From: Trichococcus shcherbakoviae
GTDB taxonomy: Bacteria > Bacillota > Bacilli > Lactobacillales > Aerococcaceae
Length of the DNA: 64,000 nucleotides
Direction of reading: 5' to 3'
Assembly (NCBI RefSeq): GCF_963666195.1
Contig: NZ_OY762653.1
Coordinates: 2,344,501 to 2,408,500 of the forward strand
The notes under the pieces were generated by a model, which was given only the letters and a program-made list of their open reading frames with translations, did not search any database and was not told where the DNA came from. The stretch's first letter is position 1. The number at the start of each line of letters is the position of its first letter. Shown piece by piece: positions 1-64,000 of the stretch. The translations under genes and the position numbers were made by a program.

Positions 1-118
1 AGAGGAGGCTTATAATCAAGATATAAATTAACCCGTTCCCACGACCATCTCCTGAGAGAATCCAGCCATTATGGATTCCATCGTTAGCTCCAGTGTACTT
101 TTAGGAGGAGTGATTTAT

Positions 119-1465
119 ATGAAAAATAGAACGATGCTGGTGACCCTATTCAGCTTGATTTTTTTGGCGAGCTGCTCCGACACAATGGAATCGGGCCTGG
201 ATTCAGCAAAAAGCAGCCAAGAGAGCACGTCTCAAGCCAACAGCAAACCGGAAACAGACGCAGAAACCGCAAAAGAAAATCGGCCGCTGACTTTCGCGGA
301 TGAAGCGATTGAAGATTATGTGCGTAAATTGATCGGCAAAGAAGAGGGCGACCTGACTGCGAGCGATATCGAGTCGGTCGATGCGCTCTATCTGGGCAAT
401 AAAGATATCAACAGCATCAGCGGAATCGAACATTTTACGAACCTGCGGATACTGCATCTGAATGATACGCAAATTAATGACATCAGCGCGCTGGCCGGTT
501 TGACGCAGCTGGAATATCTCGACATCAGCCGCACCCAAATCCAGGATCTCACAGCTTTAACGGATTTGGCGAAACTCAAAACCCTTTACCTCAACAACAA
601 CCAATTGGAGGACATCACAGCATTAGCCGGATTGAAGAAGCTTGAGGTGCTCTATCTGAATGACACACAAGTCGTTGATATCCGCCCGTTAGCCGACTTG
701 ACCGGCCTGCAGTCTCTGAAGCTGCGTAACACCGAAGTTGAAGATGTCGGAGTTGTAGCAGATTTGACCCAGTTACGCTATCTGAGCCTAGGGAACACCA
801 AAGTCAAAGATCTCACGGCGCTATCGGGCTTGACGCAGCTGACTATCCTGGAACTGGACAATACACTCATCCGTGACACCGTAGCCTTAGCGGATTTGAC
901 GCAGTTGATGGAGTTGAACATGAGTGGGACTGAAATAGCCGATGTCAGCGCCTTGGCGGGTCTCGGCAATCTGCTGACGTTGGACCTTAGTGGCACAGAA
1001 ATAAGCGACATTTCGCCACTGGCAGGACTGACGAAGCTGACGCGCTTGGATTTGAACGCCACAAAAATCGAGGACATCGGCAGTTTGGCGGGAATGACCG
1101 GGCTGACACATCTCGAAATCAGCGGAGCGCAAGTGAGCGACGTCGCTGCCTTGGCAAATATGACGGGATTGGTCTACCTAGACCTGGCCCAGAATAGAAT
1201 CAGCACCATCGACAGCTTGGCCAGTCTCACCAAAATACGGCACTTGAATCTGTCTGGAAATCAGATAAGCGATATCACAGCATTAGCGGATTTGGCGGAT
1301 CTGTGGTACCTCGATTTGAAGGGAAATCCAATCAGTGATATCGCACCTTTGTCGAGTTTGGCTAAGTTGGGGAAACTGCATATCAGCAAGGCGGACATCA
1401 ATGCTGAACAACAAACAATGCTGCAGAGTGTTCTGCCGGACTGCGATATCAGTTGGTACGAATAA
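119..1465 (+). CDS. Leucine-rich-repeat lipoprotein (internalin-like)
   Basis: Surface-anchored leucine-rich-repeat protein, probably for binding or adhesion; the ligand is unknown. I chose the inner ATG because TTAGGAGGAG lies just upstream, whereas the longer frame (ATG 71) has no ribosome site. The first 20 residues form a signal peptide ending in the lipobox LASC, so the mature protein should be lipid-anchored at the outer face of the membrane. A short Ser/Thr/Glu-rich linker follows. From about residue 85 to the C-terminus there are roughly 15 SDS22-like repeats of about 22 residues with the pattern L..L..L.L....I.DI..LA.L. There is no LPXTG motif or C-terminal membrane anchor. Repeats are very similar to one another, suggesting growth by internal duplication. 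It stands alone, in the same direction as the LCP gene. Confidence 0.85.
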   Translation: MKNRTMLVTLFSLIFLASCSDTMESGLDSAKSSQESTSQANSKPETDAETAKENRPLTFADEAIEDYVRKLIGKEEGDLTASDIESVDALYLGNKDINSISGIEHFTNLRILHLNDTQINDISALAGLTQLEYLDISRTQIQDLTALTDLAKLKTLYLNNNQLEDITALAGLKKLEVLYLNDTQVVDIRPLADLTGLQSLKLRNTEVEDVGVVADLTQLRYLSLGNTKVKDLTALSGLTQLTILELDNTLIRDTVALADLTQLMELNMSGTEIADVSALAGLGNLLTLDLSGTEISDISPLAGLTKLTRLDLNATKIEDIGSLAGMTGLTHLEISGAQVSDVAALANMTGLVYLDLAQNRISTIDSLASLTKIRHLNLSGNQISDITALADLADLWYLDLKGNPISDIAPLSSLAKLGKLHISKADINAEQQTMLQSVLPDCDISWYE

Positions 1466-1568
1466 GCAGCCAACGCATCGGCTTTACTATCCGGACTGAT
1501 CCAGCTGAAATGCAATAAACATCAACAATCATCTTACAATGAGCTTTTTGGGTAGAGGAGAGGGAACA

Positions 1569-2573
1569 ATGCAATCAAATAAACGGAATAAGAACGGTTT
1601 GAAAATATTCATCAGTATTCTGGCAATTCTGGTGATCGGTGTCCTCGGGTATGTCTACTCGATCTATGCAAATGTGAAAGACACGATGGACACAGCTTAT
1701 ACGCCTGTCGAAGTCGAGACCTTCCGGACAACGAACACCGGTACGGAAGCCGACGCTTCGGAAACGGCTGATGAAGAAAGCGGAGCCGATGTTCGAGTAT
1801 TAACACCATCTGAACTCCTGGAAGCCGGCGAGCCGGTTTCAATCCTATTGCTGGGCGTAGACACCGGTGATTTGGGCCGCACGGAACAGGGCCGTTCCGA
1901 CTCAATGGTGGTTGTCACCATCAATCCGCATACGCAAAAGACGACACTGTTGAGCATCCCACGCGATACGTACACCGAAATAGTCGGTTACGGCACTTCC
2001 GACAAAATCAATCACGCCTATGCACTCGGAGGCACCGCGATGTCGATCAATACAGTGCAGCAGATGCTGGATATCCCGATCGATTTCTACGTGATGGTCA
2101 ACATGGCGGGGATCCAGGAAATCGTGGATGCGGTCGGCGGCATCACTGTCGAGAGCCCGCTTGCCTTCAACCAGAACGGCTACGATTTCGTCCAAGGCAC
2201 GAACCAATTGGATGGCGAGGCAGCGTTGGCGTTCGCACGCATGCGCTACGAAGATCCGGCCGGCGATACCGGTCGCCAAGGCAGACAACGCCAAGTCATT
2301 GAAGGCGTCATCCGCAAATTGGCGACACCGGAAACCTTGCTGAACTACCAGGCGGTCTTAGAAACTCTTTCAGCCAACATGCAGACAAGCTTCCAACTGT
2401 CCGATTTCTACACGCTCCAAAATCAGGATTACCTCGGCGCGGTAGGCAACATCGAACAGCAGCAACTCGGCGGTACAGGCGATATGATGAACGACATCTA
2501 CTACAATTTCGTGGATGAAGCCGAACTGACGCGCGTCCGCGACCTGCTGCAGATCGAATTGGAATTGGAATAG
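1569..2573 (+). CDS. LytR-CpsA-Psr (LCP) family protein
   Basis: Membrane-anchored LCP protein. The family transfers undecaprenyl-linked polymers such as teichoic acids or capsule onto peptidoglycan at the outer membrane face. The start follows GAGGAGAGGG at 1556-1565; an upstream in-frame ATG at 1539 is less likely. A short basic N-terminus precedes one membrane segment at about residues 11-30, then a Thr/Glu/Ala-rich linker. The LCP domain starts near residue 95 with ILLLGVDTG, followed by RSDSMVVVTINP and LLSIPRDTY, which carry the family's conserved Asp and Arg residues, and later ALAFARMRYED. About 334 residues, normal for the family. The substrate polymer cannot be told from the sequence; no glycan gene is adjacent. 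Confidence 0.92.
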   Translation: MQSNKRNKNGLKIFISILAILVIGVLGYVYSIYANVKDTMDTAYTPVEVETFRTTNTGTEADASETADEESGADVRVLTPSELLEAGEPVSILLLGVDTGDLGRTEQGRSDSMVVVTINPHTQKTTLLSIPRDTYTEIVGYGTSDKINHAYALGGTAMSINTVQQMLDIPIDFYVMVNMAGIQEIVDAVGGITVESPLAFNQNGYDFVQGTNQLDGEAALAFARMRYEDPAGDTGRQGRQRQVIEGVIRKLATPETLLNYQAVLETLSANMQTSFQLSDFYTLQNQDYLGAVGNIEQQQLGGTGDMMNDIYYNFVDEAELTRVRDLLQIELELE

Positions 2574-2960
2574 CCTGGAAACAGGGAGACTTCTTAAAAT
2601 ACGAGAAAGAGCAACAGTTCGGGATCTAGTTTGCTGGTTCGACGGCAGAAGACGGTATATTACGTGGCAAAGTCCTAAACTGTACGTACCAGAATTGGTG
2701 TGGGGATGGCTTGCCGTCACCAGTGATCCAGTCGCGGCCGAGTGGAAAGTGGTTGAATGATGAATGAAAGAATCTGCGCAGCTTCATTCGCAGCTCCCTG
2801 CTCCGGTGAGGGGTGTGCTCCCCGGAGGACGCCGGTAACTCGTGGGCTTCAACTCCGGGGGGCACCGTCTCCTCGGAGGACAAGACTTAAATGCAGGTTG
2901 AACTCCGGCGAAGCCTGCGTTCATCGGAGGAGCGGGCGCCAGCCGCCCCCCGACTACAAA
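2574..2960. repeat. Gene-free stretch with CTCCGG-type palindromic repeats
   Basis: No convincing gene. From about 2795 to 2950 it holds several GC-rich inverted units of the type CTCCGGTGAGG...CTCCCCGGAGGA and CTCCGGCGA...TCATCGGAGGAG. The same style of repeat recurs at about 42.2, 44.0, 50.9 and 57.0 kb in this window, always between genes. Short ORFs here are side products of the palindromes. Confidence 0.6.
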
Positions 2961-2961
2961 T

Positions 2962-3006
2962 AAAAAAACTTCCAGCTAATCGTTCAGAATAGCTGGAAGT
3001 TTTTTT
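2962..3006. terminator. Bidirectional terminator between LCP and cysteine synthase genes
   Basis: Stem AACTTCCAGCT / AGCTGGAAGTT with an A-run before and a T-run after, so it can act for the + strand LCP gene and for the - strand gene that ends at 3024. Confidence 0.85.
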
Positions 3007-3023
3007 GCATGCCTCTGTAAGAT

Positions 3024-4046
3024 TTATCGGATAGCCCGCATACTAATCAGCTCGACGTCGCAGGCCAAATGACCCGCAGAAACGGTTTGCTCGTACATCA
3101 GATCGGTGGAGAGGTATTTCTTGTTGTCGTCGGCAAAAACGGTCGCGACAACGGCATCCTTATTACCCAGCAGGTCCTGCGCTTTCAGGACGCCCAAGAA
3201 GTTGGCGCCCGATGAGATGCCAACGCCTAAGCCGAGCACGCGCGCGAGTTTGCGGGACATGTTGATGGCATCGCAGTCATCGATCAATAGGATGTTGTCC
3301 AGTTGATCCAGTTTGACGATGGCCGGCACGAACTCGTCGCCGATGCCGAAAATTCGGTGCGGGCCGACGACTTTTCCGCAAGTCGCCATCGTCGGGGAAG
3401 AGGCCGGATCGAGCGGGAAGGCCAGGCAATCCGGGTAGCTTTCCTGCAGAATATCTTTGACGCCCATCAGCGTTCCGCCGGTACCGACGCCGGCGACGAA
3501 GCCTTGCGGTCTTTTGCCCAAAGCCGCCAGTTGGGCCAGAATCTCTTTCCCGGTCGTTGCATAGTGGGCAGCGCAATTTTCAGGGTTGGAGAATTGATGG
3601 GGAAGGAATGTGCCTTCGGTTTCGCCCATCCGGTCGGCGAGGGCGATCGAGCCGGTGAAGCCGCCTTCCGCTTTGGAAACGAGCCGAATCGTTGCGCCGA
3701 AACTTTCGATCAGGTTGATCCGCTCCTTGCTCATCCAGTCGGGCATGAATATCGTGACCGGATTGCCCAGGTAGGCCCCAATCGCAGCAAAAGCGATGCC
3801 TGTGTTGCCGCTGGTCGCCTCCGCAATCGGCATGCCTTCAGCTATGGCGCCTGTTTCGTACGCCTGGCGGAGAATGTGGCAGGCGACGCGGTCTTTGATG
3901 CTGCCGGAGTAATTGTAGTATTCCGTCTTCGCGTATACGATCCGCGGTTCGCCTTTGTAAAGCAAGGAAATTTCCAGCATTGGGGTGTGGCCGATCAAAG
4001 CCGCCAAACCATCAAATTTTTCGGACATTTTTTCATTTATCGTCAT
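3024..4046 (-). CDS. PLP-dependent cysteine synthase-family enzyme
   Basis: Fold-type II PLP enzyme of the O-acetylserine sulfhydrylase / cystathionine beta-synthase group, likely making cysteine from O-acetylserine and sulfide in the cytoplasm. Visible: SGSIKDR near residue 50 with the PLP-binding Lys, TSGNTGIAF (substrate loop) near residue 85, and the phosphate-binding GVGTGGTLMG near residue 190, followed by a C-terminal SSGANF (PLP N1 contact). About 340 residues, somewhat longer than typical CysK. The start follows GGGAGG at 4057-4062; the frame begins six codons further upstream without a site. It is monocistronic with a terminator at its 3' end. Whether it is a true CysK or a homologue with another amino substrate cannot be decided here. 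Confidence 0.85.
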   Translation of the reverse strand: MTINEKMSEKFDGLAALIGHTPMLEISLLYKGEPRIVYAKTEYYNYSGSIKDRVACHILRQAYETGAIAEGMPIAEATSGNTGIAFAAIGAYLGNPVTIFMPDWMSKERINLIESFGATIRLVSKAEGGFTGSIALADRMGETEGTFLPHQFSNPENCAAHYATTGKEILAQLAALGKRPQGFVAGVGTGGTLMGVKDILQESYPDCLAFPLDPASSPTMATCGKVVGPHRIFGIGDEFVPAIVKLDQLDNILLIDDCDAINMSRKLARVLGLGVGISSGANFLGVLKAQDLLGNKDAVVATVFADDNKKYLSTDLMYEQTVSAGHLACDVELISMRAIR

Positions 4047-4158
4047 GGTCAAAAAACCTCCCATTCCTATGTCATGTCGTTCTTTGCCTTCATTTTAACG
4101 CTTTTGCCAAGGAAAGGCCATCGCCAGCCGATCCATAAAAAATACAAAACAATTTTTT

Positions 4159-4196
4159 AGAAAACGCTTGACTTTATCTTTGAAAGGGTTTACTAT
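4159..4196 (+). promoter_or_regulatory. Sucrose-type promoter with cre site, copy 1 (before remnant)
   Basis: TTGACT (4168-4173), 17-base spacer, TACTAT (4191-4196). The sequence AGAAAACGCTTGAC overlaps the -35 box and is close to the CcpA cre consensus. An almost identical block is found before the intact scrA gene (6748-6776). Confidence 0.75.
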
Positions 4197-4207
4197 TCAT
4201 ATCAAGA

Positions 4208-4273
4208 GGAACCGGTTTCACCAATACAGAAAACCTGCTCCTTATCATTTTGGGCCGGGAAGGAACCGGTTCC
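4208..4273. promoter_or_regulatory. Pair of LacI/ScrR-type operators, copy 1
   Basis: GGAACCGGTTTC (4208-4219) and the perfect palindrome GGAACCGGTTCC (4262-4273), just downstream of the promoter. This is the form of LacI-family sugar operators (ScrR/SacR). The matching regulator gene is not in the window. Confidence 0.7.
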
Positions 4274-4334
4274 GAAGCGAGGCGAAACAAAGCTTTTATT
4301 GCACTTATTCTTAGGAACAACAGATCAAAAAAAG

Positions 4335-4620
4335 GAAGGAGAAAAAAACAGATCACCAAAAAATTGCAGGAGAAGTGTTGACGGATACCGGTGTGGAAAT
4401 GGGATAGGGTGCCGAGCAAAAGCGTCGCCAGCTTGGAAGAAAAAAAGAGCTTTAGGAACTTCCTGCCGCTTGCTAAAGTTGGCAATCCGAAAGCTACACC
4501 GATCATGTGCGCGATCCGAAAGCATAGGAGCAGCAGAGCAATTATCACGTCGCAATAGGTGTCCAATGCACCGAAAAAACTGGCGCGATTCTGATTTACC
4601 GATCCAGAAAATACTAAAAA
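4335..4620 (+). pseudogene. Decayed scrA'-'scrB fusion remnant
   Basis: Degenerate copy of the sucrose operon. Bases about 4335-4393 align with the ribosome site and first ~16 codons of scrA (6910-6970), with the ATG changed to ACA. At about 4395 the sequence jumps to the middle of scrB: the stretch around ATAGGGTGCCGAGCAAA and the following 220 bases match 8875-9085 of the intact gene, with substitutions, small indels and in-frame stops. So a promoter-scrA-scrB copy lost everything between the scrA start and mid-scrB and then decayed. The 135-residue frame across it is not a gene. Confidence 0.8.
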
Positions 4621-4638
4621 AAATTTTTGAGAAAACGC

Positions 4639-4690
4639 TTGACATTATTTTTGAAAGGGTTTACTATTCAGTTGTAGAGGAACCGGTTCC
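4639..4690 (+). promoter_or_regulatory. Sucrose-type promoter and operator, copy 2
   Basis: TTGACA (4639-4644), 17-base spacer, TACTAT (4662-4667), cre-like GAGAAAACGCTTGAC over the -35 box, then one perfect GGAACCGGTTCC operator (4679-4690). It drives the EIIBC gene at 4921, over 200 bases downstream. The bases between, 4691-4906, hold no gene I recognise; a short coding-like run near 4767-4805 may be a gene scrap. Confidence 0.7.
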
Positions 4691-4920
4691 GTTCGGTGTG
4701 TTTTGATATCAGAGAGCTTTTGTTTCTTAGAAGTGAACATGAAATTATTTAGCTACTATTTATACCTTCAACGAAGATGGAAGCTTAATGAAACTCATGA
4801 CGTGAGCACATTTTTTACCCGAAATGGAACAGGTACATAACCATAGGCTCTATAGAATCGCTACAAGAAAAAAATTGGATTGTTACTAGGGGTAGATCTA
4901 AAAAAAAGGAGGAATTATTA

Positions 4921-6309
4921 ATGAAAAATGAACAAACCATCAAAGACATTCTTGACGCTGTGGGAGGCCAGGATAATGTCAAAAATTTTGAACACTGTGC
5001 TACAAGACTTCGAATTATCTTAAGAGATAACAGCAAGGTGAGCAAGGAAAAAGCGGAAGCTGTCACTGGAAGCAAAGGTTACTTCTTTAATACAGGACAA
5101 CACCAGTTTATTTTCGGAACTGGAAAGGTAAATGAAGTCTATTCTGAATTTAAGCAATATACAAAGATGGATGAATCAGCGGATACAGCGTTTAAAGAAG
5201 ACGTTTACTCCAACATGACTCCCGTTCAGAGAGTCGTTCGAACTTTGGCGGATATTCTAATTCCTCTAATTCCTGCACTGGTTACAACGGGACTATTAAT
5301 GGGTTTAAGAGGACTTCTTGTGGAGCTGGGTGTAGAATTTAGTCCATTTATGTTGAGCATGTTCCAGATGCTGACAGATACCGCATTTGCTTTCCTACCA
5401 GTACTTATTGCCTATAGTGCCACTCGTAAATTTGGTGGAAATCCCATCATCGGTATCGTAGTTGGCCTTATGATGGTATCTCCTAATTTGCCTAATGCTT
5501 GGGCTGTAGCCGGTGGAAGCGCTGAAGCAATCAACGTTTCTTTCTTAGGACTTAATATTCCTATTGTAGGTTATCAAGGATCTATCATCCCCGCTATCGT
5601 AGCAGGGTATCTAATATCAAGAATTGAGAAAGAGCTACGAAAAGTTGTTCCTCAAATCATCGACCTGATTGTAACGCCGTTTGTAACATTAACAGTAACC
5701 ATTTTTCTAATGCTCTTTATCTTAGGTCCTATCACTCATACATTCGAGATTGCAGTCAGTGACTTTATCGTCATGCTGATCAATGCACCTTTAGGTATTG
5801 GATATATCCTTTTTGGCGCACTTCAACAACTCTTGGTTATTACAGGCCTTCATCACACTTTATCAATCATTGAGCTTCAGTTACTTGCCGATACGGGTGA
5901 AAATGTGCTGAATCCACTTATGACAGCCAGTATGGCTGGACAATTAGGGGCAGCAATCAGTGCAGCTTTACTAATGAATGTTAAACTAAAGAGAACTAAC
6001 GCTATTTCTTCTTCCACATCTACCTTATTTGGAATTACAGAACCTCTTCTCTTCGGTGTGAATCTGAGAAGTTTGAGAATACTGGTTTCCGGCATGTTGG
6101 GAGGAGCTGTGGGTGGTCTGCTTACGTATATCTTTGGCCTATCTGCTACAGGTATGGGAATCACCTTTATTCCTGGACTGTTGCTTTACACCAGTAGTTT
6201 CGCATCTATGATCCAGTACCTAGTTGTCATTGTAGGAGCATTTGTGACAGGGTTCATTGCTGTGAAAGTACAGTCGAATAAAATTTCAGAGCAGCTTAAT
6301 TTAGATTAA
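4921..6309 (+). CDS. PTS EIIBC permease, sucrose family
   Basis: Sugar-phosphotransferase permease of the glucose/sucrose superfamily that imports and phosphorylates a sugar. The EIIB domain is at residues 1-85 with phosphorylated Cys26 in HCATRLR; EIIC spans about 105-455 with many membrane segments and the conserved ITGLHHT and ITEPLLFG motifs. No EIIA domain is present, so phosphate must come from another PTS protein. The start follows AAGGAGGAAT. It differs clearly from the neighbouring ScrA and uses AT-richer codons, so it may be an imported paralogue placed under a duplicated scr promoter. No hydrolase follows it; the terminator comes at once. The substrate could be sucrose, trehalose or another disaccharide. 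Confidence 0.88.
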   Translation: MKNEQTIKDILDAVGGQDNVKNFEHCATRLRIILRDNSKVSKEKAEAVTGSKGYFFNTGQHQFIFGTGKVNEVYSEFKQYTKMDESADTAFKEDVYSNMTPVQRVVRTLADILIPLIPALVTTGLLMGLRGLLVELGVEFSPFMLSMFQMLTDTAFAFLPVLIAYSATRKFGGNPIIGIVVGLMMVSPNLPNAWAVAGGSAEAINVSFLGLNIPIVGYQGSIIPAIVAGYLISRIEKELRKVVPQIIDLIVTPFVTLTVTIFLMLFILGPITHTFEIAVSDFIVMLINAPLGIGYILFGALQQLLVITGLHHTLSIIELQLLADTGENVLNPLMTASMAGQLGAAISAALLMNVKLKRTNAISSSTSTLFGITEPLLFGVNLRSLRILVSGMLGGAVGGLLTYIFGLSATGMGITFIPGLLLYTSSFASMIQYLVVIVGAFVTGFIAVKVQSNKISEQLNLD

Positions 6310-6325
6310 TTAAATAAAGAAAGAG

Positions 6326-6378
6326 GGGAGTGCCTCAGAACCAGAAAATCCTTTTCTGGTTCTGAGGCACTCCCTTTT
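6326..6378 (+). terminator. Strong terminator after EIIBC
   Basis: A perfect 23-base-pair stem (GGGAGTGCCTCAG... / ...CTGAGGCACTCCC) with a 3-base loop, followed by TTTT. Confidence 0.9.
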
Positions 6379-6453
6379 CTAGGTTTATGGGCAGACCTAC
6401 CCCGCCAAACCGCAAATAAGAGGCTGCCTCCTATTGAGACACCCCCTTCTAAC

Positions 6454-6640
6454 GTGCGCCCGGAACGGGTGATAACTTTGTGGTGAAAGTCCATCTCAGG
6501 CTTTAATGAAGAAAGCAACAAATCGTTGGGTGGTACTGATAATGTGGACCCAATGTCAAGGACATTCAAAAAAAGAGACTTTATGCAGCACTCAATAAAA
6601 CCTGCTCCCTGTAATTGTCGGAAGTTCCTTCTTTTTCCTT
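6454..6640. mobile_element. Fragment of group II intron 5' end, then an IS-end-like stretch
   Basis: GTGCGCCCGGAACGGGTG...GGTGAAAGTCC (6454-6492) has the look of the 5' end of a bacterial group II intron (GUGCG start and domain I). No reverse transcriptase or domain V follows, so it is a truncated remnant. The next stretch, with GGACCCAATGTCAAGGAC at about 6545, resembles an IS3-type terminal sequence. Both identifications are from memory of such ends and need a search. Confidence 0.4.
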
Positions 6641-6738
6641 CCACATGACTATCTTCAGCCTCAGCGGATTACGCGGAGGCCGAATCGAGCGGAAAGGCCA
6701 TCGTCAGCCGATCTATAAAAAATACAAAATAAATTTTT

Positions 6739-6776
6739 AGAAAACGCTTGACTTTATCTTTGAAAGGGTTTACTCT
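6739..6776 (+). promoter_or_regulatory. scrA promoter with cre site, copy 3
   Basis: AGAAAACGCTTGAC (cre-like) overlapping TTGACT (6748-6753), 17-base spacer, TACTCT (6771-6776). It is nearly identical to copy 1 over more than 100 bases, including upstream sequence from about 6694. Confidence 0.8.
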
Positions 6777-6787
6777 TCTTATTAAGA

Positions 6788-6853
6788 GGAACCGGTTTCA
6801 CCAACACTGAAAACCTGCTCCTTATCGTTTTGAACCGAAAAGGAACCGGTTCC
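6788..6853. promoter_or_regulatory. Pair of ScrR-type operators before scrA
   Basis: GGAACCGGTTTC (6788-6799) and GGAACCGGTTCC (6842-6853), the same spacing as in copy 1. Expected role: sucrose-responsive repression by a LacI-family protein encoded elsewhere. Confidence 0.75.
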
Positions 6854-6926
6854 GCATGGAAGCGAAGTATTGTTATTATTGCACTTATTCTTAGGCAGAA
6901 CAGATTAAAGGGAAGAGGGAGAAAAA

Positions 6927-8405
6927 ATGGATTACAAAAAGATTGCAGAAGAATTGTTGATGGACATCGGTGGAAAAGACAACGTACAGGCGGCGACGCA
7001 CTGCGCAACACGTTTACGCTTGGTTTTGAAAGATGAAAGCAAGGTCGACCAAGCGGGATTGGACGCACGCGACGAAGTCAAAGGGACTTTCTCCACAGCG
7101 GGTCAATACCAGATCATTCTGGGTTCCGGAACAGTCAATGAAGTCTACAAAGAATTCATCAAAATGGCTGGCATCGACGCCATGAGCAAAGAGGAAGTCA
7201 AAACAGCCGGCTCGCAAAAATTGAACCCGATCCAACAAGGCGTCAAGATGCTTTCAGATATCTTCGTACCGATCATCCCGGCCATCGTAGCTTGTGGTTT
7301 GATGATGGGATTGAACAACGTATTCACGGCACCGGATTTGTTTGTTACCGGAAAATCGCTGATTGAAGCTTATCCGGCCATCGAAGGTTTTGCAGCGATG
7401 ATCAACACTTTCTCCAACGCGGCATATGTCTTCCTTCCAGTCCTGATCGGTTTCAGCGCAACGCAGAAATTCGGCGGAAATCCATACTTGGGAGCTGTTT
7501 TGGGGATGTTGATGGTCCACCCGGATCTTGTCAATGCCTACGCCTATCCATCAGTTTTGGCTGCAGGCGAAGTGCCTTTCTGGAATATCTTCGGCTTCGA
7601 AATCGCGAAAGTCGGTTACCAAGGAACAGTACTGCCGATCTTATTCGCATCTTACATCTTGGCAAAAATCGAAACTTTCTTGCACAAACGCGTGCACACA
7701 TCATTGGATAACCTGGTCACACCGCTGTTCGCTATAATCAGCACTGGCTTCCTGACTTTCACTTTGGTGGGACCTCTGACGCGCACGCTCGGCGACGTGA
7801 TGACAAACAGCCTTGTATGGTTGTATGACACAACAGGTGCCATCGGCGGAGCCATCATCGGTTTCTTCTACGCTCCACTGGTCGTTACCGGTATGCACCA
7901 CAGCTTCATCGCTGTCGAAACGCAATTGTTGGCTGATATCGCCAAAACAGGGGGTACGTTCATCTTCCCGATCGCCGCTATGTCAAACGTGGCTCAAGGA
8001 GCTGCCGCATTGGCGATGTTCTTCATTATCAAGGAACAAAAAGCGAAAAGCTTGGCTTCCGCTTCCGCCATCTCTGCTTACTTGGGAATCACTGAGCCTG
8101 CCATGTTCGGTATCAACTTGAAATACCGCTACCCGTTCTACGCAGCAATGATCGGTTCTGGTGTCAGCAGCGCGTTCATCTCCTTCTTCAAGGTTAAAGC
8201 GATCGCAATGGGCGCAGCCGGCCTGCCGGGCGTCATCTCGATCAAACAAGAAGACTTGTGGATCTACGTCTTGGGCATGCTGATTGCGACACTCACGACA
8301 GTATCCATGACCTATGTCTTAAGCAAACGCGACTGGACAAAAGACGAAGCGAAAAAAAGAAATGAAGAACAAGTTCCTTCAACTTTGAATAAGGAAACAC
8401 TGTGA
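6927..8405 (+). CDS. scrA: Sucrose-specific PTS EIIBC
   Basis: Imports sucrose and phosphorylates it to sucrose-6-phosphate. EIIB domain at residues 1-85 with Cys26 in HCATRLR; EIIC at about 105-470 with VTGMHHSF and ITEPAMFG motifs and about ten membrane segments. No EIIA domain, so it depends on an EIIA in trans. The start follows GGGAAGAGGGAG. It forms an operon with scrB (78 bases apart) behind a cre/ScrR-controlled promoter, which supports sucrose as the substrate. Codon use matches the chromosome, unlike the EIIBC upstream. Confidence 0.93.
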   Translation: MDYKKIAEELLMDIGGKDNVQAATHCATRLRLVLKDESKVDQAGLDARDEVKGTFSTAGQYQIILGSGTVNEVYKEFIKMAGIDAMSKEEVKTAGSQKLNPIQQGVKMLSDIFVPIIPAIVACGLMMGLNNVFTAPDLFVTGKSLIEAYPAIEGFAAMINTFSNAAYVFLPVLIGFSATQKFGGNPYLGAVLGMLMVHPDLVNAYAYPSVLAAGEVPFWNIFGFEIAKVGYQGTVLPILFASYILAKIETFLHKRVHTSLDNLVTPLFAIISTGFLTFTLVGPLTRTLGDVMTNSLVWLYDTTGAIGGAIIGFFYAPLVVTGMHHSFIAVETQLLADIAKTGGTFIFPIAAMSNVAQGAAALAMFFIIKEQKAKSLASASAISAYLGITEPAMFGINLKYRYPFYAAMIGSGVSSAFISFFKVKAIAMGAAGLPGVISIKQEDLWIYVLGMLIATLTTVSMTYVLSKRDWTKDEAKKRNEEQVPSTLNKETL

Positions 8406-8483
8406 CCCAATCGGTCTAATTTCCGAGAGGCAGGCTTGGACTGCTGGACATACGACTAATTTGATACGGAAAGGAATAACACG

Positions 8484-9974
8484 ATGAAAGAATGGACGCG
8501 CGAGGAGCGCTATAAAAAACTCTCGGATTATTCCGACGACTATATGGAAGAATTGGCGAAAAGGGTGGCGCAGTCGCCCTTCCGCCAGCACTACCACATC
8601 CAACCGAACACAGGCCTTTTGAACGATCCGAACGGCTTCACCTATTTCGACGGCAAATGGCATCTCTTCTATCAATGGTTTCCGATGGGCGCAGTCCACG
8701 GCCTGAAACACTGGTTCCATCTGACTTCGACGGACCTCGTGCAATGGAATGAAGAGGGCGTCGCGCTGTTTCCTGACGCCCCGTACGACAGCCACGGCGT
8801 CTATTCTGGCAGCGGCTTCGTCAAGGACGGCCAGCTGCACATCATGTACACCGGCAATGTCCGCACGGAAGAATGGGAAAGGGTGCCGAACCAAATCGTT
8901 GCCCGCCTGGAAGCGGACGGCAGCTTCACGAAGTTTCTGCCGCCTGCTATCGCCGGCAATCCGGATGGCTACACCGACCATGTCCGCGATCCTAAAGTCT
9001 GGGAGCAGCATGGTATCTATTACGCCGTCATTGGTGCCCAACGCACCGACGAAACCGGAACAATCCTGATGTACCGTTCCAAGGATGCCTTGGAATGGGA
9101 ATTGATGGGTGAAGTTGATACTGGCTTGCCGGAATTTGGTTTCATGTGGGAATGCCCAGACCTGTTCGAAATCGACGGCAAAACGGTGCTGCTGTTTTCG
9201 CCGCAAGGACTGGAGCCGGAAGGTGACCGTTACCACAACATATTCCAGACCGGCTATGTCATCGCTGATGATTTCCGGATGGAGGAGCTGAAATTGGAGC
9301 ATGATGGTTTCCAGGAACTGGATGCCGGATTCGATTTCTATGCCACGCAGACCGCCGAAAGCCCGGATGGCCGCCGCATCTTGACGGCTTGGATGGGATT
9401 ACCGGATGTCGCGTATCCGACCGACAGCGAAGACTGGGCACACTGCCTGACCTTGCCGCGCGAGTTGTCCATCAAGGATGGCAAACTGATCCAACAACCG
9501 GTCCGCGAATTGGTGGCCTTGCGCAAAGAGAAAACTGTTTCCGACGCGGGCTTGTTATTTGGCGAAAAGACAATTGACCGTGCCGGTGCAAACTGCTATG
9601 AGCTCCAGCTGGATCTGGCTTTCCCGGCTTCAGCTGACCATGCGCCGGTAACGTTGGATCTTTGCGAAGATACGGCCAACGACAAACGTTTTCGCATCAC
9701 CTTGGATCCATCAACCAAGAAAATCACGATCGACCGCAGCCGCTGTGGCATACCGTTCGCAGAAGACTTCGGCACGACCCGGACGCTGACAGTCGAACAG
9801 ATGAATGCAGTGAAACTGCAGATTTTCGTCGACACTAGCTCGATTGAAATCTTCGTCAACGACGGCGAAGGCACCTTCACCTCCCGCGTGTTCCCGAAAG
9901 CGGGAGAAACCGGTCTGTCGCTCACGGCAGGCAGCACAATCGATTACAGCCTCGAAATTTGGGAATTGGCCTGA
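8484..9974 (+). CDS. scrB: Sucrose-6-phosphate hydrolase (GH32)
   Basis: Cleaves sucrose-6-phosphate made by ScrA into glucose-6-phosphate and fructose in the cytoplasm. No signal peptide. The five-bladed GH32 domain carries NDPNG with nucleophile Asp48, the RDP motif near residue 170 and ECPD with the acid/base Glu near 223. The C-terminal beta-sandwich ends at 496 residues, normal for the family. Start after GGAAAGGAATAAC. Second gene of the scr operon, closed by a strong terminator. A decayed copy of its central part lies at about 4395-4620. Confidence 0.95.
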   Translation: MKEWTREERYKKLSDYSDDYMEELAKRVAQSPFRQHYHIQPNTGLLNDPNGFTYFDGKWHLFYQWFPMGAVHGLKHWFHLTSTDLVQWNEEGVALFPDAPYDSHGVYSGSGFVKDGQLHIMYTGNVRTEEWERVPNQIVARLEADGSFTKFLPPAIAGNPDGYTDHVRDPKVWEQHGIYYAVIGAQRTDETGTILMYRSKDALEWELMGEVDTGLPEFGFMWECPDLFEIDGKTVLLFSPQGLEPEGDRYHNIFQTGYVIADDFRMEELKLEHDGFQELDAGFDFYATQTAESPDGRRILTAWMGLPDVAYPTDSEDWAHCLTLPRELSIKDGKLIQQPVRELVALRKEKTVSDAGLLFGEKTIDRAGANCYELQLDLAFPASADHAPVTLDLCEDTANDKRFRITLDPSTKKITIDRSRCGIPFAEDFGTTRTLTVEQMNAVKLQIFVDTSSIEIFVNDGEGTFTSRVFPKAGETGLSLTAGSTIDYSLEIWELA

Positions 9975-9996
9975 AGAAGCGGCGAATGATAGTTGA

Positions 9997-10047
9997 ACGC
10001 ACCACCCGCAGCTCTGTGTGAAGAGCTGCGAGTGGTGCGTTTTTTTC
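9997..10047 (+). terminator. scr operon terminator
   Basis: Long stem CGCACCAC.CGCAGCTCT / AGAGCTGCG.GTGGTGCG followed by TTTTTTT. Confidence 0.9.
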
Positions 10048-10197
10048 GTTTAGCGCGTAGGACGAAGGAACCATTTCCGGCGCGTTGCCCGAATGGAACA
10101 GCTCTCTTATTTCAACAAATATTTTGAATAAATATGCATAGATAAGCTGGTTTTCGTTATACTAGAGAGGATAAAAACTTTAGGGGTGGATCCGTAA

Positions 10198-10980
10198 GTG
10201 GTAGATATTGCGAAGTTATTTCAAGGTAAGGAATTAAGTGAATCAGATCAGCAACTGTTGGCCTACATCATCAATAATATGGATACCGTTTTACAAATGG
10301 GCGTCCGTCAGATTGCCAAAGAAAATTACACCTCACCAGCAAGTGTCATCCGCTTGTCAAAAAAGCTAGGCTATACGGGCTTCATCGATCTTTATTATCA
10401 CTTGTTGCCGCTTGTTAATGCCGAAACAGTGCCTGCAGGAACTTCGGAAGATGAATTTTTCCAACTGGATCATGCGCTCGTACTGCAACATAATTCAATA
10501 GAGGATATGGACGAGTTCATCGAGAAAGTATTGTGTTTGAACGGAAAATTTATTTTCATCTACGCTGCCGGTTTTTCGGCGATTGCAGCGGAATATCTCT
10601 ACAAAAAACTGTTACTGTTGGGGAAACAGGTCATTCTTGCCACCACATTGGATTCTATTGGTGTGTTAGAGAATAATCTGAAGAATATTGGGGCTTTTGT
10701 AGCCATTTCCAAATCGGGGGAAACGCAAAGCGTCATCGAAAAGGTGCTGAAAGCGAAAAATGCAGACATTTTTACAGTAGCATTCACCAAGGAAACACCT
10801 AATCGGCTAGGTGAATGCAGTAATCTGAATTTTAAGGTTACCGATCAACACAAACTTGATGACAGGAATCTGCTGCCCAATACTTTCTTTCCCTTTACAT
10901 TGCTGCTTGTGGAGTATCTATTGAGCCGTTACCTGAAAGAAATCAATGAAGTTGAAGAGCCAACAGAAGAAAAAGCATAA
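10198..10980 (+). CDS. RpiR-family transcriptional regulator (HTH + SIS)
   Basis: Sugar-phosphate-responsive regulator. Residues 1-75 form an RpiR-type helix-turn-helix (MGVRQIAKENYTSPASVIR), and about 105-235 form a SIS sugar-phosphate domain with FIYAAGFSAIAAEY and VAISKSGETQSV. Start is GTG after AGGGGTGGA. It lies just upstream of, and parallel to, a PTS EIICB gene and a GH4 phospho-glucosidase, with a terminator between, so it most likely controls that pair in response to a phosphorylated alpha-glucoside. Activator or repressor cannot be told. Confidence 0.9.
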   Translation: MVDIAKLFQGKELSESDQQLLAYIINNMDTVLQMGVRQIAKENYTSPASVIRLSKKLGYTGFIDLYYHLLPLVNAETVPAGTSEDEFFQLDHALVLQHNSIEDMDEFIEKVLCLNGKFIFIYAAGFSAIAAEYLYKKLLLLGKQVILATTLDSIGVLENNLKNIGAFVAISKSGETQSVIEKVLKAKNADIFTVAFTKETPNRLGECSNLNFKVTDQHKLDDRNLLPNTFFPFTLLLVEYLLSRYLKEINEVEEPTEEKA

Positions 10981-11016
10981 AAAGTTGGAAAGCGGAAGTA
11001 AAAAAATAGTCAGTGA

Positions 11017-11048
11017 AACGTGTTTCGTCTTTGCGAAACACGTTTTTT
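11017..11048 (+). terminator. Terminator after the RpiR gene
   Basis: Stem AACGTGTTTCG / CGAAACACGTT with a 6-base loop and a T-run. Confidence 0.88.
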
Positions 11049-11129
11049 AACGTTATGAAAGCCTTTTATTTCCGGACAATTCTCGCTACACTGTAAACAT
11101 CTTAAAGAAATTATATTGGAGGGAAACAA

Positions 11130-14076
<2,947 letters not shown>

Positions 14077-14137
14077 TCGTAAATGGAGCCAGAATTGTAT
14101 GTAATGCGAAAAGTATCACCTGAAAGATAACTGATTG

Positions 14138-14178
14138 AAAAAGGATTCCTGCTCATTAAAGAGATAGGGATCCTTTTT
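14138..14178 (+). terminator. Terminator after the GH4 gene
   Basis: Imperfect stem AAAAAGGATTCCT / AGGGATCCTTTTT, with the T-run forming part of the stem. Confidence 0.7.
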
Positions 14179-14300
14179 GCGTGCGGCTATAACGATAGGC
14201 TGTGTGAATAAACAAGGGCTGACCTAAAAAATCGAATATCCAGTCAGTATTCGGTAAATAAAACAAAAATAGCACCAAGATTGTTGAATGTATACCGACA

Positions 14301-14361
14301 TTCGACAATTTCTGATCCACCGCGGATCAGATTGTCGAATAACTCCCGATTATTCGACAAT
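14301..14361. repeat. Alternating inverted repeats with core TTCGACAAT
   Basis: Three copies of TTCGACAAT/ATTGTCGAA in alternating direction. The first pair also shares CTGATCC/GGATCAG; the second shares ATTGTCGAATAA/TTATTCGACAAT. The middle arm can pair with either neighbour, giving two mutually exclusive hairpins. It lies in the 650-base gap before opuAA. The rest of that gap shows only AT-rich promoter-like sequence near 14530-14580. Confidence 0.6.
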
Positions 14362-14729
14362 CTATAAATCATAATGACTAAATGCCGATATGTTGCGCAT
14401 GGTTAATTGCAATATGTCTATCCATTAAACAACTTATTTAAAAAAATTCCAAATTCACTACGGTTACCTTTAGGAAGCGCGTGTAACCGCATCCTTTTTC
14501 ACAAAAAATTCACAAGTTTTTCATTTTTGATTTGCATATCCGCGCCATAACTGGATAATAGTGATTATACCTTTGTGATGTAACGAAATTATCTTCAATT
14601 TATATTTTCGGAATAAATGAAAATGTAAGACTATATTTGTACATTACGGAGACGCACAATCGGATTCGGGATTTCATTCCCATTACGAACAGAATCCACA
14701 CATACAGCATCGAAAATTTGAGAGGAGCA

Positions 14730-15932
14730 ATGCACTTGCCGAAAATAAAAATAGAGAACGTAACGAAAATTTTTGGAAAAAAAACAGATAAGGCTCTGGA
14801 ACTGCTTGAACAAAAGAAGAGCAAGCAAGATATCCTGCGTGCCACTGGAGCGACGGTCGGGGTCAATAATGTCAGTCTTTCCATAGAAGAAGGGGAAATC
14901 TTCGTCATCATGGGGCTTTCCGGAAGCGGAAAGTCCACACTTGTGCGGATGTTCAATCGTCTGATCGAACCGACGAAGGGGAACATCCTGATTGACGGAG
15001 AGAATTTGTCGATTATGGACAAGAAGGAATTGCGCCAAGTCCGCAGGGAAAAAATGAGTATGGTTTTCCAGAACTTCGGCTTATTCCCGCACCGCACCAT
15101 ATTGGAGAACACCGAGTACGGTCTCGAAGTGCAAGGCGTCGCAAAAGCCGAGCGTAAGGAAAGAGCGCAACAGGCATTGGAAAATTCTGGACTTGGCGAT
15201 TACAGCCATCAGTATCCTAACCAATTATCAGGCGGGATGCAGCAGCGGGTCGGTTTGGCCCGTGCTTTGGCGAATGACCCGGAAATTCTGTTGATGGATG
15301 AGGCCTTCTCGGCTTTGGATCCGCTGATCCGCCGTGAGATGCAGGATGAACTGTTGGATCTGCAGGCAAACGTCAGCAAGACCATCATCTTCATCACCCA
15401 TGACCTGAATGAAGCTTTGCGCATCGGAGACCGAATTGCGCTGCTAAAGGACGGGGAATTGGTCCAAATCGGTACGCCGGAAGAAATTTTGACCAATCCG
15501 GCAACGCGCTATGTCGAAAAATTTGTGGAGGACGTCGACCGTTCGAAAGTACTGACTGCCGAACACATCATGAAGCGTCCAATCGTCATGAACATCGAAA
15601 AACACGGCCCGCTCTTCGCATTGGAATTATTGCGCCAAGAAGGGATTTCTACGATCCTTGTGGTGGACAATCGCCGCAGACTGAAAGGGTATATCACTGC
15701 CGAGGACGCTACGAAAGCGTTGAAAGCTAACACTAATAGAGTGGATGGTATCCTCAGAGAAGATATCCCGACCGTCTCCAAAGATACTACCTTGAGCGAT
15801 ATTTTCCCGATCATCCATGATTCAAGCTCGCCGGTCGCTGTCATCGAAAACGACAGATTGGTGGGTGTCCTTGTCCGAGGAGCTGTCATAGCTGCTTTGG
15901 CGGGAGAAAGTGAGGTGTCCGTAAATGGATAA
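14730..15932 (+). CDS. opuAA: Glycine betaine ABC transporter ATPase
   Basis: Energises uptake of glycine betaine/proline-type osmoprotectants. Walker A GLSGSGKS, signature LSGGMQQR, Walker [13 protein letters not shown], and tandem CBS domains in the last ~120 residues that in OpuA sense internal ionic strength. The ATG follows AGAGGAG; the 31 extra N-terminal codons of the open frame lack a ribosome site. It overlaps the permease start by 8 bases. About 400 residues, as in OpuAA/ProV. Expected to be induced by osmotic stress; nothing specific for that is visible in the promoter. Confidence 0.94.
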
Positions 15933-16779
15933 TCTATTGAATTTCATACCTGAATTACCGGTTGCCGATTTTGCTGAATACATCACAGACAAAACCGCCG
16001 ATACATTCAGTTTCCTGTTCGATCCGATCAAAGCGTCTTCGCAGACATTGATCGATCTGATGACCTCAACGCTGACTGCCATTCCGGCAGTCATTCTGAT
16101 CGCGTTAGTGGCGCTGTTGGCGTTCTTTGCCTCGGGTAAAAAATTCGGGTTGGCCATCTTTTCCGTCGTCGGACTCTGGTTCGTTTATAACCAAGGGCTC
16201 TGGGAAGACTTGATGTTCACCTTGACGTTGGTCCTGTTTTCGAGCTTACTGTCCGTCCTGATCGGTGTGCCTTTCGGTATCCTGATGGCGAAAAATAAAA
16301 TCGCGAACAACATCATCAATCCAATTCTGGATTTCATGCAGACGATGCCGGCTTTCGTTTATCTGATTCCGGCCGTAGCATTCTTCGGAATCGGCATGGT
16401 TCCCGGAGTGCTTGCGTCACTTATTTTCGCAATCCCGCCGACCGTCCGCTTCACGAATCTGGGGATCAGACAAGTTTCCACCGAATTGGTTGAAGCAGCC
16501 GAATCATTCGGCAGCACCGGCGCGCAAAGGTTATTCAAAGTCGAATTGCCGCTGGCGAAATCCACGATCATGGCCGGCATCAACCAAACCGTCATGTTAT
16601 CCTTGTCGATGGTCGTCATCGCTTCGATGATCGGTGCACCCGGATTGGGGCGTAATGTCCTTTCCGCCTTGCAACGCGCCAAAATCGGTTCCGGTTTCGT
16701 ATCCGGGTTGGCTTTGGTTGTGCTTGCCATCATCATTGACCGCTTGACCCAGAAATTCAGTAAAAAAAGTTCAACATAA
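15925..16779 (+). CDS. opuAB: Glycine betaine ABC transporter permease
   Basis: Membrane subunit of the OpuA system, with about six to seven transmembrane segments and the EAA-type loop ([19 protein letters not shown]) that contacts the ATPase. Start overlaps the end of opuAA, showing translational coupling. 284 residues. In some lactic acid bacteria permease and binding protein are fused; here they are separate genes. Confidence 0.93.
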
Positions 16780-16826
16780 AGACTAAATCGTTCCTGATTG
16801 CCAAACAAAAAGGAGAGAAACATAAT

Positions 16827-17732
16827 ATGACAAAAACAACAAAACGTAACTGGAAACGCCTTGGACTTACTGCCGGATTGGGCTTAGGTGTCTCGCTGAT
16901 CGCCGCTGGCTGCGGTGCGGCCGAAACAGAATCCATGGAAGATACGGTCGGCAAAGGCCAGGAAATTGAACTGGCTTACGTCGAATGGGATGATGCGGTG
17001 GCCACAAACCATGTCGTTGCTCAAGTATTGGAAGACCTCGGTTACGATGTGACCTTGACCCCATTGGACAACGCCATCATGTGGGAAGCCGTCTCCACTG
17101 GCGAAGCGGATGCCATGCTGAGCGCTTGGCTACCAGGAACGCACGGTGCGCAAATGGAAGAATACGGTGACAAGATGGTCGACCTGGGCGGAAACCTTGA
17201 AGGCGCGAAAATCGGTTTGGCCGTTCCTGCCTATATGGATGTCGACTCGATCGCAGATTTGACCGATCAAGCCGGCAAATCCATCACCGGCATCGAGCCG
17301 GGCGCCGGTATCGTAGCAGCCGCTGAAAATGCGCTGACCGGATATCCGAATTTGAGCGATTGGGCAATCGAGACGTCTTCATCCGGCGCGATGACCGTCA
17401 CGCTCGGACAAGCAATCGAAAATGAAGAAGAGATCATCATCACAGCTTGGAATCCGCACTGGAAATTCTCGGCCTATGACCTGAAATACCTGGATGATCC
17501 CAATGGCATTTTCGGCGGGGAAGAGACAGTCCACACGATGGTTCGTGAAGGGCTCGAAACCGACATGCCTGAAGCTTACCAAGTATTGGATCAATTCCAC
17601 TGGACCATTGAAGATGTCGAAGCATTGATGCTTCAAATCTATGAAGGCGAATCAGCCGAGGACGCTGCTGCAGCCTTCGTCGAAGCCAATCCGGATCTGG
17701 TCGCAGAATGGACTGCCGGCATAGCCAAATGA
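16827..17732 (+). CDS. opuAC: Glycine betaine-binding lipoprotein
   Basis: Substrate-binding protein of OpuA. Signal peptide of about 28 residues ends in the lipobox IAAGC, so it is anchored outside the membrane. The OpuAC fold shows aromatic residues suited to quaternary ammonium binding: YVEWDD, IMWEAV, SAWLPGTH and TAWNPHWKF. The start follows AAAGGAGAG. Last gene of the operon, followed by a strong hairpin terminator. Confidence 0.93.
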   Translation: MTKTTKRNWKRLGLTAGLGLGVSLIAAGCGAAETESMEDTVGKGQEIELAYVEWDDAVATNHVVAQVLEDLGYDVTLTPLDNAIMWEAVSTGEADAMLSAWLPGTHGAQMEEYGDKMVDLGGNLEGAKIGLAVPAYMDVDSIADLTDQAGKSITGIEPGAGIVAAAENALTGYPNLSDWAIETSSSGAMTVTLGQAIENEEEIIITAWNPHWKFSAYDLKYLDDPNGIFGGEETVHTMVREGLETDMPEAYQVLDQFHWTIEDVEALMLQIYEGESAEDAAAAFVEANPDLVAEWTAGIAK

Positions 17733-17750
17733 TGAATGTTGAACACTATT

Positions 17751-17793
17751 AGGAGTTGCTGTCTCGGAATGAGGCAGCAGCTCCTGCTTTTTT
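17751..17793 (+). terminator. opuA operon terminator
   Basis: Stem AGGAGTTGCTGTCTC / GAGGCAGCAGCTCCT, then GCTTTTTT. Confidence 0.88.
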
Positions 17794-17810
17794 GATAACA
17801 GTAGCCTGGG

Positions 17811-18015
17811 TTGTCCGATTTATCGGCATTATCAGACAACCATCGAACCAAACTTACAGCGATTGTCCGATTCATAGACGTTATCGGACAACCTTTGAAC
17901 CGAACGCGCAGAGGCTGTCCGATTCATCGGTGTTATCGGACAACCATCGAACCGAACGTGCAGCGGATGTCCGATTCATCGACGTTATCGGACAACCTTC
18001 GAACATTCGATCCAA
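17811..18015. repeat. Four tandem 52-base repeats with internal palindrome
   Basis: Units begin at 17811, 17863, 17915 and 17967, exactly 52 bases apart. Each holds an inverted repeat TTGTCCGATT...ATCGGACAA and a linker near CATCGAACCGAACGTGCAG. Spacer-like parts are also conserved, so it is not a CRISPR. The open frames across it follow from the repeat. Confidence 0.85.
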
Positions 18016-18080
18016 ATGTTCAAAGCGCAATGGTGAGACTCGGAAACCGGATAACCACAGGGAATTCGTTTACTTCACGA

Positions 18081-18131
18081 AAAAAAAGCGAAGGCCAACA
18101 GCATCCGCGTGCTGTTCGTCTTCGTTTTTTT
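18081..18131. terminator. Terminator downstream of the Fic gene
   Basis: Stem with arms GCGAAG.CCAACAGCA and TGCTGTTCG.CTTCG, A-run before and T-run after. It closes the - strand Fic gene and may also stop + strand transcripts. A similar hairpin plus the flank TTCTTTTGAACATTTTGTC recurs at 19560-19637. Confidence 0.75.
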
Positions 18132-18152
18132 AGTTCTTTTGAACATTTTGTC

Positions 18153-18968
18153 CTATTCTTTCGCATACATGTCTTCATCCAACAGTACGTTCTTTTTGCC
18201 CAACAGCAGATTTTCGAAAAATATTTTCAAGAAATGTTTATCCTGTTTTTCGCCATGATGATGGTAGAAAACGAGGGAGTTTCTGAAGTAGGCGGCATGC
18301 TCGCTGAAGAGTGAATTGTCGATGTGGAATCCTAATTTCCTCAAATATTGGATACCGAAAACAGCGACCGTCCGAGTATTTCCTTCCCTGAAAGGATGGA
18401 CTTGCCAAATGTCTGCCAAAAATGCCATCACATGCAGCGCTTTTTGCTCGTGGGTCAGGTTCCTGTACGAGAAATTCTTTTCTTTTTCAAAATCGTACGC
18501 CAAAGTATCCTGAATCATGAAATGCGAACTGTATTGGACAGTCTCCCCATCGAGCACAGGCTCTTTCTTTGTGATATTCACCGTCCGAAACTTGCCCACC
18601 GGAATTTCTTCCGGGAAAACATCAGTGAACAAATGCCTGTGGATGCCCAACAGCGTGGAAGGGGAGAGTAGGAAGTGATCTTCAGCTAACAATTCCGCAA
18701 TCCGGAGCGAAACGATATCCGCCTCGACCGTGTTTGCATCCACATGTGCTTCCCGGTGATAATCCGAAATTTCGCGATAAATGGCGTCATATCCTTTTTT
18801 TCCTTCTATATTTTCATAGGCCAGCTCGACCATGTACTCGGATGGGCTGAGGCCATCGACTTTTTGCAAGCCGAAAGCAGTCTGCCACAGAGCCAATTTA
18901 ATCTGATACGGTAACTCGTTCTCGGCCACATCATAGGTGGGCGGTAATTTACTTTCTGAATAGTCCAT
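18153..18968 (-). CDS. Fic-domain protein (putative AMP/UMP transferase)
   Basis: Fic proteins attach AMP or other phosphate-containing groups to target proteins and often act as toxins or regulators. The Fic core is visible with HPFREGNTRT at residues 191-200, which gives the catalytic His and the phosphate-binding loop (Thr replaces the usual second Gly). The beta-hairpin region that presents the target lies before it (GKFRTVNI). 271 residues, cytoplasmic. It is 80 bases downstream of a HicB-like gene in the same direction and may be co-transcribed. No adjacent Fic-specific antitoxin (FicA/Phd) is seen. The target is unknown. Confidence 0.88.
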   Translation of the reverse strand: MDYSESKLPPTYDVAENELPYQIKLALWQTAFGLQKVDGLSPSEYMVELAYENIEGKKGYDAIYREISDYHREAHVDANTVEADIVSLRIAELLAEDHFLLSPSTLLGIHRHLFTDVFPEEIPVGKFRTVNITKKEPVLDGETVQYSSHFMIQDTLAYDFEKEKNFSYRNLTHEQKALHVMAFLADIWQVHPFREGNTRTVAVFGIQYLRKLGFHIDNSLFSEHAAYFRNSLVFYHHHGEKQDKHFLKIFFENLLLGKKNVLLDEDMYAKE

Positions 18969-19048
18969 AACTAAAACCCCATTTCAAATAGAAAAGTGAC
19001 GTGCTTCCTAATGATTATACAACTAATTTGTTCAATAATGCCGCTGCA

Positions 19049-19453
19049 TCAGACGTCCAATTTTTCCTTTAAAGCCTCTGTCAACGTCAACGAGAAGTTG
19101 ATGCCTTTTTCGATGCCAAGTTCATTCAAATAATTGGGAATCGTGAGCGTCTTTTTCACCACTTTGTTGTCGCGCTGTGCTTTATATTTTTTGAAGTTGA
19201 TATCCACAAGTGTCTTAATCTGCGTATTTTTTTGTAGATAGGCGATTTGATCTGGCAAGGGGAGAGGCTCGTTTTGCTCCATTTTATCGATGACGGCAAA
19301 ACCGATATAATCCCTCGCCATCGTGATGGCCTCCGCCAAATCTTTCCCTTGTGTGTAGCCATTCACATCCGGTATCTCGACAAAATAAGGATATTCCTCG
19401 GCCAAGTCGACGGTGATGTAGATCGGATAGATGTATACTTTGTCTTCAATCAT
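19049..19453 (-). CDS. HicB-family antitoxin-like protein (orphan)
   Basis: About 134 residues: an N-terminal HicB-like partial RNase H fold (YPYFVEIPDVNGYTQGKDLAEAITMARD) and a C-terminal ribbon-helix-helix-like tail (LTIPNYLNELGIEKGINFSLTLTEAL) for DNA binding. HicB normally neutralises the small RNase HicA encoded next to it. No HicA-sized frame lies upstream or downstream, so it is an orphan, or a regulator that has been paired with the following Fic gene. The start follows AGAGGGGGA. Confidence 0.82.
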   Translation of the reverse strand: MIEDKVYIYPIYITVDLAEEYPYFVEIPDVNGYTQGKDLAEAITMARDYIGFAVIDKMEQNEPLPLPDQIAYLQKNTQIKTLVDINFKKYKAQRDNKVVKKTLTIPNYLNELGIEKGINFSLTLTEALKEKLDV

Positions 19454-19557
19454 GATGGGTCCCCCTCTTATGACTGCGTTCTTCTATGTAATTTATTGTA
19501 CGTGTGTTATACGTGCTAGTCAAATGAGGGCTACACTGAATTTTATTAAGCTCGAAT

Positions 19558-19604
19558 AGAAGCGAAGACGATCAGCATCCTCCAGCTGGTCGTCTTCGCT
19601 TTTG
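19558..19604. terminator. Hairpin upstream of hicB, duplicate of the one behind fic
   Basis: Stem AGCGAAGACGA.CAGC / GCTG.TCGTCTTCGCT followed by TTTT. Followed at 19612 by TTCTTTTGAACATTTTGTC, also present after the hairpin at 18081. The rest of the gap to 20084 holds no gene. Confidence 0.6.
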
Positions 19605-19923
19605 TTGCGTTCTTTTGAACATTTTGTCTTTTATTCATCAGGTAAACTTCCGAACATTCTCCCAAACTCGACCCTATAAACGGTAGGATTCCTCACATGA
19701 TCCCTCTTGATAACCGCAAAAAAACTCTTCTGCAATCAAAGTGTGTCAGTAAATCTGACGTGCATTCCTGGAAACTGGCGTCATTTTTCAAAAGGAAACT
19801 TAAATATAACGATAGCCTATCTTCATCATTCCACCCATATCAAACTTGAAACCCCTCACAATTATCCGGAAGAATAAGTCAGTTTCTTTTCAGAAAAACC
19901 TTACATAACTGACAAACAACAAG

Positions 19924-19987
19924 AAATATTCCCCGTTGTAAGCGGAATATTTTCCTCATGAAAGCAGAAATGTCATAAATGCTATCA
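19924..19987 (+). promoter_or_regulatory. Inverted repeat and possible GlnR/TnrA-like box before the taurine operon
   Basis: AAATATTCC / GGAATATTT inverted repeat (19924-19952), then TGTCATAAATGCTATCA (19971-19987), which fits TGTNA-N7-TNACA with one mismatch. A nitrogen-control site would suit an operon with PII proteins and an aminotransferase. The role is inferred. Confidence 0.3.
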
Positions 19988-20084
19988 TGAAATTAGAGCT
20001 TTCAGTTTACCGGAAGTAAAAATCACACTATTATGGGGACATATTAGAAAATGATTAAAAGAAATTTCATCGGGAGGGAACAGC

Positions 20085-21449
20085 ATGACAGTGAACGCAA
20101 CATGGAATACAACGGAAGCAACAACTTTAACCGGAGAAGAAGTAATAGCGATGGATCAACAGTACGTGATGCGGGCCTGGTCGAAGCAGGGCCAAGCTGC
20201 CATGGCAGTCGAAAAGGCGGAAGGCATTTATTTCTGGGATTATGAAGGCAACCGTCAAGTGGATATGTCCTCCTTGTTGGTCAACGCGAACATCGGCCAT
20301 CAGCATCCGAAAGTCGTGAAGGCAATCCAGGATCAGGCTGCAAAGATGTGCTTCATGGCACCGAGTTATGCGACCGATGTGAAGTCCTTGTTGGCAAAAA
20401 AACTGGTTGAGCTGGCCGGCGGGGATATGGCGCGCGTGTTCTTCACGAATGCCGGAGCCGATGCGAACGAGAATGCGATCAAGATGGCGCGGATCGCGAC
20501 GGGGCGCACGAAAGTCTTCAGCGGCTACCACAGCTACCACGGCGCCACGCTTGCAGCTTCGAATGCTTCCGGGGATTCCCGCAGGTTCGCTGCTGAAATC
20601 GGCGGTGCGAACGGCTTCGTGAAATTCTCCAATCCGTCTCCTTACCGCGACAATCTTCCATTTGAAACCGAAGAGGCATTGACGGCCTTTTACCTGAAGA
20701 ATCTGGCTGAACAGATCCAATACGAGGGCCCGTACAACGTGGCGGCCATCCTGTTGGAAACGGTCATCGGCGCGAACGGCATCATCGCTTATCCGAAAGG
20801 GTATTTGGAAGGGGTGCGCAACCTCTGCAACAGCTACGGTATCGTGATGATCTGCGATGAAGTTATGGCCGGCTTCTACCGGACCGGAACAGCTTTCGCT
20901 TTCCAACAATACGGATTCACGCCGGATATGATCACTTTCGCCAAAGGAGTGACATCAGGCTACGTTCCGCTAGGAGGCGTGATCGTCTCCGAGTGGATCA
21001 GCGAATATTTCACCGAAAACCAACTCCAATGCGGCTTGACCTACAGCGGCCACACCTTGGCTTGCGCGGCCGGCTTGGCGACATTGGAAGTCTATGAAGA
21101 AGAAAACATCGCCGCCAACGTCGAAAAAATCGGCGCAATCTTGAAGGGCTACCTGGAAGAGATGAAAGCCAAGCACCCTTGCGTGGGCGATGTCCGCACT
21201 TACGGCCTCTTCTGCGGAGTGGAGCTGGTGCTCGACAAGGAAACGCGCGAGCCGCTTGTGCCGTTCAACACGCCGAACCGGATCATGCCGGCGATCTACA
21301 AGGAACTGAAGGACCGAGGCTTCTCAACTTTCGGCCGCGAAACGACGATCAGTGTCTGCCCTCCGCTTACGATCACCGAAGCAGAGTTGGCTGAAGTGAT
21401 GCCGATCCTGGATGAAGTGCTGACGCTTGTCGATGAGCAATATATGTAA
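20085..21449 (+). CDS. Class III PLP aminotransferase, likely taurine (omega-amino acid) aminotransferase
   Basis: Fold-type I PLP enzyme of aminotransferase class III, which moves terminal amino groups from substrates such as taurine, beta-alanine or 4-aminobutyrate to pyruvate or 2-oxoglutarate. Seen: FFTNAGADANENAIKMAR (PLP phosphate site), YHSYHGAT, ICDEVMAGFYRTG with the PLP Asp near residue 265, and TFAKGVTSGY with the Schiff-base Lys near residue 289. 454 residues, typical. Start after GGGAGGGAAC. It opens an operon with two PII proteins, a TauABC-like importer and a Fe-ADH-type reductase. Together these suggest taurine deamination to sulfoacetaldehyde. Alternative substrates are other aminoalkyl-sulfonates or -phosphonates. 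Confidence 0.87.
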   Translation: MTVNATWNTTEATTLTGEEVIAMDQQYVMRAWSKQGQAAMAVEKAEGIYFWDYEGNRQVDMSSLLVNANIGHQHPKVVKAIQDQAAKMCFMAPSYATDVKSLLAKKLVELAGGDMARVFFTNAGADANENAIKMARIATGRTKVFSGYHSYHGATLAASNASGDSRRFAAEIGGANGFVKFSNPSPYRDNLPFETEEALTAFYLKNLAEQIQYEGPYNVAAILLETVIGANGIIAYPKGYLEGVRNLCNSYGIVMICDEVMAGFYRTGTAFAFQQYGFTPDMITFAKGVTSGYVPLGGVIVSEWISEYFTENQLQCGLTYSGHTLACAAGLATLEVYEEENIAANVEKIGAILKGYLEEMKAKHPCVGDVRTYGLFCGVELVLDKETREPLVPFNTPNRIMPAIYKELKDRGFSTFGRETTISVCPPLTITEAELAEVMPILDEVLTLVDEQYM

Positions 21450-21512
21450 ACTGCGCCGGGTCCCGGCCGCAACACATTTCAAAAAATCTACTATATAAAA
21501 GGGGTGGAGCGC

Positions 21513-21842
21513 ATGCTAGTGAAAATTGAGGCCATCGTGAGGCCGGAGAAGACCGAACTGATTTTGGCGAAACTCGCTGAAAAGGGGCATACCGCCGTGA
21601 CGCGGATGGACGTGTACGGACGGGGGAAACAAGCCGGCATCCATATCGGCGACGTCTTCTACGACGAACTGCCGAAGGAATTATTGTTCCTCGTGGCCGA
21701 AGCAGCCCATGAGAAGGAAATCGTCGACGTGATCACCACACAAGCGCGCACAAGCGATTTGGGGAATTACGGCGACGGCAGAATATTCGTTCACGCAATC
21801 GAAAACGCCTATACGATCAGTAGCGGCGTAGAAGGACTTTAA
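21513..21842 (+). CDS. PII signalling protein, NifI1-like
   Basis: Small trimeric 2-oxoglutarate/nucleotide sensor of the PII superfamily. The sequence is closest in style to NifI1: MLVKIEAIVRPEKTELI at the N-terminus, the GRGKQAGI stretch where GlnB has its T-loop start, DELPKELLFLV, and GDGRIFV near the C-terminus. The T-loop lacks the uridylylated Tyr context of GlnB. I start at the ATG after GGGGTGG; an in-frame GTG lies 9 bases upstream. NifI1 normally sits between nifH and nifD and, with NifI2, controls nitrogenase; no nif gene is in this window. Here it follows the aminotransferase and precedes a second PII gene by about 28 bases. Confidence 0.88.
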   Translation: MLVKIEAIVRPEKTELILAKLAEKGHTAVTRMDVYGRGKQAGIHIGDVFYDELPKELLFLVAEAAHEKEIVDVITTQARTSDLGNYGDGRIFVHAIENAYTISSGVEGL

Positions 21843-21869
21843 TAGAAGGACTGTAAAGGTGGGAATTGC

Positions 21870-22187
21870 ATGAAGGAAGTGACAGCGATCATTCGCCTGA
21901 ACAAGGTGACGGAAACGAAACAAAAATTGGCAGCGGGCGGATTTCCAGGCTTCACTTGCCGAAAAGTATTCGGACGCGGCAAGAATCCGCTGATAGGGAG
22001 AGATTTCCGCGAAGCGATTGGACACAGCGTGCTGATGCCGAAACGGATGTTTACGATCGTGACGGAGGATGAGCATGTGGAAAACGTGATCGGCATTTTG
22101 TTGGCCGTCAACAGCACCGGCCAGGCGGGGGACGGCAAAATTTTCGTGCAAACGATCGCCCGCGAATATCAGGTACGCCGCGCATGA
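21870..22187 (+). CDS. PII signalling protein, NifI2-like
   Basis: Second PII-family protein of the operon, about 105 residues. MKEVTAIIRLNKVTETKQKL, then GFPGFTCRKVFGRGKN, a longer and different T-loop region (PLIGRDFREAIGHSVL), LMPKRMFTIVTEDE and GDGKIFVQTI. The GRGK and PKRM motifs are those of NifI2. Start after AAAGGTGGGAATTGC. Its stop overlaps the first ATG of the permease frame. In methanogens NifI1 and NifI2 form a hetero-oligomer that responds to 2-oxoglutarate; a like pair could sense nitrogen state to control transport or transamination here. That role is inference. Confidence 0.85.
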   Translation: MKEVTAIIRLNKVTETKQKLAAGGFPGFTCRKVFGRGKNPLIGRDFREAIGHSVLMPKRMFTIVTEDEHVENVIGILLAVNSTGQAGDGKIFVQTIAREYQVRRA

Positions 22188-22225
22188 AACAGTTTAGGCG
22201 AAAAGAGACCAAGGAGGACAATTTT

Positions 22226-23074
22226 ATGAAGAAAGCAGATACGCTCACAAGCGATGCACTGATTCCCGAGCAAAGCACGTCCGCGACCGCGGCAAAGAAA
22301 AGACGAAAGAGGATCCAGCCGGAAAAAATGATCACCGTCGGCACCGTCGCAGCGATCATGGTGCTCTGGTATGTCGTAACCGCGCTGGGGCTGGTCAGCC
22401 CGATGCTGCTGCCGAGCCCGTTGGCGGTTTGGACGGCCTTCGTAGAGATCCTCTTCAACGGTTATAAAGGCTACTCCTTGCTGCAGCACATCGGCACCAG
22501 CTTATGGCGCTTGCTCAGTGCCTTCGGATTGGCGATCATCGTCGCGATTCCGTTGGGTTTGCTCAGCGGCTACAACACGAAGATCAAAGCGGCCTTGGAT
22601 CCGATCATCAACTTCTACCGCCCGTTGCCGCCATTGGCTTACTACACTTTGTTGGTAATGGGGCTCGGGATCGCGGATGCTTCGAAAGTCGCCTTGCTTT
22701 TCCTTGCGGCCTTCGCACCGATCTACGTCAGCTGCGTCTCCGCCGTTGCGAAAGTCAACACAGACTTCATCAACAGCGCAAAAACGGTCGGCGCCAGCCA
22801 GACCCAAGTGTTCTTCCATGTCATCCTGCCTTCCTGCTTGCCGGATATCCTGACGAGCCTGCGCACCGCACTCAGCGTCGCCTATACGACCCTCGTTTCG
22901 GCGGAAATGGTCGCGGCCATGACCGGGATCGGCTGGCTGGTCCTTGATGCCAGCAACTACCTGCGCAGCGACATCGTCTTCGTCGGCATCATCATCATGG
23001 GCATCACCGGCATTCTTTTGGATAAAATCATCGTCATCGTACAAAATAAATTTGTCCCTTGGGCAGGAAAATAA
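22226..23074 (+). CDS. tauC: Taurine/sulfonate ABC transporter permease
   Basis: Integral membrane subunit of a NitT/TauT-family importer. After a basic N-terminus there are six or so membrane segments and the EAA-type loop (FINSAKTVGASQTQVFFHVILPS) that docks the ATPase. I chose the ATG after AAGGAGG (22211-22217) rather than the ATG at 22184 inside the end of the PII gene. 282 residues, normal length. Lies between the PII genes and the binding protein, so it is the first transport gene of the unit. Confidence 0.88.
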   Translation: MKKADTLTSDALIPEQSTSATAAKKRRKRIQPEKMITVGTVAAIMVLWYVVTALGLVSPMLLPSPLAVWTAFVEILFNGYKGYSLLQHIGTSLWRLLSAFGLAIIVAIPLGLLSGYNTKIKAALDPIINFYRPLPPLAYYTLLVMGLGIADASKVALLFLAAFAPIYVSCVSAVAKVNTDFINSAKTVGASQTQVFFHVILPSCLPDILTSLRTALSVAYTTLVSAEMVAAMTGIGWLVLDASNYLRSDIVFVGIIIMGITGILLDKIIVIVQNKFVPWAGK

Positions 23075-23086
23075 TCGGAGGCTTTT

Positions 23087-24145
23087 ATGAAAAAAAACCA
23101 CATGTTCTCTAAACTACTGTTCTTATCTTGCTCAGCTCTTTTGTTTGCGGCTTGCGGCAGCGCGGACAGCGCGACCGATTCTTCCACCGCTTCGGCGGAT
23201 GGCGACCTGCCTGATAAAGTCATCATCGCGACTTTGGAAATGCCGAACGACGAAGGCATCGCGAAAGCGGAAGGCTATTTTGAGGATGAAATGGGTGTGC
23301 CAATCGAAATCGTCCAATTCGAAAGTGGAAAAGCGATCAACCAGGCCATGGTTTCCGGCGCCGTCGACTTCGGATTGACCGGTTCGGGCTCGGCCGTATT
23401 GGGTATCGCTTCTGGCATCCCGATTGAAATGATCTGGATCCATGAGACGTTAGGTTCCGTGGAATCCTTGGTTGCCAAGAACGAACTGAACGCTACCTCC
23501 CTGGAAGACCTGAAAGGCAAGAATATCGGCGTTCCTTTCGCCAGCACGGCCCACTACAGCCTGCTGCGCGCCATCACGGCCAGCGGTTTTGAAGAGACTG
23601 ATTTCACCTTGATCGACCTGCAGCCGTCCGACATTTTTGCGGCATGGCAACGTGGCGACATCGATGCCGCCTACATCTGGGAGCCTACCCTCAGCGAATT
23701 GCTGACTGACGGCACAATCGTTCTTCACAGTGGCGACGTAGCTGAAATGGGTTATATGACAGCCAACGTCGAAATCGTCCACAGCGAATTCGGCGAAGCT
23801 TATCCGGAAATCGTTGAGAAATACATCGCTGCTGTCGATAAAGCCGTAACGCTTTACAGAGAAGATCCGAATCAAGCCATCTCCATCATCGCTAAGCAAC
23901 TGAACATCACTGAAGAGTCCGCTAAGCTCCAAATGGAAGGCCAAAACTGGATTTCCGCAGAGGAACAATTGGATGCAGCCAACCTGGGGTCATCCGATGC
24001 AGTCGGCGCAATGGCCGCTACAATGTATGATATGGGCCAATTCTACCTGGATCAAGGCAACATCACCGCATCGCCGAGCGAAGAAGATTTCGCTGAAGGC
24101 ATCAACACAACGTACGTCGAAGCTTACTTGGATTCGAAAGAATAG
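23087..24145 (+). CDS. tauA: Taurine-binding lipoprotein, TauA-like
   Basis: Solute-binding protein of the NMT1/TauA family. Signal peptide with lipobox LLFAAC. The mature part matches TauA in pattern: GSGSAVLGIASGIPIEM, GVPFASTAHYSLLRAI and LQPSDIFAAWQRGDIDAAY; the Ser/Thr-His of the second and the Arg-Gly-Asp of the third belong to the sulfonate pocket in TauA, as I recall. 352 residues. Start after CGGAGG. Support for taurine is better than for nitrate or aliphatic sulfonates, but substrate still rests on family resemblance and on the aminotransferase in the operon. Confidence 0.86.
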   Translation: MKKNHMFSKLLFLSCSALLFAACGSADSATDSSTASADGDLPDKVIIATLEMPNDEGIAKAEGYFEDEMGVPIEIVQFESGKAINQAMVSGAVDFGLTGSGSAVLGIASGIPIEMIWIHETLGSVESLVAKNELNATSLEDLKGKNIGVPFASTAHYSLLRAITASGFEETDFTLIDLQPSDIFAAWQRGDIDAAYIWEPTLSELLTDGTIVLHSGDVAEMGYMTANVEIVHSEFGEAYPEIVEKYIAAVDKAVTLYREDPNQAISIIAKQLNITEESAKLQMEGQNWISAEEQLDAANLGSSDAVGAMAATMYDMGQFYLDQGNITASPSEEDFAEGINTTYVEAYLDSKE

Positions 24146-24157
24146 GGGGAACCGCTT

Positions 24158-24970
24158 ATGCAGAGGACTTATGAAGGAATCAACGGAAAGACAGTGGTAA
24201 AACTGGAGGATGTCGAACTGGTCTATAACAGCGAAATCGGGACAGTGACGGCCTTGGCCCAAGTCAATCTCGACATCCAAGAAGGCGAGTTCATCTGCGT
24301 AATGGGACCATCCGGCTGCGGCAAGAGCACGCTCTTGAACATCATCTCGGGCTTCATGCAGCCGACGGACGGACAAGCCTTGATGAACGGCAGGCCGATC
24401 GAAGGACCGGATTGGCAGCGGGGAGTCGTCTTCCAGTCGCCGCCGCTGTATCCGTGGCTGACGATCAAAGAGAACGTCAATTTCGGCTTGCGCATGCGCA
24501 ACATTCCGGAAAAGGAACGCGAAGCAATCACGGAGGAATATCTGGAAATCGTCGGACTCCAGGACTTCGCCAACCGCAAGCCGTATGAACTTTCCGGCGG
24601 GATGAAGCAGCGCGCCTCCTTGGCGAAAGTGTTGGTCAACGAACCGGGCATGATCCTGATGGACGAACCGTTCGGCGCACTCGACGCTTTGACCCGCGAC
24701 AAGATGCAGGCGCTGATCCGCCGCATCTGGATGAAGAACCAAAGCACCGTCTTCTTCATTACCCATGATGTCGACGAAGCCCTGTCCCTGGCGACGAAAG
24801 TCATCGTCATGTCCAGCCGCCCCGGCCGCATCGTGAAGGTGCTCGACACCGACTTCACCTACGACATGGACGGAGCCAACAGCGAAAGCGCCCGCTACTC
24901 CAAGCAATACATGACGATGCGCGAATCAATCCTGAACGTCATCAACCAAAAAGACGAGCTGGCTGTGTAG
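24158..24970 (+). CDS. tauB: Taurine/sulfonate ABC transporter ATPase
   Basis: ATP-binding subunit of the importer. Walker A GPSGCGKS near residue 50, Q-loop FQSPPLYPWLT, signature LSGGMKQR, Walker B ILMDEPFGALD and switch His in FITHDVDEAL, all characteristic of NitT/TauT-type ATPases. 270 residues. It follows the binding protein by 12 bases and ends the transport part of the operon; a weak hairpin (about 24992-25033) sits before the reductase gene. Confidence 0.92.
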   Translation: MQRTYEGINGKTVVKLEDVELVYNSEIGTVTALAQVNLDIQEGEFICVMGPSGCGKSTLLNIISGFMQPTDGQALMNGRPIEGPDWQRGVVFQSPPLYPWLTIKENVNFGLRMRNIPEKEREAITEEYLEIVGLQDFANRKPYELSGGMKQRASLAKVLVNEPGMILMDEPFGALDALTRDKMQALIRRIWMKNQSTVFFITHDVDEALSLATKVIVMSSRPGRIVKVLDTDFTYDMDGANSESARYSKQYMTMRESILNVINQKDELAV

Positions 24971-25077
24971 GTTGGATGGTATAATGAAACAAAATGATCC
25001 GAAGGGCTTGCCGCGATGGCGCGCCTTTCGGATTGCTGTTTAATAGAGCAAAATTTACTGCAGAAAGGGTGCATGGA

Positions 25078-26226
25078 ATGGATTGGAATTATCAACAACC
25101 AGTGAAAATCATCTTCGGAAACGGAAAAATTTCCACTTTGAAGGAGGTCATCGCGGAGATCGGGGAGACGGACGGCATCCTGATCTGTTCGCGTTCCTTC
25201 CGCAAATCCGGACTGGCCGACAAAGTCATCGCCGAAGCGGGCGGCCTCTTGAACGCCGTCTACAGCGACGTTTCGCCCAATCCTGAGGTGGCCGAAGTCG
25301 ATGCCTGCGCCGAGCTGATGCGCGCGAATGGCTCCAAATTTGTGGTCGCGCTGGGCGGGGGAAGCGTGATGGACCTCGCCAAAGCTGCCGCGACGATCGC
25401 CACGGTGAACGAGTCGATCAGGCTCTACCACGGCACCGGCAAAGCTTTGCCGGAAACCTTCCTGCCTTTGATCGCTGTGCCGACGACTTCCGGAACCGGC
25501 AGCGAAGTCACGAGCGTCTCGGTCCTTTCCGACCACGCAACCGGCAAAAAAGCGCCGATCCTGTCGCCAAACTTCTTCCCGGCCTACGCTGTCGTCGATC
25601 CGGAATTGACCTATACGTGCCCGCCGACAGTGACCTCCTGCTCCGGGATCGATGTCCTTTGCCAAGCGGTCGAAGGATACTGGAGCGTGAACCACCAGCC
25701 AATCTGCGACGCGCTGGCGATCCATGCAGCCAAATTGGTGTTCGAGCATCTGCCGATCGCCTATGCAAACCCGACCGACGCCACGGCGCGCGAAAAGATG
25801 GCCGAAGCCTCCGTCATCGCCGGACTGGCCTTCGCGCTGCCGAAGACGACTTCCTCGCACGCCGTCTCCTATCCGCTGACGAACCTCTACGGCATCCCGC
25901 ACGGCGAAGCCTGCGGATTGACGATCGATTACTTCGCCAAAGTGAACGCCCTGCTGGAGACCGACGGCCGCGTGACCGCCTTCGCCAAAGCACTCGGCTT
26001 TGCCGATGCGCCTGCGATGGCGGATGCCATCACAGCGCTGAAAAAACAGATCGGCTTGCGGACGGATCTGACGGATTTGGATTTGTCCGATGCCCAGATT
26101 GACGAATTGGTGCAGCTTTCCCATCACCCGAACCTCGAGAACAATCCCGTCAAGATCACGGATGACATCCTCTATGATCTGTTCGGGACATTGACTAAGA
26201 CAGATATGTATGTGGAGCAGCCGTAA
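25078..26226 (+). CDS. Iron-ADH-family reductase, candidate sulfoacetaldehyde reductase
   Basis: Member of the iron-type alcohol dehydrogenase superfamily: NAD(P)-binding GGGSVMDLAK near residue 95, VPTTSGTGSEVT, GID...EGYWS and a C-terminal SSHAVSYPLTNLYGIPHG. Of the four classical metal ligands, Asp (GID) and the last His (PHG) are present, but the His of DALxHA is Gln (DVLCQA) and the His of AHPL is Tyr (SYPL), as in subgroups acting on phosphono- or sulfo-acetaldehyde or lacking metal. In Bilophila wadsworthia an enzyme of this superfamily (SarD) reduces sulfoacetaldehyde to isethionate after taurine transamination; the same job is likely here. ATG after GAAAGGG. Confidence 0.8.
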   Translation: MDWNYQQPVKIIFGNGKISTLKEVIAEIGETDGILICSRSFRKSGLADKVIAEAGGLLNAVYSDVSPNPEVAEVDACAELMRANGSKFVVALGGGSVMDLAKAAATIATVNESIRLYHGTGKALPETFLPLIAVPTTSGTGSEVTSVSVLSDHATGKKAPILSPNFFPAYAVVDPELTYTCPPTVTSCSGIDVLCQAVEGYWSVNHQPICDALAIHAAKLVFEHLPIAYANPTDATAREKMAEASVIAGLAFALPKTTSSHAVSYPLTNLYGIPHGEACGLTIDYFAKVNALLETDGRVTAFAKALGFADAPAMADAITALKKQIGLRTDLTDLDLSDAQIDELVQLSHHPNLENNPVKITDDILYDLFGTLTKTDMYVEQP

Positions 26227-26241
26227 CCGGCTGCTTTTTTC
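26215..26241 (+). terminator. Terminator overlapping the reductase stop codon
   Basis: Stem AGCAGCC / GGCTGCT with the TAA in the loop, followed by TTTTTT. Confidence 0.75.
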
Positions 26242-26254
26242 TTTCCACATAACA

Positions 26255-26405
26255 AGGAATACCCCGTCAAAACCGGTTTTGGCGGGGTATTCCTAGTGCG
26301 CGCAGTTCAAAGTTCCCCGCCAAAACTGATTTGGCGGGCTAAATCAACTTCGGGCGGCCCGAAATAAACCGCCAAAGTCTGTTTGGCGGGGAAAACCCCG
26401 CCCCG
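26255..26405. repeat. CCGCCAAA-type palindromic repeats, left copy
   Basis: A 40-base near-perfect palindrome (AGGAATACCCCG...CGGGGTATTCCT) is followed by CCGCCAAAactgaTTTGGCGG and CCGCCAAAgtctgTTTGGCGG units. The last ~90 bases closely match 29471-29563, in the same direction, on the other side of the ABC/TetR block. Confidence 0.8.
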
Positions 26406-26442
26406 AGGTTTGAAACATTCTAACTCTTTTTTCCTTTACTAC

Positions 26443-26493
26443 AAAGAAACAGCCACCCAACCTCAAAACGAAGCTGGATGGCTGTTTCTTTAG
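26443..26493. terminator. Terminator of the ABC exporter gene
   Basis: Stem AAAGAAACAGCCA / TGGCTGTTTCTTT around the segment CCCAACCTC...GAAGCTGGA, directly beyond the stop of the - strand gene. Confidence 0.8.
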
Positions 26494-26505
26494 TTGCTTT
26501 TAAAC

Positions 26506-28557
26506 TTAGTCATGACGCAAAGCTTCGATTGGATCGAGCTTGGCTGCTTTATTGGCAGGGAAGACACCGGCGATGACGCTGATGATGACGCTGGCCAGGA
26601 TGCCCAACAAGGCATAGGTCGGGGTCATGTGCAGGATGGTCGTCCCGAAGATGCGCTCGACCGCCACGTTCCCGATTGTGGAAAGCAGGGCGGCAATGCC
26701 GACACCCAGCAGGCCGCTGAACAAGCCGATCAGGAAGGACTCGGAGACGAAGATGCGGCGGATATCTTTGTTGCGCCCGCCGATCGCTTTGATGACGCCG
26801 ATTTCCTGCGTCCGCTCAACGACGCTGATGTAGAGGACAGTCAGGATCATGATGGCCGATACGAACAAGGAAATGCCAGCCACACCGGCTAGGATATACG
26901 TGAAGATATCCAGCAATTTCGTGAAGGTTTTTGCCAGCGTGTCTGTGGAAGAGCCTGCATATCCCAATCCGTTGATCGCATCTTTGATGTCTTGGGAATT
27001 GCTTGTTTCATCCGCGAATAGATACGCGACATTCGGTTCCACGGTCAAGCCGTTTTCAGCGTTCATGTCCGAAAAAGTGTCCATCGTCATGAAGACCGAG
27101 TCGAAAGCGCCGGAAGGGCCGATCGCGTTTCCGGCTGTGTAGATGCCGCTGACCGTGTAGGTGCCGTTCAAAGGGTTGCCGTTGACGGCAAGCTTGACTT
27201 CGATTTCCTTGCCGATCATATCTTCAGGGGTGCCGGCCATTCCATCGGCCATTTCCTCAGTGATCAGGACTTCATCCTGCTCCGGGAATTCGCCGTACAA
27301 AATGTTGGAGTCGGTCATGAACTCCGAAGTCGTGCCGAAGTTCATGAAGGGATAATTTTCGCCTTCATAAACGACCGTGTCGCTGCCCATCGAGAAGGAA
27401 GCGTAGGACAATTCCAACTTTTCGACATTCGGAATGGCTTCCAGTTCGGCAATGTTAGCCTCTTCAAACGGGATGTTCTTCGAAAGCTGCGCGGCCGGAT
27501 TATCGGCGATCAGCGTGCCGCCGATTCCGCCACCGCCGCCCATGCCGCTTGGCTGCGCAGGTGCTGCTTCTGCGACGGTTTCGACGCTTGCAGAGGTGTC
27601 GGACTGCGTCTCCTCGGTCATCCGCGCTTCACTGATGATCGGATTGACGTTTTCATTCATCGTGTCGGTCAGGTAGTCGTTCACGCCTTTGCCGAGCGCC
27701 AGCATCAGGATGATGCTCATGATGCCGATGCTTCCGCCCAACGCAATCAGGATGTTCCGGCTCAATTTCTCTTTCATATTCAACAAGGCCATGCGGATGG
27801 CCGCGAAGAAACTCAGATTTTTGTTTTCCTGCTTTTCCTTTATTTGGAAGGCGTTGTCGTGGAACTGCAGCGGCGGGCGCTTTTCGTCATTGATGATTTT
27901 GCCGTCGTCGATCGTCACGATGCGGGTGGAACGGGAAGCGACGCGCTCCGAGTGGGTGACCATGATGACCAGCTTGCCGGTTTTCGCGATGTCCTGGATG
28001 ATGTCCAGCACTTGATCGGATGTCTGGGAATCAAGCGCTCCGGTAGGTTCGTCGGCGATGATGATGTCCGGGTCATTAACAAGGGCCCGCGCGATCGCCA
28101 CCCGTTGCTTTTGCCCACCGGATAATTGGCTCGGTTTCTTTTGGTAATGGTCCTTCAGACCCAGTTGCTCCAGCACCTCTTTGGCGCGTGCTTTTCGGGT
28201 TTTGCTGTCGATGTTCGAAAGCGTCATCGCCAAGGTGACGTTGTCCAAAATGGAAAGGTGAGGGACGAGATTGAAACTTTGGAAAATGAAGCCGATTTTC
28301 TCTTTGTGGAAAGCGACCATTTCCTTTTCCTTGAACTGGCCGATATTCTCGCCGTCCACCAGTATTTCACCGTCGAATTGCGAATCCAAGCCACCCAACA
28401 GGTTCATCAACGTCGACTTGCCGCTGCCGGATTCACCGATGATCGAAACCAATTCGCCTTTTTCGAAAGACAACTGGACGTCCTTCAATGCGTGGAAACG
28501 TTCGCTGTCGGTGATTGGATAATATTTGTTTAAGTTGTTTACTTCCAAAAATGCCAT
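26506..28557 (-). CDS. MacB-type ABC transporter (ATPase fused to FtsX-like permease)
   Basis: Mechanotransmission ABC exporter of the MacB group, probably exporting peptides or an antimicrobial or aiding resistance. ATPase in residues 1-230 (Walker [17 protein letters not shown], Walker B IIIADEP). One membrane segment at about 260-285 precedes a large outer domain with a Gly/Pro-rich insert ([10 protein letters not shown]), then three membrane segments in the C-terminal FtsX domain. 683 residues. Start after GAGGAGGAACAG. A TetR gene lies upstream in the same direction, with an operator-like palindrome between them. Confidence 0.92.
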
Positions 28558-28584
28558 ATAACTGTTCCTCCTCTTAAATAAATA

Positions 28585-28602
28585 AGTGAGTAATCACTCA
28601 CT
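28585..28602. promoter_or_regulatory. Operator-like palindrome before the ABC exporter gene
   Basis: AGTGAGT-AATC-ACTCACT in the 98-base gap between the TetR gene and the exporter. The half-site is typical of TetR-family operators (TGAGTxA...ACTCA), so autogenous repression of the exporter by the neighbour is likely. Confidence 0.65.
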
Positions 28603-28655
28603 TTTATCTTGTGGGTACAGTATAGTCCTTAACAGAGCAGACTGTCAAGGACTGA

Positions 28656-29300
28656 TTATGGCTGGAGGCCTTTTTCGAGAAAAAGAATCAAATGATCGGT
28701 TTCGACATTCGCATCGGCGTTGCTGGAGAGACCCATCGATTTCGCGACGACAAAACCGGCAACCGTGCTGATGATCAGGCGGATGATTTCTTCATTCGGC
28801 CAGTCGACGATCTCTTGCTTTTGTTTGAACAGATCCAAAAGCTGGTTGATCTCTTGGAACAGTGCTCCTGGAATCAGCGTCAGCAGATTGTCGCGCATGC
28901 TTTCCTGGTACTGATATTCGGTCAGAAATATTTTCCAGATTTTCATATTGTTGCCGGCGAAATCAATCCTGTCGGGCAGGACATGGTGGAGAAAATGATG
29001 GAAGGATAAGTCAGCCATATTCTCCTTGTTTTTCTGCAGTTCCGCTGGAATCAACACTTCGAGCGACTTGCTGAGGATCGGCAGAATGCTGGCGTACAGC
29101 AGATTCTCCTTCGACCCGAAATGCTTGAAGATGGTGCCTTCCGCCACATTCGCCAAGCGGGCGATGTCCTTTGTCGATGTGTTTGAATAGCCCTTTTCCG
29201 CGAACAACTCCAGACTGGCGCTCAAAATAGCCTGCATCTTAGGCGTCAATTTCTCGTTGTTCTGGATTTTGTGTTTAAAGATTTCAAAAATCGAATCCAC
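28656..29300 (-). CDS. TetR-family transcriptional regulator
   Basis: N-terminal TetR helix-turn-helix at about residues 22-66 (ILSASLELFAEKGYSNTSTKDIARLANVAEGTIFKHFGSKE region), then an all-helical ligand domain. 214 residues, typical. Likely represses the MacB-type exporter downstream through the AGTGAGT palindrome, released by an unknown inducer, perhaps the exported compound. The start has a ribosome site AAAGGAGCGGA upstream. Confidence 0.9.
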   Translation of the reverse strand: MDSIFEIFKHKIQNNEKLTPKMQAILSASLELFAEKGYSNTSTKDIARLANVAEGTIFKHFGSKENLLYASILPILSKSLEVLIPAELQKNKENMADLSFHHFLHHVLPDRIDFAGNNMKIWKIFLTEYQYQESMRDNLLTLIPGALFQEINQLLDLFKQKQEIVDWPNEEIIRLIISTVAGFVVAKSMGLSSNADANVETDHLILFLEKGLQP

Positions 29301-29416
29301 TCTATCCGCTCCTTTACAGTTAGTTTTGGTTCCATCTTACGTTGGAAACCGGAAACAAGCAAGCAGTTTCCGGAGATTGGCGGTTGATGTGCGGATATGT
29401 GGATCTCGGATCGGGC

Positions 29417-29571
29417 GGAGTTTCCCCGCCAAAGGCTGCTTGGCGGGGAGAACCCGCCCGTCATAGAGCAGAATTCCCCGCCAAAATTGATTTGGCGGGC
29501 TAAATCAGCATCGTACAGCTCAAAATAAACCGCCAAAGTCTGTTTGGCGGGGAAACCCCGCCCAATTCAAA
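29417..29571. repeat. CCGCCAAA-type palindromic repeats, right copy
   Basis: Units CCCCGCCAAAggctgcTTGGCGGGG, CCCCGCCAAAattgaTTTGGCGGG and CCGCCAAAgtctgTTTGGCGGGG. The last ~90 bases repeat 26310-26403. Together the two copies bracket the exporter/TetR block as direct repeats. Confidence 0.8.
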
Positions 29572-29574
29572 CCG

Positions 29575-30532
29575 TCAAAGCAACACTGTCATCAGTATGA
29601 TGAACGTCACGATGGAAAGGATGACGTTCAGCGAAAGGAAATTCAGGATGAAGCTTTTGTCGGGGCAATCGCCTTCGATGAAGACTGGAATGATGAAGGT
29701 GGGCGGACAGATGAACATCGTGTAGACGGCCATCTGGAACAGCCGGTCCAGGCCTAGCAGCCCGTCGATGATGAAAGTGTTCAGCAGGTAGGCTAACAGG
29801 AGCATCATACCGATCCTCAGCAATACCGCAGGAAGCGGCACCAAAAGCTGTTTCAGATCAAAGTGGAGTTCATAACCGATCACCAGCAGGATCAGCGGCA
29901 AGGTGATGTCGGCGAGCATTCCCGCAGCCGTCAGCAAGGCTGCCGTCGCCGGGTTCGCGTGGAAAAACGTCCGCCCGCCAAGTATGGAGACCAAAATTCC
30001 CAAAAACATCGTGATCAGGAAAGGGGATTTGACTATATGTTTGACCTGGTCCTTCAGGCTCATCCTTTTTCTGCCGGTTTGGTTGCAACCGACTTTATCC
30101 AAAAAAGTCGCGAGCACGATGAAGATGAATATTAGATTGCCGATATCGAGGATCGCCAATCTGTACAGGTGCTCGGCGCCGAAAGTGGAGATGAAGAGCG
30201 GATAGCCGATGATGCCGGTGACGAAGCTGGAATAGACTGCCGGGAAGAACGCATTGGACGACCGCAACATTTTTTTTGAACAAAAATCCCATCGCTAAAG
30301 CCACAAGGCAGGTGAGAAAAACTGCGACTGATCCCCATAGATAGTCCGTTTGCAGATCGGCATCCAACAAAATCAGAAACAAAAGACAAGGCAAAGCCAG
30401 ATTCATGATCAGCTTCTTCATGCCTTTGACGACATCGGCGCCGATGAAGGCAGTCTTCTCCAGGACCACCCCTGTCGTTATCAAAGCGATGACGGGAAAG
30501 GCCTTCAAGGCGATAATTATGATGTCATTCAT
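29575..30532 (-). pseudogene. AEC-family (auxin efflux/malate permease-like) transporter, frameshifted
   Basis: Two overlapping frames encode one membrane transporter. The N-terminal ~87 residues (from MNDIIIIALKAF, ATG at 30532 after GGAGGAG) run to GFLFKKN, then leave frame. The remainder, from KKMLRSSNAFFPAVYSSFVTG, is in the next frame and ends at 29575. The break lies in a run of eight A (T at 30270-30277 on the + strand); seven would restore one protein of about 318 residues with the ten membrane segments of AEC carriers. It could be a true mutation, a phase-variable tract, slippage at translation, or a sequencing error. Substrate unknown; a TauE/SafE gene lies just upstream in the same direction. 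Confidence 0.8.
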
Positions 30533-30567
30533 GAAACAGCTCCTCCATTCATCAACCAATAGTGCCT

Positions 30568-31482
30568 TCAGATCAGCCCGACAGCGAGCAAAACACCAAC
30601 CAAGGCAAGCATGACGCCCACGATGAGCTGCACCGCCCGCAAGGTCACTTTTTCCAGAAGCCGCGAGCCGGCGAATGCGCCCGCAAAGGCGGCAGCAATC
30701 GCAGCCGAAACCAACGCCCAGTCGGCATCCGTGCCGATGGTGCCCAGATGGTTCGCATAAACGGAAAGCCGGGTAAGGTCGATCAAGAAGGCCGCGGCAA
30801 CGCCGGTCGCGATGAAGGCTTCCTTCTCGAGGCCCGCTTTGCTGAGGAAGGCGGAGCGGAGGGCACCTTGATGACCGGACAGACCGCCGAAGAAGCCGCT
30901 GACGGCGCCGCCCAACGGCAACCATTTCTCAGCGAATGCCAGCTTTTCGAAGCGCGGAAGCAACTCGATTATGGCGAAACCAATCATCAGGACCCCGATG
31001 ACGACCTTGACCACTGAAATCTGGAAGTCCCTCTGGCCGATTGCGTAGCTTGCTATCGGCGGCAATTCCGAAAAATAGGTCAGCAGCCACGCGCCCACGA
31101 AAGCCGCAACGATGCCGGGCAGGGCGAATTTCAACAGTACCGATTTATCGGCTTTCCGTCCCACAAGCACCAGCTTAAAGACATTGTTCGCCAGATGGAC
31201 GACCGCCGTCATGGCTATGGCCGTTTCCAGCGGGAAAAAGAGTGCGAATGCCGGCATCAGCAAGGTGCTTAGCCCGAATCCGGAAAAAAGGGTCAAAAAA
31301 GATGCGCCAAGGGCAACAAGGCAGACGATCACGTACATCATTTTTTCCACAACCTTTGCTTGAGGACATACGAAAAGGACCAAGATAGTTGCTGCAAGCC
31401 CGCAAGTGACAATTCGTTCCTTCATTTCTATTGTGCGCTCAATGGAGCGGCAGATGCAAATGATAAGACATGATTCGGCCAT
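30568..31482 (-). CDS. TauE/SafE-family anion transporter
   Basis: Membrane protein of the TauE/SafE (DUF81) family, which exports sulfite, sulfoacetate or other organic anions. About eight membrane segments, with the family hallmarks LFSGFGLSTLLMP and the duplicated half GGLSGHQGALRSAF. The start is uncertain: the frame opens at an ATG with AAAGGTGG upstream, but in-frame ATGs at 31425 and 31341 would give lengths nearer the family norm. It is 36 bases upstream of the AEC gene and co-directional. The link with the taurine operon 5 kb away is only thematic. Confidence 0.82.
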   Translation of the reverse strand: MAESCLIICICRSIERTIEMKERIVTCGLAATILVLFVCPQAKVVEKMMYVIVCLVALGASFLTLFSGFGLSTLLMPAFALFFPLETAIAMTAVVHLANNVFKLVLVGRKADKSVLLKFALPGIVAAFVGAWLLTYFSELPPIASYAIGQRDFQISVVKVVIGVLMIGFAIIELLPRFEKLAFAEKWLPLGGAVSGFFGGLSGHQGALRSAFLSKAGLEKEAFIATGVAAAFLIDLTRLSVYANHLGTIGTDADWALVSAAIAAAFAGAFAGSRLLEKVTLRAVQLIVGVMLALVGVLLAVGLI

Positions 31483-31624
31483 CCGTATTCGCCACCTTTT
31501 TATCTAAATGATTACGGAGGGCTTTTCATAGTGGCGACAATTATTCCGGGGTATAATGGACACAAGGAAACGAAAATCAGAACAACGGAATGAACCTTTT
31601 GCCTGGTGGAAGGAGTTTTTTTTA

Positions 31625-32089
31625 ATGAAAAGAAAAATAACTTTAATAGGGACTATGACGGCAATCGCCGTATTTTCCGCCGCCTGCGGACTGGTGGATG
31701 AAGGAACTGCATCGGATGAATCACTCAGTGTCGCCGCAAGCAGCCAAAGTGAACCAATTGAGTCAACCGTGGGAAGCAACAGTGAAGAATCTGCAGAAGC
31801 CGACACAAGCATAGCCAGCACCCATTTGGCCGATCCTTATTTCGCGATTTTTGCGAGCAAACAATATGTGGCACAGTACCATTTCCGCGAGTTCACAGGG
31901 AATCAGCTGGAGGACCGGTCGATGACAGTCGCCTTTGACGGGGAGGATGAAGCGCTCCGGATCAGTGGGGAAGGAACGGACATTACTTACCTCACGCTGG
32001 ACGGACTGGCTTATGTGGTCGATCACCTGAACCAGACGATCGCTCGGAATGAAAGTGTGTATCCTACGAGAGAAGATGAGGTACTGTGA
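31625..32089 (+). CDS. Small lipoprotein of unknown function
   Basis: 154 residues. Signal peptide with lipobox FSAAC, a Ser/Glu-rich linker, then a domain of about 90 residues (HLADPYFAIFASKQYVAQYHFREF...) I do not recognise. The ATG follows GGAAGGAG; the frame's earlier ATG at 31556 lacks a site. Its TGA overlaps the GTG start of the GH16 gene, so the two are translationally coupled and probably act together outside the cell, for instance in glucan binding or degradation. Confidence 0.75.
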   Translation: MKRKITLIGTMTAIAVFSAACGLVDEGTASDESLSVAASSQSEPIESTVGSNSEESAEADTSIASTHLADPYFAIFASKQYVAQYHFREFTGNQLEDRSMTVAFDGEDEALRISGEGTDITYLTLDGLAYVVDHLNQTIARNESVYPTREDEVL

Positions 32090-33357
32090 AAAGAACAACG
32101 AAAATCCTGATTGGCTGTATTGTCGTTGCGGCAATCTTTTTCGGTTTCCTCCATGTGGATTTTTCATCTTTGTATTCTGCAATGGAATCCCTGCTGAGTC
32201 GCGGGATGGCGAACGGGGATAAAACGGATGCGGTTCCGGTATACAACGGCGATTATCGCCTGATTTTTGAAGAGAATTTTGACGAAGATACGCTCAACCC
32301 AGCCATATGGAACGACCAGTATCTGGCTTCCTGGACGCCGGATATGGATGCCGCGCGTGCCGTCTACGAGGTGGCGGACGGCAACCTGAATCTGATCATC
32401 AATGAAGATACGCAGCCGTGGAATCCCGAGTTCGACGGCACCGTCCGCACATCCAGCGTGATGACAGGAAACCGGACCGGGCTGCACGAATTCAAGGCTG
32501 GACTTGAGGTCCGCAACGACATCGAGCCACTCATGGGATTCATCACGCAGTACGGCGTCTTCGAAATCCGGGCGAAAATGATGAACAGTTTCGGCAACAT
32601 GTGCGCCTGGTGGCTCGTCGGGATCCAGGATACGCCGGAACAGGACGTGGAAGTGGATGTTTTCGAAAATGCCTTGAATTTCGGAAACGTCATCACGGCT
32701 TCGCTTTATGCGCACCGGGATCCGGTAGTGAGGGAGCAGCATTTCATTTATGATGTAGGCGATGCCGATTTGAGCAATGAATTCCATCTGTATACTTTCG
32801 AATGGACTCCGGAAGGCTTTATCGTTTACTTTGACGATGAAGAAATCGGGACCTTCCAGGCCGAGGTCGCCTATCCGATGATCTCCATTCTGTCCGCCTA
32901 CGAGGGACGAGAGAATTGGTGGGTAGGGCCTTTCGATCCTGCCGCGCCTTACCCGAAAGTGTTCCAGATCGACTACATGAAGGTCTGGAAAAAGGTGCCG
33001 GATGACCACGAACAAGTCGATGAACTGAAAATCGTCTCCCAAGATGAAGCGGTCTTCTCGCTGAATGCTGGCCAATACGCCGTCGAACACGGCCAGCTAG
33101 TCGGCTTTCCTTCCTATGTCACGCTCCGTTACAATGACGGCACGGGTACCCAGCAGTGGGTCAAACGGCAGGAACTGACGCCCGCCATTTTGGAACAGCT
33201 CGAGAAGCCAGGTACTTTCAAATTGGAAGGGGAAATCATCGGCGTTCCGGAAGCCGCAATAGGGAACCGGAAAGCTACAGTACAAGTCAAATTGTCGACT
33301 GAAGGATTACCGGAAACCACAAAACACCAGCCAGATTGCTCTTCTGTCGGGCGTTAG
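32086..33357 (+). CDS. GH16-family glycoside hydrolase (beta-glucanase-like), membrane-anchored
   Basis: Hydrolase acting on beta-1,3/1,4-glucans or related polymers. GTG start overlapping the previous stop, after GATGAGG. A hydrophobic segment at residues 7-24 is an uncleaved anchor or signal. The GH16 domain covers about 55-310, with the catalytic ExDxxE motif seen as EVDVFE, preceded by MCAWWLVG. After it comes an Ig-like domain (to about residue 400). The last ~20 residues (from LSTEGLPETTK) are encoded inside a 104-base repeat that continues downstream, so the natural C-terminus seems to have been replaced by repeat sequence. Confidence 0.85.
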   Translation: MKRTTKILIGCIVVAAIFFGFLHVDFSSLYSAMESLLSRGMANGDKTDAVPVYNGDYRLIFEENFDEDTLNPAIWNDQYLASWTPDMDAARAVYEVADGNLNLIINEDTQPWNPEFDGTVRTSSVMTGNRTGLHEFKAGLEVRNDIEPLMGFITQYGVFEIRAKMMNSFGNMCAWWLVGIQDTPEQDVEVDVFENALNFGNVITASLYAHRDPVVREQHFIYDVGDADLSNEFHLYTFEWTPEGFIVYFDDEEIGTFQAEVAYPMISILSAYEGRENWWVGPFDPAAPYPKVFQIDYMKVWKKVPDDHEQVDELKIVSQDEAVFSLNAGQYAVEHGQLVGFPSYVTLRYNDGTGTQQWVKRQELTPAILEQLEKPGTFKLEGEIIGVPEAAIGNRKATVQVKLSTEGLPETTKHQPDCSSVGR

Positions 33358-33556
33358 CCCAGGACGGTGACTCATTTACCCGAGCTCTAGCCAGACTGTC
33401 GACTGAAGGATTACCGAAAACCACAAAACACCCGACAGATTGCTCTTCTGTCGGGCGTTAGCCCAGGCCGGTGACTCAGATACTCGAGAGATTGCGCAGG
33501 TGTCGACTGTTCGGATACCGGAAACCGCGAAACACCCGACAAATCGCGCAACAGCA
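33294..33556. repeat. 104-base tandem repeats running into the GH16 gene
   Basis: GTCGACT marks the starts at 33294, 33398 and 33502, exactly 104 bases apart; the third copy is partial. Conserved parts include GATTACCG.AAACC, CTGTCGGGCGTTAGCCC and CGGTGACTCA. A related copy with TGTCGGGCGAATGCCCAGG is found at about 53976-54110. Confidence 0.85.
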
Positions 33557-33558
33557 AA

Positions 33559-33596
33559 GAAAAAAGCATCGGCTCCCGCAGGAACCGATGCTTTTT
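33559..33596. terminator. Terminator, GH16 / YeiH convergent gap
   Basis: Stem AAAAAGCATCGG / CCGATGCTTTTT; symmetrical A and T runs let it serve both strands. Confidence 0.85.
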
Positions 33597-33603
33597 GATG
33601 CTG

Positions 33604-34662
33604 TTACCCGAAAAACACCCGTATCAACACCACGGCCATCAAAACTTGCACCGAACCAACGGTCAAGCCGTACAGCATGGCTTTGGGGCCTTCTTTGATG
33701 ATGTCGGCGAATTTGACGCGCATGCCGATTGCGGCGAGGGCGGCGACTTCGAATTGGGTGCTGATCGCTTTTGAGGCGGCTAGGACGCTGTCGGGGACAC
33801 CGATGAAGCTGCGGATCAGGAAGAAGACGACGAATCCGGTCAGGAACCACGGCACGCCGTAGGAGACGGCGGCCGGGCTGGAGGACGCTCCCGCTCCGTC
33901 AGCCGATTCCGCGTGTTTTTTGCGCGTGAACAACGGCATTCCTTCATCCGTGTTTATGCGCCCGTACAAGACGGCGACGCCGATGATCAGGAGTACGCGC
34001 ATCAGCTTGAAGACGGTCGCCAGGGTAACGACGTCGTCATTGACGAGTTTGGCGGCGGCGACGACTTGGCCGACGGATTGGACGGTGCCGCCGATCAGAG
34101 CGGATGTCCGGAGCGTGTCGCTGCCGTAGAGGACGGCGCCCAGGACCGGCAGAAGGACCATCAGCGCGGTTCCAGTCAAGTTGACGATCGTGATCGAGAT
34201 GCCTTTTTCCTTGTTGTCGGCTTGGACGATCGGCGAGACGGTTCCGATGGCAGAGGAGCCGCAGACTGCGTTGCCGGCGCCCATCAGCAGCGAGAAGCGT
34301 TTGCCGAAGCCGAAGTATTTGCCGAGATTGTAGGTGACGAAAATCGTCAGGGACATCTGCAGGATGATGAAGACGAAGCCTTTCAGTCCGGCTGATTTCA
34401 GTACCTGGAAATCCAAAATCAGTCCGTTCAGCACAATGGCGTATTCCAAAAGCCGTTTTTCAGAAAATTTCGTTCCTTGGCTCAATCCAGGCCGGTTCAA
34501 AAGCGTATTGCCCAAAAGCATCCCCAACAGGATGGCGATGAGCGCTGCACCGAGCGTCGGCAGGAAGCGGGCGAAAAATTGGCTGACCAATGAGATGGCG
34601 ATGCTGGCGGCGAGGCCGGGCAGTATCCCATCCAGTTCTTTTTTGATTGCATTTATTTTCAT
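33604..34662 (-). CDS. YeiH/UPF0324-family putative sulfate exporter
   Basis: Integral membrane protein of the UPF0324 family (YeiH in enterobacteria), annotated as a putative sulfate exporter on family grounds. About ten membrane segments; conserved AGNAVCGSSAI and GGTVQSVGQVVAA blocks are present. I chose the ATG following AAGGAGG (12 bases away) over the ATG ten codons upstream, which has none. 352 residues. Divergent from a LysR-type gene, the same arrangement as yeiH-yeiE, so that regulator probably controls it. Confidence 0.85.
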   Translation of the reverse strand: MKINAIKKELDGILPGLAASIAISLVSQFFARFLPTLGAALIAILLGMLLGNTLLNRPGLSQGTKFSEKRLLEYAIVLNGLILDFQVLKSAGLKGFVFIILQMSLTIFVTYNLGKYFGFGKRFSLLMGAGNAVCGSSAIGTVSPIVQADNKEKGISITIVNLTGTALMVLLPVLGAVLYGSDTLRTSALIGGTVQSVGQVVAAAKLVNDDVVTLATVFKLMRVLLIIGVAVLYGRINTDEGMPLFTRKKHAESADGAGASSSPAAVSYGVPWFLTGFVVFFLIRSFIGVPDSVLAASKAISTQFEVAALAAIGMRVKFADIIKEGPKAMLYGLTVGSVQVLMAVVLIRVFFG

Positions 34663-34719
34663 GAGTGCGAATAACCTCCTTAAATGTTCCATTACAGTAA
34701 CCCATTTTACCCGACTTTT

Positions 34720-34750
34720 TGCATAAATAAAAATAATGATTTATTATGCA
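34720..34750. promoter_or_regulatory. Divergent promoter region with LysR-box-like dyad
   Basis: ATAAAT...ATTTAT dyad in an AT-rich stretch between the divergent yeiH-like and LysR genes, in the T-N11-A style recognised by LysR regulators. Exact contacts are inferred. Confidence 0.4.
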
Positions 34751-34782
34751 GGTATAAGCAAAAATAATGGGAGGCGCAGCTC

Positions 34783-35655
34783 ATGTTGGATTACCGCTAC
34801 AAGACCTTTCTCACGCTGATCGAGGAGGGCAGCTACACGAAAGCAGCCAAGAAATTGAACATCACCCAACCGGCCGTCACCCAGCACATCCAGCATTTGC
34901 AGGAGGAGCTAGGCGTCCAGCTGTTCCGCTTTGAAGGCAAGCAGCTGCTGGTCACCGAAAAGGGGCGCTATCTGGAGGAACAGTTGTCGCTGCTGAACCG
35001 CGATGTGGCGCGGATCCGCACGCATCTGCTGCAGCAGGATGATGCGCCTACGCTGTCTTTCGGGGCGACGCTGACGATTGGTGAGTACGTCATGCCGGGA
35101 CTGATTGGGCGCTATCTGGAGCAGCATCCGCGCCATCATTTGTCGATGATCGTTGACAATACGGCCACGCTGACTGGTTTGATCCAGAAGGGGAAAATCG
35201 ATTTCGCGCTGATCGAAGGCGACTTCAACCAGAGCCAGTTCGGCTTCCAGAAGCTGTCCGATGAGCCGTTCATCGGTGTCTGTGCGGCTGTCAGCCCGTT
35301 GTGGCGCAGCGAACAGGACTTGTCGGCGCTCTTCAGCGAGCACCTGTTTGTCCGCGAGGAAGGTTCCGGTTCGCGGCGGATACTGGAAAATGCCCTCCTG
35401 AAAGAAGGGGCGAACCTCAGCAGCTTCGGGCGGGCGACCATCGTCGGCGGCATCGGCCCAATCAAGCAGTTGGTGGCGAAGAACCGCGGCATTGCCTTCC
35501 TCTACCGCATCTCGGTCGAAAAGGAGTTGGAGGAGGGGACGCTGAAGGAGATTCCGATCCGGCGCTTCGCTGTGAAGCATCCGTTTCATGTCGTCCATCT
35601 GAAGGAATTCCGTGATCGCGGGCCGCTCCAGGAACTGTTGTCTTTTTATCGTTGA
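34783..35655 (+). CDS. LysR-family transcriptional regulator
   Basis: Winged helix-turn-helix at residues 1-60 (SYTKAAKKLNITQPAVTQHIQHLQ region), then a periplasmic-binding-like effector domain (about 88-290) with SFGATLTIGEYVMP and VREEGSGSRR. 290 residues. Start after GGGAGGCGC. Resembles the CysB/YeiE branch. Divergent from the putative sulfate exporter, which it likely activates in response to a sulfur anion; the effector is not known. Confidence 0.9.
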   Translation: MLDYRYKTFLTLIEEGSYTKAAKKLNITQPAVTQHIQHLQEELGVQLFRFEGKQLLVTEKGRYLEEQLSLLNRDVARIRTHLLQQDDAPTLSFGATLTIGEYVMPGLIGRYLEQHPRHHLSMIVDNTATLTGLIQKGKIDFALIEGDFNQSQFGFQKLSDEPFIGVCAAVSPLWRSEQDLSALFSEHLFVREEGSGSRRILENALLKEGANLSSFGRATIVGGIGPIKQLVAKNRGIAFLYRISVEKELEEGTLKEIPIRRFAVKHPFHVVHLKEFRDRGPLQELLSFYR

Positions 35656-35756
35656 TGGGGATGCACTGAACTTTGCTGGGATGCGCCATCTGTCGGCTTT
35701 TCGTGACGCGGATAAGAAATCCGAACGTTTCATCACCAATTAATCTTTGACAAACC

Positions 35757-35785
35757 TGTGGCAGTAGTGTAACTTACTATAGGGA
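35757..35785 (+). promoter_or_regulatory. guaC promoter
   Basis: TTGACA, 17-base spacer, TAACTT. The ~95-base leader after it shows no purine riboswitch consensus that I can see. Confidence 0.55.
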
Positions 35786-35880
35786 CTTTACGATAGAAGA
35801 CATTTTTTGCCTTCACGTCCGTGTCTGTGTAAAGCGATTCCCAAAAGGATTGTGCACTAACAGAAAGAGGGAAATAGTAA

Positions 35881-36912
35881 ATGAAAATTTTTGACTATGA
35901 AGACGTACAATTAATTCCGAACAAGAGTGTTGTTCAAAGCCGTTCTGAATGCGACACAACTGTCGTACTAGGTGGCCGCACGTTCAAATTGCCGGTGGTG
36001 CCTGCGAATATGCAGACTATCCTGGACGAAGAACTTGCTGAAAAGTTAGCACGGGAAGGTTATTTCTACATCATGCACCGTTTTGATGAAGCGAGCCGTT
36101 TGCCGTTCATCCAACACATGCATGAAAAAGGTTTGTTTGCTTCCATCAGTTTGGGGATCAAAGAAGCAGAATTCGATTTCGTAAATGAATTGGCGGCTAA
36201 AAAAGCCGTTCCTGAATATACAACAATCGACGTGGCGCATGGTCATTCCGATGAAGTCATCCGTATGATCAAACACGTCAAAGCAGTGATGCCGGAAACA
36301 TTCCTGATTGCCGGTAATGTGGGCACTCCTGAAGGCGTCCGTGAATTGGAAAACGCCGGAGCCGATGCTACAAAAGTGGGAATCGGACCTGGTAAAGTCT
36401 GCACGACCAAAATCAAGACTGGTTTCGGTACAGGCGGCTGGCAGTTGGCGGCGGTAAGCTGGTGCTCGAAAGCAGCAAGCAAACCGATCATCGCTGACGG
36501 CGGGGTCCGCACAAACGGAGACATCGCCAAATCGATCCGTTTCGGTGCGACAATGGTCATGGTCGGCTCGTTATTGGCCGGACACGATGAGTCACCTGGC
36601 GAAACGAAGGAAATCAACGGCCGCTTGTACAAAGAGTACTTCGGCAGTGCTTCCGAATACCAAAAAGGCCAACGCAAAAACGTTGAAGGCAAGAAGATCT
36701 TGACGCCTTACCGCGGTACGATCGCAGACACATTGAACGAAATGCGCGAAGATCTGCAATCCTCGATCTCCTATGCGGGCGGAAGAGATATTTCTGCTAT
36801 CCGTAAGTGTGATTATGTATTGGTCAAAAACTCCATCTACAACGGCGACAGCAACCAAGGCATCATCGAAGCCGGACGCAGCTCATATGGCGAAGGCGAC
36901 ACGATCCTTTAA
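35881..36912 (+). CDS. guaC: GMP reductase
   Basis: Converts GMP to IMP and ammonia with NADPH, for purine interconversion in the cytoplasm. TIM-barrel IMPDH/GMPR family: catalytic Cys174 in [11 protein letters not shown], phosphate-binding [12 protein letters not shown] and MVGSLLAG, and the C-terminal mobile flap region with [16 protein letters not shown]. No CBS domains, so it is GMP reductase rather than IMP dehydrogenase; 343 residues. Start after AGAGGGAAATAG. Monocistronic, closed by a terminator. Confidence 0.95.
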
Positions 36913-36958
36913 AATCACACAAATATTCCTGGAAACAAACGTTTCAGGATGCAGACAG

Positions 36959-37000
36959 AAAGAGGCCCTTACACGAAAGCGTAAGGGTCTCTTTTTTTTG
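36959..37000 (+). terminator. guaC terminator
   Basis: Stem GAGGCCCTTAC / GTAAGGGTCTC followed by eight T. Confidence 0.9.
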
Positions 37001-37840
37001 AAAGCAAAAATTCAGTTTATAATTTTATATTTAGCAGAACAGAAAAAAAACGCGAATGCGCTTTTGCTTCAAAATATAAAAGAAACAGAGAAATACAATT
37101 TTGTATTTCTAAAGTTTTTATAACGGTAAACCAACTTTTTTAATATGCAAATGTCAACATAGCACATATTGAAAACAATGATAAATCCATTAAAAACCTA
37201 GCTGAATTGCAAAAGAAACATTTAATTTCAACATATTAAAAATATTTTAATTGTATGTTGTGTAAATAAAGTTTTGTAAAAGCACGGTTTTTTACATTTT
37301 ACCAGGGAATGGAAAACCAAAAAGAACGGTGCTATACTGAGTTCAACAAAGGAAATCCTTTGTTGGGAATACAACAAATGTTTGATAATCGACAAGGATG
37401 AAGCGCTGGTAACGGTCGTCACTGTCGGAAAAACACTTGCTGGGGGTAGATTGTATCGGCCAATTAACTATGAGGCAGTCACATGCACGTTCCTTGGTTC
37501 ACCCATAGATAATATACCTTTACTCCGTTTTAAAAACCTTCATTTAAATTAATTTTTTTTTTCAAAAATGACTCATCCTCACTCAATGATGAAATTCCTC
37601 GCTACAAATGAATAAGGTGATTTATTTTATGGGTTTGTCGGGAAAACAAGTGGATGAATGAACTGCTTCAGGCAGTCTGCAGGTTAGGACACGCGTCCTA
37701 GCCTGTTTTTCCTTTTTACAGGAAGTCCAGAGATGCTAGTGTTGAAACAACGAGCATAGAGAAACGGTCATCGATCAGCCTGGCATGCGTATATGCTCCT
37801 TATCCTATAAACCAAAGCATATTACCTTCATTCCAGTGTA
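37001..37840. other. 840-base AT-rich gap with no confident gene
   Basis: No gene with a start and ribosome site. An extended -10 (TGCTATACT near 37330) lies about 370 bases before a good + strand terminator (37679-37711), so an unrecognised small RNA is possible; it fits no common class I know. An ATG-less open frame of ~90 codons (about 37279-37552) crosses it. At its right end, reading on the - strand, is the severed 3' part of the peptide gene described at 39545-39719. Confidence 0.4.
37679..37711 (+). terminator. Isolated + strand terminator
   Basis: Ten-base stem CAGGTTAGGA / TCCTAGCCTG, loop CACGCG, then TTTTT. No gene lies directly upstream, which hints at a non-coding transcript. 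Confidence 0.7.
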
Positions 37841-37844
37841 AATT

Positions 37845-39548
37845 ATAACGAGGAATGCAAAAAACATTGATATAAAAGGAATTTTCTGGCTATTCCTATT
37901 GAATTTCCGCACTTTCCACGTTATAATTATAACGTGGAAAGGCGTGATTTTATGAGTTTAGTATATGTAACCAACAAGAAGAACGGCACTACCTATGTTT
38001 ACGAATCAACCAACTATTGGGATAAAGAAAAGAAACAGTCGCGCAGCAAGCGTGTCTGCATAGGAAAACTGGACGAAGCTGGGAACCTGGTTCCCTCTAA
38101 GCGATTGGCTATGCCGCCGGCATTAGCACCTGCAAAGCAAGGGCCGGTACCATCCACCGTCATGAAACGAAGCTTCTACGGAGCGACCTATCTGTTTGAC
38201 AAAATCGGAGAACTGCTTGGTGTTACAGCCGATCTAAAAGCTTGCTTTCCTGAAAGCTATAAGCAGATACTCTCGATTGCCTACTTCTTGATTTTGGAAG
38301 ATCGCAATACGATGCTTCGTTTTCCAAAGTGGGATCGCACCCATTCCCATCCTTACGGCAGCTGTATTCCCTCGCAAAGAAGCAGCGATCTGTTTGCCTC
38401 GGTTACGGAAGAAGCTAAAAATCGTTTTTTCAGCCTGCAGGCTAAGCGACGGACGGAGAATGAATATTGGGCTTATGATACTACCAGTGTTTCCTCCTAT
38501 TCAGAGTCTCTTAAGCAAGTCAAATACGGTATCAACAAGGACCACGATCCGCTTGCGCAGATCAATCTTGCTTTGTTGTTTGGTGAAGAATCTGGCTTAC
38601 CGTTTTACTACCGCAAGTTAGCAGGCAATATAAGCGATGTCAAAACAGTGAAGCACTTGCTTGCCGATCTAGGCAATCTTGGTTTTAGCAAGGTCAAACT
38701 CGTAATGGACCGAGGGTTTTACAGCAAGGAAAATATCGATGCCTTGTACCAAAATCATTTGAAATTTTTGATGGCCACAAAAGTATCCCTGAAATACGTG
38801 CAGGAAGAACTGAACAAGGTTCGAGATAACATCCGCACACGCGCTAATTACAATGCCAGCTACCAACTTTACAGCCATACTGCAACGATAGACTGGGAGT
38901 ATTCACAGAAACGCCCGTACAAAGGCGATGTGATTGAAGGGAAACGGCGGATGTACCTGCATCTTTATTTTAGCGGTGAAAAAGCACTGGAGCACGAGAA
39001 CCGTTTCAATGCGCTTCTTGATCGGCTCGAAGCAGAACTAGTTTCCGGGAACCGCAAAGCAGAACACGAAAAGCAGTACGCTAAATACTTCGAAATCACT
39101 TCAACACCAAAACGCGGGACAAAGGTAACCCCAAAACAAAAAGCCATTACCCAAGCGGAAAAAGACTACGGATTCTTTGCCCTCATCAGCAATGAAATCA
39201 AGGATCCCATCGCCGCTTTAGATTTGTACCGTAACAAAGACATCGTTGAGAAAGCCTTTGGAAATCTTAAAGAGCGGTTGAATTTACGGCGCACAGCCGT
39301 TTCATCAGAAAGTTCGCTTGAAGGAAAATTATTCGTGCAGTTTATTGCATTGATCTATTTATCGTACATCAAAAAGCAGATGTCCGAAAAAGGGCTGTAT
39401 AAAAATTATACGATGCAGGAATTACTGGACGAATTGGATGTCATTGAGGCATTTGAAAATCCAGGCAGTGCAGTGCGAGTGGGTGAGATTACGAAGAAGC
39501 AGTCGCAATTATATAACACCTTAGGTGTTGTGCCCCCGACCACGTTAT
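37845..39548 (+). mobile_element. IS1634-like insertion sequence
   Basis: About 1.7 kb. Proposed ends are ATAACGAGG (left) and CCACGTTAT (right), flanked on both sides by AATT as target duplication. An alternative left end is ATAACGTGG at 37929, inside a perfect 30-base palindrome (37912-37941); the sequence there reads CCACGTTAT-AATT-ATAACGTGG, as if a right end and a left end met across the same target. One transposase gene. The element lies inside a small secreted-peptide gene. Confidence 0.7.
37912..37941. repeat. Perfect 30-base palindrome at the IS left end
   Basis: CTTTCCACGTTATAA and its exact reverse complement meet at 37926/37927, directly before the transposase start. It could be an operator, a protective hairpin, or an end-to-end IS junction. 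Confidence 0.8.
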
Positions 39549-39550
39549 AA
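37952..39550 (+). CDS. IS1634-family (IS4-type DDE) transposase
   Basis: Cuts and joins the ends of its own IS. 532 residues. The DDE core is visible: YDTTSVSSYS (first Asp), KLVMDRGFYSKENIDAL (second Asp) and KDIVEKAFGNLKERL (Glu, in the Y/I..K.E...LK type motif). The ATG follows GGAAAGG; an upstream frame start (37934) lies inside the palindrome. The stop codon is formed at the very right end of the element. Intact, so the element may still move. Confidence 0.88.
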   Translation: MSLVYVTNKKNGTTYVYESTNYWDKEKKQSRSKRVCIGKLDEAGNLVPSKRLAMPPALAPAKQGPVPSTVMKRSFYGATYLFDKIGELLGVTADLKACFPESYKQILSIAYFLILEDRNTMLRFPKWDRTHSHPYGSCIPSQRSSDLFASVTEEAKNRFFSLQAKRRTENEYWAYDTTSVSSYSESLKQVKYGINKDHDPLAQINLALLFGEESGLPFYYRKLAGNISDVKTVKHLLADLGNLGFSKVKLVMDRGFYSKENIDALYQNHLKFLMATKVSLKYVQEELNKVRDNIRTRANYNASYQLYSHTATIDWEYSQKRPYKGDVIEGKRRMYLHLYFSGEKALEHENRFNALLDRLEAELVSGNRKAEHEKQYAKYFEITSTPKRGTKVTPKQKAITQAEKDYGFFALISNEIKDPIAALDLYRNKDIVEKAFGNLKERLNLRRTAVSSESSLEGKLFVQFIALIYLSYIKKQMSEKGLYKNYTMQELLDELDVIEAFENPGSAVRVGEITKKQSQLYNTLGVVPPTTL

Positions 39551-39719
39551 TTTTTTGGGAATCTAGGATATTAGTGGAATATTTTGCTGGCGCTTTTGCC
39601 ACTTGTTCATGCTGAATATCTTTGCTGGATAGGTTGTCAGCGGTAGTTAAATCCTTTAAAATGAAACTACTGCTACCCAGTACTCCTAGGACTAAGGACA
39701 AAACAATAAACTTTTTCAT
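39545..39719 (-). pseudogene. Small secreted-peptide gene cut by the IS (candidate pheromone precursor)
   Basis: Starts MKKFIVLSLVLGVLGSSS, a clear signal sequence, after a GGGGTAG-type site, and runs divergent to an HTH-TPR regulator. The first 56 residues (to ILDSQK) are native; the frame then enters the IS and reads a further ~20 foreign residues to 39489. Removing the IS and one AATT joins it to 37840 and below and gives ...DSQKIYTGMKVICFGL followed by a stop, 68 residues in all. A small secreted protein beside an RRNPP-type regulator is the usual layout for a quorum-sensing peptide. Function inferred; the mature peptide cannot be told. Confidence 0.6.
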
Positions 39720-39830
39720 GATAGCTACCCCTTTTCTAAAAAAATATTTTCCTTGATAGTTACATTATAAAGTAGATAAATGCAATTTGATCCAATTAGT
39801 CGTATAATACTTTTAAAAACAAGGAAGAAG

Positions 39831-40742
39831 ATGCCTGTGAAAAAAGATTTCGGAGATGTTTTTAAAGAAATCAGGATAGATAGAGGTTATTCTCAACAGT
39901 ATGTCGCAGAAGGCATTATGGGGCAATCTGCCTATTCTAAAATAGAGAGAAATGAAATAGAACCTACTTTTCGAAAATGGTTGGCGATCCTTGAAAAACT
40001 GAATATATCAGTGGAGGAGCTCCGTTACATATTGAATAAAGAAAGTTTGACCATAAAAGAAAAGCTGATCAATGAATTTTTCTCATTGAAGTATAATCAC
40101 CATGATGATTTGCAATTGCTTAAAAATGAGATTCTTGCGTATTTAAAAGAAGAGGAAGACTATTTGTTAAGAAATCTTTACTACGCATGTGAAAGTTTGA
40201 TTGCTTTAAATACAACCCAAAACGTTGAGGAAGCACAAGTGTTTGCCAAAAAAAAATGGGAGCGGTTGGAAAAGTTTGATAGGTGGTATTTACTGGATAT
40301 CCGATTAATAAACTACATTTTATTTATTTTCCCGATTGATGTAGCCGTGAACATTGGTGAAAGAGTAATCCAACAATTAGAACCTTACCAGAATCTGAAG
40401 GAAGCTGAAGTTCTATTGAACAATGTGGATATCAATTTGGCTATTTTACTGATCGATGACAAGAAATATCCGGAAGCTCTTGCCTACTTGGGAAAAGTTA
40501 TTCCTTTATGCAAGAAATATCAAAAATATAATCAACTAGCAATTGCCTATTCCAGAAAAGGGATCATCTTACAAAAAACAGGGAAAATTGATGAAGGCTC
40601 CGAGTACATAAAGAAGGCTTACGCTATCTTGAACGCGATTGAAGACACAAAGTTGTTAAGCGAATTAGAAAAAGAACTTTCGTATTATTTGGATATTGAA
40701 GACAAAGGCCCGCTTCAGCTAGAGATTTCGCCGCAGGAATAG
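39831..40742 (+). CDS. HTH-TPR regulator of the Rgg/PlcR (RRNPP) type
   Basis: N-terminal XRE helix-turn-helix at about residues 6-60 (FGDVFKEIRIDRGYSQQYVAEGI) and a long helical C-terminal region with TPR-like repeats (EALAYLGKVIPLCKKYQKYNQLAIAYSRKGIIL). About 303 residues, as in PlcR/Rgg. Such regulators bind re-imported peptides through the TPR part. The ATG is chosen after AAGGAAG; the earlier ATG at 39780 precedes a TATAAT (39803-39808) and is unlikely. Divergent to the broken peptide gene, whose product may have been its signal. Confidence 0.8.
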   Translation: MPVKKDFGDVFKEIRIDRGYSQQYVAEGIMGQSAYSKIERNEIEPTFRKWLAILEKLNISVEELRYILNKESLTIKEKLINEFFSLKYNHHDDLQLLKNEILAYLKEEEDYLLRNLYYACESLIALNTTQNVEEAQVFAKKKWERLEKFDRWYLLDIRLINYILFIFPIDVAVNIGERVIQQLEPYQNLKEAEVLLNNVDINLAILLIDDKKYPEALAYLGKVIPLCKKYQKYNQLAIAYSRKGIILQKTGKIDEGSEYIKKAYAILNAIEDTKLLSELEKELSYYLDIEDKGPLQLEISPQE

Positions 40743-40789
40743 GGCGCTCCGCCTTAGCATTTTTTATAACATCTGCTCAGAAAACACAA

Positions 40790-40828
40790 AAAATCGGCTA
40801 TCCAGATCAAATGGATAGCCGATTTTTT
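40790..40828 (+). terminator. Terminator after the HTH-TPR regulator
   Basis: Stem AAAAAATCGGCTATCCA / TGGATAGCCGATTTTTT. Confidence 0.88.
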
Positions 40829-40960
40829 GTGCGCTCGATTCACCAGAACCGTCTAAGAGCAAAAATTTCCTTTCGGCCCGGCAGGTAGCTATAATAAGTT
40901 TGTACATGATTATAAAAAGTTAGTGCGCAACGCTTGGACATCCAGAAGGAGGAATGGAAT

Positions 40961-41536
40961 ATGGCTGAAATCAGTATTTTTGGCAAAGGGAACATGGGAA
41001 GTGCAATAGGGGGAAATTTTGAGGCCGCCGGGAATCAAGTAACGTACATAACTAAGGATACAGTCATTGAGAAATTTGGGGATATCGTGGTTCTGTCGGT
41101 TCCGTATCCGGCTATTGCCGGAATATTGGCTGCCCATCGCGACCTGTTTGCCGGGAAGATCGTCATCGATATCACCAATCCATTGAATTTTGAGACATTC
41201 GACAGCCTTGTTGTGCCGACCGACAGCTCAGCCGCAGCTGAGATCGCCAAAGAAATACCGGATGCTTCTGTCGTCAAAGCCTTCAACACGAATTTCGCCG
41301 CCACACTTGCGACGAAGAAAGTGGCAGGCGCCCACCCAACGACAGTGTTGTTGGCATCCGACGACAAGGAAGCCAAGGATAAACTGGTTGCCGCATTGGA
41401 GGGCAGCGGCCTGGCCTTCATCGATGCCGGCTTGCTGAAACGGGCCCGCGAGCTCGAAGCAATGGGCTTCCTACAGATTTCGCTCGCTGCTGCCGATAAA
41501 ATCAGCTGGACGGGTGGTTTCGGCATCTTCCATTAA
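40961..41536 (+). CDS. NADP-binding oxidoreductase, F420-dependent NADP reductase-like
   Basis: Rossmann protein of the family annotated as NADPH:F420 oxidoreductase / NADP oxidoreductase. N-terminal dinucleotide motif ISIFGKGNMGSAIGGNF, then DIVVLSVPYPA and ITNPLNF. 192 residues, with a short C-terminal part and no separate dimerisation domain. ATG after AAGGAGG (40946-40952). Lactic acid bacteria do not make F420, so the true substrate is unknown; many have such orphan family members. Monocistronic. Confidence 0.8.
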   Translation: MAEISIFGKGNMGSAIGGNFEAAGNQVTYITKDTVIEKFGDIVVLSVPYPAIAGILAAHRDLFAGKIVIDITNPLNFETFDSLVVPTDSSAAAEIAKEIPDASVVKAFNTNFAATLATKKVAGAHPTTVLLASDDKEAKDKLVAALEGSGLAFIDAGLLKRARELEAMGFLQISLAAADKISWTGGFGIFH

Positions 41537-41566
41537 ACATCTAACCAACACTGATAATATACGCAA

Positions 41567-41606
41567 AAAAGATCAGATACCCGCGAAGGATATCCGATCT
41601 TTTTGC
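41567..41606 (+). terminator. Terminator after the oxidoreductase
   Basis: Imperfect stem AAAAAGATC...GATCTTTTT with inner pairing ATACCC/GGATAT. Confidence 0.65.
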
Positions 41607-41617
41607 GTTTGAAATGA

Positions 41618-41690
41618 CGGCCCTAAGAAGAATTGAACTTCCGACACCTCGTTTAGGAAACGAGTGCTCTATCCGCTGAGCTATAGGACC
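41618..41690 (-). tRNA. tRNA-Arg (anticodon CCT)
   Basis: On the - strand: acceptor GGTCCTA pairs with TAGGGCC (one G-T), D arm GCTCAGCGGATAGAGC, anticodon stem CTCGT/ACGAG with loop TTCCTAA giving anticodon CCT (codon AGG), T arm with GTTCAATTC. 73 bases; CCA is not encoded. Confidence 0.93.
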
Positions 41691-41804
41691 AACAGAACAC
41701 TATTCATTGTATCACTTAATGCGTGCAATTTCCATACCTATCTGAAAAAATTCCCGGGAGTCAGCGGAAAGCATAAAAAGGGCAGCCAATCAGCTGCCCG
41801 AAAC

Positions 41805-42071
41805 TCATTCGTTTTCCAACGCGTCAATGCGCGCTTCCAAATCGGAAACGGTACCCCTAAGCTCAGCGATTTCCGCTTGCAGACTCTCGATGTCGGCAGG
41901 CCGGACTTCACCGTTCGATATGCCACTCATCTGTTGGAAGATGAAGGTGAGGCCAAAAATTAATATGACTGCCCCAAAAATATACAGCCAACTCTTGCTG
42001 GACGGCTTTTCCGGTTCCACTGCATGCGAAACCTCCTCGAGCTGCTCCATCGTTTTTTTTCGATCGATCAC
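41805..42071 (-). CDS. Small membrane protein with C-terminal coiled coil
   Basis: Unrecognised. From the likely GTG start (after CAGGGTG) it is about 88 residues: a charged N-terminus (TMEQLEEVSHAVEPEKPSSK), one membrane segment (WLYIFGAVILIFGLTFIFQQ) and a short heptad-rich tail (IESLQAEIAELRGTVSDLEARIDALE) that should form a coiled coil outside or inside the membrane. A TATAAT lies at about 42117-42122 on this strand, so the longer frame reaching 42344 is not translated. An ATG at 42050 is the other possible start. Confidence 0.6.
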   Translation of the reverse strand: MIDRKKTMEQLEEVSHAVEPEKPSSKSWLYIFGAVILIFGLTFIFQQMSGISNGEVRPADIESLQAEIAELRGTVSDLEARIDALENE

Positions 42072-42179
42072 GGTAAACACCCTGCTTTCGTGAAGACTTG
42101 TCTGACTCTCTATCCACATTATAGCCCATCCAAAATCAGAACAAAAGCAATGTACTGCCGCGCTAGGAAAAATTAAGAA

Positions 42180-42360
42180 ACCGTTTTCTGAATCGCAGTG
42201 GGACCTCCGGCGAGAGGGTCGCTCGCCGGATGTGTGGTTACCGGTAAAAGTTTTCCTTCGATGAGGGAATGTTGGCCGGAGGTGAGACATCAGTGGCACG
42301 CTTTTCTTCGGGGAGCGTACCCTTGTCGGAGCTGACGCACCCATCTAGCCGCCAGCCCGG
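42180..42360. repeat. CTCCGG-type repeats between membrane-protein and pepS genes
   Basis: Degenerate GC-rich inverted units (CTCCGGCGAGAGGGTCGCTCGCCGGA; GGCCGGAGGTGAGAC; GTCGGAGCTGACG) of the family also present at 2.8, 44.0, 50.9 and 57.0 kb. Confidence 0.55.
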
Positions 42361-42378
42361 CGAAAGCCCCCAACAACA

Positions 42379-42408
42379 CAAAAAGCCTCCCGTCCCCGGG
42401 AGGCCACA
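42379..42408. terminator. pepS terminator
   Basis: Stem GCCTCCCG / CGGGAGGC with A-run on the distal side, just beyond the - strand stop. Confidence 0.75.
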
Positions 42409-42417
42409 CTCATAAAA

Positions 42418-43662
42418 TTAGAACGCCCAATCCCCATTGCGGAAGATCGGCATAACCGATCCGTCCTTGCGGATTCCATCGATATTCATATCCGCGGACC
42501 CGATCATGAAGTCCACGTGCGTAGTCGAACGGTTCAAGCCGGCTGTTGCCAACTCTTCTTGCGTCATTTCAGTACCGCCAACAACACTTGATGCGTAAGC
42601 GGAGCCCAGCGCCAAGTGGTTCGAAGCATTTTCGTCGAACAGGGTGTTGAAGAAGACGATGCCGGATTGCGAGATCGGAGACGGATCCGGAACCAAGGCG
42701 ACTTCGCCGAGGCTACGTCCGCCGTCGTTTTCTTCGACCAATCGGCGGATCGTTTCTTCGCCTTTTTCAGCGGAGACTTCGGTCACTTGACCGTTCTCGA
42801 AGCGGAAGGTCATGCCGTCGATGATGTTGCCGGCGTAGCTCAGCGGTTTCGTCGATTTCACAACACCGTCGATGCGGCGGAAATCAGGCGCGCTGAACAC
42901 TTCCTCGGTAGGCATGTTGGCGATGAACTTTTCGTTCTGCGCGTTCACGCTGCCGGCGCTTTCCCAGACGTGGTTGGCTGGCATGCCGACCGTCAAATCG
43001 GTTCCGTTTGGCGCTGTGTAGTGCAGCGTGTCGAATTGCTCGGCATTCAGAACGTCGGCTTTCGACAACAAGCGCGCTTCATGCGCATCCCAGGCAGCAA
43101 CCGGGTCGGCTTCGTAGACGCGGCAAGTTTTGAAGATTTCGTTCCACAAAGCGTCGACTTGTTCCTCTTCGGTAGCCAGATCAGGGAAGACTTTCGCCGC
43201 CCATTTCGCGCCGGCTGCGGCAGCGACGGTCCAGCTCACTTTGTTGGCTTGGGTCGCGGTGCGTTGCGCATCGAAGGCGACGTTATTCGCTTTTTGCACA
43301 GCAGATAATTTCTTGCCGTCGACGCCGTTCAGAGCATCCGGATCGGCCGAGCGGACAGAAAGGCGGCTCGCTTTCTTTTCGATCATGTCGAGACTTTCAT
43401 CGACTTTGTATTGCGGGATATTCGTCATTCTCTCCTCGGACGTATGCAGATACGTTTCGCGGGTGACGAAATCGTCGGTCCACTTGACGATGACTTCCTC
43501 GGCGCCCAGCGCGTAGGCTTCCTTGGTCAACAGACGCGCGAACGGTGCCTGCTCGACGTCGACAGTGATGACGATTGTGTGGCCTTTTTGAACGTTGATC
43601 CCTTTCGAAACCAACAATTTGGCGTATTTTTGTAGATTTTCCTCAAAATTCGGTAATACCAT
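42418..43662 (-). CDS. pepS: Aminopeptidase PepS (M29 family)
   Basis: Cytoplasmic metallo-aminopeptidase that trims peptides, important for amino-acid supply in lactic acid bacteria. Family M29 features: the N-terminal domain (LPNFEENLQKYAKLLVSKGINVQKG), TDLTVGMP, the metal-ligand region FRFENGQVTEVSAEKGEE, LGEVALVPDPSPISQSG, and HLALGSAY with HVDFMIGS at the C-terminal active site. 414 residues, normal. The start follows TAGGAG; seven upstream codons of the frame lack a site. Monocistronic. Confidence 0.93.
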   Translation of the reverse strand: MVLPNFEENLQKYAKLLVSKGINVQKGHTIVITVDVEQAPFARLLTKEAYALGAEEVIVKWTDDFVTRETYLHTSEERMTNIPQYKVDESLDMIEKKASRLSVRSADPDALNGVDGKKLSAVQKANNVAFDAQRTATQANKVSWTVAAAAGAKWAAKVFPDLATEEEQVDALWNEIFKTCRVYEADPVAAWDAHEARLLSKADVLNAEQFDTLHYTAPNGTDLTVGMPANHVWESAGSVNAQNEKFIANMPTEEVFSAPDFRRIDGVVKSTKPLSYAGNIIDGMTFRFENGQVTEVSAEKGEETIRRLVEENDGGRSLGEVALVPDPSPISQSGIVFFNTLFDENASNHLALGSAYASSVVGGTEMTQEELATAGLNRSTTHVDFMIGSADMNIDGIRKDGSVMPIFRNGDWAF

Positions 43663-44220
43663 TGTGTATTCACTCCTAAGCATATAAACGTAATGGCACT
43701 ATCATAGCACAACTTACCTCTAGAGAATAGATAATTCTCTCGTGCATTTGTGCAAAATTGACCCCGGAACGCAAAAAAACTCAGCCGAAGCTGAGCTTTG
43801 TCTATTTAACCTTGGGGGGATTAAACAGAAGCTGGAACCACAAGGGCTCCTGTAATTGATATAAAATCGATTACATGTACTATATTCTCATATGCCACAC
43901 AAGAATGCAATAGATTTTTGTGAGAATGAGCAAATTGGCAAAGGGAACAGGCGGCTGCCGGCGAAGGGTGCCAGACCTCGCTCCTCCGATGAGCATTGGC
44001 TTAGCCGGAGCTGGCGTTCATCATGGGCCGTCACCTCCGACGAGGATCCGCTCGCCGTAGAAGAGGGCGCTGCCCACACTCCCAGCTCCGGCCAGCATTC
44101 TCTCGCAGGAGCAGAGCATATCACCGGAATCCCAACTCCGGTGAGAGAGCGTTCACCGGAGAAACCCAGCCCCCAGCCCTGCAACCCAACAATCGGGTCA
44201 TTTTGTTGTTTTATGCCGCT
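43663..44220. repeat. Intergenic region with CTCCGG-type repeat unit
   Basis: No gene. Holds a small stem CTCAGC/GCTGAG (43780-43795) and, from about 43960 to 44170, GC-rich repeats. The unit 44083-44160 (CAGCTCCGGCCAGCATTC ... CAACTCCGGTGAGAG) is closely matched at 50995-51060 and 51184-51246. Confidence 0.6.
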
Positions 44221-44262
44221 TGGTTAGTTATAATAAAATCAAACAAACGGGTCATTATCCTT
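44192..44262 (+). promoter_or_regulatory. Promoter of the defence pair with direct repeats
   Basis: TATAAT at 44229-44234 lies between two direct repeats, TCGGGTCATTTTGTTG (about 44193) and ACGGGTCATTATCCT (about 44250). AbiEi antitoxins repress their own promoters by binding repeats of this kind, so autoregulation is likely. Confidence 0.5.
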
Positions 44263-44298
44263 TTTCGACACGTTTATTTGATAAAGAGAGGACAGATT

Positions 44299-45036
44299 AT
44301 GACTTCAAAATTGATGATAAGCGAACTGGAAATTTTTCTTAAAAACAATCAACCTGTATCGACTCAACAGCTTTTGGAATTTTACCAGACTTTTGAACCG
44401 GATATAAAAGTTAACACCTTGCGTTGGCGTATTTATCAATTGAAGCAAAATAATGTCCTCTATAGCCCGAGTAGAGGACAATTCGTCTTGCCTGAAAAGC
44501 AGGCATTTCAGCCAGAGCAAACGAAGAGAATGACTGAATTGGCCGAAATGATCCAAGAAAAGTATCCTTATGCTAATTTTTCTGTTTACCCGACTGAATG
44601 GTTGAATGATTTGGCAGATCACATTTACCTGTCCAAAAATGTGATCCTCGAAGTTGATATCGATGCTCTGAAATCTGTTTTTCACTTCCTGAAGCAGCAA
44701 TATCGGAATGTTTATCTCAATCCGGACGAAAAATTTTATGATCTCTATATTTCGCCGCAAGAAGAAAACATTATCCTCAAGAGGCTATATGTGGATGCCC
44801 CCCTGAATCGAATAAATGAGAATTACCATATCCCGAAGCTGGAACAATTATTGGTCGACATTATAATAAACGATCCCATGATTTTACCGATAGGCGCATC
44901 CGAAGTAAAAAAAATCATCACCAACGCCCAGGATAAATACAACTTAAACTACTCAACCATCCTACGGTACGCTAAGAAAAGGCATGTTGAAAAGAAGTTA
45001 ATTCTCTTTGGCCTAATGGAAAAAGAGATAATTTGA
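44299..45036 (+). CDS. AbiEi-like winged-helix regulator (DUF6577-like)
   Basis: 245 residues. N-terminal winged-helix part (FLKNNQPVSTQQLLEFYQTFEPDIKVNTLRWRIYQLKQNNVLYSPSRGQFVLP region) in the style of AbiEi/COG5340 regulators of phage-defence loci, followed by a C-terminal domain (NVILEVDIDALKSVFHFLKQQ; NYHIPKLEQLLVDII). The usual toxin partner AbiEii is missing; the next gene is an AbiC-like membrane protein instead. ATG after AGAGAGGA; the longer frame begins in the repeats. Codons are AT-rich, unlike PepS or flavodoxin, which suggests transfer. Likely the antitoxin or repressor of the pair. Confidence 0.65.
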   Translation: MTSKLMISELEIFLKNNQPVSTQQLLEFYQTFEPDIKVNTLRWRIYQLKQNNVLYSPSRGQFVLPEKQAFQPEQTKRMTELAEMIQEKYPYANFSVYPTEWLNDLADHIYLSKNVILEVDIDALKSVFHFLKQQYRNVYLNPDEKFYDLYISPQEENIILKRLYVDAPLNRINENYHIPKLEQLLVDIIINDPMILPIGASEVKKIITNAQDKYNLNYSTILRYAKKRHVEKKLILFGLMEKEII

Positions 45037-45063
45037 CAGATGGAAGAGGCGAGGTGATTTATA

Positions 45064-46353
45064 TTGAAAATCAAATTTTTGTTTTACATTATGTTTTTAA
45101 TTGTTGCGGGTTGTTCTTTTCTGGCGAAGTCATCTATTGTCTACAAAAATAAACTTGTCCTGTTTCTAGCATGTACATCCATTGCGTCGCTCATAGCTGT
45201 GGATTATGTAAACGCGATAACCAACAAGTTGGGTTCCAACGCCAAATACTTTGAACCTGTATTCTCGTTTTTTAACACAAATTTTGAACCAAACGAAATT
45301 ATTTCGCTGGCTGCACTTGCATTTACACTTATCACCTATCGAGTTAATTCAAACAAAGACAAACTACATCGCGATGATGATAGAGTGGTGAATACTTTCT
45401 TTAAACTCTTGGACATGATAATTGAAAAAAGCAAATCCATCACTGAAAAGGACATAATCGATTTTGTTAACACCATAAAAGAATCTCTAGATGACAAGCC
45501 TTATCACAAGAGTGTTGATGTTCACAAAGCATTCAAATTGATGGGAATATTCCATCTTAACAAAGTTGAAATAAATGGTATGCTGAATCAGAGCGGTGTA
45601 GACGACACTTTGCGTGAAAAAGTAAAACAGTTAACTGCTTCTGATAACAAAGAGGATTATTGGAAGTTTTTGAGTAATCCTCAAATATCAAATGCTCTGA
45701 GTGCGTCCATTTCTCTAAAGAGAAAAGCAACATTTAACCAAAAAGAGTTTGAAACACTCGGAAATATAGGTGTGATGGAACTGCTAAAGCATCATTATAA
45801 AGAGAATGAACTTTTGAACAGACCAATCCGATTTGAACACGCTTTTCAAATCATTGATAACAAAATGTTTGCTAAAAACATGGATAACAATGGCGATTTT
45901 TTTAGACTGTTCCATCGAGCGATAAAGCTAATAAACGATTCCAACATCAAAGACAAAGACAAATACTATGGAATCCTTCGTGCAATGCTACCTGATTACC
46001 TGGTTATATACATTTATTATAATTGCGTGTTTACTTCTAGGGGGCTTGGGTTAGGTGTTCAGTTGATCGGTACGTCCTTTTTCGGTGACGAGAATGACTT
46101 TACATTTAATGAAAAAGGAGACTTGCCTAAATTCACCCAGCATATTCCGATAAAATATCTCGTATTCAAACGACAGGATCCGAAAATCATGATTGAATTG
46201 TTTTCTCAGAAAAAACGCGATGATGGTTACAGTAAAACTAAGTTAAAAGAAGATGCCAGTATCGTCTTTTCCAAGACCGATGTTCAATTCAGAAAAAGTT
46301 TTGACAAAATTCAAATTGCTATTGCAGACATCTCGGAAAATGATATACTTTAG
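45064..46353 (+). CDS. Putative abortive-infection membrane protein (AbiC-like)
   Basis: 429 residues, TTG start after GAGGTGA, 27 bases behind the AbiEi-like gene. Two membrane segments at the N-terminus (about 5-20 and 30-50) and a third hydrophobic stretch near 80-95, then a large cytoplasmic part. Around residue 275-325 it shows FFRLFHRAIKLI...YYGILRAMLPDYLVIYIYYN, the conserved pattern of the putative phage abortive infection (PutAbiC) family. A bulky membrane-anchored effector next to a winged-helix regulator fits an abortive-infection pair. The trigger and killing mode are unknown. Confidence 0.6.
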   Translation: MKIKFLFYIMFLIVAGCSFLAKSSIVYKNKLVLFLACTSIASLIAVDYVNAITNKLGSNAKYFEPVFSFFNTNFEPNEIISLAALAFTLITYRVNSNKDKLHRDDDRVVNTFFKLLDMIIEKSKSITEKDIIDFVNTIKESLDDKPYHKSVDVHKAFKLMGIFHLNKVEINGMLNQSGVDDTLREKVKQLTASDNKEDYWKFLSNPQISNALSASISLKRKATFNQKEFETLGNIGVMELLKHHYKENELLNRPIRFEHAFQIIDNKMFAKNMDNNGDFFRLFHRAIKLINDSNIKDKDKYYGILRAMLPDYLVIYIYYNCVFTSRGLGLGVQLIGTSFFGDENDFTFNEKGDLPKFTQHIPIKYLVFKRQDPKIMIELFSQKKRDDGYSKTKLKEDASIVFSKTDVQFRKSFDKIQIAIADISENDIL

Positions 46354-46405
46354 ATACAGTTGGAGTTTGTCAATTCCCATTAAAAAATTGACGTGATTTT
46401 TACGA

Positions 46406-46466
46406 TTCAAAGGACTGTTTTCAAAATCAGAATAGTGTATTCTGGTTTTGAACAGTTCTTTTTTTG
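46406..46466 (+). terminator. Terminator of the AbiEi/AbiC-like operon
   Basis: Long stem AAAGGACTGTTTTCAAAA.CAGAATA / TATTCTG.TTTTGAACAGTTCTTT followed by T-run. Confidence 0.85.
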
Positions 46467-46492
46467 CATATTTACATTTGTTAGCATGTTTA

Positions 46493-46781
<289 letters not shown>

Positions 46782-46813
46782 GAGTACTCTGTTTAGTACA
46801 AAATATGTATTTT

Positions 46814-48028
46814 TTATTTTGCTTCAATTGCTAATACTTTTTCAATAAAATCATTTTCTATAGCATCGTTTAAGAAGAAAATAATCATTTTTAACATTTC
46901 AGTTACTATTAATTGCCAATCTTTTTTAGTAATATTTTTATATATATGGGCAGTATCAGTCTTTCTATTTGCTTCTTCAAAACTAACTTCACCAATATCA
47001 GAAATGATTTCTAAATTTTTCGGATCAAATATCCATCTACCGTGAACATATGAATTTCTCAAACGATACATATGCGTTGCTAAAGATGAATATGAAGAAT
47101 TACTAACATTAAAAATTTTGAATAGCTCAGGTGGAAGTTCATTACTTCCTTTATAAAATTCAAAGGCATTTTTTATTGAATCTTCCTCATTTGGTTTAAC
47201 TTTTACATTCTTTTCAAGTAAATACGACAAATAGACAATATTATTACTTGCAGGTTTTATATCTGAGTAGAGTTTTCTATAATAATAAATTGGATATAAA
47301 CTCTCGATAATTTTATAAAATTTAAAAAAAGAGTCTCCCCAAGTAGGTGATACTATACCTTCTAAGAGATGATAATAATTTATATGGATTAACTCTTTAG
47401 TAAGTTCTAATAGGCTACTTAAAATATGTTCATTAAACGGTAAGGAAATAAGTATATTGGATTTTATGAATACATATGAAGATATTCGTGATATCTCATT
47501 TTCCAATTTTGTGCAGTCGACCAAGGAGAGGTTTAGTGTTAAAAAATAAAAATCACCAAAAAAATAAATAATATCCTCAAATTCTATATCTTCATCTGAT
47601 GGATATAGAATTTTATCGTATAGTTCCATTGGATTGGCAGTTTGAATGGGAGATAATTCTAAATCACAAAGAGTTTGAAGATAAATGTTAAAATTTTTAG
47701 ATCCTCTTGATGCAGATAAAAAAAGATTATCCTTTTGAAAAGCCTCGTCAAGCTTGTTCATTTCAGATTCTGATAAACCGAAGAATCCAATATTAAGAAT
47801 ATCAATATTGGTTTCATTTCTGAATATAAATGAAGTTACCCTTTCGTTAATTACTTCGCTCTCTATGAATTTGAAATTTGTCTTATCGGGTTCATCACTT
47901 GAATGAATTCCAATACTATGTTTTACATTATTGGGTTTTTCTTCCAGATAGTTGTAAAGAGATGTTAGTTCATTTAAAACATACTTTTTTCTATTGTCAT
48001 AGCTTCGTTCATTCTTGTGGATTTTCAT
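46814..48028 (-). CDS. HEPN-like protein of unknown function (candidate defence effector)
   Basis: 404 residues, AT-rich, no signal or membrane segment. I do not recognise the N-terminal ~300 residues. Near residue 340 it has HMYRLRNSYVHGRW, where RNSYVH fits the R-x4-H motif of HEPN domains, many of which are RNases in toxin and anti-phage systems. A long hydrophobic helix follows (VTEMLKMIIFFLND), also HEPN-like. The ATG lies two bases after the stop of the upstream gene, with TTGGAGAG inside that gene as ribosome site, so translation is coupled. Could be an RNA-cleaving effector controlled by its partner. Confidence 0.6.
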   Translation of the reverse strand: MKIHKNERSYDNRKKYVLNELTSLYNYLEEKPNNVKHSIGIHSSDEPDKTNFKFIESEVINERVTSFIFRNETNIDILNIGFFGLSESEMNKLDEAFQKDNLFLSASRGSKNFNIYLQTLCDLELSPIQTANPMELYDKILYPSDEDIEFEDIIYFFGDFYFLTLNLSLVDCTKLENEISRISSYVFIKSNILISLPFNEHILSSLLELTKELIHINYYHLLEGIVSPTWGDSFFKFYKIIESLYPIYYYRKLYSDIKPASNNIVYLSYLLEKNVKVKPNEEDSIKNAFEFYKGSNELPPELFKIFNVSNSSYSSLATHMYRLRNSYVHGRWIFDPKNLEIISDIGEVSFEEANRKTDTAHIYKNITKKDWQLIVTEMLKMIIFFLNDAIENDFIEKVLAIEAK

Positions 48029-48030
48029 AA

Positions 48031-49227
48031 TTACGCTGCTCTCCAACAAACTGCTAAAGTAGGTTCATCAAAAGAGAAATCGTTGTGGAAAATAGTTCCA
48101 AAAGCATTTGTGAAAAATTTTCTTTCGAAATCGCCTATTTTACTAGTTACAACATCTAGTTTTTCATTTAGCGTGTCAAATTCAAGAAATTCATCCAATA
48201 GATTAATGTTGGGAGCATCGAGGTATTCGAATAGTTGCTGGTATTTTTTCTTTACTACCAACATTCTATCCTCGTATACACTATCATTTTGCTTAGATCC
48301 CGGGAGGCCAAAGACATACTTACTTATTGAAGTTACAAAGCCAATTCTTGCAGGTTGACTAGTAAATAAGTCTTTGCCATCTCTGAATTTTTCTTTATCG
48401 TGTTTAGTACTTCCTTTATATGAAAAAATTAATTGATCAAATTTTACTAGTAATTCTAGAGTTTCATAAAAGAATTTATTAAATTCAAAAAATGATGAAG
48501 CTTCAATTACATCCAATCGAGCAAATTCATCTGTAACTGAGTCTTTTGTGTCAATGTTTTCAGATCTAGCTGCAAAGCACAGAAACATTTCGATTACTTT
48601 ATCTGCGGGAAATTGCCCAGCTCTTGATCGCTTGCTGTTCTCATCTTGTTTGATTAATTCAATACCCGGTATATTTTCTGAAATATCGTTAATTAAAGAT
48701 GAATAAATTATTTCTACTTGTCTACGCAAGTTCCAAGGCATTTGTCCAGTATTAAGGACCAACATACGATATAAGAGATTGTTAGTATTTTTAGCAACCC
48801 AAAATTCAACACGTATTTTTCTTTCGAAAAAGTCCTTCAATTTTTGATTATCGCCTATTTCCTTAAGTTTTTGAACAGCTTCTTTAAATGCTGTGGTCCG
48901 TTGCATTCCATCGATCAAAGAAAGCATATTTTTGTATTCTTTGCTGCTTTTCATAAGAAAGTTAGTTACTTGTGCATCATTTTCTGATTGTTTTGATATC
49001 ACGCCTAATACTAAGGGGGGGAGTACTGCACCTTTTATTATGTCATCAACCATTCGATCGCGTATTTTTTTTCCTGATTTTGTTCTAATAGCTGCCCTTT
49101 GACCTGAAATATTTCCTTGTTCTCGATAAACATTATCCACCAATTCTAAATAATTCTGTATGGTCATTTCGGTCATTACTGAATAGCAACCAGACCTGTT
49201 ATCGTATAATTTACTAATAATATTCAT
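48031..49227 (-). CDS. DGQHR/DUF262-like protein (candidate defence sensor or nuclease)
   Basis: 398 residues, AT-rich. Near residue 105 it has LSLIDGMQRTTAFKEA, close to the DGQHR/DGQQR motif of DndB-like and DUF262 (ParB/Srx-fold) proteins, preceded by RMVDDIIKGAVLPPLVLGVI, which also fits that fold (choice of values offered by the enzyme loop). An Arg/Ser-rich helical part follows. These families occur in DNA-modification-linked and anti-phage systems. The ATG follows GGGGGA; the frame's TTG four codons upstream is less likely. First gene of a two-gene operon with the HEPN-like gene. No methylase or helicase is adjacent. Confidence 0.6.
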   Translation of the reverse strand: MNIISKLYDNRSGCYSVMTEMTIQNYLELVDNVYREQGNISGQRAAIRTKSGKKIRDRMVDDIIKGAVLPPLVLGVISKQSENDAQVTNFLMKSSKEYKNMLSLIDGMQRTTAFKEAVQKLKEIGDNQKLKDFFERKIRVEFWVAKNTNNLLYRMLVLNTGQMPWNLRRQVEIIYSSLINDISENIPGIELIKQDENSKRSRAGQFPADKVIEMFLCFAARSENIDTKDSVTDEFARLDVIEASSFFEFNKFFYETLELLVKFDQLIFSYKGSTKHDKEKFRDGKDLFTSQPARIGFVTSISKYVFGLPGSKQNDSVYEDRMLVVKKKYQQLFEYLDAPNINLLDEFLEFDTLNEKLDVVTSKIGDFERKFFTNAFGTIFHNDFSFDEPTLAVCWRAA

Positions 49228-49339
49228 ATTTTCCCCCAATCTTTACTGTCAGCATAATTTTTTTGTTTAGTTGATAAAATCCTATATTTACAATCTTTAT
49301 TAATGAGTTTTTTTACCGAAGACCTATGAATAAAAGTTT

Positions 49340-50239
49340 TTACGCTACCGTATCATCCTCAACCGCCAACACTTCCAAAGTCGTCTCCAGTTCGCGTTTC
49401 TTCTCAGCCAAACTTTCCATGACATCCTCGGTGCTATCCTGCAGCTTCTTCAGGTTTTCGATATTCTTCTCAATGATAACTTTCGTTCCCCAATCGGAGA
49501 AGAGGTTGTCGAAGAAGATGTCGAGGGCGCGCTGGGTGGAGGAGATGGTCTCGAGGTCGCTTTCGAAGACGAAATCCAAGTCGCGCAGCTCGCGCGCAAA
49601 AGTATAGACGGTCTGTTCAAGATGCAGCAGCGAGGCTTCAGCGGCATCCAACTTGTCGTGCTTCAGGAAATCCAGGATGAGGCTGCTGTCGGTGATCAGA
49701 TCCCAGGTCGAAAGGACATCGGCGGCATCGAGACCGCTGATGATATCCGATAGGGATTCCAGCACCGCGATTCCGGCTTGTTCGGCTTCGTTCGTTTCGC
49801 GCCATTCGTGCTGAATGGCCAGAATCTGTTGTTGGCGCTCGCTGACGACTTGGTTCATGTTCGGATGTTTGCGCAGGACGTCTTCCTTGATGTTGCGCAG
49901 CCGCAGCTTTTTCTCTTCGATGTCCGCTTCGACTTCCTTGACTCTGCGTGCGGCGGCGATCTTCATCGCGTAGGCCTTGTCGAACTCGACTTTGGCGCCG
50001 ATGATTTCGCGGTACTCTTTGTCATAGCGGCGGTCGAAGTTGCCGAATAGTTTCAGGAGGGTATTCGAGAAGCTGTCATTGCGCAGCCGTTCGAGGTCGC
50101 GGTTCTCCTTTTCCAATGTCGCAGTAGCTTTTTCCAGTGCTTCTTGGTATTTCGAAAGATTCTCCTCGGCGTTGAAAAGCTTGCGGGCCAACGACCCCAG
50201 CTGGAGCATCAGTATTTCATATTCCATTCCGACGTCCAT
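49340..50239 (-). CDS. Coiled-coil protein of unknown function
   Basis: 299 residues, soluble, almost wholly helical. Two coiled-coil stretches, residues about 15-60 (LFNAEENLSKYQEALEKATATL) and 75-125, and a third near the C-terminus (NIENLKKLQDSTEDVMESLAEKKRELE). A middle helical domain holds LESLSDIISGLDAADVLSTWDLI. No family recognised. Start after AAGGAGG. It stands 100 bases upstream of, but downstream in transcription from, the flavodoxin gene, and codons match the chromosome, so it is outside the defence island. Confidence 0.75.
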   Translation of the reverse strand: MDVGMEYEILMLQLGSLARKLFNAEENLSKYQEALEKATATLEKENRDLERLRNDSFSNTLLKLFGNFDRRYDKEYREIIGAKVEFDKAYAMKIAAARRVKEVEADIEEKKLRLRNIKEDVLRKHPNMNQVVSERQQQILAIQHEWRETNEAEQAGIAVLESLSDIISGLDAADVLSTWDLITDSSLILDFLKHDKLDAAEASLLHLEQTVYTFARELRDLDFVFESDLETISSTQRALDIFFDNLFSDWGTKVIIEKNIENLKKLQDSTEDVMESLAEKKRELETTLEVLAVEDDTVA

Positions 50240-50339
50240 GTAACCGCCTCCTTCCTGTTGTAAAAAAGAAGAGCCAACCGCAGGGATTCCCGAATGCCGA
50301 CTCTTGTTTTTTTGTTATTGCGGTAATGAAGGGTGTTGC

Positions 50340-50789
50340 TTATTTGTTAAGGGCAGCTACCATCGCTTCAGAGAATTTTTGCAGGTTCGCGATGTCCTCT
50401 TCTTCGGCGTTCAAGTCGATTTTGACATTTTCTGCGCCGATTGTTGCGCCGAATTTTTTGAATTGCGCTTCGAAATCATCGACTGCTTTGCAGTAATATT
50501 CATAGAACGTATCCCCAGATCCGACGACGCCGGCAATTTTGCCTGTGAAGTCGACATCTTCCATCTCTTCATAGAAGTCCATGAATTCGTCCGGCAGGTC
50601 GCCGTCCGTTCCGTAAGTGTAAGTCGCGATGATGTTCATGTCATATGCCAAGAAGTCCTCCGGTGCAGCTTGCGAACATTCTTTTACTTCCACGTCAACG
50701 CCCAATGCTTCCAATTGGTCTGCGACGATATCGGCGATTTCTTCGGTGTTTCCTGTCAAACTTGCGTATACGATCAATGCTGATGCCAT
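50340..50789 (-). CDS. Short-chain flavodoxin
   Basis: FMN-binding electron carrier. 149 residues. Phosphate-binding loop IVYASLTGNTEEIAD at residues 6-20, the FMN loop TYTYGTDGDLPDEF near residue 56-70, and GSGDTFYEYYCKAVDD near residue 90, all diagnostic. Acidic overall, as usual. Start after AGAGGGAAACAC. Partner reductase or acceptor is not in the window. Confidence 0.93.
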   Translation of the reverse strand: MASALIVYASLTGNTEEIADIVADQLEALGVDVEVKECSQAAPEDFLAYDMNIIATYTYGTDGDLPDEFMDFYEEMEDVDFTGKIAGVVGSGDTFYEYYCKAVDDFEAQFKKFGATIGAENVKIDLNAEEEDIANLQKFSEAMVAALNK

Positions 50790-50859
50790 TGTGTTTCCCT
50801 CTTTCTTCTCACGATTGCTTTCTATTCAAAGTATACCAAAGTTCCATCCGCTTGGCATC

Positions 50860-51260
50860 AAATAATCGCAGAATTGCGACAGGGTGTTCTGCGGCCGCGC
50901 AACTCCGACGAGCGCGGCCTTCGCAGGAGCAGAGGCGGTGAGGGTATTCGTACCTCCGACGAGAGTCTGTTCGTCGGAGGTACGAATCCGCGCCCAGCTC
51001 CGGCCAACATTCGATTGCAGGAGGAAGATGAATACCGAAGATCCCACCTCCGTTGAGAAGGGCGCTCACCGGAGGAAAGCACCAACTCCTACCAGGCACG
51101 CCTTCTCCGGAGGTGAGGCGAGCGCAAAACGCTCACCTCCGAGGAGGACTCGCTCGTCGGAGGACAGACTCTGATTACGCGCTCAGCTCCGGTCAGAGCC
51201 CGGTAACAGGAGGAAAGCAGATCATCGGAACCCCAACTCCGACGAAAGCCCTTTTCGTCG
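50860..51260. repeat. Dense CTCCGACGAG-type repeat array
   Basis: About 400 bases of GC-rich imperfect repeats with alternating inverted arms, for example ACCTCCGACGAG / TTCGTCGGAGGT (50951-50981), and two copies (50995-51060, 51184-51246) of the unit also found at 44083. Short frames here are repeat by-products. No gene seen between 50790 and 51390. Confidence 0.75.
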
Positions 51261-51390
51261 GTGCCGAAAGTTTGTGCAAAAGTTTTTTAACATTCTCGAC
51301 ACATTTCCCTTTACAAATTATACCTACCGGGGTATTATTGTCAGCAGATAACCGAAACTTAAAAACTTTGTGAAATGAGGATTTTATATA

Positions 51391-53895
51391 ATGAAACGTA
51401 AAATTGTGATCATCGGCGGTGTAGCCGGCGGGGCGACTGCAGCGGCACGCTTGAGAAGATTGAATGAAGAGGATGAAATCGTCATCTTTGAAAAGGGTGA
51501 ATATATTTCTTTCGCGAACTGCGGCCTGCCTTACCACATCGGCGGCGTCATCCAAGAGCGCGATAACTTGTTGTTGGAAACAGTCGGCGGCATGGCGAAG
51601 AAATTCAACATCGGCATCAAGAACTTCAGCGAAGTCGTGAAGATTAACCGCGGCAGCAAGACAATCACAGTGAAACACGTCATAACAGGCGCTATAACTG
51701 AAGAAAGCTACGACAAATTGATCATCTCGACCGGCGCGCGTCCGATCAAACCGGCTATCGAAGGCATCGAGGACGCGCAGAACGTCTTCACGTTGCGCAA
51801 CATCCCGGATATGGACAAAATCAAAGCATACATCAACGAGCATCAAGTGAAACGCGCGACGGTCATCGGCGGCGGCTTCATCGGCTTGGAAATGATGGAA
51901 AACTTATGGGAACTGGGCATCCACGTATCCCTTGTCGAAATGAGCGACCAGGTCATGGCACCGATCGACTTCGAAATGGCGCAATCTGTCCATGCCCATA
52001 TCGACATGCATAACGTCAACTTGATCTTGAGCGATGGCGTCAAAGCCTTCGAAGAGAACGGCATGAAAGTTCGCTTGAACAGCGGCAAAGTGCTGAATAC
52101 AGATATGACGATCCTATCCATCGGCGTGACACCTGAAAACGATTTGGCTGTCGAATCCAACTTGGAAACAGGCTTCAGAGGCGCGATCGTCGTGAATGAC
52201 CAATTGCAGACATCCGATCCGGATATCTTTGCAGTAGGGGACGTCATCGAAGTGACAGACTTCGTCAACGGCAGCCCGACAGTCGTTCCGTTGGCATGGC
52301 CAGCGAACCGCCAAGGCCGCTTGGTTGCCGATCACCTGAACGGCATGGATGTCCGCTACAAAGGCACGATGGGAACTTCTGTTGCGAAAGTCTTCGAATT
52401 GACGGTGGCGGCAGCCGGAAACAACGAGAAAACCTTGGAACGTCTCGGCACCGACTATAAAGTTGTCCACATTCATCCGAACTCCCATGCTGGTTATTAC
52501 CCAGGCGCGTCCCCGTTGGACATCAAATTGTTGTTCGGCTTGGACGGCAAAATTTTGGGTGTGCAGGCAGTGGGGATGGAAGGCGTGGAAAAACGCGTCG
52601 ACGTCATCGCGACAGCCATGAAATTGGGCGCGACCGTCTATGATTTGCCGGATTTGGAATTGGCATACGCACCACCGTATTCATCCGCTAAAGATCCAGC
52701 CAACATCGCAGGTTATGCAGCTTCCAACCTTTTGGAAGGCATAGTCGATTCGTTCCAATGGCATGAAGTCGACGGCCTGATCGAAAGCGGCGCGTTCTTC
52801 CTGGACGTCCGTGAAGACTTCGAATTGGCGACCGGTGTATTGGGCGATGCCTACACGATTCCGTTGGGCGACATCCGTGCGCGCATGAGCGAATTGCCGA
52901 AAGACAAAACGATCCATGTGTTCTGCCAAGTCGGCCACCGCGGCTACAACGCAGCCCGCATCCTGATGCAGAACGGCTTCACCGTCAAGAACCTGGACGG
53001 CGGCTACAAAACCTACAAACAAGCGAACACTGTTTTAAATTATAAAGAAGAAGCGCCGGAAGAGGCCGTGCATGTGGAACCGACACACGCGAAGCCAGCC
53101 CAACCGGTCGGCAACACGATCCAAGTCGATGCCTGCGGACTGCAGTGCCCGGGTCCGATCCTGAAAGTGAAGGAGAACATGGACAAGATGGTCGACGGTC
53201 AGGAACTGATCATCGAAGCATCCGACTTCGGCTTCCTGGCGGACATCGCTGCCTGGACGAAGAACACCGGCAACACGCTGATCTCGAAAGAAATCGACGG
53301 CAAAATCGTCCGCGCTCACGTGGCGAAAGGCAAAGGCGGCGCAGCAGCTCCAGCGGAACCAACCGGCTTCAACCAAGCAGCATTGGCAGCCCAAGCGGCA
53401 CAAGCACCTGTCCTGCAGGAAACGAAAGATGGCGCAACGATGGTCGTCTTCAGTGGGGACTTGGACAAAGCCTTGGCTTCCTTCATCATCGCCAACGGAG
53501 CGGCAGCTTACGGCAAGCCAGTGACGATGTTCTTTACCTTCTGGGGCTTGAACGTCATCAAGCGTCCTGAGAAAGTCAGCGTAGCGAAACGCGGCATGGA
53601 AAGAATGTTCGACATCATGCTGCCGAACCACGCAGGCCAATTGCCGATATCGAAAATGAACATGAGCGGCGTTGGATCGAAAATGATCCAAGCTGTCATG
53701 AAACAGAAGAACGTCGACAGCCTGCCGGTCATGATCGCCCAAGCGCAAAAAATGGGCGTCAAGATGGTAGCCTGCACAATGTCCATGGACATCATGGGCA
53801 TCAAAGAAGAGGAAATCATCGAAGGCGTGGACTTCGGCGGTGTAGCAGCTTACATCGGCGACACGATGGATTCGAACTTGAACCTGTTTATCTAA
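51391..53895 (+). CDS. Four-domain CoA-disulfide reductase / rhodanese / TusA / DsrE fusion
   Basis: Sulfur-trafficking and redox protein, 834 residues. Residues 1-450: FAD/NAD(P)H disulfide reductase of the CoA-disulfide reductase type (IIGGVAGGATAAARLRR, single active Cys in FANCGLPYHIG). About 455-550: rhodanese with Cys in FCQVGHRGYN. About 575-650: TusA/SirA domain with CGLQCPGP. About 680-834: DsrE/DsrF-like domain (FSGDLDKALASFIIANGAAAYG). All catalytic Cys residues I can check are present. It probably reduces polysulfide or CoA-persulfide and passes sulfane sulfur between domains. The start follows AAATGAGGA. Monocistronic with a strong terminator. Not linked to a sulfide-forming pathway nearby. 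Confidence 0.92.
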   Translation: MKRKIVIIGGVAGGATAAARLRRLNEEDEIVIFEKGEYISFANCGLPYHIGGVIQERDNLLLETVGGMAKKFNIGIKNFSEVVKINRGSKTITVKHVITGAITEESYDKLIISTGARPIKPAIEGIEDAQNVFTLRNIPDMDKIKAYINEHQVKRATVIGGGFIGLEMMENLWELGIHVSLVEMSDQVMAPIDFEMAQSVHAHIDMHNVNLILSDGVKAFEENGMKVRLNSGKVLNTDMTILSIGVTPENDLAVESNLETGFRGAIVVNDQLQTSDPDIFAVGDVIEVTDFVNGSPTVVPLAWPANRQGRLVADHLNGMDVRYKGTMGTSVAKVFELTVAAAGNNEKTLERLGTDYKVVHIHPNSHAGYYPGASPLDIKLLFGLDGKILGVQAVGMEGVEKRVDVIATAMKLGATVYDLPDLELAYAPPYSSAKDPANIAGYAASNLLEGIVDSFQWHEVDGLIESGAFFLDVREDFELATGVLGDAYTIPLGDIRARMSELPKDKTIHVFCQVGHRGYNAARILMQNGFTVKNLDGGYKTYKQANTVLNYKEEAPEEAVHVEPTHAKPAQPVGNTIQVDACGLQCPGPILKVKENMDKMVDGQELIIEASDFGFLADIAAWTKNTGNTLISKEIDGKIVRAHVAKGKGGAAAPAEPTGFNQAALAAQAAQAPVLQETKDGATMVVFSGDLDKALASFIIANGAAAYGKPVTMFFTFWGLNVIKRPEKVSVAKRGMERMFDIMLPNHAGQLPISKMNMSGVGSKMIQAVMKQKNVDSLPVMIAQAQKMGVKMVACTMSMDIMGIKEEEIIEGVDFGGVAAYIGDTMDSNLNLFI

Positions 53896-53903
53896 TCCAG
53901 CAA

Positions 53904-53942
53904 CACAAATAAGGCTCCCGCCGCGGCGGGGGCCTTATTTGT
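53904..53942 (+). terminator. Terminator after the CoA-disulfide reductase fusion
   Basis: Stem CACAAATAAGGCTCCCGCC / GGCGGGGGCCTTATTTGTG. Confidence 0.88.
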
Positions 53943-53975
53943 GTTGACATTCAGTTGTTTTGGATGGTTGGTTCA

Positions 53976-54110
53976 GCCGACGAAAAACCAGGGTGTCGAC
54001 TAAACGGAAAGCGAAGGTTACCGAAAAGCCGACGAAAAACAAAATCGCGTTCGCTCGACACCATTCCCCAATTGTCGGGCGAATGCCCAGGACGGTAGCA
54101 CACCTGTAGC
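53976..54110. repeat. Dispersed copy of the 104-base repeat
   Basis: Contains GTCGACTAAACGG, GGTTACCGAAAAG and TGTCGGGCGAATGCCCAGG, matching parts of the tandem repeat at 33294-33556 in the same order. The 350-base gap has no gene; a stem with AAGCCCCCGGAGCG / CGTTTCGGGGGCTTG (about 54149-54194) follows. Confidence 0.55.
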
Positions 54111-54287
54111 TTGTTCGTCCAAACAGAACCTCACAATTCAAAGTAGCAACAAGCCCCCGGAGCGACGCACGCAGTCGTTTCGGGGGCTTGTTTTGTATGA
54201 GGGAGGCATCTCTGCAGGTAAACCAACCTACGGTCGCGTATAATAGGCTGTATACAAAAACAATCGAAATCGGAAAAGGGGACAGAT

Positions 54288-55277
54288 ATGAAAGAGACTG
54301 TATGGGGAATGATCGGCTGCGGCGATGTAACGGAGAAGAAAAGTGGTCCGGGGCTCTATAAAGCGGACGGGTCCCGTTTGAAGGGGGTATACAATCGCAC
54401 CGAAGCCAAGTCGCATGATTGGGTGAAACGCCACGGAAACGGTCAGGTGTACGCAACAGTCGAGGAACTGCTGGCGGACGAAGAAATCACGGCTGTCTAC
54501 ATCGCCACACCGCCGGCCACGCATTTCGACTATGCCATGCAGGTGATTGCGGCGAACAAGGTGCCGTTGATTGAGAAACCGATGGCGCGCACGTTCGAGG
54601 AATGCCAAGCGATACTGGATGCGGCCGAGGAAAAAGACTTGCCGGTATTCGTCAGCTTCTACCGCCGGGCGCTCGAGAAATTCCAGAAAATCAAGGAACT
54701 GCTGGATGATGGCACCATCGGCCAACCGCAATTGGTGGAAATTCGCCAATACCAGCAACCAGCCACTGAAGACTTCGACAAGGAAAACTTGCCTTGGCGG
54801 CTGTTGCCGGCTGCAGGAGGCGGGAAGGATCTGGATATCCAAGTGCATGTTCTCGATTATTTGACCTATTACTTCGGCGACATCACAGCGATGACCGGCA
54901 TCGTCGAGAACCGGGCCGGACTCTATGAAGTCGAGGACACCGTGTCGGCATCCTTCCGTTTCGCGAACGGTGTCGTCGGATCGGCCGCCTGGTGCTATGT
55001 CGCGGACTTCGAACTGGATGAAGTGACGATCATCGGATCGGAAGGGACATTGGTCTTCGAAGGCACAAGTTTCGAGTGGATTCGCCTCATCAAGGACGGA
55101 GAAACAACAACCTACACTTTCGAAACGCCGGAGCATGTCGCCATGCCGTTTATCCAAACCGTCGTTGACGAACTGAACGGTAAAGCGAAAAGTCCGGCCG
55201 ATGCCGCCAGCGCAACCAACGGCATCCGCATGTTTGATGTTCTATTGAAGGATTACCGTAAAAGATACGAGCGCTGA
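54288..55277 (+). CDS. Gfo/Idh/MocA-family oxidoreductase
   Basis: NAD(P)-dependent sugar or polyol dehydrogenase family. N-terminal Rossmann motif GMIGCGDVTEKKS, then YIATPPATHFDYAMQVIAANKVPLIEKPMART with the EKP signature Lys. C-terminal GFO domain holds GGGKDLDIQVHVLDYL, where family members carry the substrate-binding Asp and His. 329 residues. Start after AAAAGGGGACAG. Substrate unknown. Same direction as uvsE, 48 bases upstream, so the two may share a transcript. Confidence 0.88.
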   Translation: MKETVWGMIGCGDVTEKKSGPGLYKADGSRLKGVYNRTEAKSHDWVKRHGNGQVYATVEELLADEEITAVYIATPPATHFDYAMQVIAANKVPLIEKPMARTFEECQAILDAAEEKDLPVFVSFYRRALEKFQKIKELLDDGTIGQPQLVEIRQYQQPATEDFDKENLPWRLLPAAGGGKDLDIQVHVLDYLTYYFGDITAMTGIVENRAGLYEVEDTVSASFRFANGVVGSAAWCYVADFELDEVTIIGSEGTLVFEGTSFEWIRLIKDGETTTYTFETPEHVAMPFIQTVVDELNGKAKSPADAASATNGIRMFDVLLKDYRKRYER

Positions 55278-55325
55278 TTTCAAGAAACCAAAAATAGCGA
55301 ACAGAAAATCTAAAGGAGGGCCTCT

Positions 55326-56582
55326 ATGTCCATCGGCTATGCCTGCCTCAACATCGGCACACCCAACACGAACATCCGAAGCCTCATGCAACGCAACGCG
55401 ATCCCGGAAAGGCTGACGGAGGTGACCGCGCACAACCTCGCCGCCCTGGAGCGGATGATCGACTACAACCGCAAGAACGACATCAAATTGTTCCGCATCA
55501 GTTCGGATCTGATCCCATTCGGTTCGAGTCCGGTCAATGCACTTGCTTGGCCGGAAATCCACAAAGAAGCCTTCGACCGCATCGGCTCCAAGATCCGAAA
55601 AAGCGGTATGCGCGTCTCCCTGCATCCGGGCCAATACACCGTCCTGAATTCGCCGACCGAAGACGTCGTCGCGCGCGCCATCGCCGATCTGATTTACCAC
55701 GACAGAATCCTGACCGCACTTGGGACCAATCAAACCAACAAAATCGTCCTGCATGTCGGGGGCATCTATGGGGATAAAAAAGAAGCACTTCAGCGCTTCG
55801 AACAGAATTTCCGCCGACTTCCGGAACCTGTCCAAAACCGGTTGATCATCGAGAACGACGATCGGCTCTACAACATCGAAGAGGTCCTCGAACTGGCGGA
55901 CCGACTCCAGATCCCTGCCGTCTACGATAATCTGCACCATGCCATCAATCCGTCTCCTTCAGGAGGCGCCGATCCATACTGGATCGCCGAAGCCAAAAAA
56001 ACCTGGAAAGAAGCGGATGGAAAGCAAAAAATCCATTACTCCCAGCAGGCGCCAGGCAAACGGCCCGGTGCCCATACCGATACGATCCACCTAGAGACTT
56101 TCCTAACTTTCCACGAACAGCTGGAGGACAAACAGATCGACATCATGCTGGAAGTGAAGGACAAAAACCTGTCCGCCATCAAATGCCAAAACGCGACGAC
56201 AATCGCGCCAAAAGCATCACTGTTGGAAAAAGAATGGGGCCGCTACAAGTACGCCATCCTCGAAAGATCGCCGGCGATTTATCAAGCCATCCGCACATTG
56301 CTGAAGGACAAAGAAGCCTACCCGGTCCAAGAATTCTATCGCCTCATCGACAGCGCCTTCGCTGTAGAAACAAATCCCGGCTACGCCGAAAACGCCGCAG
56401 CCCACGTATGGGGCTACTTCAAGAAACAAGCGAATGAAGCCGAGCGCAGACAGTACGAAAAGAACCTCAGCAACTACCGGAACAACACAGGCACGCTGGC
56501 AACATTGAAACGCCAGCTTTTTAAGCTAGCTGATAAATATGACTCGGAATATCTGTTGCAGTCTTTATACTTCTATCTATGA
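55326..56582 (+). CDS. uvsE: UV damage endonuclease UvsE
   Basis: Nicks DNA 5' of pyrimidine dimers and other lesions, starting alternative excision repair. TIM-barrel UvdE family: MSIGYACLNIGTP at the N-terminus, RISSDLIPFGS, VSLHPGQYTVLNSP, LHVGGIYGDK, LIIENDD and VYDNLHHAINP supply the His/Glu/Asp metal ligands, and the modified-Lys site lies in IMLEVKDKNLSA. 418 residues, longer than the ~300 of many homologues because of a C-terminal extension from about residue 320 seen in other Firmicutes. Start after AAAGGAGGG. Confidence 0.93.
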   Translation: MSIGYACLNIGTPNTNIRSLMQRNAIPERLTEVTAHNLAALERMIDYNRKNDIKLFRISSDLIPFGSSPVNALAWPEIHKEAFDRIGSKIRKSGMRVSLHPGQYTVLNSPTEDVVARAIADLIYHDRILTALGTNQTNKIVLHVGGIYGDKKEALQRFEQNFRRLPEPVQNRLIIENDDRLYNIEEVLELADRLQIPAVYDNLHHAINPSPSGGADPYWIAEAKKTWKEADGKQKIHYSQQAPGKRPGAHTDTIHLETFLTFHEQLEDKQIDIMLEVKDKNLSAIKCQNATTIAPKASLLEKEWGRYKYAILERSPAIYQAIRTLLKDKEAYPVQEFYRLIDSAFAVETNPGYAENAAAHVWGYFKKQANEAERRQYEKNLSNYRNNTGTLATLKRQLFKLADKYDSEYLLQSLYFYL

Positions 56583-56653
56583 TATCCATAGAGTGGGATG
56601 TCTCTATCTTATTTGGTTCTTAACGGTCAAAGAATCAGCTGTATACTTCAATA

Positions 56654-56709
56654 CGAATAGCCCTGCTAGGGTATGCGATATGGATTGCATACCCTAGCAG
56701 GGCTATTCG
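56654..56709. terminator. Perfect 23-base-pair inverted repeat
   Basis: CGAATAGCCCTGCTAGGG... and its exact complement, loop GATATGGATT, then GCAGTTTTCC. May be the uvsE terminator, though long and with a weak T-run; could also be a solo element of a mobile repeat. Confidence 0.6.
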
Positions 56710-56761
56710 CAGTTTTCCTGGACACCCATTCAATCAAAGCATCGATACGCGGGAGCAGAAC

Positions 56762-56956
56762 ATGCCTAACTTTATCTTTTCTACAGGCATCGGATTGGCC
56801 ATCCGCTTGGGCGATGTCATCAATGAAGGAGCCTTGTGGATGCCGCGTGCGATAACCAAATGGATGTCCAATGAAAAAAGGACACTTCTGCAAGATGGAT
56901 TCGTCCATACTTTAGTGACGATCATCGTCTTGTTCTGCGCAAGCGGAACAGCGTAA
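56762..56956 (+). CDS. Possible small membrane-associated protein
   Basis: 64 codons with GGGAGCAG just upstream of the ATG. MPNFIFSTGIGLAIRLGDVINEG, then a C-terminal hydrophobic helix (FVHTLVTIIVLFCASG). Not recognised. Might be a gene scrap rather than a gene. The 600 bases after it contain repeats and then AT-rich leader sequence. Confidence 0.3.
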   Translation: MPNFIFSTGIGLAIRLGDVINEGALWMPRAITKWMSNEKRTLLQDGFVHTLVTIIVLFCASGTA

Positions 56957-56979
56957 GAGGATTATCAAAAAAACTGAGA

Positions 56980-57130
56980 CTCTAGCCACCTCCGACGAAG
57001 ATCCGCCTCATCGGAGAACACTGCTGTGCCAGCAGTCCCATCTCCGCCGAGCGGCTGTTGACCGGAGGTGAGCGACTCGCAAGCAGCGCACCTCCGTCGG
57101 AGTTGTCTTAACTGGAGGTAACAAGCGTTC
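56980..57130. repeat. CTCCGACGA-type repeats before the exopolysaccharide cluster
   Basis: Inverted units CCTCCGACGAAG...CATCGGAG, TCTCCGCCGAGCGG, GACCGGAGGTGAG and ACCTCCGTCGGAG. Same family as at 50.9 kb. From 57130 to 57578 the DNA is AT-rich with no gene; it probably carries the promoter of the following cluster (TTGTAG...TATCAT near 57476-57495). Confidence 0.6.
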
Positions 57131-57578
57131 CGGAAAAGTGTTACCTGAAATTATGATTATTGGAATATAAAATAAGATGGCGATCAGAAAAGGATTATAA
57201 TAGAGGGCATGGTTTGCAAGAAAGAACTAACAAAGCGAAACTCTTGGGTGGGTATTGTATGATGCAAAATATTAAATATAAGGACGGTGCAATTCTTAAA
57301 AACACTAAATCGTAATTAAGCTTTTATTCTAATTTTCGGTATCAAAAACAAAAGGCTAGAATAGCGTGATTTCACAGTCTCTTCATAATGTATTCGTTTG
57401 CTTTCTTATCATTCGGCTTTAAAAAGTAAATTTTAAGTAAAACTTCAAAAAAAATTCTATTTTTGTGCAAAAACGGTTGTAGAAATGTTATCATTTAAAA
57501 TACTGAAAGATATTTTCTTTATGTGATTATATCTTAGACACAATTATAAGAAGAAAAAAATAATTATAGGGGTGCTGT

Positions 57579-58193
57579 ATGGAGTATTTGAAAGTAAAAA
57601 GAGTGATTGACTTAGTTCTTTCGGTATTGGCCGCAGTCATTTTATCGCCATTATTCTTAATTTTATTTATTGCAATAAAAATGGATACGCCGGGGCCAAT
57701 CTTCTTTAAACAAAAGAGAGTCGGCATCAATAAAACGCATTTCAATATTTTGAAGTTCCGTACGATGCGTATCGATACACCCAAGGACACACCAACGCAT
57801 TTATTAGGAAATCCAGATCAGTACATCACAAAGGTCGGCAAATTCCTGAGAAAAACAAGCCTGGATGAATTGCCTCAAATTTTCAATATCATCAAAGGCG
57901 AAATGTCTATCATTGGACCGCGCCCAGCATTGTGGAACCAGTACGACTTGATTGCTGAAAGAGATAAATACAATGCAAATGATGTTCGCCCTGGTTTGAC
58001 CGGTTGGGCTCAAATCAATGGCCGTGATGAGCTACCGATTACTGTCAAATCTGAGTTGGATGGAGAATACATTCAAAAAATGAATTTCGCTTTCGATGTG
58101 AAATGCTTTGTCGGAACCATAACGAGCGTTTTGAAAAGTGACGGAGTTATTGAAGGCGGCACAGGAACACTAAGTGAAGGAGGTAATCAATAG
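57579..58193 (+). CDS. Undecaprenyl-phosphate sugar phosphotransferase (priming enzyme)
   Basis: Starts exopolysaccharide or capsule repeat-unit synthesis by moving a sugar-1-phosphate onto undecaprenyl phosphate. 204 residues with one N-terminal membrane hairpin (RVIDLVLSVLAAVILSPLFLILF) and the bacterial sugar-transferase core: TPGPIFFKQKRVG, FKFRTM-type (LKFRTMR), SLDELPQIFNIIKGEMSIIGPRP with the catalytic Asp-Glu, and PGLTGWAQINGR. The short form lacks the extra N-terminal membrane helices of WcaJ/CpsE. Start after ATAGGGGTG. First gene of a cluster with AT-rich codons. Confidence 0.93.
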   Translation: MEYLKVKRVIDLVLSVLAAVILSPLFLILFIAIKMDTPGPIFFKQKRVGINKTHFNILKFRTMRIDTPKDTPTHLLGNPDQYITKVGKFLRKTSLDELPQIFNIIKGEMSIIGPRPALWNQYDLIAERDKYNANDVRPGLTGWAQINGRDELPITVKSELDGEYIQKMNFAFDVKCFVGTITSVLKSDGVIEGGTGTLSEGGNQ

Positions 58194-58195
58194 AA

Positions 58196-59059
58196 ATGAA
58201 GAGAATATTGCTTACAGGTGCCAATAGCTATATTGGCACCTGTTTTGAAAAATGGGTCTCACAGTGGCCGGAAGAATATCAAGTGGAAACTGTTGACACA
58301 AGAAATGGTGAATGGAAAGAACTTGATTTTTCTCCATACGACACGCTTTTTCACGTAGCGGGCATTGCCCACCAAGATGCGAAAGCTGATCAAGAAGAAC
58401 TCTACTACAAAGTTAATCGAGATCTTACTATTGAAATTGCTCAAAAAGCTAAAGCTGAAGGAGTCCAGCAGATCATCTTTATGAGCAGCATGATTGTTTA
58501 TGGTGCAAGCAGCAAAATTGGTGAAACCAAAATAATCACGAGAGATACAGTCCCGCAACCGGCTAATTTCTATGGGGACAGCAAACTACAGGCGGAACAA
58601 GGTATCCTTCCTTTACAGTCGGATGATTTCAATGTAGTAGTTATACGTCCGCCAATGATATACGGTAAGGGCTCAAAAGGGAACTATCCGTTATTGGCAA
58701 AGTTTGCTAATAAATCACCCATATTTCCAGATATCGACAATCAAAGAAGTATGCTTCATATCGATAATTTAACTGAATTTATTCGATTAATGATTGTAAA
58801 TGAGGAAAAGGGCATCTTTTTTCCACAGAATGAAGAATATATAAAGACCTCAGAAATGGTAAGCTTAATAGCTGAAGCTAATGGGAAAAAAATCAGATTG
58901 ATTTACCTATTTAATCCTACACTGAAAATATTAAGTAGAAAAGTAAACGTCATAAACAAAGTGTTTGGGAGTTTATTATATGATAAAGAAATTTCAATGT
59001 ATAAAAAAAGTTATCAAATAAATAATTTGCGAAAATCAATAAATAAAACGGAGGGCTAG
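58196..59059 (+). CDS. NAD-dependent sugar epimerase/dehydratase
   Basis: Short-chain dehydrogenase-type nucleotide-sugar enzyme. Rossmann motif LLTGANSYIGTCFEKW, active-site region MSSMIVYG with YGDSKLQAEQ (Tyr-x3-Lys), and PPMIYGKGSKGNYPLL. 287 residues. Two bases after the priming transferase stop, with AAGGAGG inside the end of that gene. It likely prepares or modifies a nucleotide sugar, possibly a 4-epimerase or reductase; exact reaction unknown. Confidence 0.88.
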   Translation: MKRILLTGANSYIGTCFEKWVSQWPEEYQVETVDTRNGEWKELDFSPYDTLFHVAGIAHQDAKADQEELYYKVNRDLTIEIAQKAKAEGVQQIIFMSSMIVYGASSKIGETKIITRDTVPQPANFYGDSKLQAEQGILPLQSDDFNVVVIRPPMIYGKGSKGNYPLLAKFANKSPIFPDIDNQRSMLHIDNLTEFIRLMIVNEEKGIFFPQNEEYIKTSEMVSLIAEANGKKIRLIYLFNPTLKILSRKVNVINKVFGSLLYDKEISMYKKSYQINNLRKSINKTEG

Positions 59060-59063
59060 CATT

Positions 59064-60224
59064 TTGAAAAAAGCATTAATGTTTGCATCTGTTGCTTCAA
59101 TGATAGATTTATTTAATATGGATAATATTAAGATATTAGAAGATTTAGGTTATACAGTTGATGTTGCTTGTAATTTTGAACAAGGTAGTATTACTTCTCA
59201 AGACAAAGTGAACGAATTCAGAGAGGAGTTAGAAAAAAAGGGAATTAGCGCCTATCATATTCCTGTACCAAGAAAAATTATAGCAATTGGCTCGATGATG
59301 AAGGCTTATAAAAAATTAAGTGAGTTGTTGAAGGAGAACAATTATGATATTGTTCACTGTCACTCCCCTATCGGTGGGGTTATTGCAAGAATGGCTTGTA
59401 AAAAATATCGAAAAAGTGGCACAAAGGTTATTTATACAGCTCATGGATTTCATTTTTATACAGGAGCCCCTATACTTAATTGGATTTTATTTTATCCTAT
59501 TGAAAGATATTGCGCTAAATGTACAGATGTTATTATAACTATAAATTTAGAAGACTACAGTAGAGCAAAGAATTTCAAATCAAAAAAAATTGAATATGTT
59601 CCTGGAATTGGGATAGATGTAAAGTCAATTCAATCATCGAGAGCAGATAAAAAAATGATTCGCACAAAACTGGGTATCAATAATGAAGATTTTTTGCTCT
59701 TTAGTGCAGGACAGCTTTCAAAACGTAAGAATCATGAAGTTATCATTAATGCTCTATCTAAAGTGAAATCAAACAATGTAAAGTTCTTACTTTGCGGTTT
59801 GGGGGAGCTTGAGGATTATTTAAAGAATCTTTCAGAAAAGCTAGGCATTGAAGACAGAGTGATTTTTGCTGGGTATAGGAATGATGTGAAAGAATTGCTT
59901 TATGCTGCGGATTGTTTTGTATTTCCATCACTACAAGAAGGCCTACCAGTAGCTTTGATGGAGGCGATGGCAGTAGGAATACCTGTTATTTGTACAGATA
60001 TTAGAGGCAATACAGATCTAATTAAAAATGGAAAAGGTGGGTATATTTTAAAAACTGATGATGTAGATGGATTTGCTGAGAAGATTGATGAAGTAAACAG
60101 AGACAGATTATTGGCGCAAAAATTTTGTGATACAAATATAAATACTATTAAACAATTTGATTCAAATATAATAAAAGAGCATATGAATATAATATACAGT
60201 TCTATAAATAAAGAAAATTACTAA
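59064..60224 (+). CDS. Glycosyltransferase family 4 (GT-B)
   Basis: 386 residues, TTG start after CGGAGGG. N-terminal GT-B half with VHCHSPIGGVIARMA and YTAHGFHFYTGAP; C-terminal GT1 domain with FSAGQLSKRKNHEVII, VIFAGYRNDVKELLYAADCFVFPSLQEGLPVALMEAMAVGIPVI carrying the sugar-nucleotide Glu (E-x7-E type). Adds a sugar to the lipid-linked repeat unit in the cytoplasm. The HGFHFY pattern is common in EpsF/CapM-like enzymes. Confidence 0.9.
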   Translation: MKKALMFASVASMIDLFNMDNIKILEDLGYTVDVACNFEQGSITSQDKVNEFREELEKKGISAYHIPVPRKIIAIGSMMKAYKKLSELLKENNYDIVHCHSPIGGVIARMACKKYRKSGTKVIYTAHGFHFYTGAPILNWILFYPIERYCAKCTDVIITINLEDYSRAKNFKSKKIEYVPGIGIDVKSIQSSRADKKMIRTKLGINNEDFLLFSAGQLSKRKNHEVIINALSKVKSNNVKFLLCGLGELEDYLKNLSEKLGIEDRVIFAGYRNDVKELLYAADCFVFPSLQEGLPVALMEAMAVGIPVICTDIRGNTDLIKNGKGGYILKTDDVDGFAEKIDEVNRDRLLAQKFCDTNINTIKQFDSNIIKEHMNIIYSSINKENY

Positions 60225-60283
60225 GGTTTTGTTAGAAAATGCAAAAATAATAGTAAATTTCTCATTTGTGAAGGGATGATGAA

Positions 60284-61417
60284 ATGAACCATAAGCGTAT
60301 AGTTTTCTTACGCTCAAACCCTGTTTCGCCAGATTCAAGAGTTGAAAAAGAAGTAAATTGTCTCATCAAAGAAGGCTATGATGTAAAAATTGTTGCATGG
60401 GATAGATACAGTAAGCGTGGTATTGAAGTATCAAATTTAAATTTTGAAAATGGAAAGTCAAAAATATACCGAGTAGGTATTCCAGCTTCATTTGGAGGAG
60501 GAGTAAAAAAGAATTTATATCCACTATTAAAATTTCAATTAAACTTAGCAATATGGTTAATCAAAAATCGAAAAAGCTTTGATATTATTCATGCATGTGA
60601 TTTTGATACGGCAAATACTGCATTGCTATGTGCAAAAATACTTAATAAAAAAATTGTATACGATATTTTTGATTATTATGTTGATGCTTTCAATATACCT
60701 AGATATTTAAAAAATTCTGTAGAAAAATTGGATCATAAAATAATTAATACAGCAGATGCAGTTATTATATGTTCAGAACAACGAAAAAAGCAGATAAAAG
60801 GTACTAGTCCAAATAAACTAACCGTAATACATAATTCACCTCCAATAATAGAAAATAAAAAAAGAGTAGATGAATTTAGTGAAGATATAATAAAAATTTG
60901 CTATGTGGGAATTTTGGAAGAGAGGAGATTTTTAAAAGAATTAACAGAAATTATTGCAAATAATTCTAACTATGAATTTCATGTTGGGGGATTCGGAATT
61001 CTTGAAGGATATTTTAAAGAAAAATCAAGAGAATGTTCAAATATATTTTATTATGGAAAATTATCATATAGCAAAGCTTTAGAGTTAGAAGGAAATTGTG
61101 ATATTATGACAGCAATTTATGATCCCGAAGTTCCAAATCATTACTATGCAGCCCCGAATAAGTTTTATGAAGCATTAATGCTTGGAAAGCCAATTATTAT
61201 GGTTAATAATACTGGAATGGACGATATCGTTTCTCGAAATAATATCGGTGAAGTAGTAGAGTACAATGAAGAAAGCCTTAAGCTTGGATTGAAAAATCTA
61301 ATAATTCGTAAATCTGAGTGGGCAGAGATTTCATGTAAGATGAAAAAACTTTACGAAAAAGATTATAGTTGGAATGAAATGGAGAGACGATTAATTAATT
61401 TGTACAAAAGTATATAA
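60284..61417 (+). CDS. Glycosyltransferase family 4 (GT-B), second
   Basis: 377 residues. N-terminal VFLRSNPVSPDSRVEKEVNCLIKEGYDVKIVAWDR, HACDFDTANTAL; C-terminal ICYVGILEERRFL, YYAAPNKFYEALMLGKPIIM and a Glu in the donor-binding loop. Codons are strongly AT-biased, more so than the first three genes of the cluster. Start after GAAGGGATGATGA. Acceptor and donor unknown. Confidence 0.88.
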   Translation: MNHKRIVFLRSNPVSPDSRVEKEVNCLIKEGYDVKIVAWDRYSKRGIEVSNLNFENGKSKIYRVGIPASFGGGVKKNLYPLLKFQLNLAIWLIKNRKSFDIIHACDFDTANTALLCAKILNKKIVYDIFDYYVDAFNIPRYLKNSVEKLDHKIINTADAVIICSEQRKKQIKGTSPNKLTVIHNSPPIIENKKRVDEFSEDIIKICYVGILEERRFLKELTEIIANNSNYEFHVGGFGILEGYFKEKSRECSNIFYYGKLSYSKALELEGNCDIMTAIYDPEVPNHYYAAPNKFYEALMLGKPIIMVNNTGMDDIVSRNNIGEVVEYNEESLKLGLKNLIIRKSEWAEISCKMKKLYEKDYSWNEMERRLINLYKSI

Positions 61418-61497
61418 TTGAAATTAAGTAAGATTGAAATTTTTGTTCTCAAGAGACATAGTTTACAGACTGTATCTTTAAAAATAGGAGGGTATAA

Positions 61498-62394
61498 ATG
61501 AAGCCAACAATAACAGTTTTCACACCAACGTATAATAGAGCACATTTGCTACATATGTGTTACGAGAGTTTAAAAAATCAAACCATCAAGGATTTCTGTT
61601 GGTTAATTATAGATGATGGATCTACAGATGAAACGAAATTATTAGTTGAATCGTGGATTAGAGAATCCAATGATTTCGAGATTAAGTATTCTTTCAAGAA
61701 AAATGGAGGGCTGCATACTGGCTATAATTTAGCTATAGAAATAATGGACACAGAATTATGTATTTGTATTGATTCAGATGACTATATGCCTGATAATGCC
61801 ATTGAGAAAATCCTTAAACTATGGGAAAAAGAAAAAGACGTTAAGTTCGCGGGAATTATCGGATTAGATTTCAACACAAAAAATGAAATTATAGGAGAAC
61901 CTCTACCGGATGTAAAAGATGTTGATTTAAATGAATTAATGATTACAAAGAAATTAGTCGGTGATAAAAAAATAGTTATGAGAACGGAACTTTATAAGAA
62001 AGTTGCACCTATGCCAACTTTAAATAATGAGAAGAATTTCAATCCAAACTATATGAATGTGTTGATTGGAGAAGATTATAGGTTTCTTGTTTTAAATGAA
62101 AATTTGTGTTTTGTAGAATATTTGGAAGAAGGAATGACAAAAAATATATTCAATCAGTATGTAGATAGTCCCAACAGTTTTGCACAAATCCGGATATTAT
62201 ATATGAATTTAAAAAAATCAAGCTTACTTTTTAAAGTGAAAAATGCAATTCATTATACTTCAAGTTGTATTATAGCGAAAAAATATAAACATATAATTAC
62301 TAAGTCTCCAAATAAGCTATTAACGGCTTTAATGTTTCCTTTTGGGTGTCTTCTAACAATGTATATTAGATACAATATACACTACAAAAGATAG
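61498..62394 (+). CDS. Glycosyltransferase family 2 (GT-A)
   Basis: 298 residues. VFTPTYNRAHLLHMCYESLKNQTIKDFCWLIIDDGSTD is the classical GT2 N-terminus; CICIDSDDYMPDNAIEK holds the metal-binding DxD-type motif. The middle GEDYRFLVLNE supplies the likely base. Start after AGGAGGG. AT-rich. Works with the neighbouring transferases on the repeat unit. Confidence 0.9.
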   Translation: MKPTITVFTPTYNRAHLLHMCYESLKNQTIKDFCWLIIDDGSTDETKLLVESWIRESNDFEIKYSFKKNGGLHTGYNLAIEIMDTELCICIDSDDYMPDNAIEKILKLWEKEKDVKFAGIIGLDFNTKNEIIGEPLPDVKDVDLNELMITKKLVGDKKIVMRTELYKKVAPMPTLNNEKNFNPNYMNVLIGEDYRFLVLNENLCFVEYLEEGMTKNIFNQYVDSPNSFAQIRILYMNLKKSSLLFKVKNAIHYTSSCIIAKKYKHIITKSPNKLLTALMFPFGCLLTMYIRYNIHYKR

Positions 62395-62405
62395 GGGATC
62401 ATAAT

Positions 62406-63548
62406 ATGCTGATTTTTTGGATAATATTGGTGTGGGTTTCTTTGTTTGGAATTATTGGAACTCATATTAAGAAAGATGTAGTATTAGTTGAAGGATATGA
62501 ACTAAATAAAGTTAATTTATTCATGGCGATATTAGTAATGGTAGTAATTGTTTTTTTTGCAGGGTTACGTTCTGGAGTTGCAGACACAGGTGCGTATATA
62601 TCTTGGTTTAATTCAATGCCTAATAATTTTAATGATATTCCAGGTTATTTAAGACAGGAGGAAAAAGATTTAGGATTTGTTTTGCTTTCTTCGATATTTA
62701 AAACTTTATTATCAAGTGATTATCAAGTGTGGCTATTCGCAATCGTAACATTAAGTTGTATACCGATTTTTAAGACGTTATACAAGTATTCGGTCAATTA
62801 TTTTTTTAGTATGTTTCTATTTGTCACCTCATGTTATTTTACGTGGCTCTTCAATGGGGCACGTCAATTCTTGGTTGCAGCATTACTTTTTGGGTGTTTT
62901 AGACTTATTATCAAAAAAAAAACAATAACGTTTTTAATAGTAGTCATTCTGCTTTCAACTGTTCATGCGTCTGCAGTAATACTGATTCCAGTTTACTTTA
63001 TTGTTAATACAGAACCATGGGGAAGAAAAATGAGTGTATTTAGCATTATGATCATTTTAAGTGTAGTGTTTGTGGATAAATTGTTAAATGTTTTTAATGG
63101 CGCCATTTCAGATACTCCGTATTCTGTTATGACAGAACAATTTAAAGTGGATGATGGAGTAAATATAATTAGAGTACTTTTTGAAGCAGTTCCAGTAATG
63201 ATTGCGTTTTGGAATAGGAAATATATTAAAAAGATAGCTCCTGAGTATATTAAAATCGCTATAAATATGTCGATGATTGCGGTGGGCTTTTTTTTATTAG
63301 GTACTGTGACAAGCGGTATATTTATTGGACGGATGCCTATTTATTTTTCTTTATATAATTTAATTTTAATACCTTGGTTGTTGACTAATGTATTTAGCAA
63401 AAAATCTAAGTTAATAGTGTATTATATGTTCATAATTATTTACTTAGTATTTTTCTTTTATCAAATGGTAATTGCGTGGGCTGGTTTTGGGTATATTAGT
63501 GAGGTATTAAATATCTACAGAAGATGGATGACAAACTATTTTTATTAA
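62406..63548 (+). CDS. EpsG/Wzy-like polysaccharide polymerase
   Basis: 380 residues with about ten membrane segments; FFAGLRSGVADTGAYISWF near residue 55, then FLFVTSCYFTWLFNGARQFLVAALLFGCF and STVHASAVILIPVYF, the RxxVxxD...NGxRQ...H pattern of EpsG-type polymerases. Likely joins flipped repeat units outside the membrane. Start after ATAGGGGATCAT. A flippase (Wzx) is not yet seen and should lie beyond the window. Confidence 0.85.
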   Translation: MLIFWIILVWVSLFGIIGTHIKKDVVLVEGYELNKVNLFMAILVMVVIVFFAGLRSGVADTGAYISWFNSMPNNFNDIPGYLRQEEKDLGFVLLSSIFKTLLSSDYQVWLFAIVTLSCIPIFKTLYKYSVNYFFSMFLFVTSCYFTWLFNGARQFLVAALLFGCFRLIIKKKTITFLIVVILLSTVHASAVILIPVYFIVNTEPWGRKMSVFSIMIILSVVFVDKLLNVFNGAISDTPYSVMTEQFKVDDGVNIIRVLFEAVPVMIAFWNRKYIKKIAPEYIKIAINMSMIAVGFFLLGTVTSGIFIGRMPIYFSLYNLILIPWLLTNVFSKKSKLIVYYMFIIIYLVFFFYQMVIAWAGFGYISEVLNIYRRWMTNYFY

Positions 63549-63573
63549 TATGAATATTTTAGAGGTGAAAAGT

Positions 63574-64000
63574 ATGAAGAAAGTATTGTTTTTGATTCCT
63601 AGTTTAAGTCATGGAGGAGCCGAGAAAGTATTAGTGAATCTAGTAAACAATCTAGATGAAGGAAAATATGATATAACAGTAAAAACTATTTTGGATATAG
63701 GAATTAATAAACAATATCTTGCTAACAACATAAAGTATAAAAGTATCTTCAAAAAAAACTTCAGAGGGAGCACTTGGTTTTTAAAGTTATTCCCATTAAA
63801 CCTTGCATATAGATTGTTTGTAGAAGATGGATACGATATTGAAATTGCATATTTGGAAGGTGCTTCAGTGAGATTAATTAGTGAGGCTAATGAGAAATAT
63901 AAATCAAAAAAAATAGCGTGGATACACACAGAATTTTACAATGAATCGGATTTGGCTATAGGTTTTAGAAATTATAAGGAAGGGAAAAAATGCTACGAAA
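63574..64000 (+). CDS. Glycosyltransferase family 4, N-terminal part (runs off window)
   Basis: Starts MKKVLFLIPSLSHGGAEKVLVNLVNNL after GAGGTG, the usual N-terminus of GT4 enzymes with the GGAE motif, then FLKLFPLNLAYRLFVEDGYDIEIAYLEG and KKIAWIHTEF. 142 codons are visible, without a stop; the C-terminal donor-binding half lies outside. It extends the exopolysaccharide cluster. Confidence 0.88.
   Translation, partial: MKKVLFLIPSLSHGGAEKVLVNLVNNLDEGKYDITVKTILDIGINKQYLANNIKYKSIFKKNFRGSTWFLKLFPLNLAYRLFVEDGYDIEIAYLEGASVRLISEANEKYKSKKIAWIHTEFYNESDLAIGFRNYKEGKKCYE

Follow-up and report, generated by a model that had tools for sequence, protein, structure and literature searches.

A taurine-type operon of Trichococcus shcherbakoviae contains a NifI1/NifI2-type PII pair that may gate its importer

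Introduction

NifI1 and NifI2 are described as switching nitrogenase on and off in methanogens and in some anaerobes. The T-loop is the usual docking loop of PII proteins, and the GlnK gene adjoins the gene of AmtB, the transporter gated by GlnK. Synechocystis has a single canonical PII, encoded outside the importer operon. PII binds NrtC, NrtD, and UrtE of the Synechocystis ABC importers (PMC6603209), and the known target of NifI1/NifI2 is NifDK (PMC9765008). In Bifidobacterium kashiwanohense, Toa, TauABC, and TauF assimilate taurine nitrogen, yielding isethionate, and the Toa/TauF metabolic unit is already published (PMC6616044); the main text of that paper contains no mention of PII.

In this study, we found that a window of 64,000 nucleotides from Trichococcus shcherbakoviae (contig NZ_OY762653.1) contains a taurine-type operon with a NifI1/NifI2-type pair inside it. 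With a probability of slightly more than one half (about 0.52), we consider this operon to be a taurine nitrogen-scavenging unit whose NifI complex has been recruited to shut the importer when nitrogen is plentiful.

Results

The operon comprises seven genes on one strand, identified by ORF calls and profile searches, and their families are as first listed (Table 1). The preliminary description had reported a one-strand set of aminotransferase, PII pair, TauC-A-B-like importer, and Fe-ADH-type reductase; all seven ORFs were confirmed, and the PII motifs that it quoted (GRGKQAGI and GDGRIFV in NifI1, GRGKN and MPKRM in NifI2) are exact in the sequence. As read from the sequence, ATG 21513 is a likelier NifI1 start than GTG 21504. 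For TauC, ATG 22226, with AAGGAGG just 5' of it, is likelier than 22184, and for TauF, ATG 25078, which aligns with the start of BkTauF, was preferred over 24994.

Table 1. Features of the operon and its surroundings (positions in the window)
Feature	Position	Strand	Basis
Promoter-like site (TTTACC, 17 nt, TATTAT)	20006..20034	+	consensus scan, upstream of Toa
Toa-like taurine:2-oxoglutarate aminotransferase (class III)	20085..21449	+	PDB 6jix, PRK06062, PF00202
NifI1-type PII protein	21513..21842	+	PF00543 60 bits, PDB 9p1x_H, tree
NifI2-type PII protein, shortened T-loop (19 residues)	21870..22187	+	PF00543 64 bits, PDB 9p1x_G, tree
TauC-type ABC permease	22226..23074	+	NF007545 TauC 220 bits, below cut-off 342
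TauA-type substrate-binding lipoprotein	23087..24145	+	TIGR01729 197.5 bits, below cut-off 304
TauB-type ABC ATPase	24158..24970	+	NF008421 TauB 257 bits, below cut-off 357
TauF-like sulfoacetaldehyde reductase (iron-containing-ADH family)	25078..26226	+	PDB 6jko, active-site positions
Terminator-like hairpin at operon end, after TauF	26214..26237	+	10-pair stem then T-rich tail
TauE/SafE-family permease (candidate exporter of isethionate or sulfite)	30568..31482	-	PF01925 90 bits

Promoter-like and terminator-like sites were no more numerous in the region than in shuffled sequence. In aligned upstream regions, TTTAC is present in 8/8 and TATTAT in 7/8, with a spacer of variable length. A riboswitch near the operon was rejected, as a scan of 14000-32000 gave just two sub-threshold matches to miRNA models (E 0.63). 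The TauE/SafE-family permease, on the opposite strand, is a candidate tied to the operon by association only. An identical stretch, KVVEKMMYVIVCLVALGA, is common to this permease and a protein encoded next to the solitary TauF of T. palustris, and a PII-bearing taurine cluster (L305) holds another PF01925 protein.

The enzymes of the operon are of the Bifidobacterium Toa/TauF type by sequence, with a predicted taurine-to-isethionate route. The best PDB match of the Toa-like protein is BkToa (6jix, 594 bits; next 241), and it scores above the cut-off of the PRK06062 subfamily (564 vs 472 bits) and also matches PF00202. Likewise, the TauF-like protein best matches BkTauF (6jko, 493 bits; next 165) and retains all seven published active-site positions (D192, Q196, F252, T257, H261, F/Y265, and H275; PMC6616044), F265 being present as Y. 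These structure matches back the earlier proposal that nitrogen is scavenged from taurine and that isethionate is probably the waste product. The enzymes first proposed, Tpa and SarD, gave way to the Toa/TauF-like pair, since the SarD model (NCBIfam NF050025, cut-off 700 bits) scored 188 bits and the PDB match favours BkTauF. The operon resembles the B. kashiwanohense cluster in its Toa, TauABC, and TauF types and in its active-site residues, but has a built-in NifI pair, whereas the main text on that cluster does not mention PII.

For each importer subunit the top-scoring family is the corresponding Tau family, the taurine-binding one in the case of TauA, yet all three scores lie below the NCBIfam equivalog cut-offs (Table 1), so we claim likeness and not membership. 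The second-best family of TauB is that of nitrate-importer ATPases (TIGR01184). By these similarities the imported substrate would be taurine. The sub-cut-off scores agree with the alternative of a related amine or sulfonate, hence a different nitrogen source, which we regard as quite unlikely: no other solved protein comes close to the Bifidobacterium enzymes as a match for Toa and TauF, the top family of TauA is the taurine-binding one, and BkTauF had only 5% and 15% activity on two analogues and none on ethanol, ethylene glycol, or ethanolamine (PMC6616044).

Two TauF/Toa clusters (L084 and L294) have no PII gene, so the pathway can do without a PII gate; none was seen in L082 and L083 either, but both of these end at contig edges. 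A large protein of L082, considered as an isethionate-lyase-like enzyme, was rejected as such, model scores giving sulfopropanediol dehydratase. In the named-genome TauF scan 80 of 211 relatives were kept, only 11 of them with at least 55% identity. Across the phylum, TauF matched in 2 of 398 genomes at E 1e-85, a number too small to estimate how often TauF clusters are linked to PII genes.

The naming of the two PII proteins as NifI1 and NifI2 was upheld by a tree that places both with their NifI rows, apart from GlnK. In this tree of 117 rows, kept after near-identical nif rows were thinned, NifI1 of the window lies inside the 28-row NifI1 set (support 96) and NifI2 inside the 49-row NifI2 clade (support 98), the split between NifI1 and GlnK rows itself being supported at 86-89. 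Four rows first labelled NifI1 fell with GlnK, and among the 63 'nif' NifI1-like genes two proved to be GlnK-like by their position in the tree. The best PDB matches are 9p1x_H for NifI1 (93.5 bits; next 55) and 9p1x_G for NifI2 (89.7 bits; next 56), 9P1X being identified by its chain names. An ordinary GlnK/GlnB identity was rejected by the tree and by NCBIfam (best 37 and 46 bits vs cut-offs of 181-202).

Like the nitrogenase-linked proteins, NifI1 of the window has the YTIS C-terminal stretch. Its 15-residue T-loop is found in 75/78 nif-linked and 4/4 tau-linked rows, and T at position 101 in 76/78 and 4/4, respectively. In contrast, the T-loop of NifI2 is shortened: it has 19 residues in all four tau-linked rows, where the long form is absent, and 19-24 residues in the 11 importer-linked pairs vs 26-41 in 76/76 nif-linked ones, in counts over all rows in which close relatives are counted several times. 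An AlphaFold model of NifI2 from the window has the PII fold. Of the ligand residues, NifI1 retains Q39 and K58 with R replacing K90, and NifI2 retains K58 and R103 with N replacing Q39 and Q replacing R101. Judging from the residues, N39/Q101 of NifI2 and R90 of NifI1 could mean altered ligand binding.

Counting this genome, 8 of the 13 Trichococcus genomes have NifI1 with at least 96% identity, and the order Toa-NifI1-NifI2-TauC-TauA-TauB is kept in all seven related contigs mapped (L074-L080), so that the gene order through TauB, proposed for a check in other genomes, proved conserved. A nif cluster sharing the PII genes, which would have spoken against the original proposal, was not detected, elsewhere in the genome included: PF00148, the nitrogenase component profile, has no match in the whole T. 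shcherbakoviae genome, and none in the seven other Trichococcus genomes with the NifI pair, one of which is only 63% complete.

In the trees, the pair of the window falls among nif-linked pairs of other families in the phylum, which makes transfer likely and agrees with the idea of a functionless passenger from a transferred nif cluster. We consider this highly improbable, because dN/dS among the eight sequences is 0.040 for NifI1, the lowest of the operon, and 0.074 for NifI2, a value inside the spread of the remaining five genes (0.047-0.095), and because the arrangement recurs in other lineages. The ratio is low for all seven genes, and purifying selection acts on NifI1 as well as on NifI2.

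PII proteins commonly act on more than one target, and with no nif target detected the pair might be a general nitrogen sensor acting mainly elsewhere, e.g. on glutamine synthetase or Amt. This is very unlikely, however, as three GlnK-type PII domains are already encoded in the genome, two as fusions with ammonium transporters, and the pair is missing both from the four of 13 genus genomes without TauF (one only 51% complete) and from the Trichococcus genome with a lone TauF.

The linkage of pair and importer, first noted in this window, recurs in other lineages. We mapped 87 adjacent NifI1-NifI2 pairs. Nif-type genes accompany 76 of them, and the other 11, representing only about five lineages, are four taurine-type, six guanidine-carboxylase-type, and one ureohydrolase/urease-type pair. 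The mapping covered all places of one search but G861:C35 (a 56-bit match), three of the eight class-sample places (L031-L038), and, from the larger yield of another search, the 30 places listed as loci together with a few others. All 11 pairs lie directly 5' of an SsuABC/TauABC-type importer subunit gene; the partner enzymes vary (Toa/TauF; urea/guanidine-carboxylase type with UAAP; ureohydrolase with urease) while the importer adjacency is constant. Such pairs directly before other nitrogen importers in related bacteria suggest that the sensor also gates organic-nitrogen uptake. Three of the six guanidine-carboxylase-type loci (L202, L277, and L278) have a guanidine-I riboswitch together with Ssu-type importer, UAAP, and carboxylase genes, like the operons described in PMC12186494, but in these three the NifI pair heads the importer genes; PII does not occur in the main text of that review. 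In a pair tree of 52 of the 87 pairs, kept after thinning near-identical nif rows, the seven guanidine/urease-type rows form one clade (support 100/98), and tests of a single origin gave AU p 0.136 for all importer-linked pairs and 0.158 for the taurine rows alone. Furthermore, in five loci a single NifI1-like gene precedes a Liv-type or APC transporter, and other such genes have no adjoining importer (L059, L060, L061, L238, and L246).

The survey also bears on whether the NifI pair controls the 2-oxoglutarate-using aminotransferase or the transcription of the operon instead of the importer. In Trichococcus the pair is directly behind Toa. At G969, which also has TauF, a single NifI1-like gene lies between Toa and a non-ABC transporter, an APC permease, so docking on an ABC ATPase cannot be the sole mode. 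PucR-family regulators lie beside the PII-bearing L057 and L237 and, more weakly, L226, and also beside the PII-less L294. We nevertheless regard this target as unlikely: in all seven guanidine- and urease-type loci the mapped stretch has no Toa-like gene and the pair still adjoins the importer, at G103 the pair adjoins the importer while Toa is behind TauB, and no neighbouring regulator gene was observed for Toa of the window.

Discussion

In the importer-gating mechanism that we propose, the Tau-type ABC importer would bring taurine into the cell, the Toa-like enzyme would form glutamate and sulfoacetaldehyde by passing the taurine amino group on to 2-oxoglutarate, and the TauF-like enzyme would reduce sulfoacetaldehyde to isethionate, which would then exit the cell. 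NifI1 and NifI2 would form one heteromeric complex that senses 2-oxoglutarate against ATP/ADP, with 2-oxoglutarate and ATP as presumed ligands. When nitrogen is scarce and 2-oxoglutarate is high, the complex would release the importer, and when nitrogen is plentiful, it would bind the importer, with the TauB ATPase as the most likely site, halting uptake. We infer both this binding target and this direction of control.

Such a gate would be comparable to the gating of AmtB by GlnK or to the action of cyanobacterial PII on NrtC/NrtD, albeit with sensors derived from the nitrogenase switch. As with GlnK and AmtB, a PII gene is next to a transporter, and the genome even has the PII-fused ammonium transporters, but the PII subfamily is another one and the transporter is unrelated. 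As with NrtABCD/UrtABCDE of Synechocystis (PMC6603209), PII would act at a nitrogen ABC importer, a likeness extended by the second-best family of TauB; unlike Synechocystis, Trichococcus has a two-gene NifI-type pair. Compared with the nitrogenase switch, the adjacent gene order, the placement among NifI rows, and the T-loop and C-terminal end of NifI1 are the same, whereas the Trichococcus pair is importer-linked, no NifDK was detected, and the NifI2 T-loop is the short one.

PII gating of transporters is known, but a NifI pair with an importer as its target looks new; in the literature searched, judged by titles and the beginnings of abstracts, no report of a NifI/PII pair with taurine or guanidine operons was found. 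It is about an even chance that NifI pairs are not tied to nitrogenase and were co-opted, perhaps repeatedly, as a portable shut-off of organic-nitrogen importers (taurine, guanidine, and others), with the short NifI2 T-loop marking the new target, and that single NifI1-like proteins serve Liv- and APC-type transporters likewise.

If the importer is indeed the target, a nitrogen gate would be added to the taurine-to-isethionate route, whose product serves as a substrate for gut bacteria that produce sulfide (PMC6616044). Moreover, the NifI pair, with an altered docking loop, would be a general nitrogen-supply switch beyond nitrogenase, and Trichococcus would provide a small, culturable system for how a two-part PII complex changes its target.

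Importer linkage of adjacent NifI1-NifI2 pairs

We mapped 87 adjacent NifI1-NifI2 pairs, including that of the window. NifH-, NifD- or NifK-like neighbours accompany 76 of them, and in all 11 others the next gene downstream encodes an importer subunit. By their neighbours, these 11 comprise a taurine type (the window and the related-genome loci L062, L074 and L057), a carboxylase type (L176, L177, L178, L202, L277 and L278) and a ureohydrolase/urease type (L226). They are not independent, and represent Trichococcus, genome G103, the G416/G423/G426 set, the G864/G920/G921 set, and L226. The window gene order is repeated in five more Trichococcus-type contigs (L075-L078 and L080); the record of L080, MUZD01000004.1, carries the Trichococcus operon under the label Sedimentibacter sp. 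SX930. The order in L057 is NifI1, NifI2, TauC, TauA, TauB, Toa (taurine:2-oxoglutarate aminotransferase), TauF (sulfoacetaldehyde reductase); that is, the pair stays at the importer, with Toa behind the importer.

Downstream of the importer, the carboxylase-type loci carry two UAAP-type genes and an ORF of the urea/guanidine-carboxylase type (family models covered parts of L176, L177, L178, L202 and L278; L277 was called by likeness). Three of the six have a Guanidine-I riboswitch (82.2, 81.4 and 79.6 bits) between the importer genes and the enzyme genes; none was found in L176-L178. The L226 cluster combines an agmatinase-family ureohydrolase with a PucR-type regulator and the gamma and beta subunits of urease, and a third small PII-like protein (11454-11756, 101 aa, PF00543 37 bits) is encoded between the ureohydrolase and urease genes.

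Single NifI1-like genes were also found. In four loci from a single family (L237, L302, L303 and L304), such a gene lies just 5' of a Liv-type importer, the permease family being confirmed in three; in L304 (6788-13980) the neighbours resemble, by eye, a microcompartment-type alcohol/aldehyde pathway. Importer adjacency is not a strict rule for NifI1-like genes, because those of L059, L060, L061, L238 and L246 adjoin no importer. L060, L061 and L246, from genomes of one genus in the class sample, lack adjoining nif genes as well. The L238 gene (6748-7101) lies, by eye, between polyphosphate kinase-like and PhoU-like genes, and its product has GSGK in place of GDGK; this gene may be connected with phosphate supply.

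The nitrogenase component family PF00148 had no match in the host genome, in the seven other pair-bearing Trichococcus genomes (one just 63% complete) or in G416, G423 and G426, and G103 gave one match below the cut-off (18.6 bits). PF00148 proteins are present in genomes G864, G920, G921 and G876, so that some importer-linked NifI genes share a genome with such proteins and others do not.

Within the genus, NifI1 at 96% identity or more was found in 8 of 13 genomes and TauF in 9; public records give Trichococcus names to the contigs retrieved with TauF. The genome that makes the difference, T. palustris (G006), has TauF at 76% and a TauE-like gene, with no PII, Toa or importer within the mapped stretch. 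NifI1 was detected in 4 of 105 genomes of the G103 family (E 1e-12 or better) and in 64 of 398 genomes of the phylum sample. The loci retrieved from that sample hold 70 NifI1-like genes, of which 63 accompany nif-type genes, two are found with Ssu/Tau-type importers (L202 and L226) and five are elsewhere (L237, by its Liv-type importer, and L238, L244, L245 and L246). The class of G864 gave a match at 1e-20 in 50 of 82 genomes, and the loci mapped there added two importer-linked pairs (L277 and L278).

The taurine operon of the window

The gene set was right in the preliminary description: seven ORFs with short gaps were read, and their families were confirmed (see table). The 5' side of the first gene has a promoter-like site (TTTAC conserved in 8/8 aligned upstream regions, TATTAT in 7/8) and the 3' end a terminator-like hairpin; promoter and terminator scans gave no more sites than shuffled sequence. 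The host genome is a single contig of 2.93 Mb.

Operon and likely translation starts in the window
Feature	Position	Strand	Products or basis
Operon, products in order	20085-26226	+	class III aminotransferase, two PII, ABC permease, binding lipoprotein, ABC ATPase, iron-containing-ADH-family reductase (family profiles)
Likely start, NifI1	21513	+	start-codon context
Likely start, TauC	22226	+	start-codon context
Likely start, TauF	25078	+	start-codon context

Further downstream, a permease-like gene (AEC-type by eye; 29575-30530, minus strand) is in two frames, with a homopolymer run near 30270, and is a single 318-aa ORF in L074 and L062. Intergenic elements containing CCGCCAAA...TTTGGCGGG palindromes recur, by eye, at about 26260-26400 and 29425-29555.

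The best PDB match of the aminotransferase is Bifidobacterium kashiwanohense Toa (6jix, 594 bits; runner-up 241), and that of the reductase is 6jko (493 bits; runner-up 165), the TauF entry of the same species according to PMC6616044. The reductase retains 7/7 active-site positions given in that paper, with Y replacing F265, a replacement also reported there among TauF homologues. In the route described there, TauABC, Toa and TauF pass taurine nitrogen to glutamate, with isethionate as a by-product. These matches and this route replace the Tpa/SarD reading initially given to the two enzymes, and the metabolic half is already known. Taurine models are the best match of the importer proteins, yet the scores lie under the curated cut-offs, and we therefore call the importer taurine-like rather than a proven taurine importer. 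TauF-Toa-Tau importer clusters followed by a glycyl radical enzyme occur in Clostridia MAGs (L082-L084), with no PII seen, L082 and L083 ending at contig ends; the L082 enzyme scores as sulfopropanediol dehydratase (1491 bits vs a cut-off of 1000).

Identity of the PII pair

Both PII proteins belong to PF00543 and share 30% identity. In a tree of 117 rows (47 NifI1-like, 50 NifI2-like and 20 GlnK-like; 112 columns), where many forks stay open, the window NifI1 falls inside a 28-row set of NifI1 rows (support 96) and NifI2 inside a 49-row NifI2 clade (98). NifI and GlnK rows separate with support 86-89, and L211, L220, L244 and L245, initially labelled NifI1, group with GlnK. Among the GlnK rows are the host's own three GlnK-type domains, two of them fused to ammonium transporters (L001 and L003, each with a C-terminal PII domain). 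Elsewhere in the host genome, L073 (6300-8519; genome about 2331300-2333519) encodes, directly 3' of a DUF1538 protein (423 bits), a protein of 221 aa in which a P-II domain scores 33.9 bits; the two are perhaps another pair of PII and membrane protein.

The top PDB matches, above GlnK structures, are two separate chains (9p1x_H and 9p1x_G) of a single entry, probably a NifI1,2 structure. The AlphaFold model of NifI2 (mean pLDDT 84.7, below 50 at T-loop residues 44-51) has a predicted PII fold by Foldseek. With numbering and ligand roles that we take to be those of canonical PII, NifI1 has Q39, K58, R90, T101 and S103, and NifI2 has N39, K58, K90, Q101 and R103. Because Q39 and R103 are split between them, complete sites could form only between the two proteins.

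T-loop length and origin of the pairs

Across 76 nif-linked rows the NifI2 T-loop, counted from Q39 to K58, spans 26-41 residues; it spans 19 in four taurine-linked rows and 23-24 in seven guanidine/urease-type rows, and the three groups do not overlap. That of NifI1 is 15 in 75/78, 4/4 and 7/7 rows of these types, respectively, and that of GlnK is 19 (20/20 rows), as in the taurine-linked NifI2 rows. PII proteins usually dock through the T-loop, so the shortening in these NifI2 sequences is consistent with a change of target. In a tree of 52 thinned pairs with the NifI2 T-loop columns removed, the seven guanidine/urease-type pairs group as a single clade (100/98), with the taurine type placed elsewhere; a single origin of the importer-linked pairs was not rejected in this tree (AU p 0.136).

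Discussion

In the simplest reading, the pair would block the importer at low 2-oxoglutarate. Because Toa also consumes 2-oxoglutarate, signal and substrate would be identical. The main alternative is a variable docking surface, or Toa as an additional target of a NifI protein; it is favoured by L305, in which a single NifI1-like gene separates Toa from a permease of the APC family, in a cluster that also holds TauF and a TauE-family gene. The main idea of the preliminary description, a two-part PII complex sensing 2-oxoglutarate to gate uptake or transamination, gains support from a pattern across genomes that lay outside its reach.

A literature search over titles and abstract openings, including few subscription journals, gave no report of a NifI pair beside an importer, and PII does not occur in the main text of a guanidine review (PMC12186494). 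The recruitment of a NifI pair to importers seems to be a new variation on a known theme, the gating of a transporter by PII.
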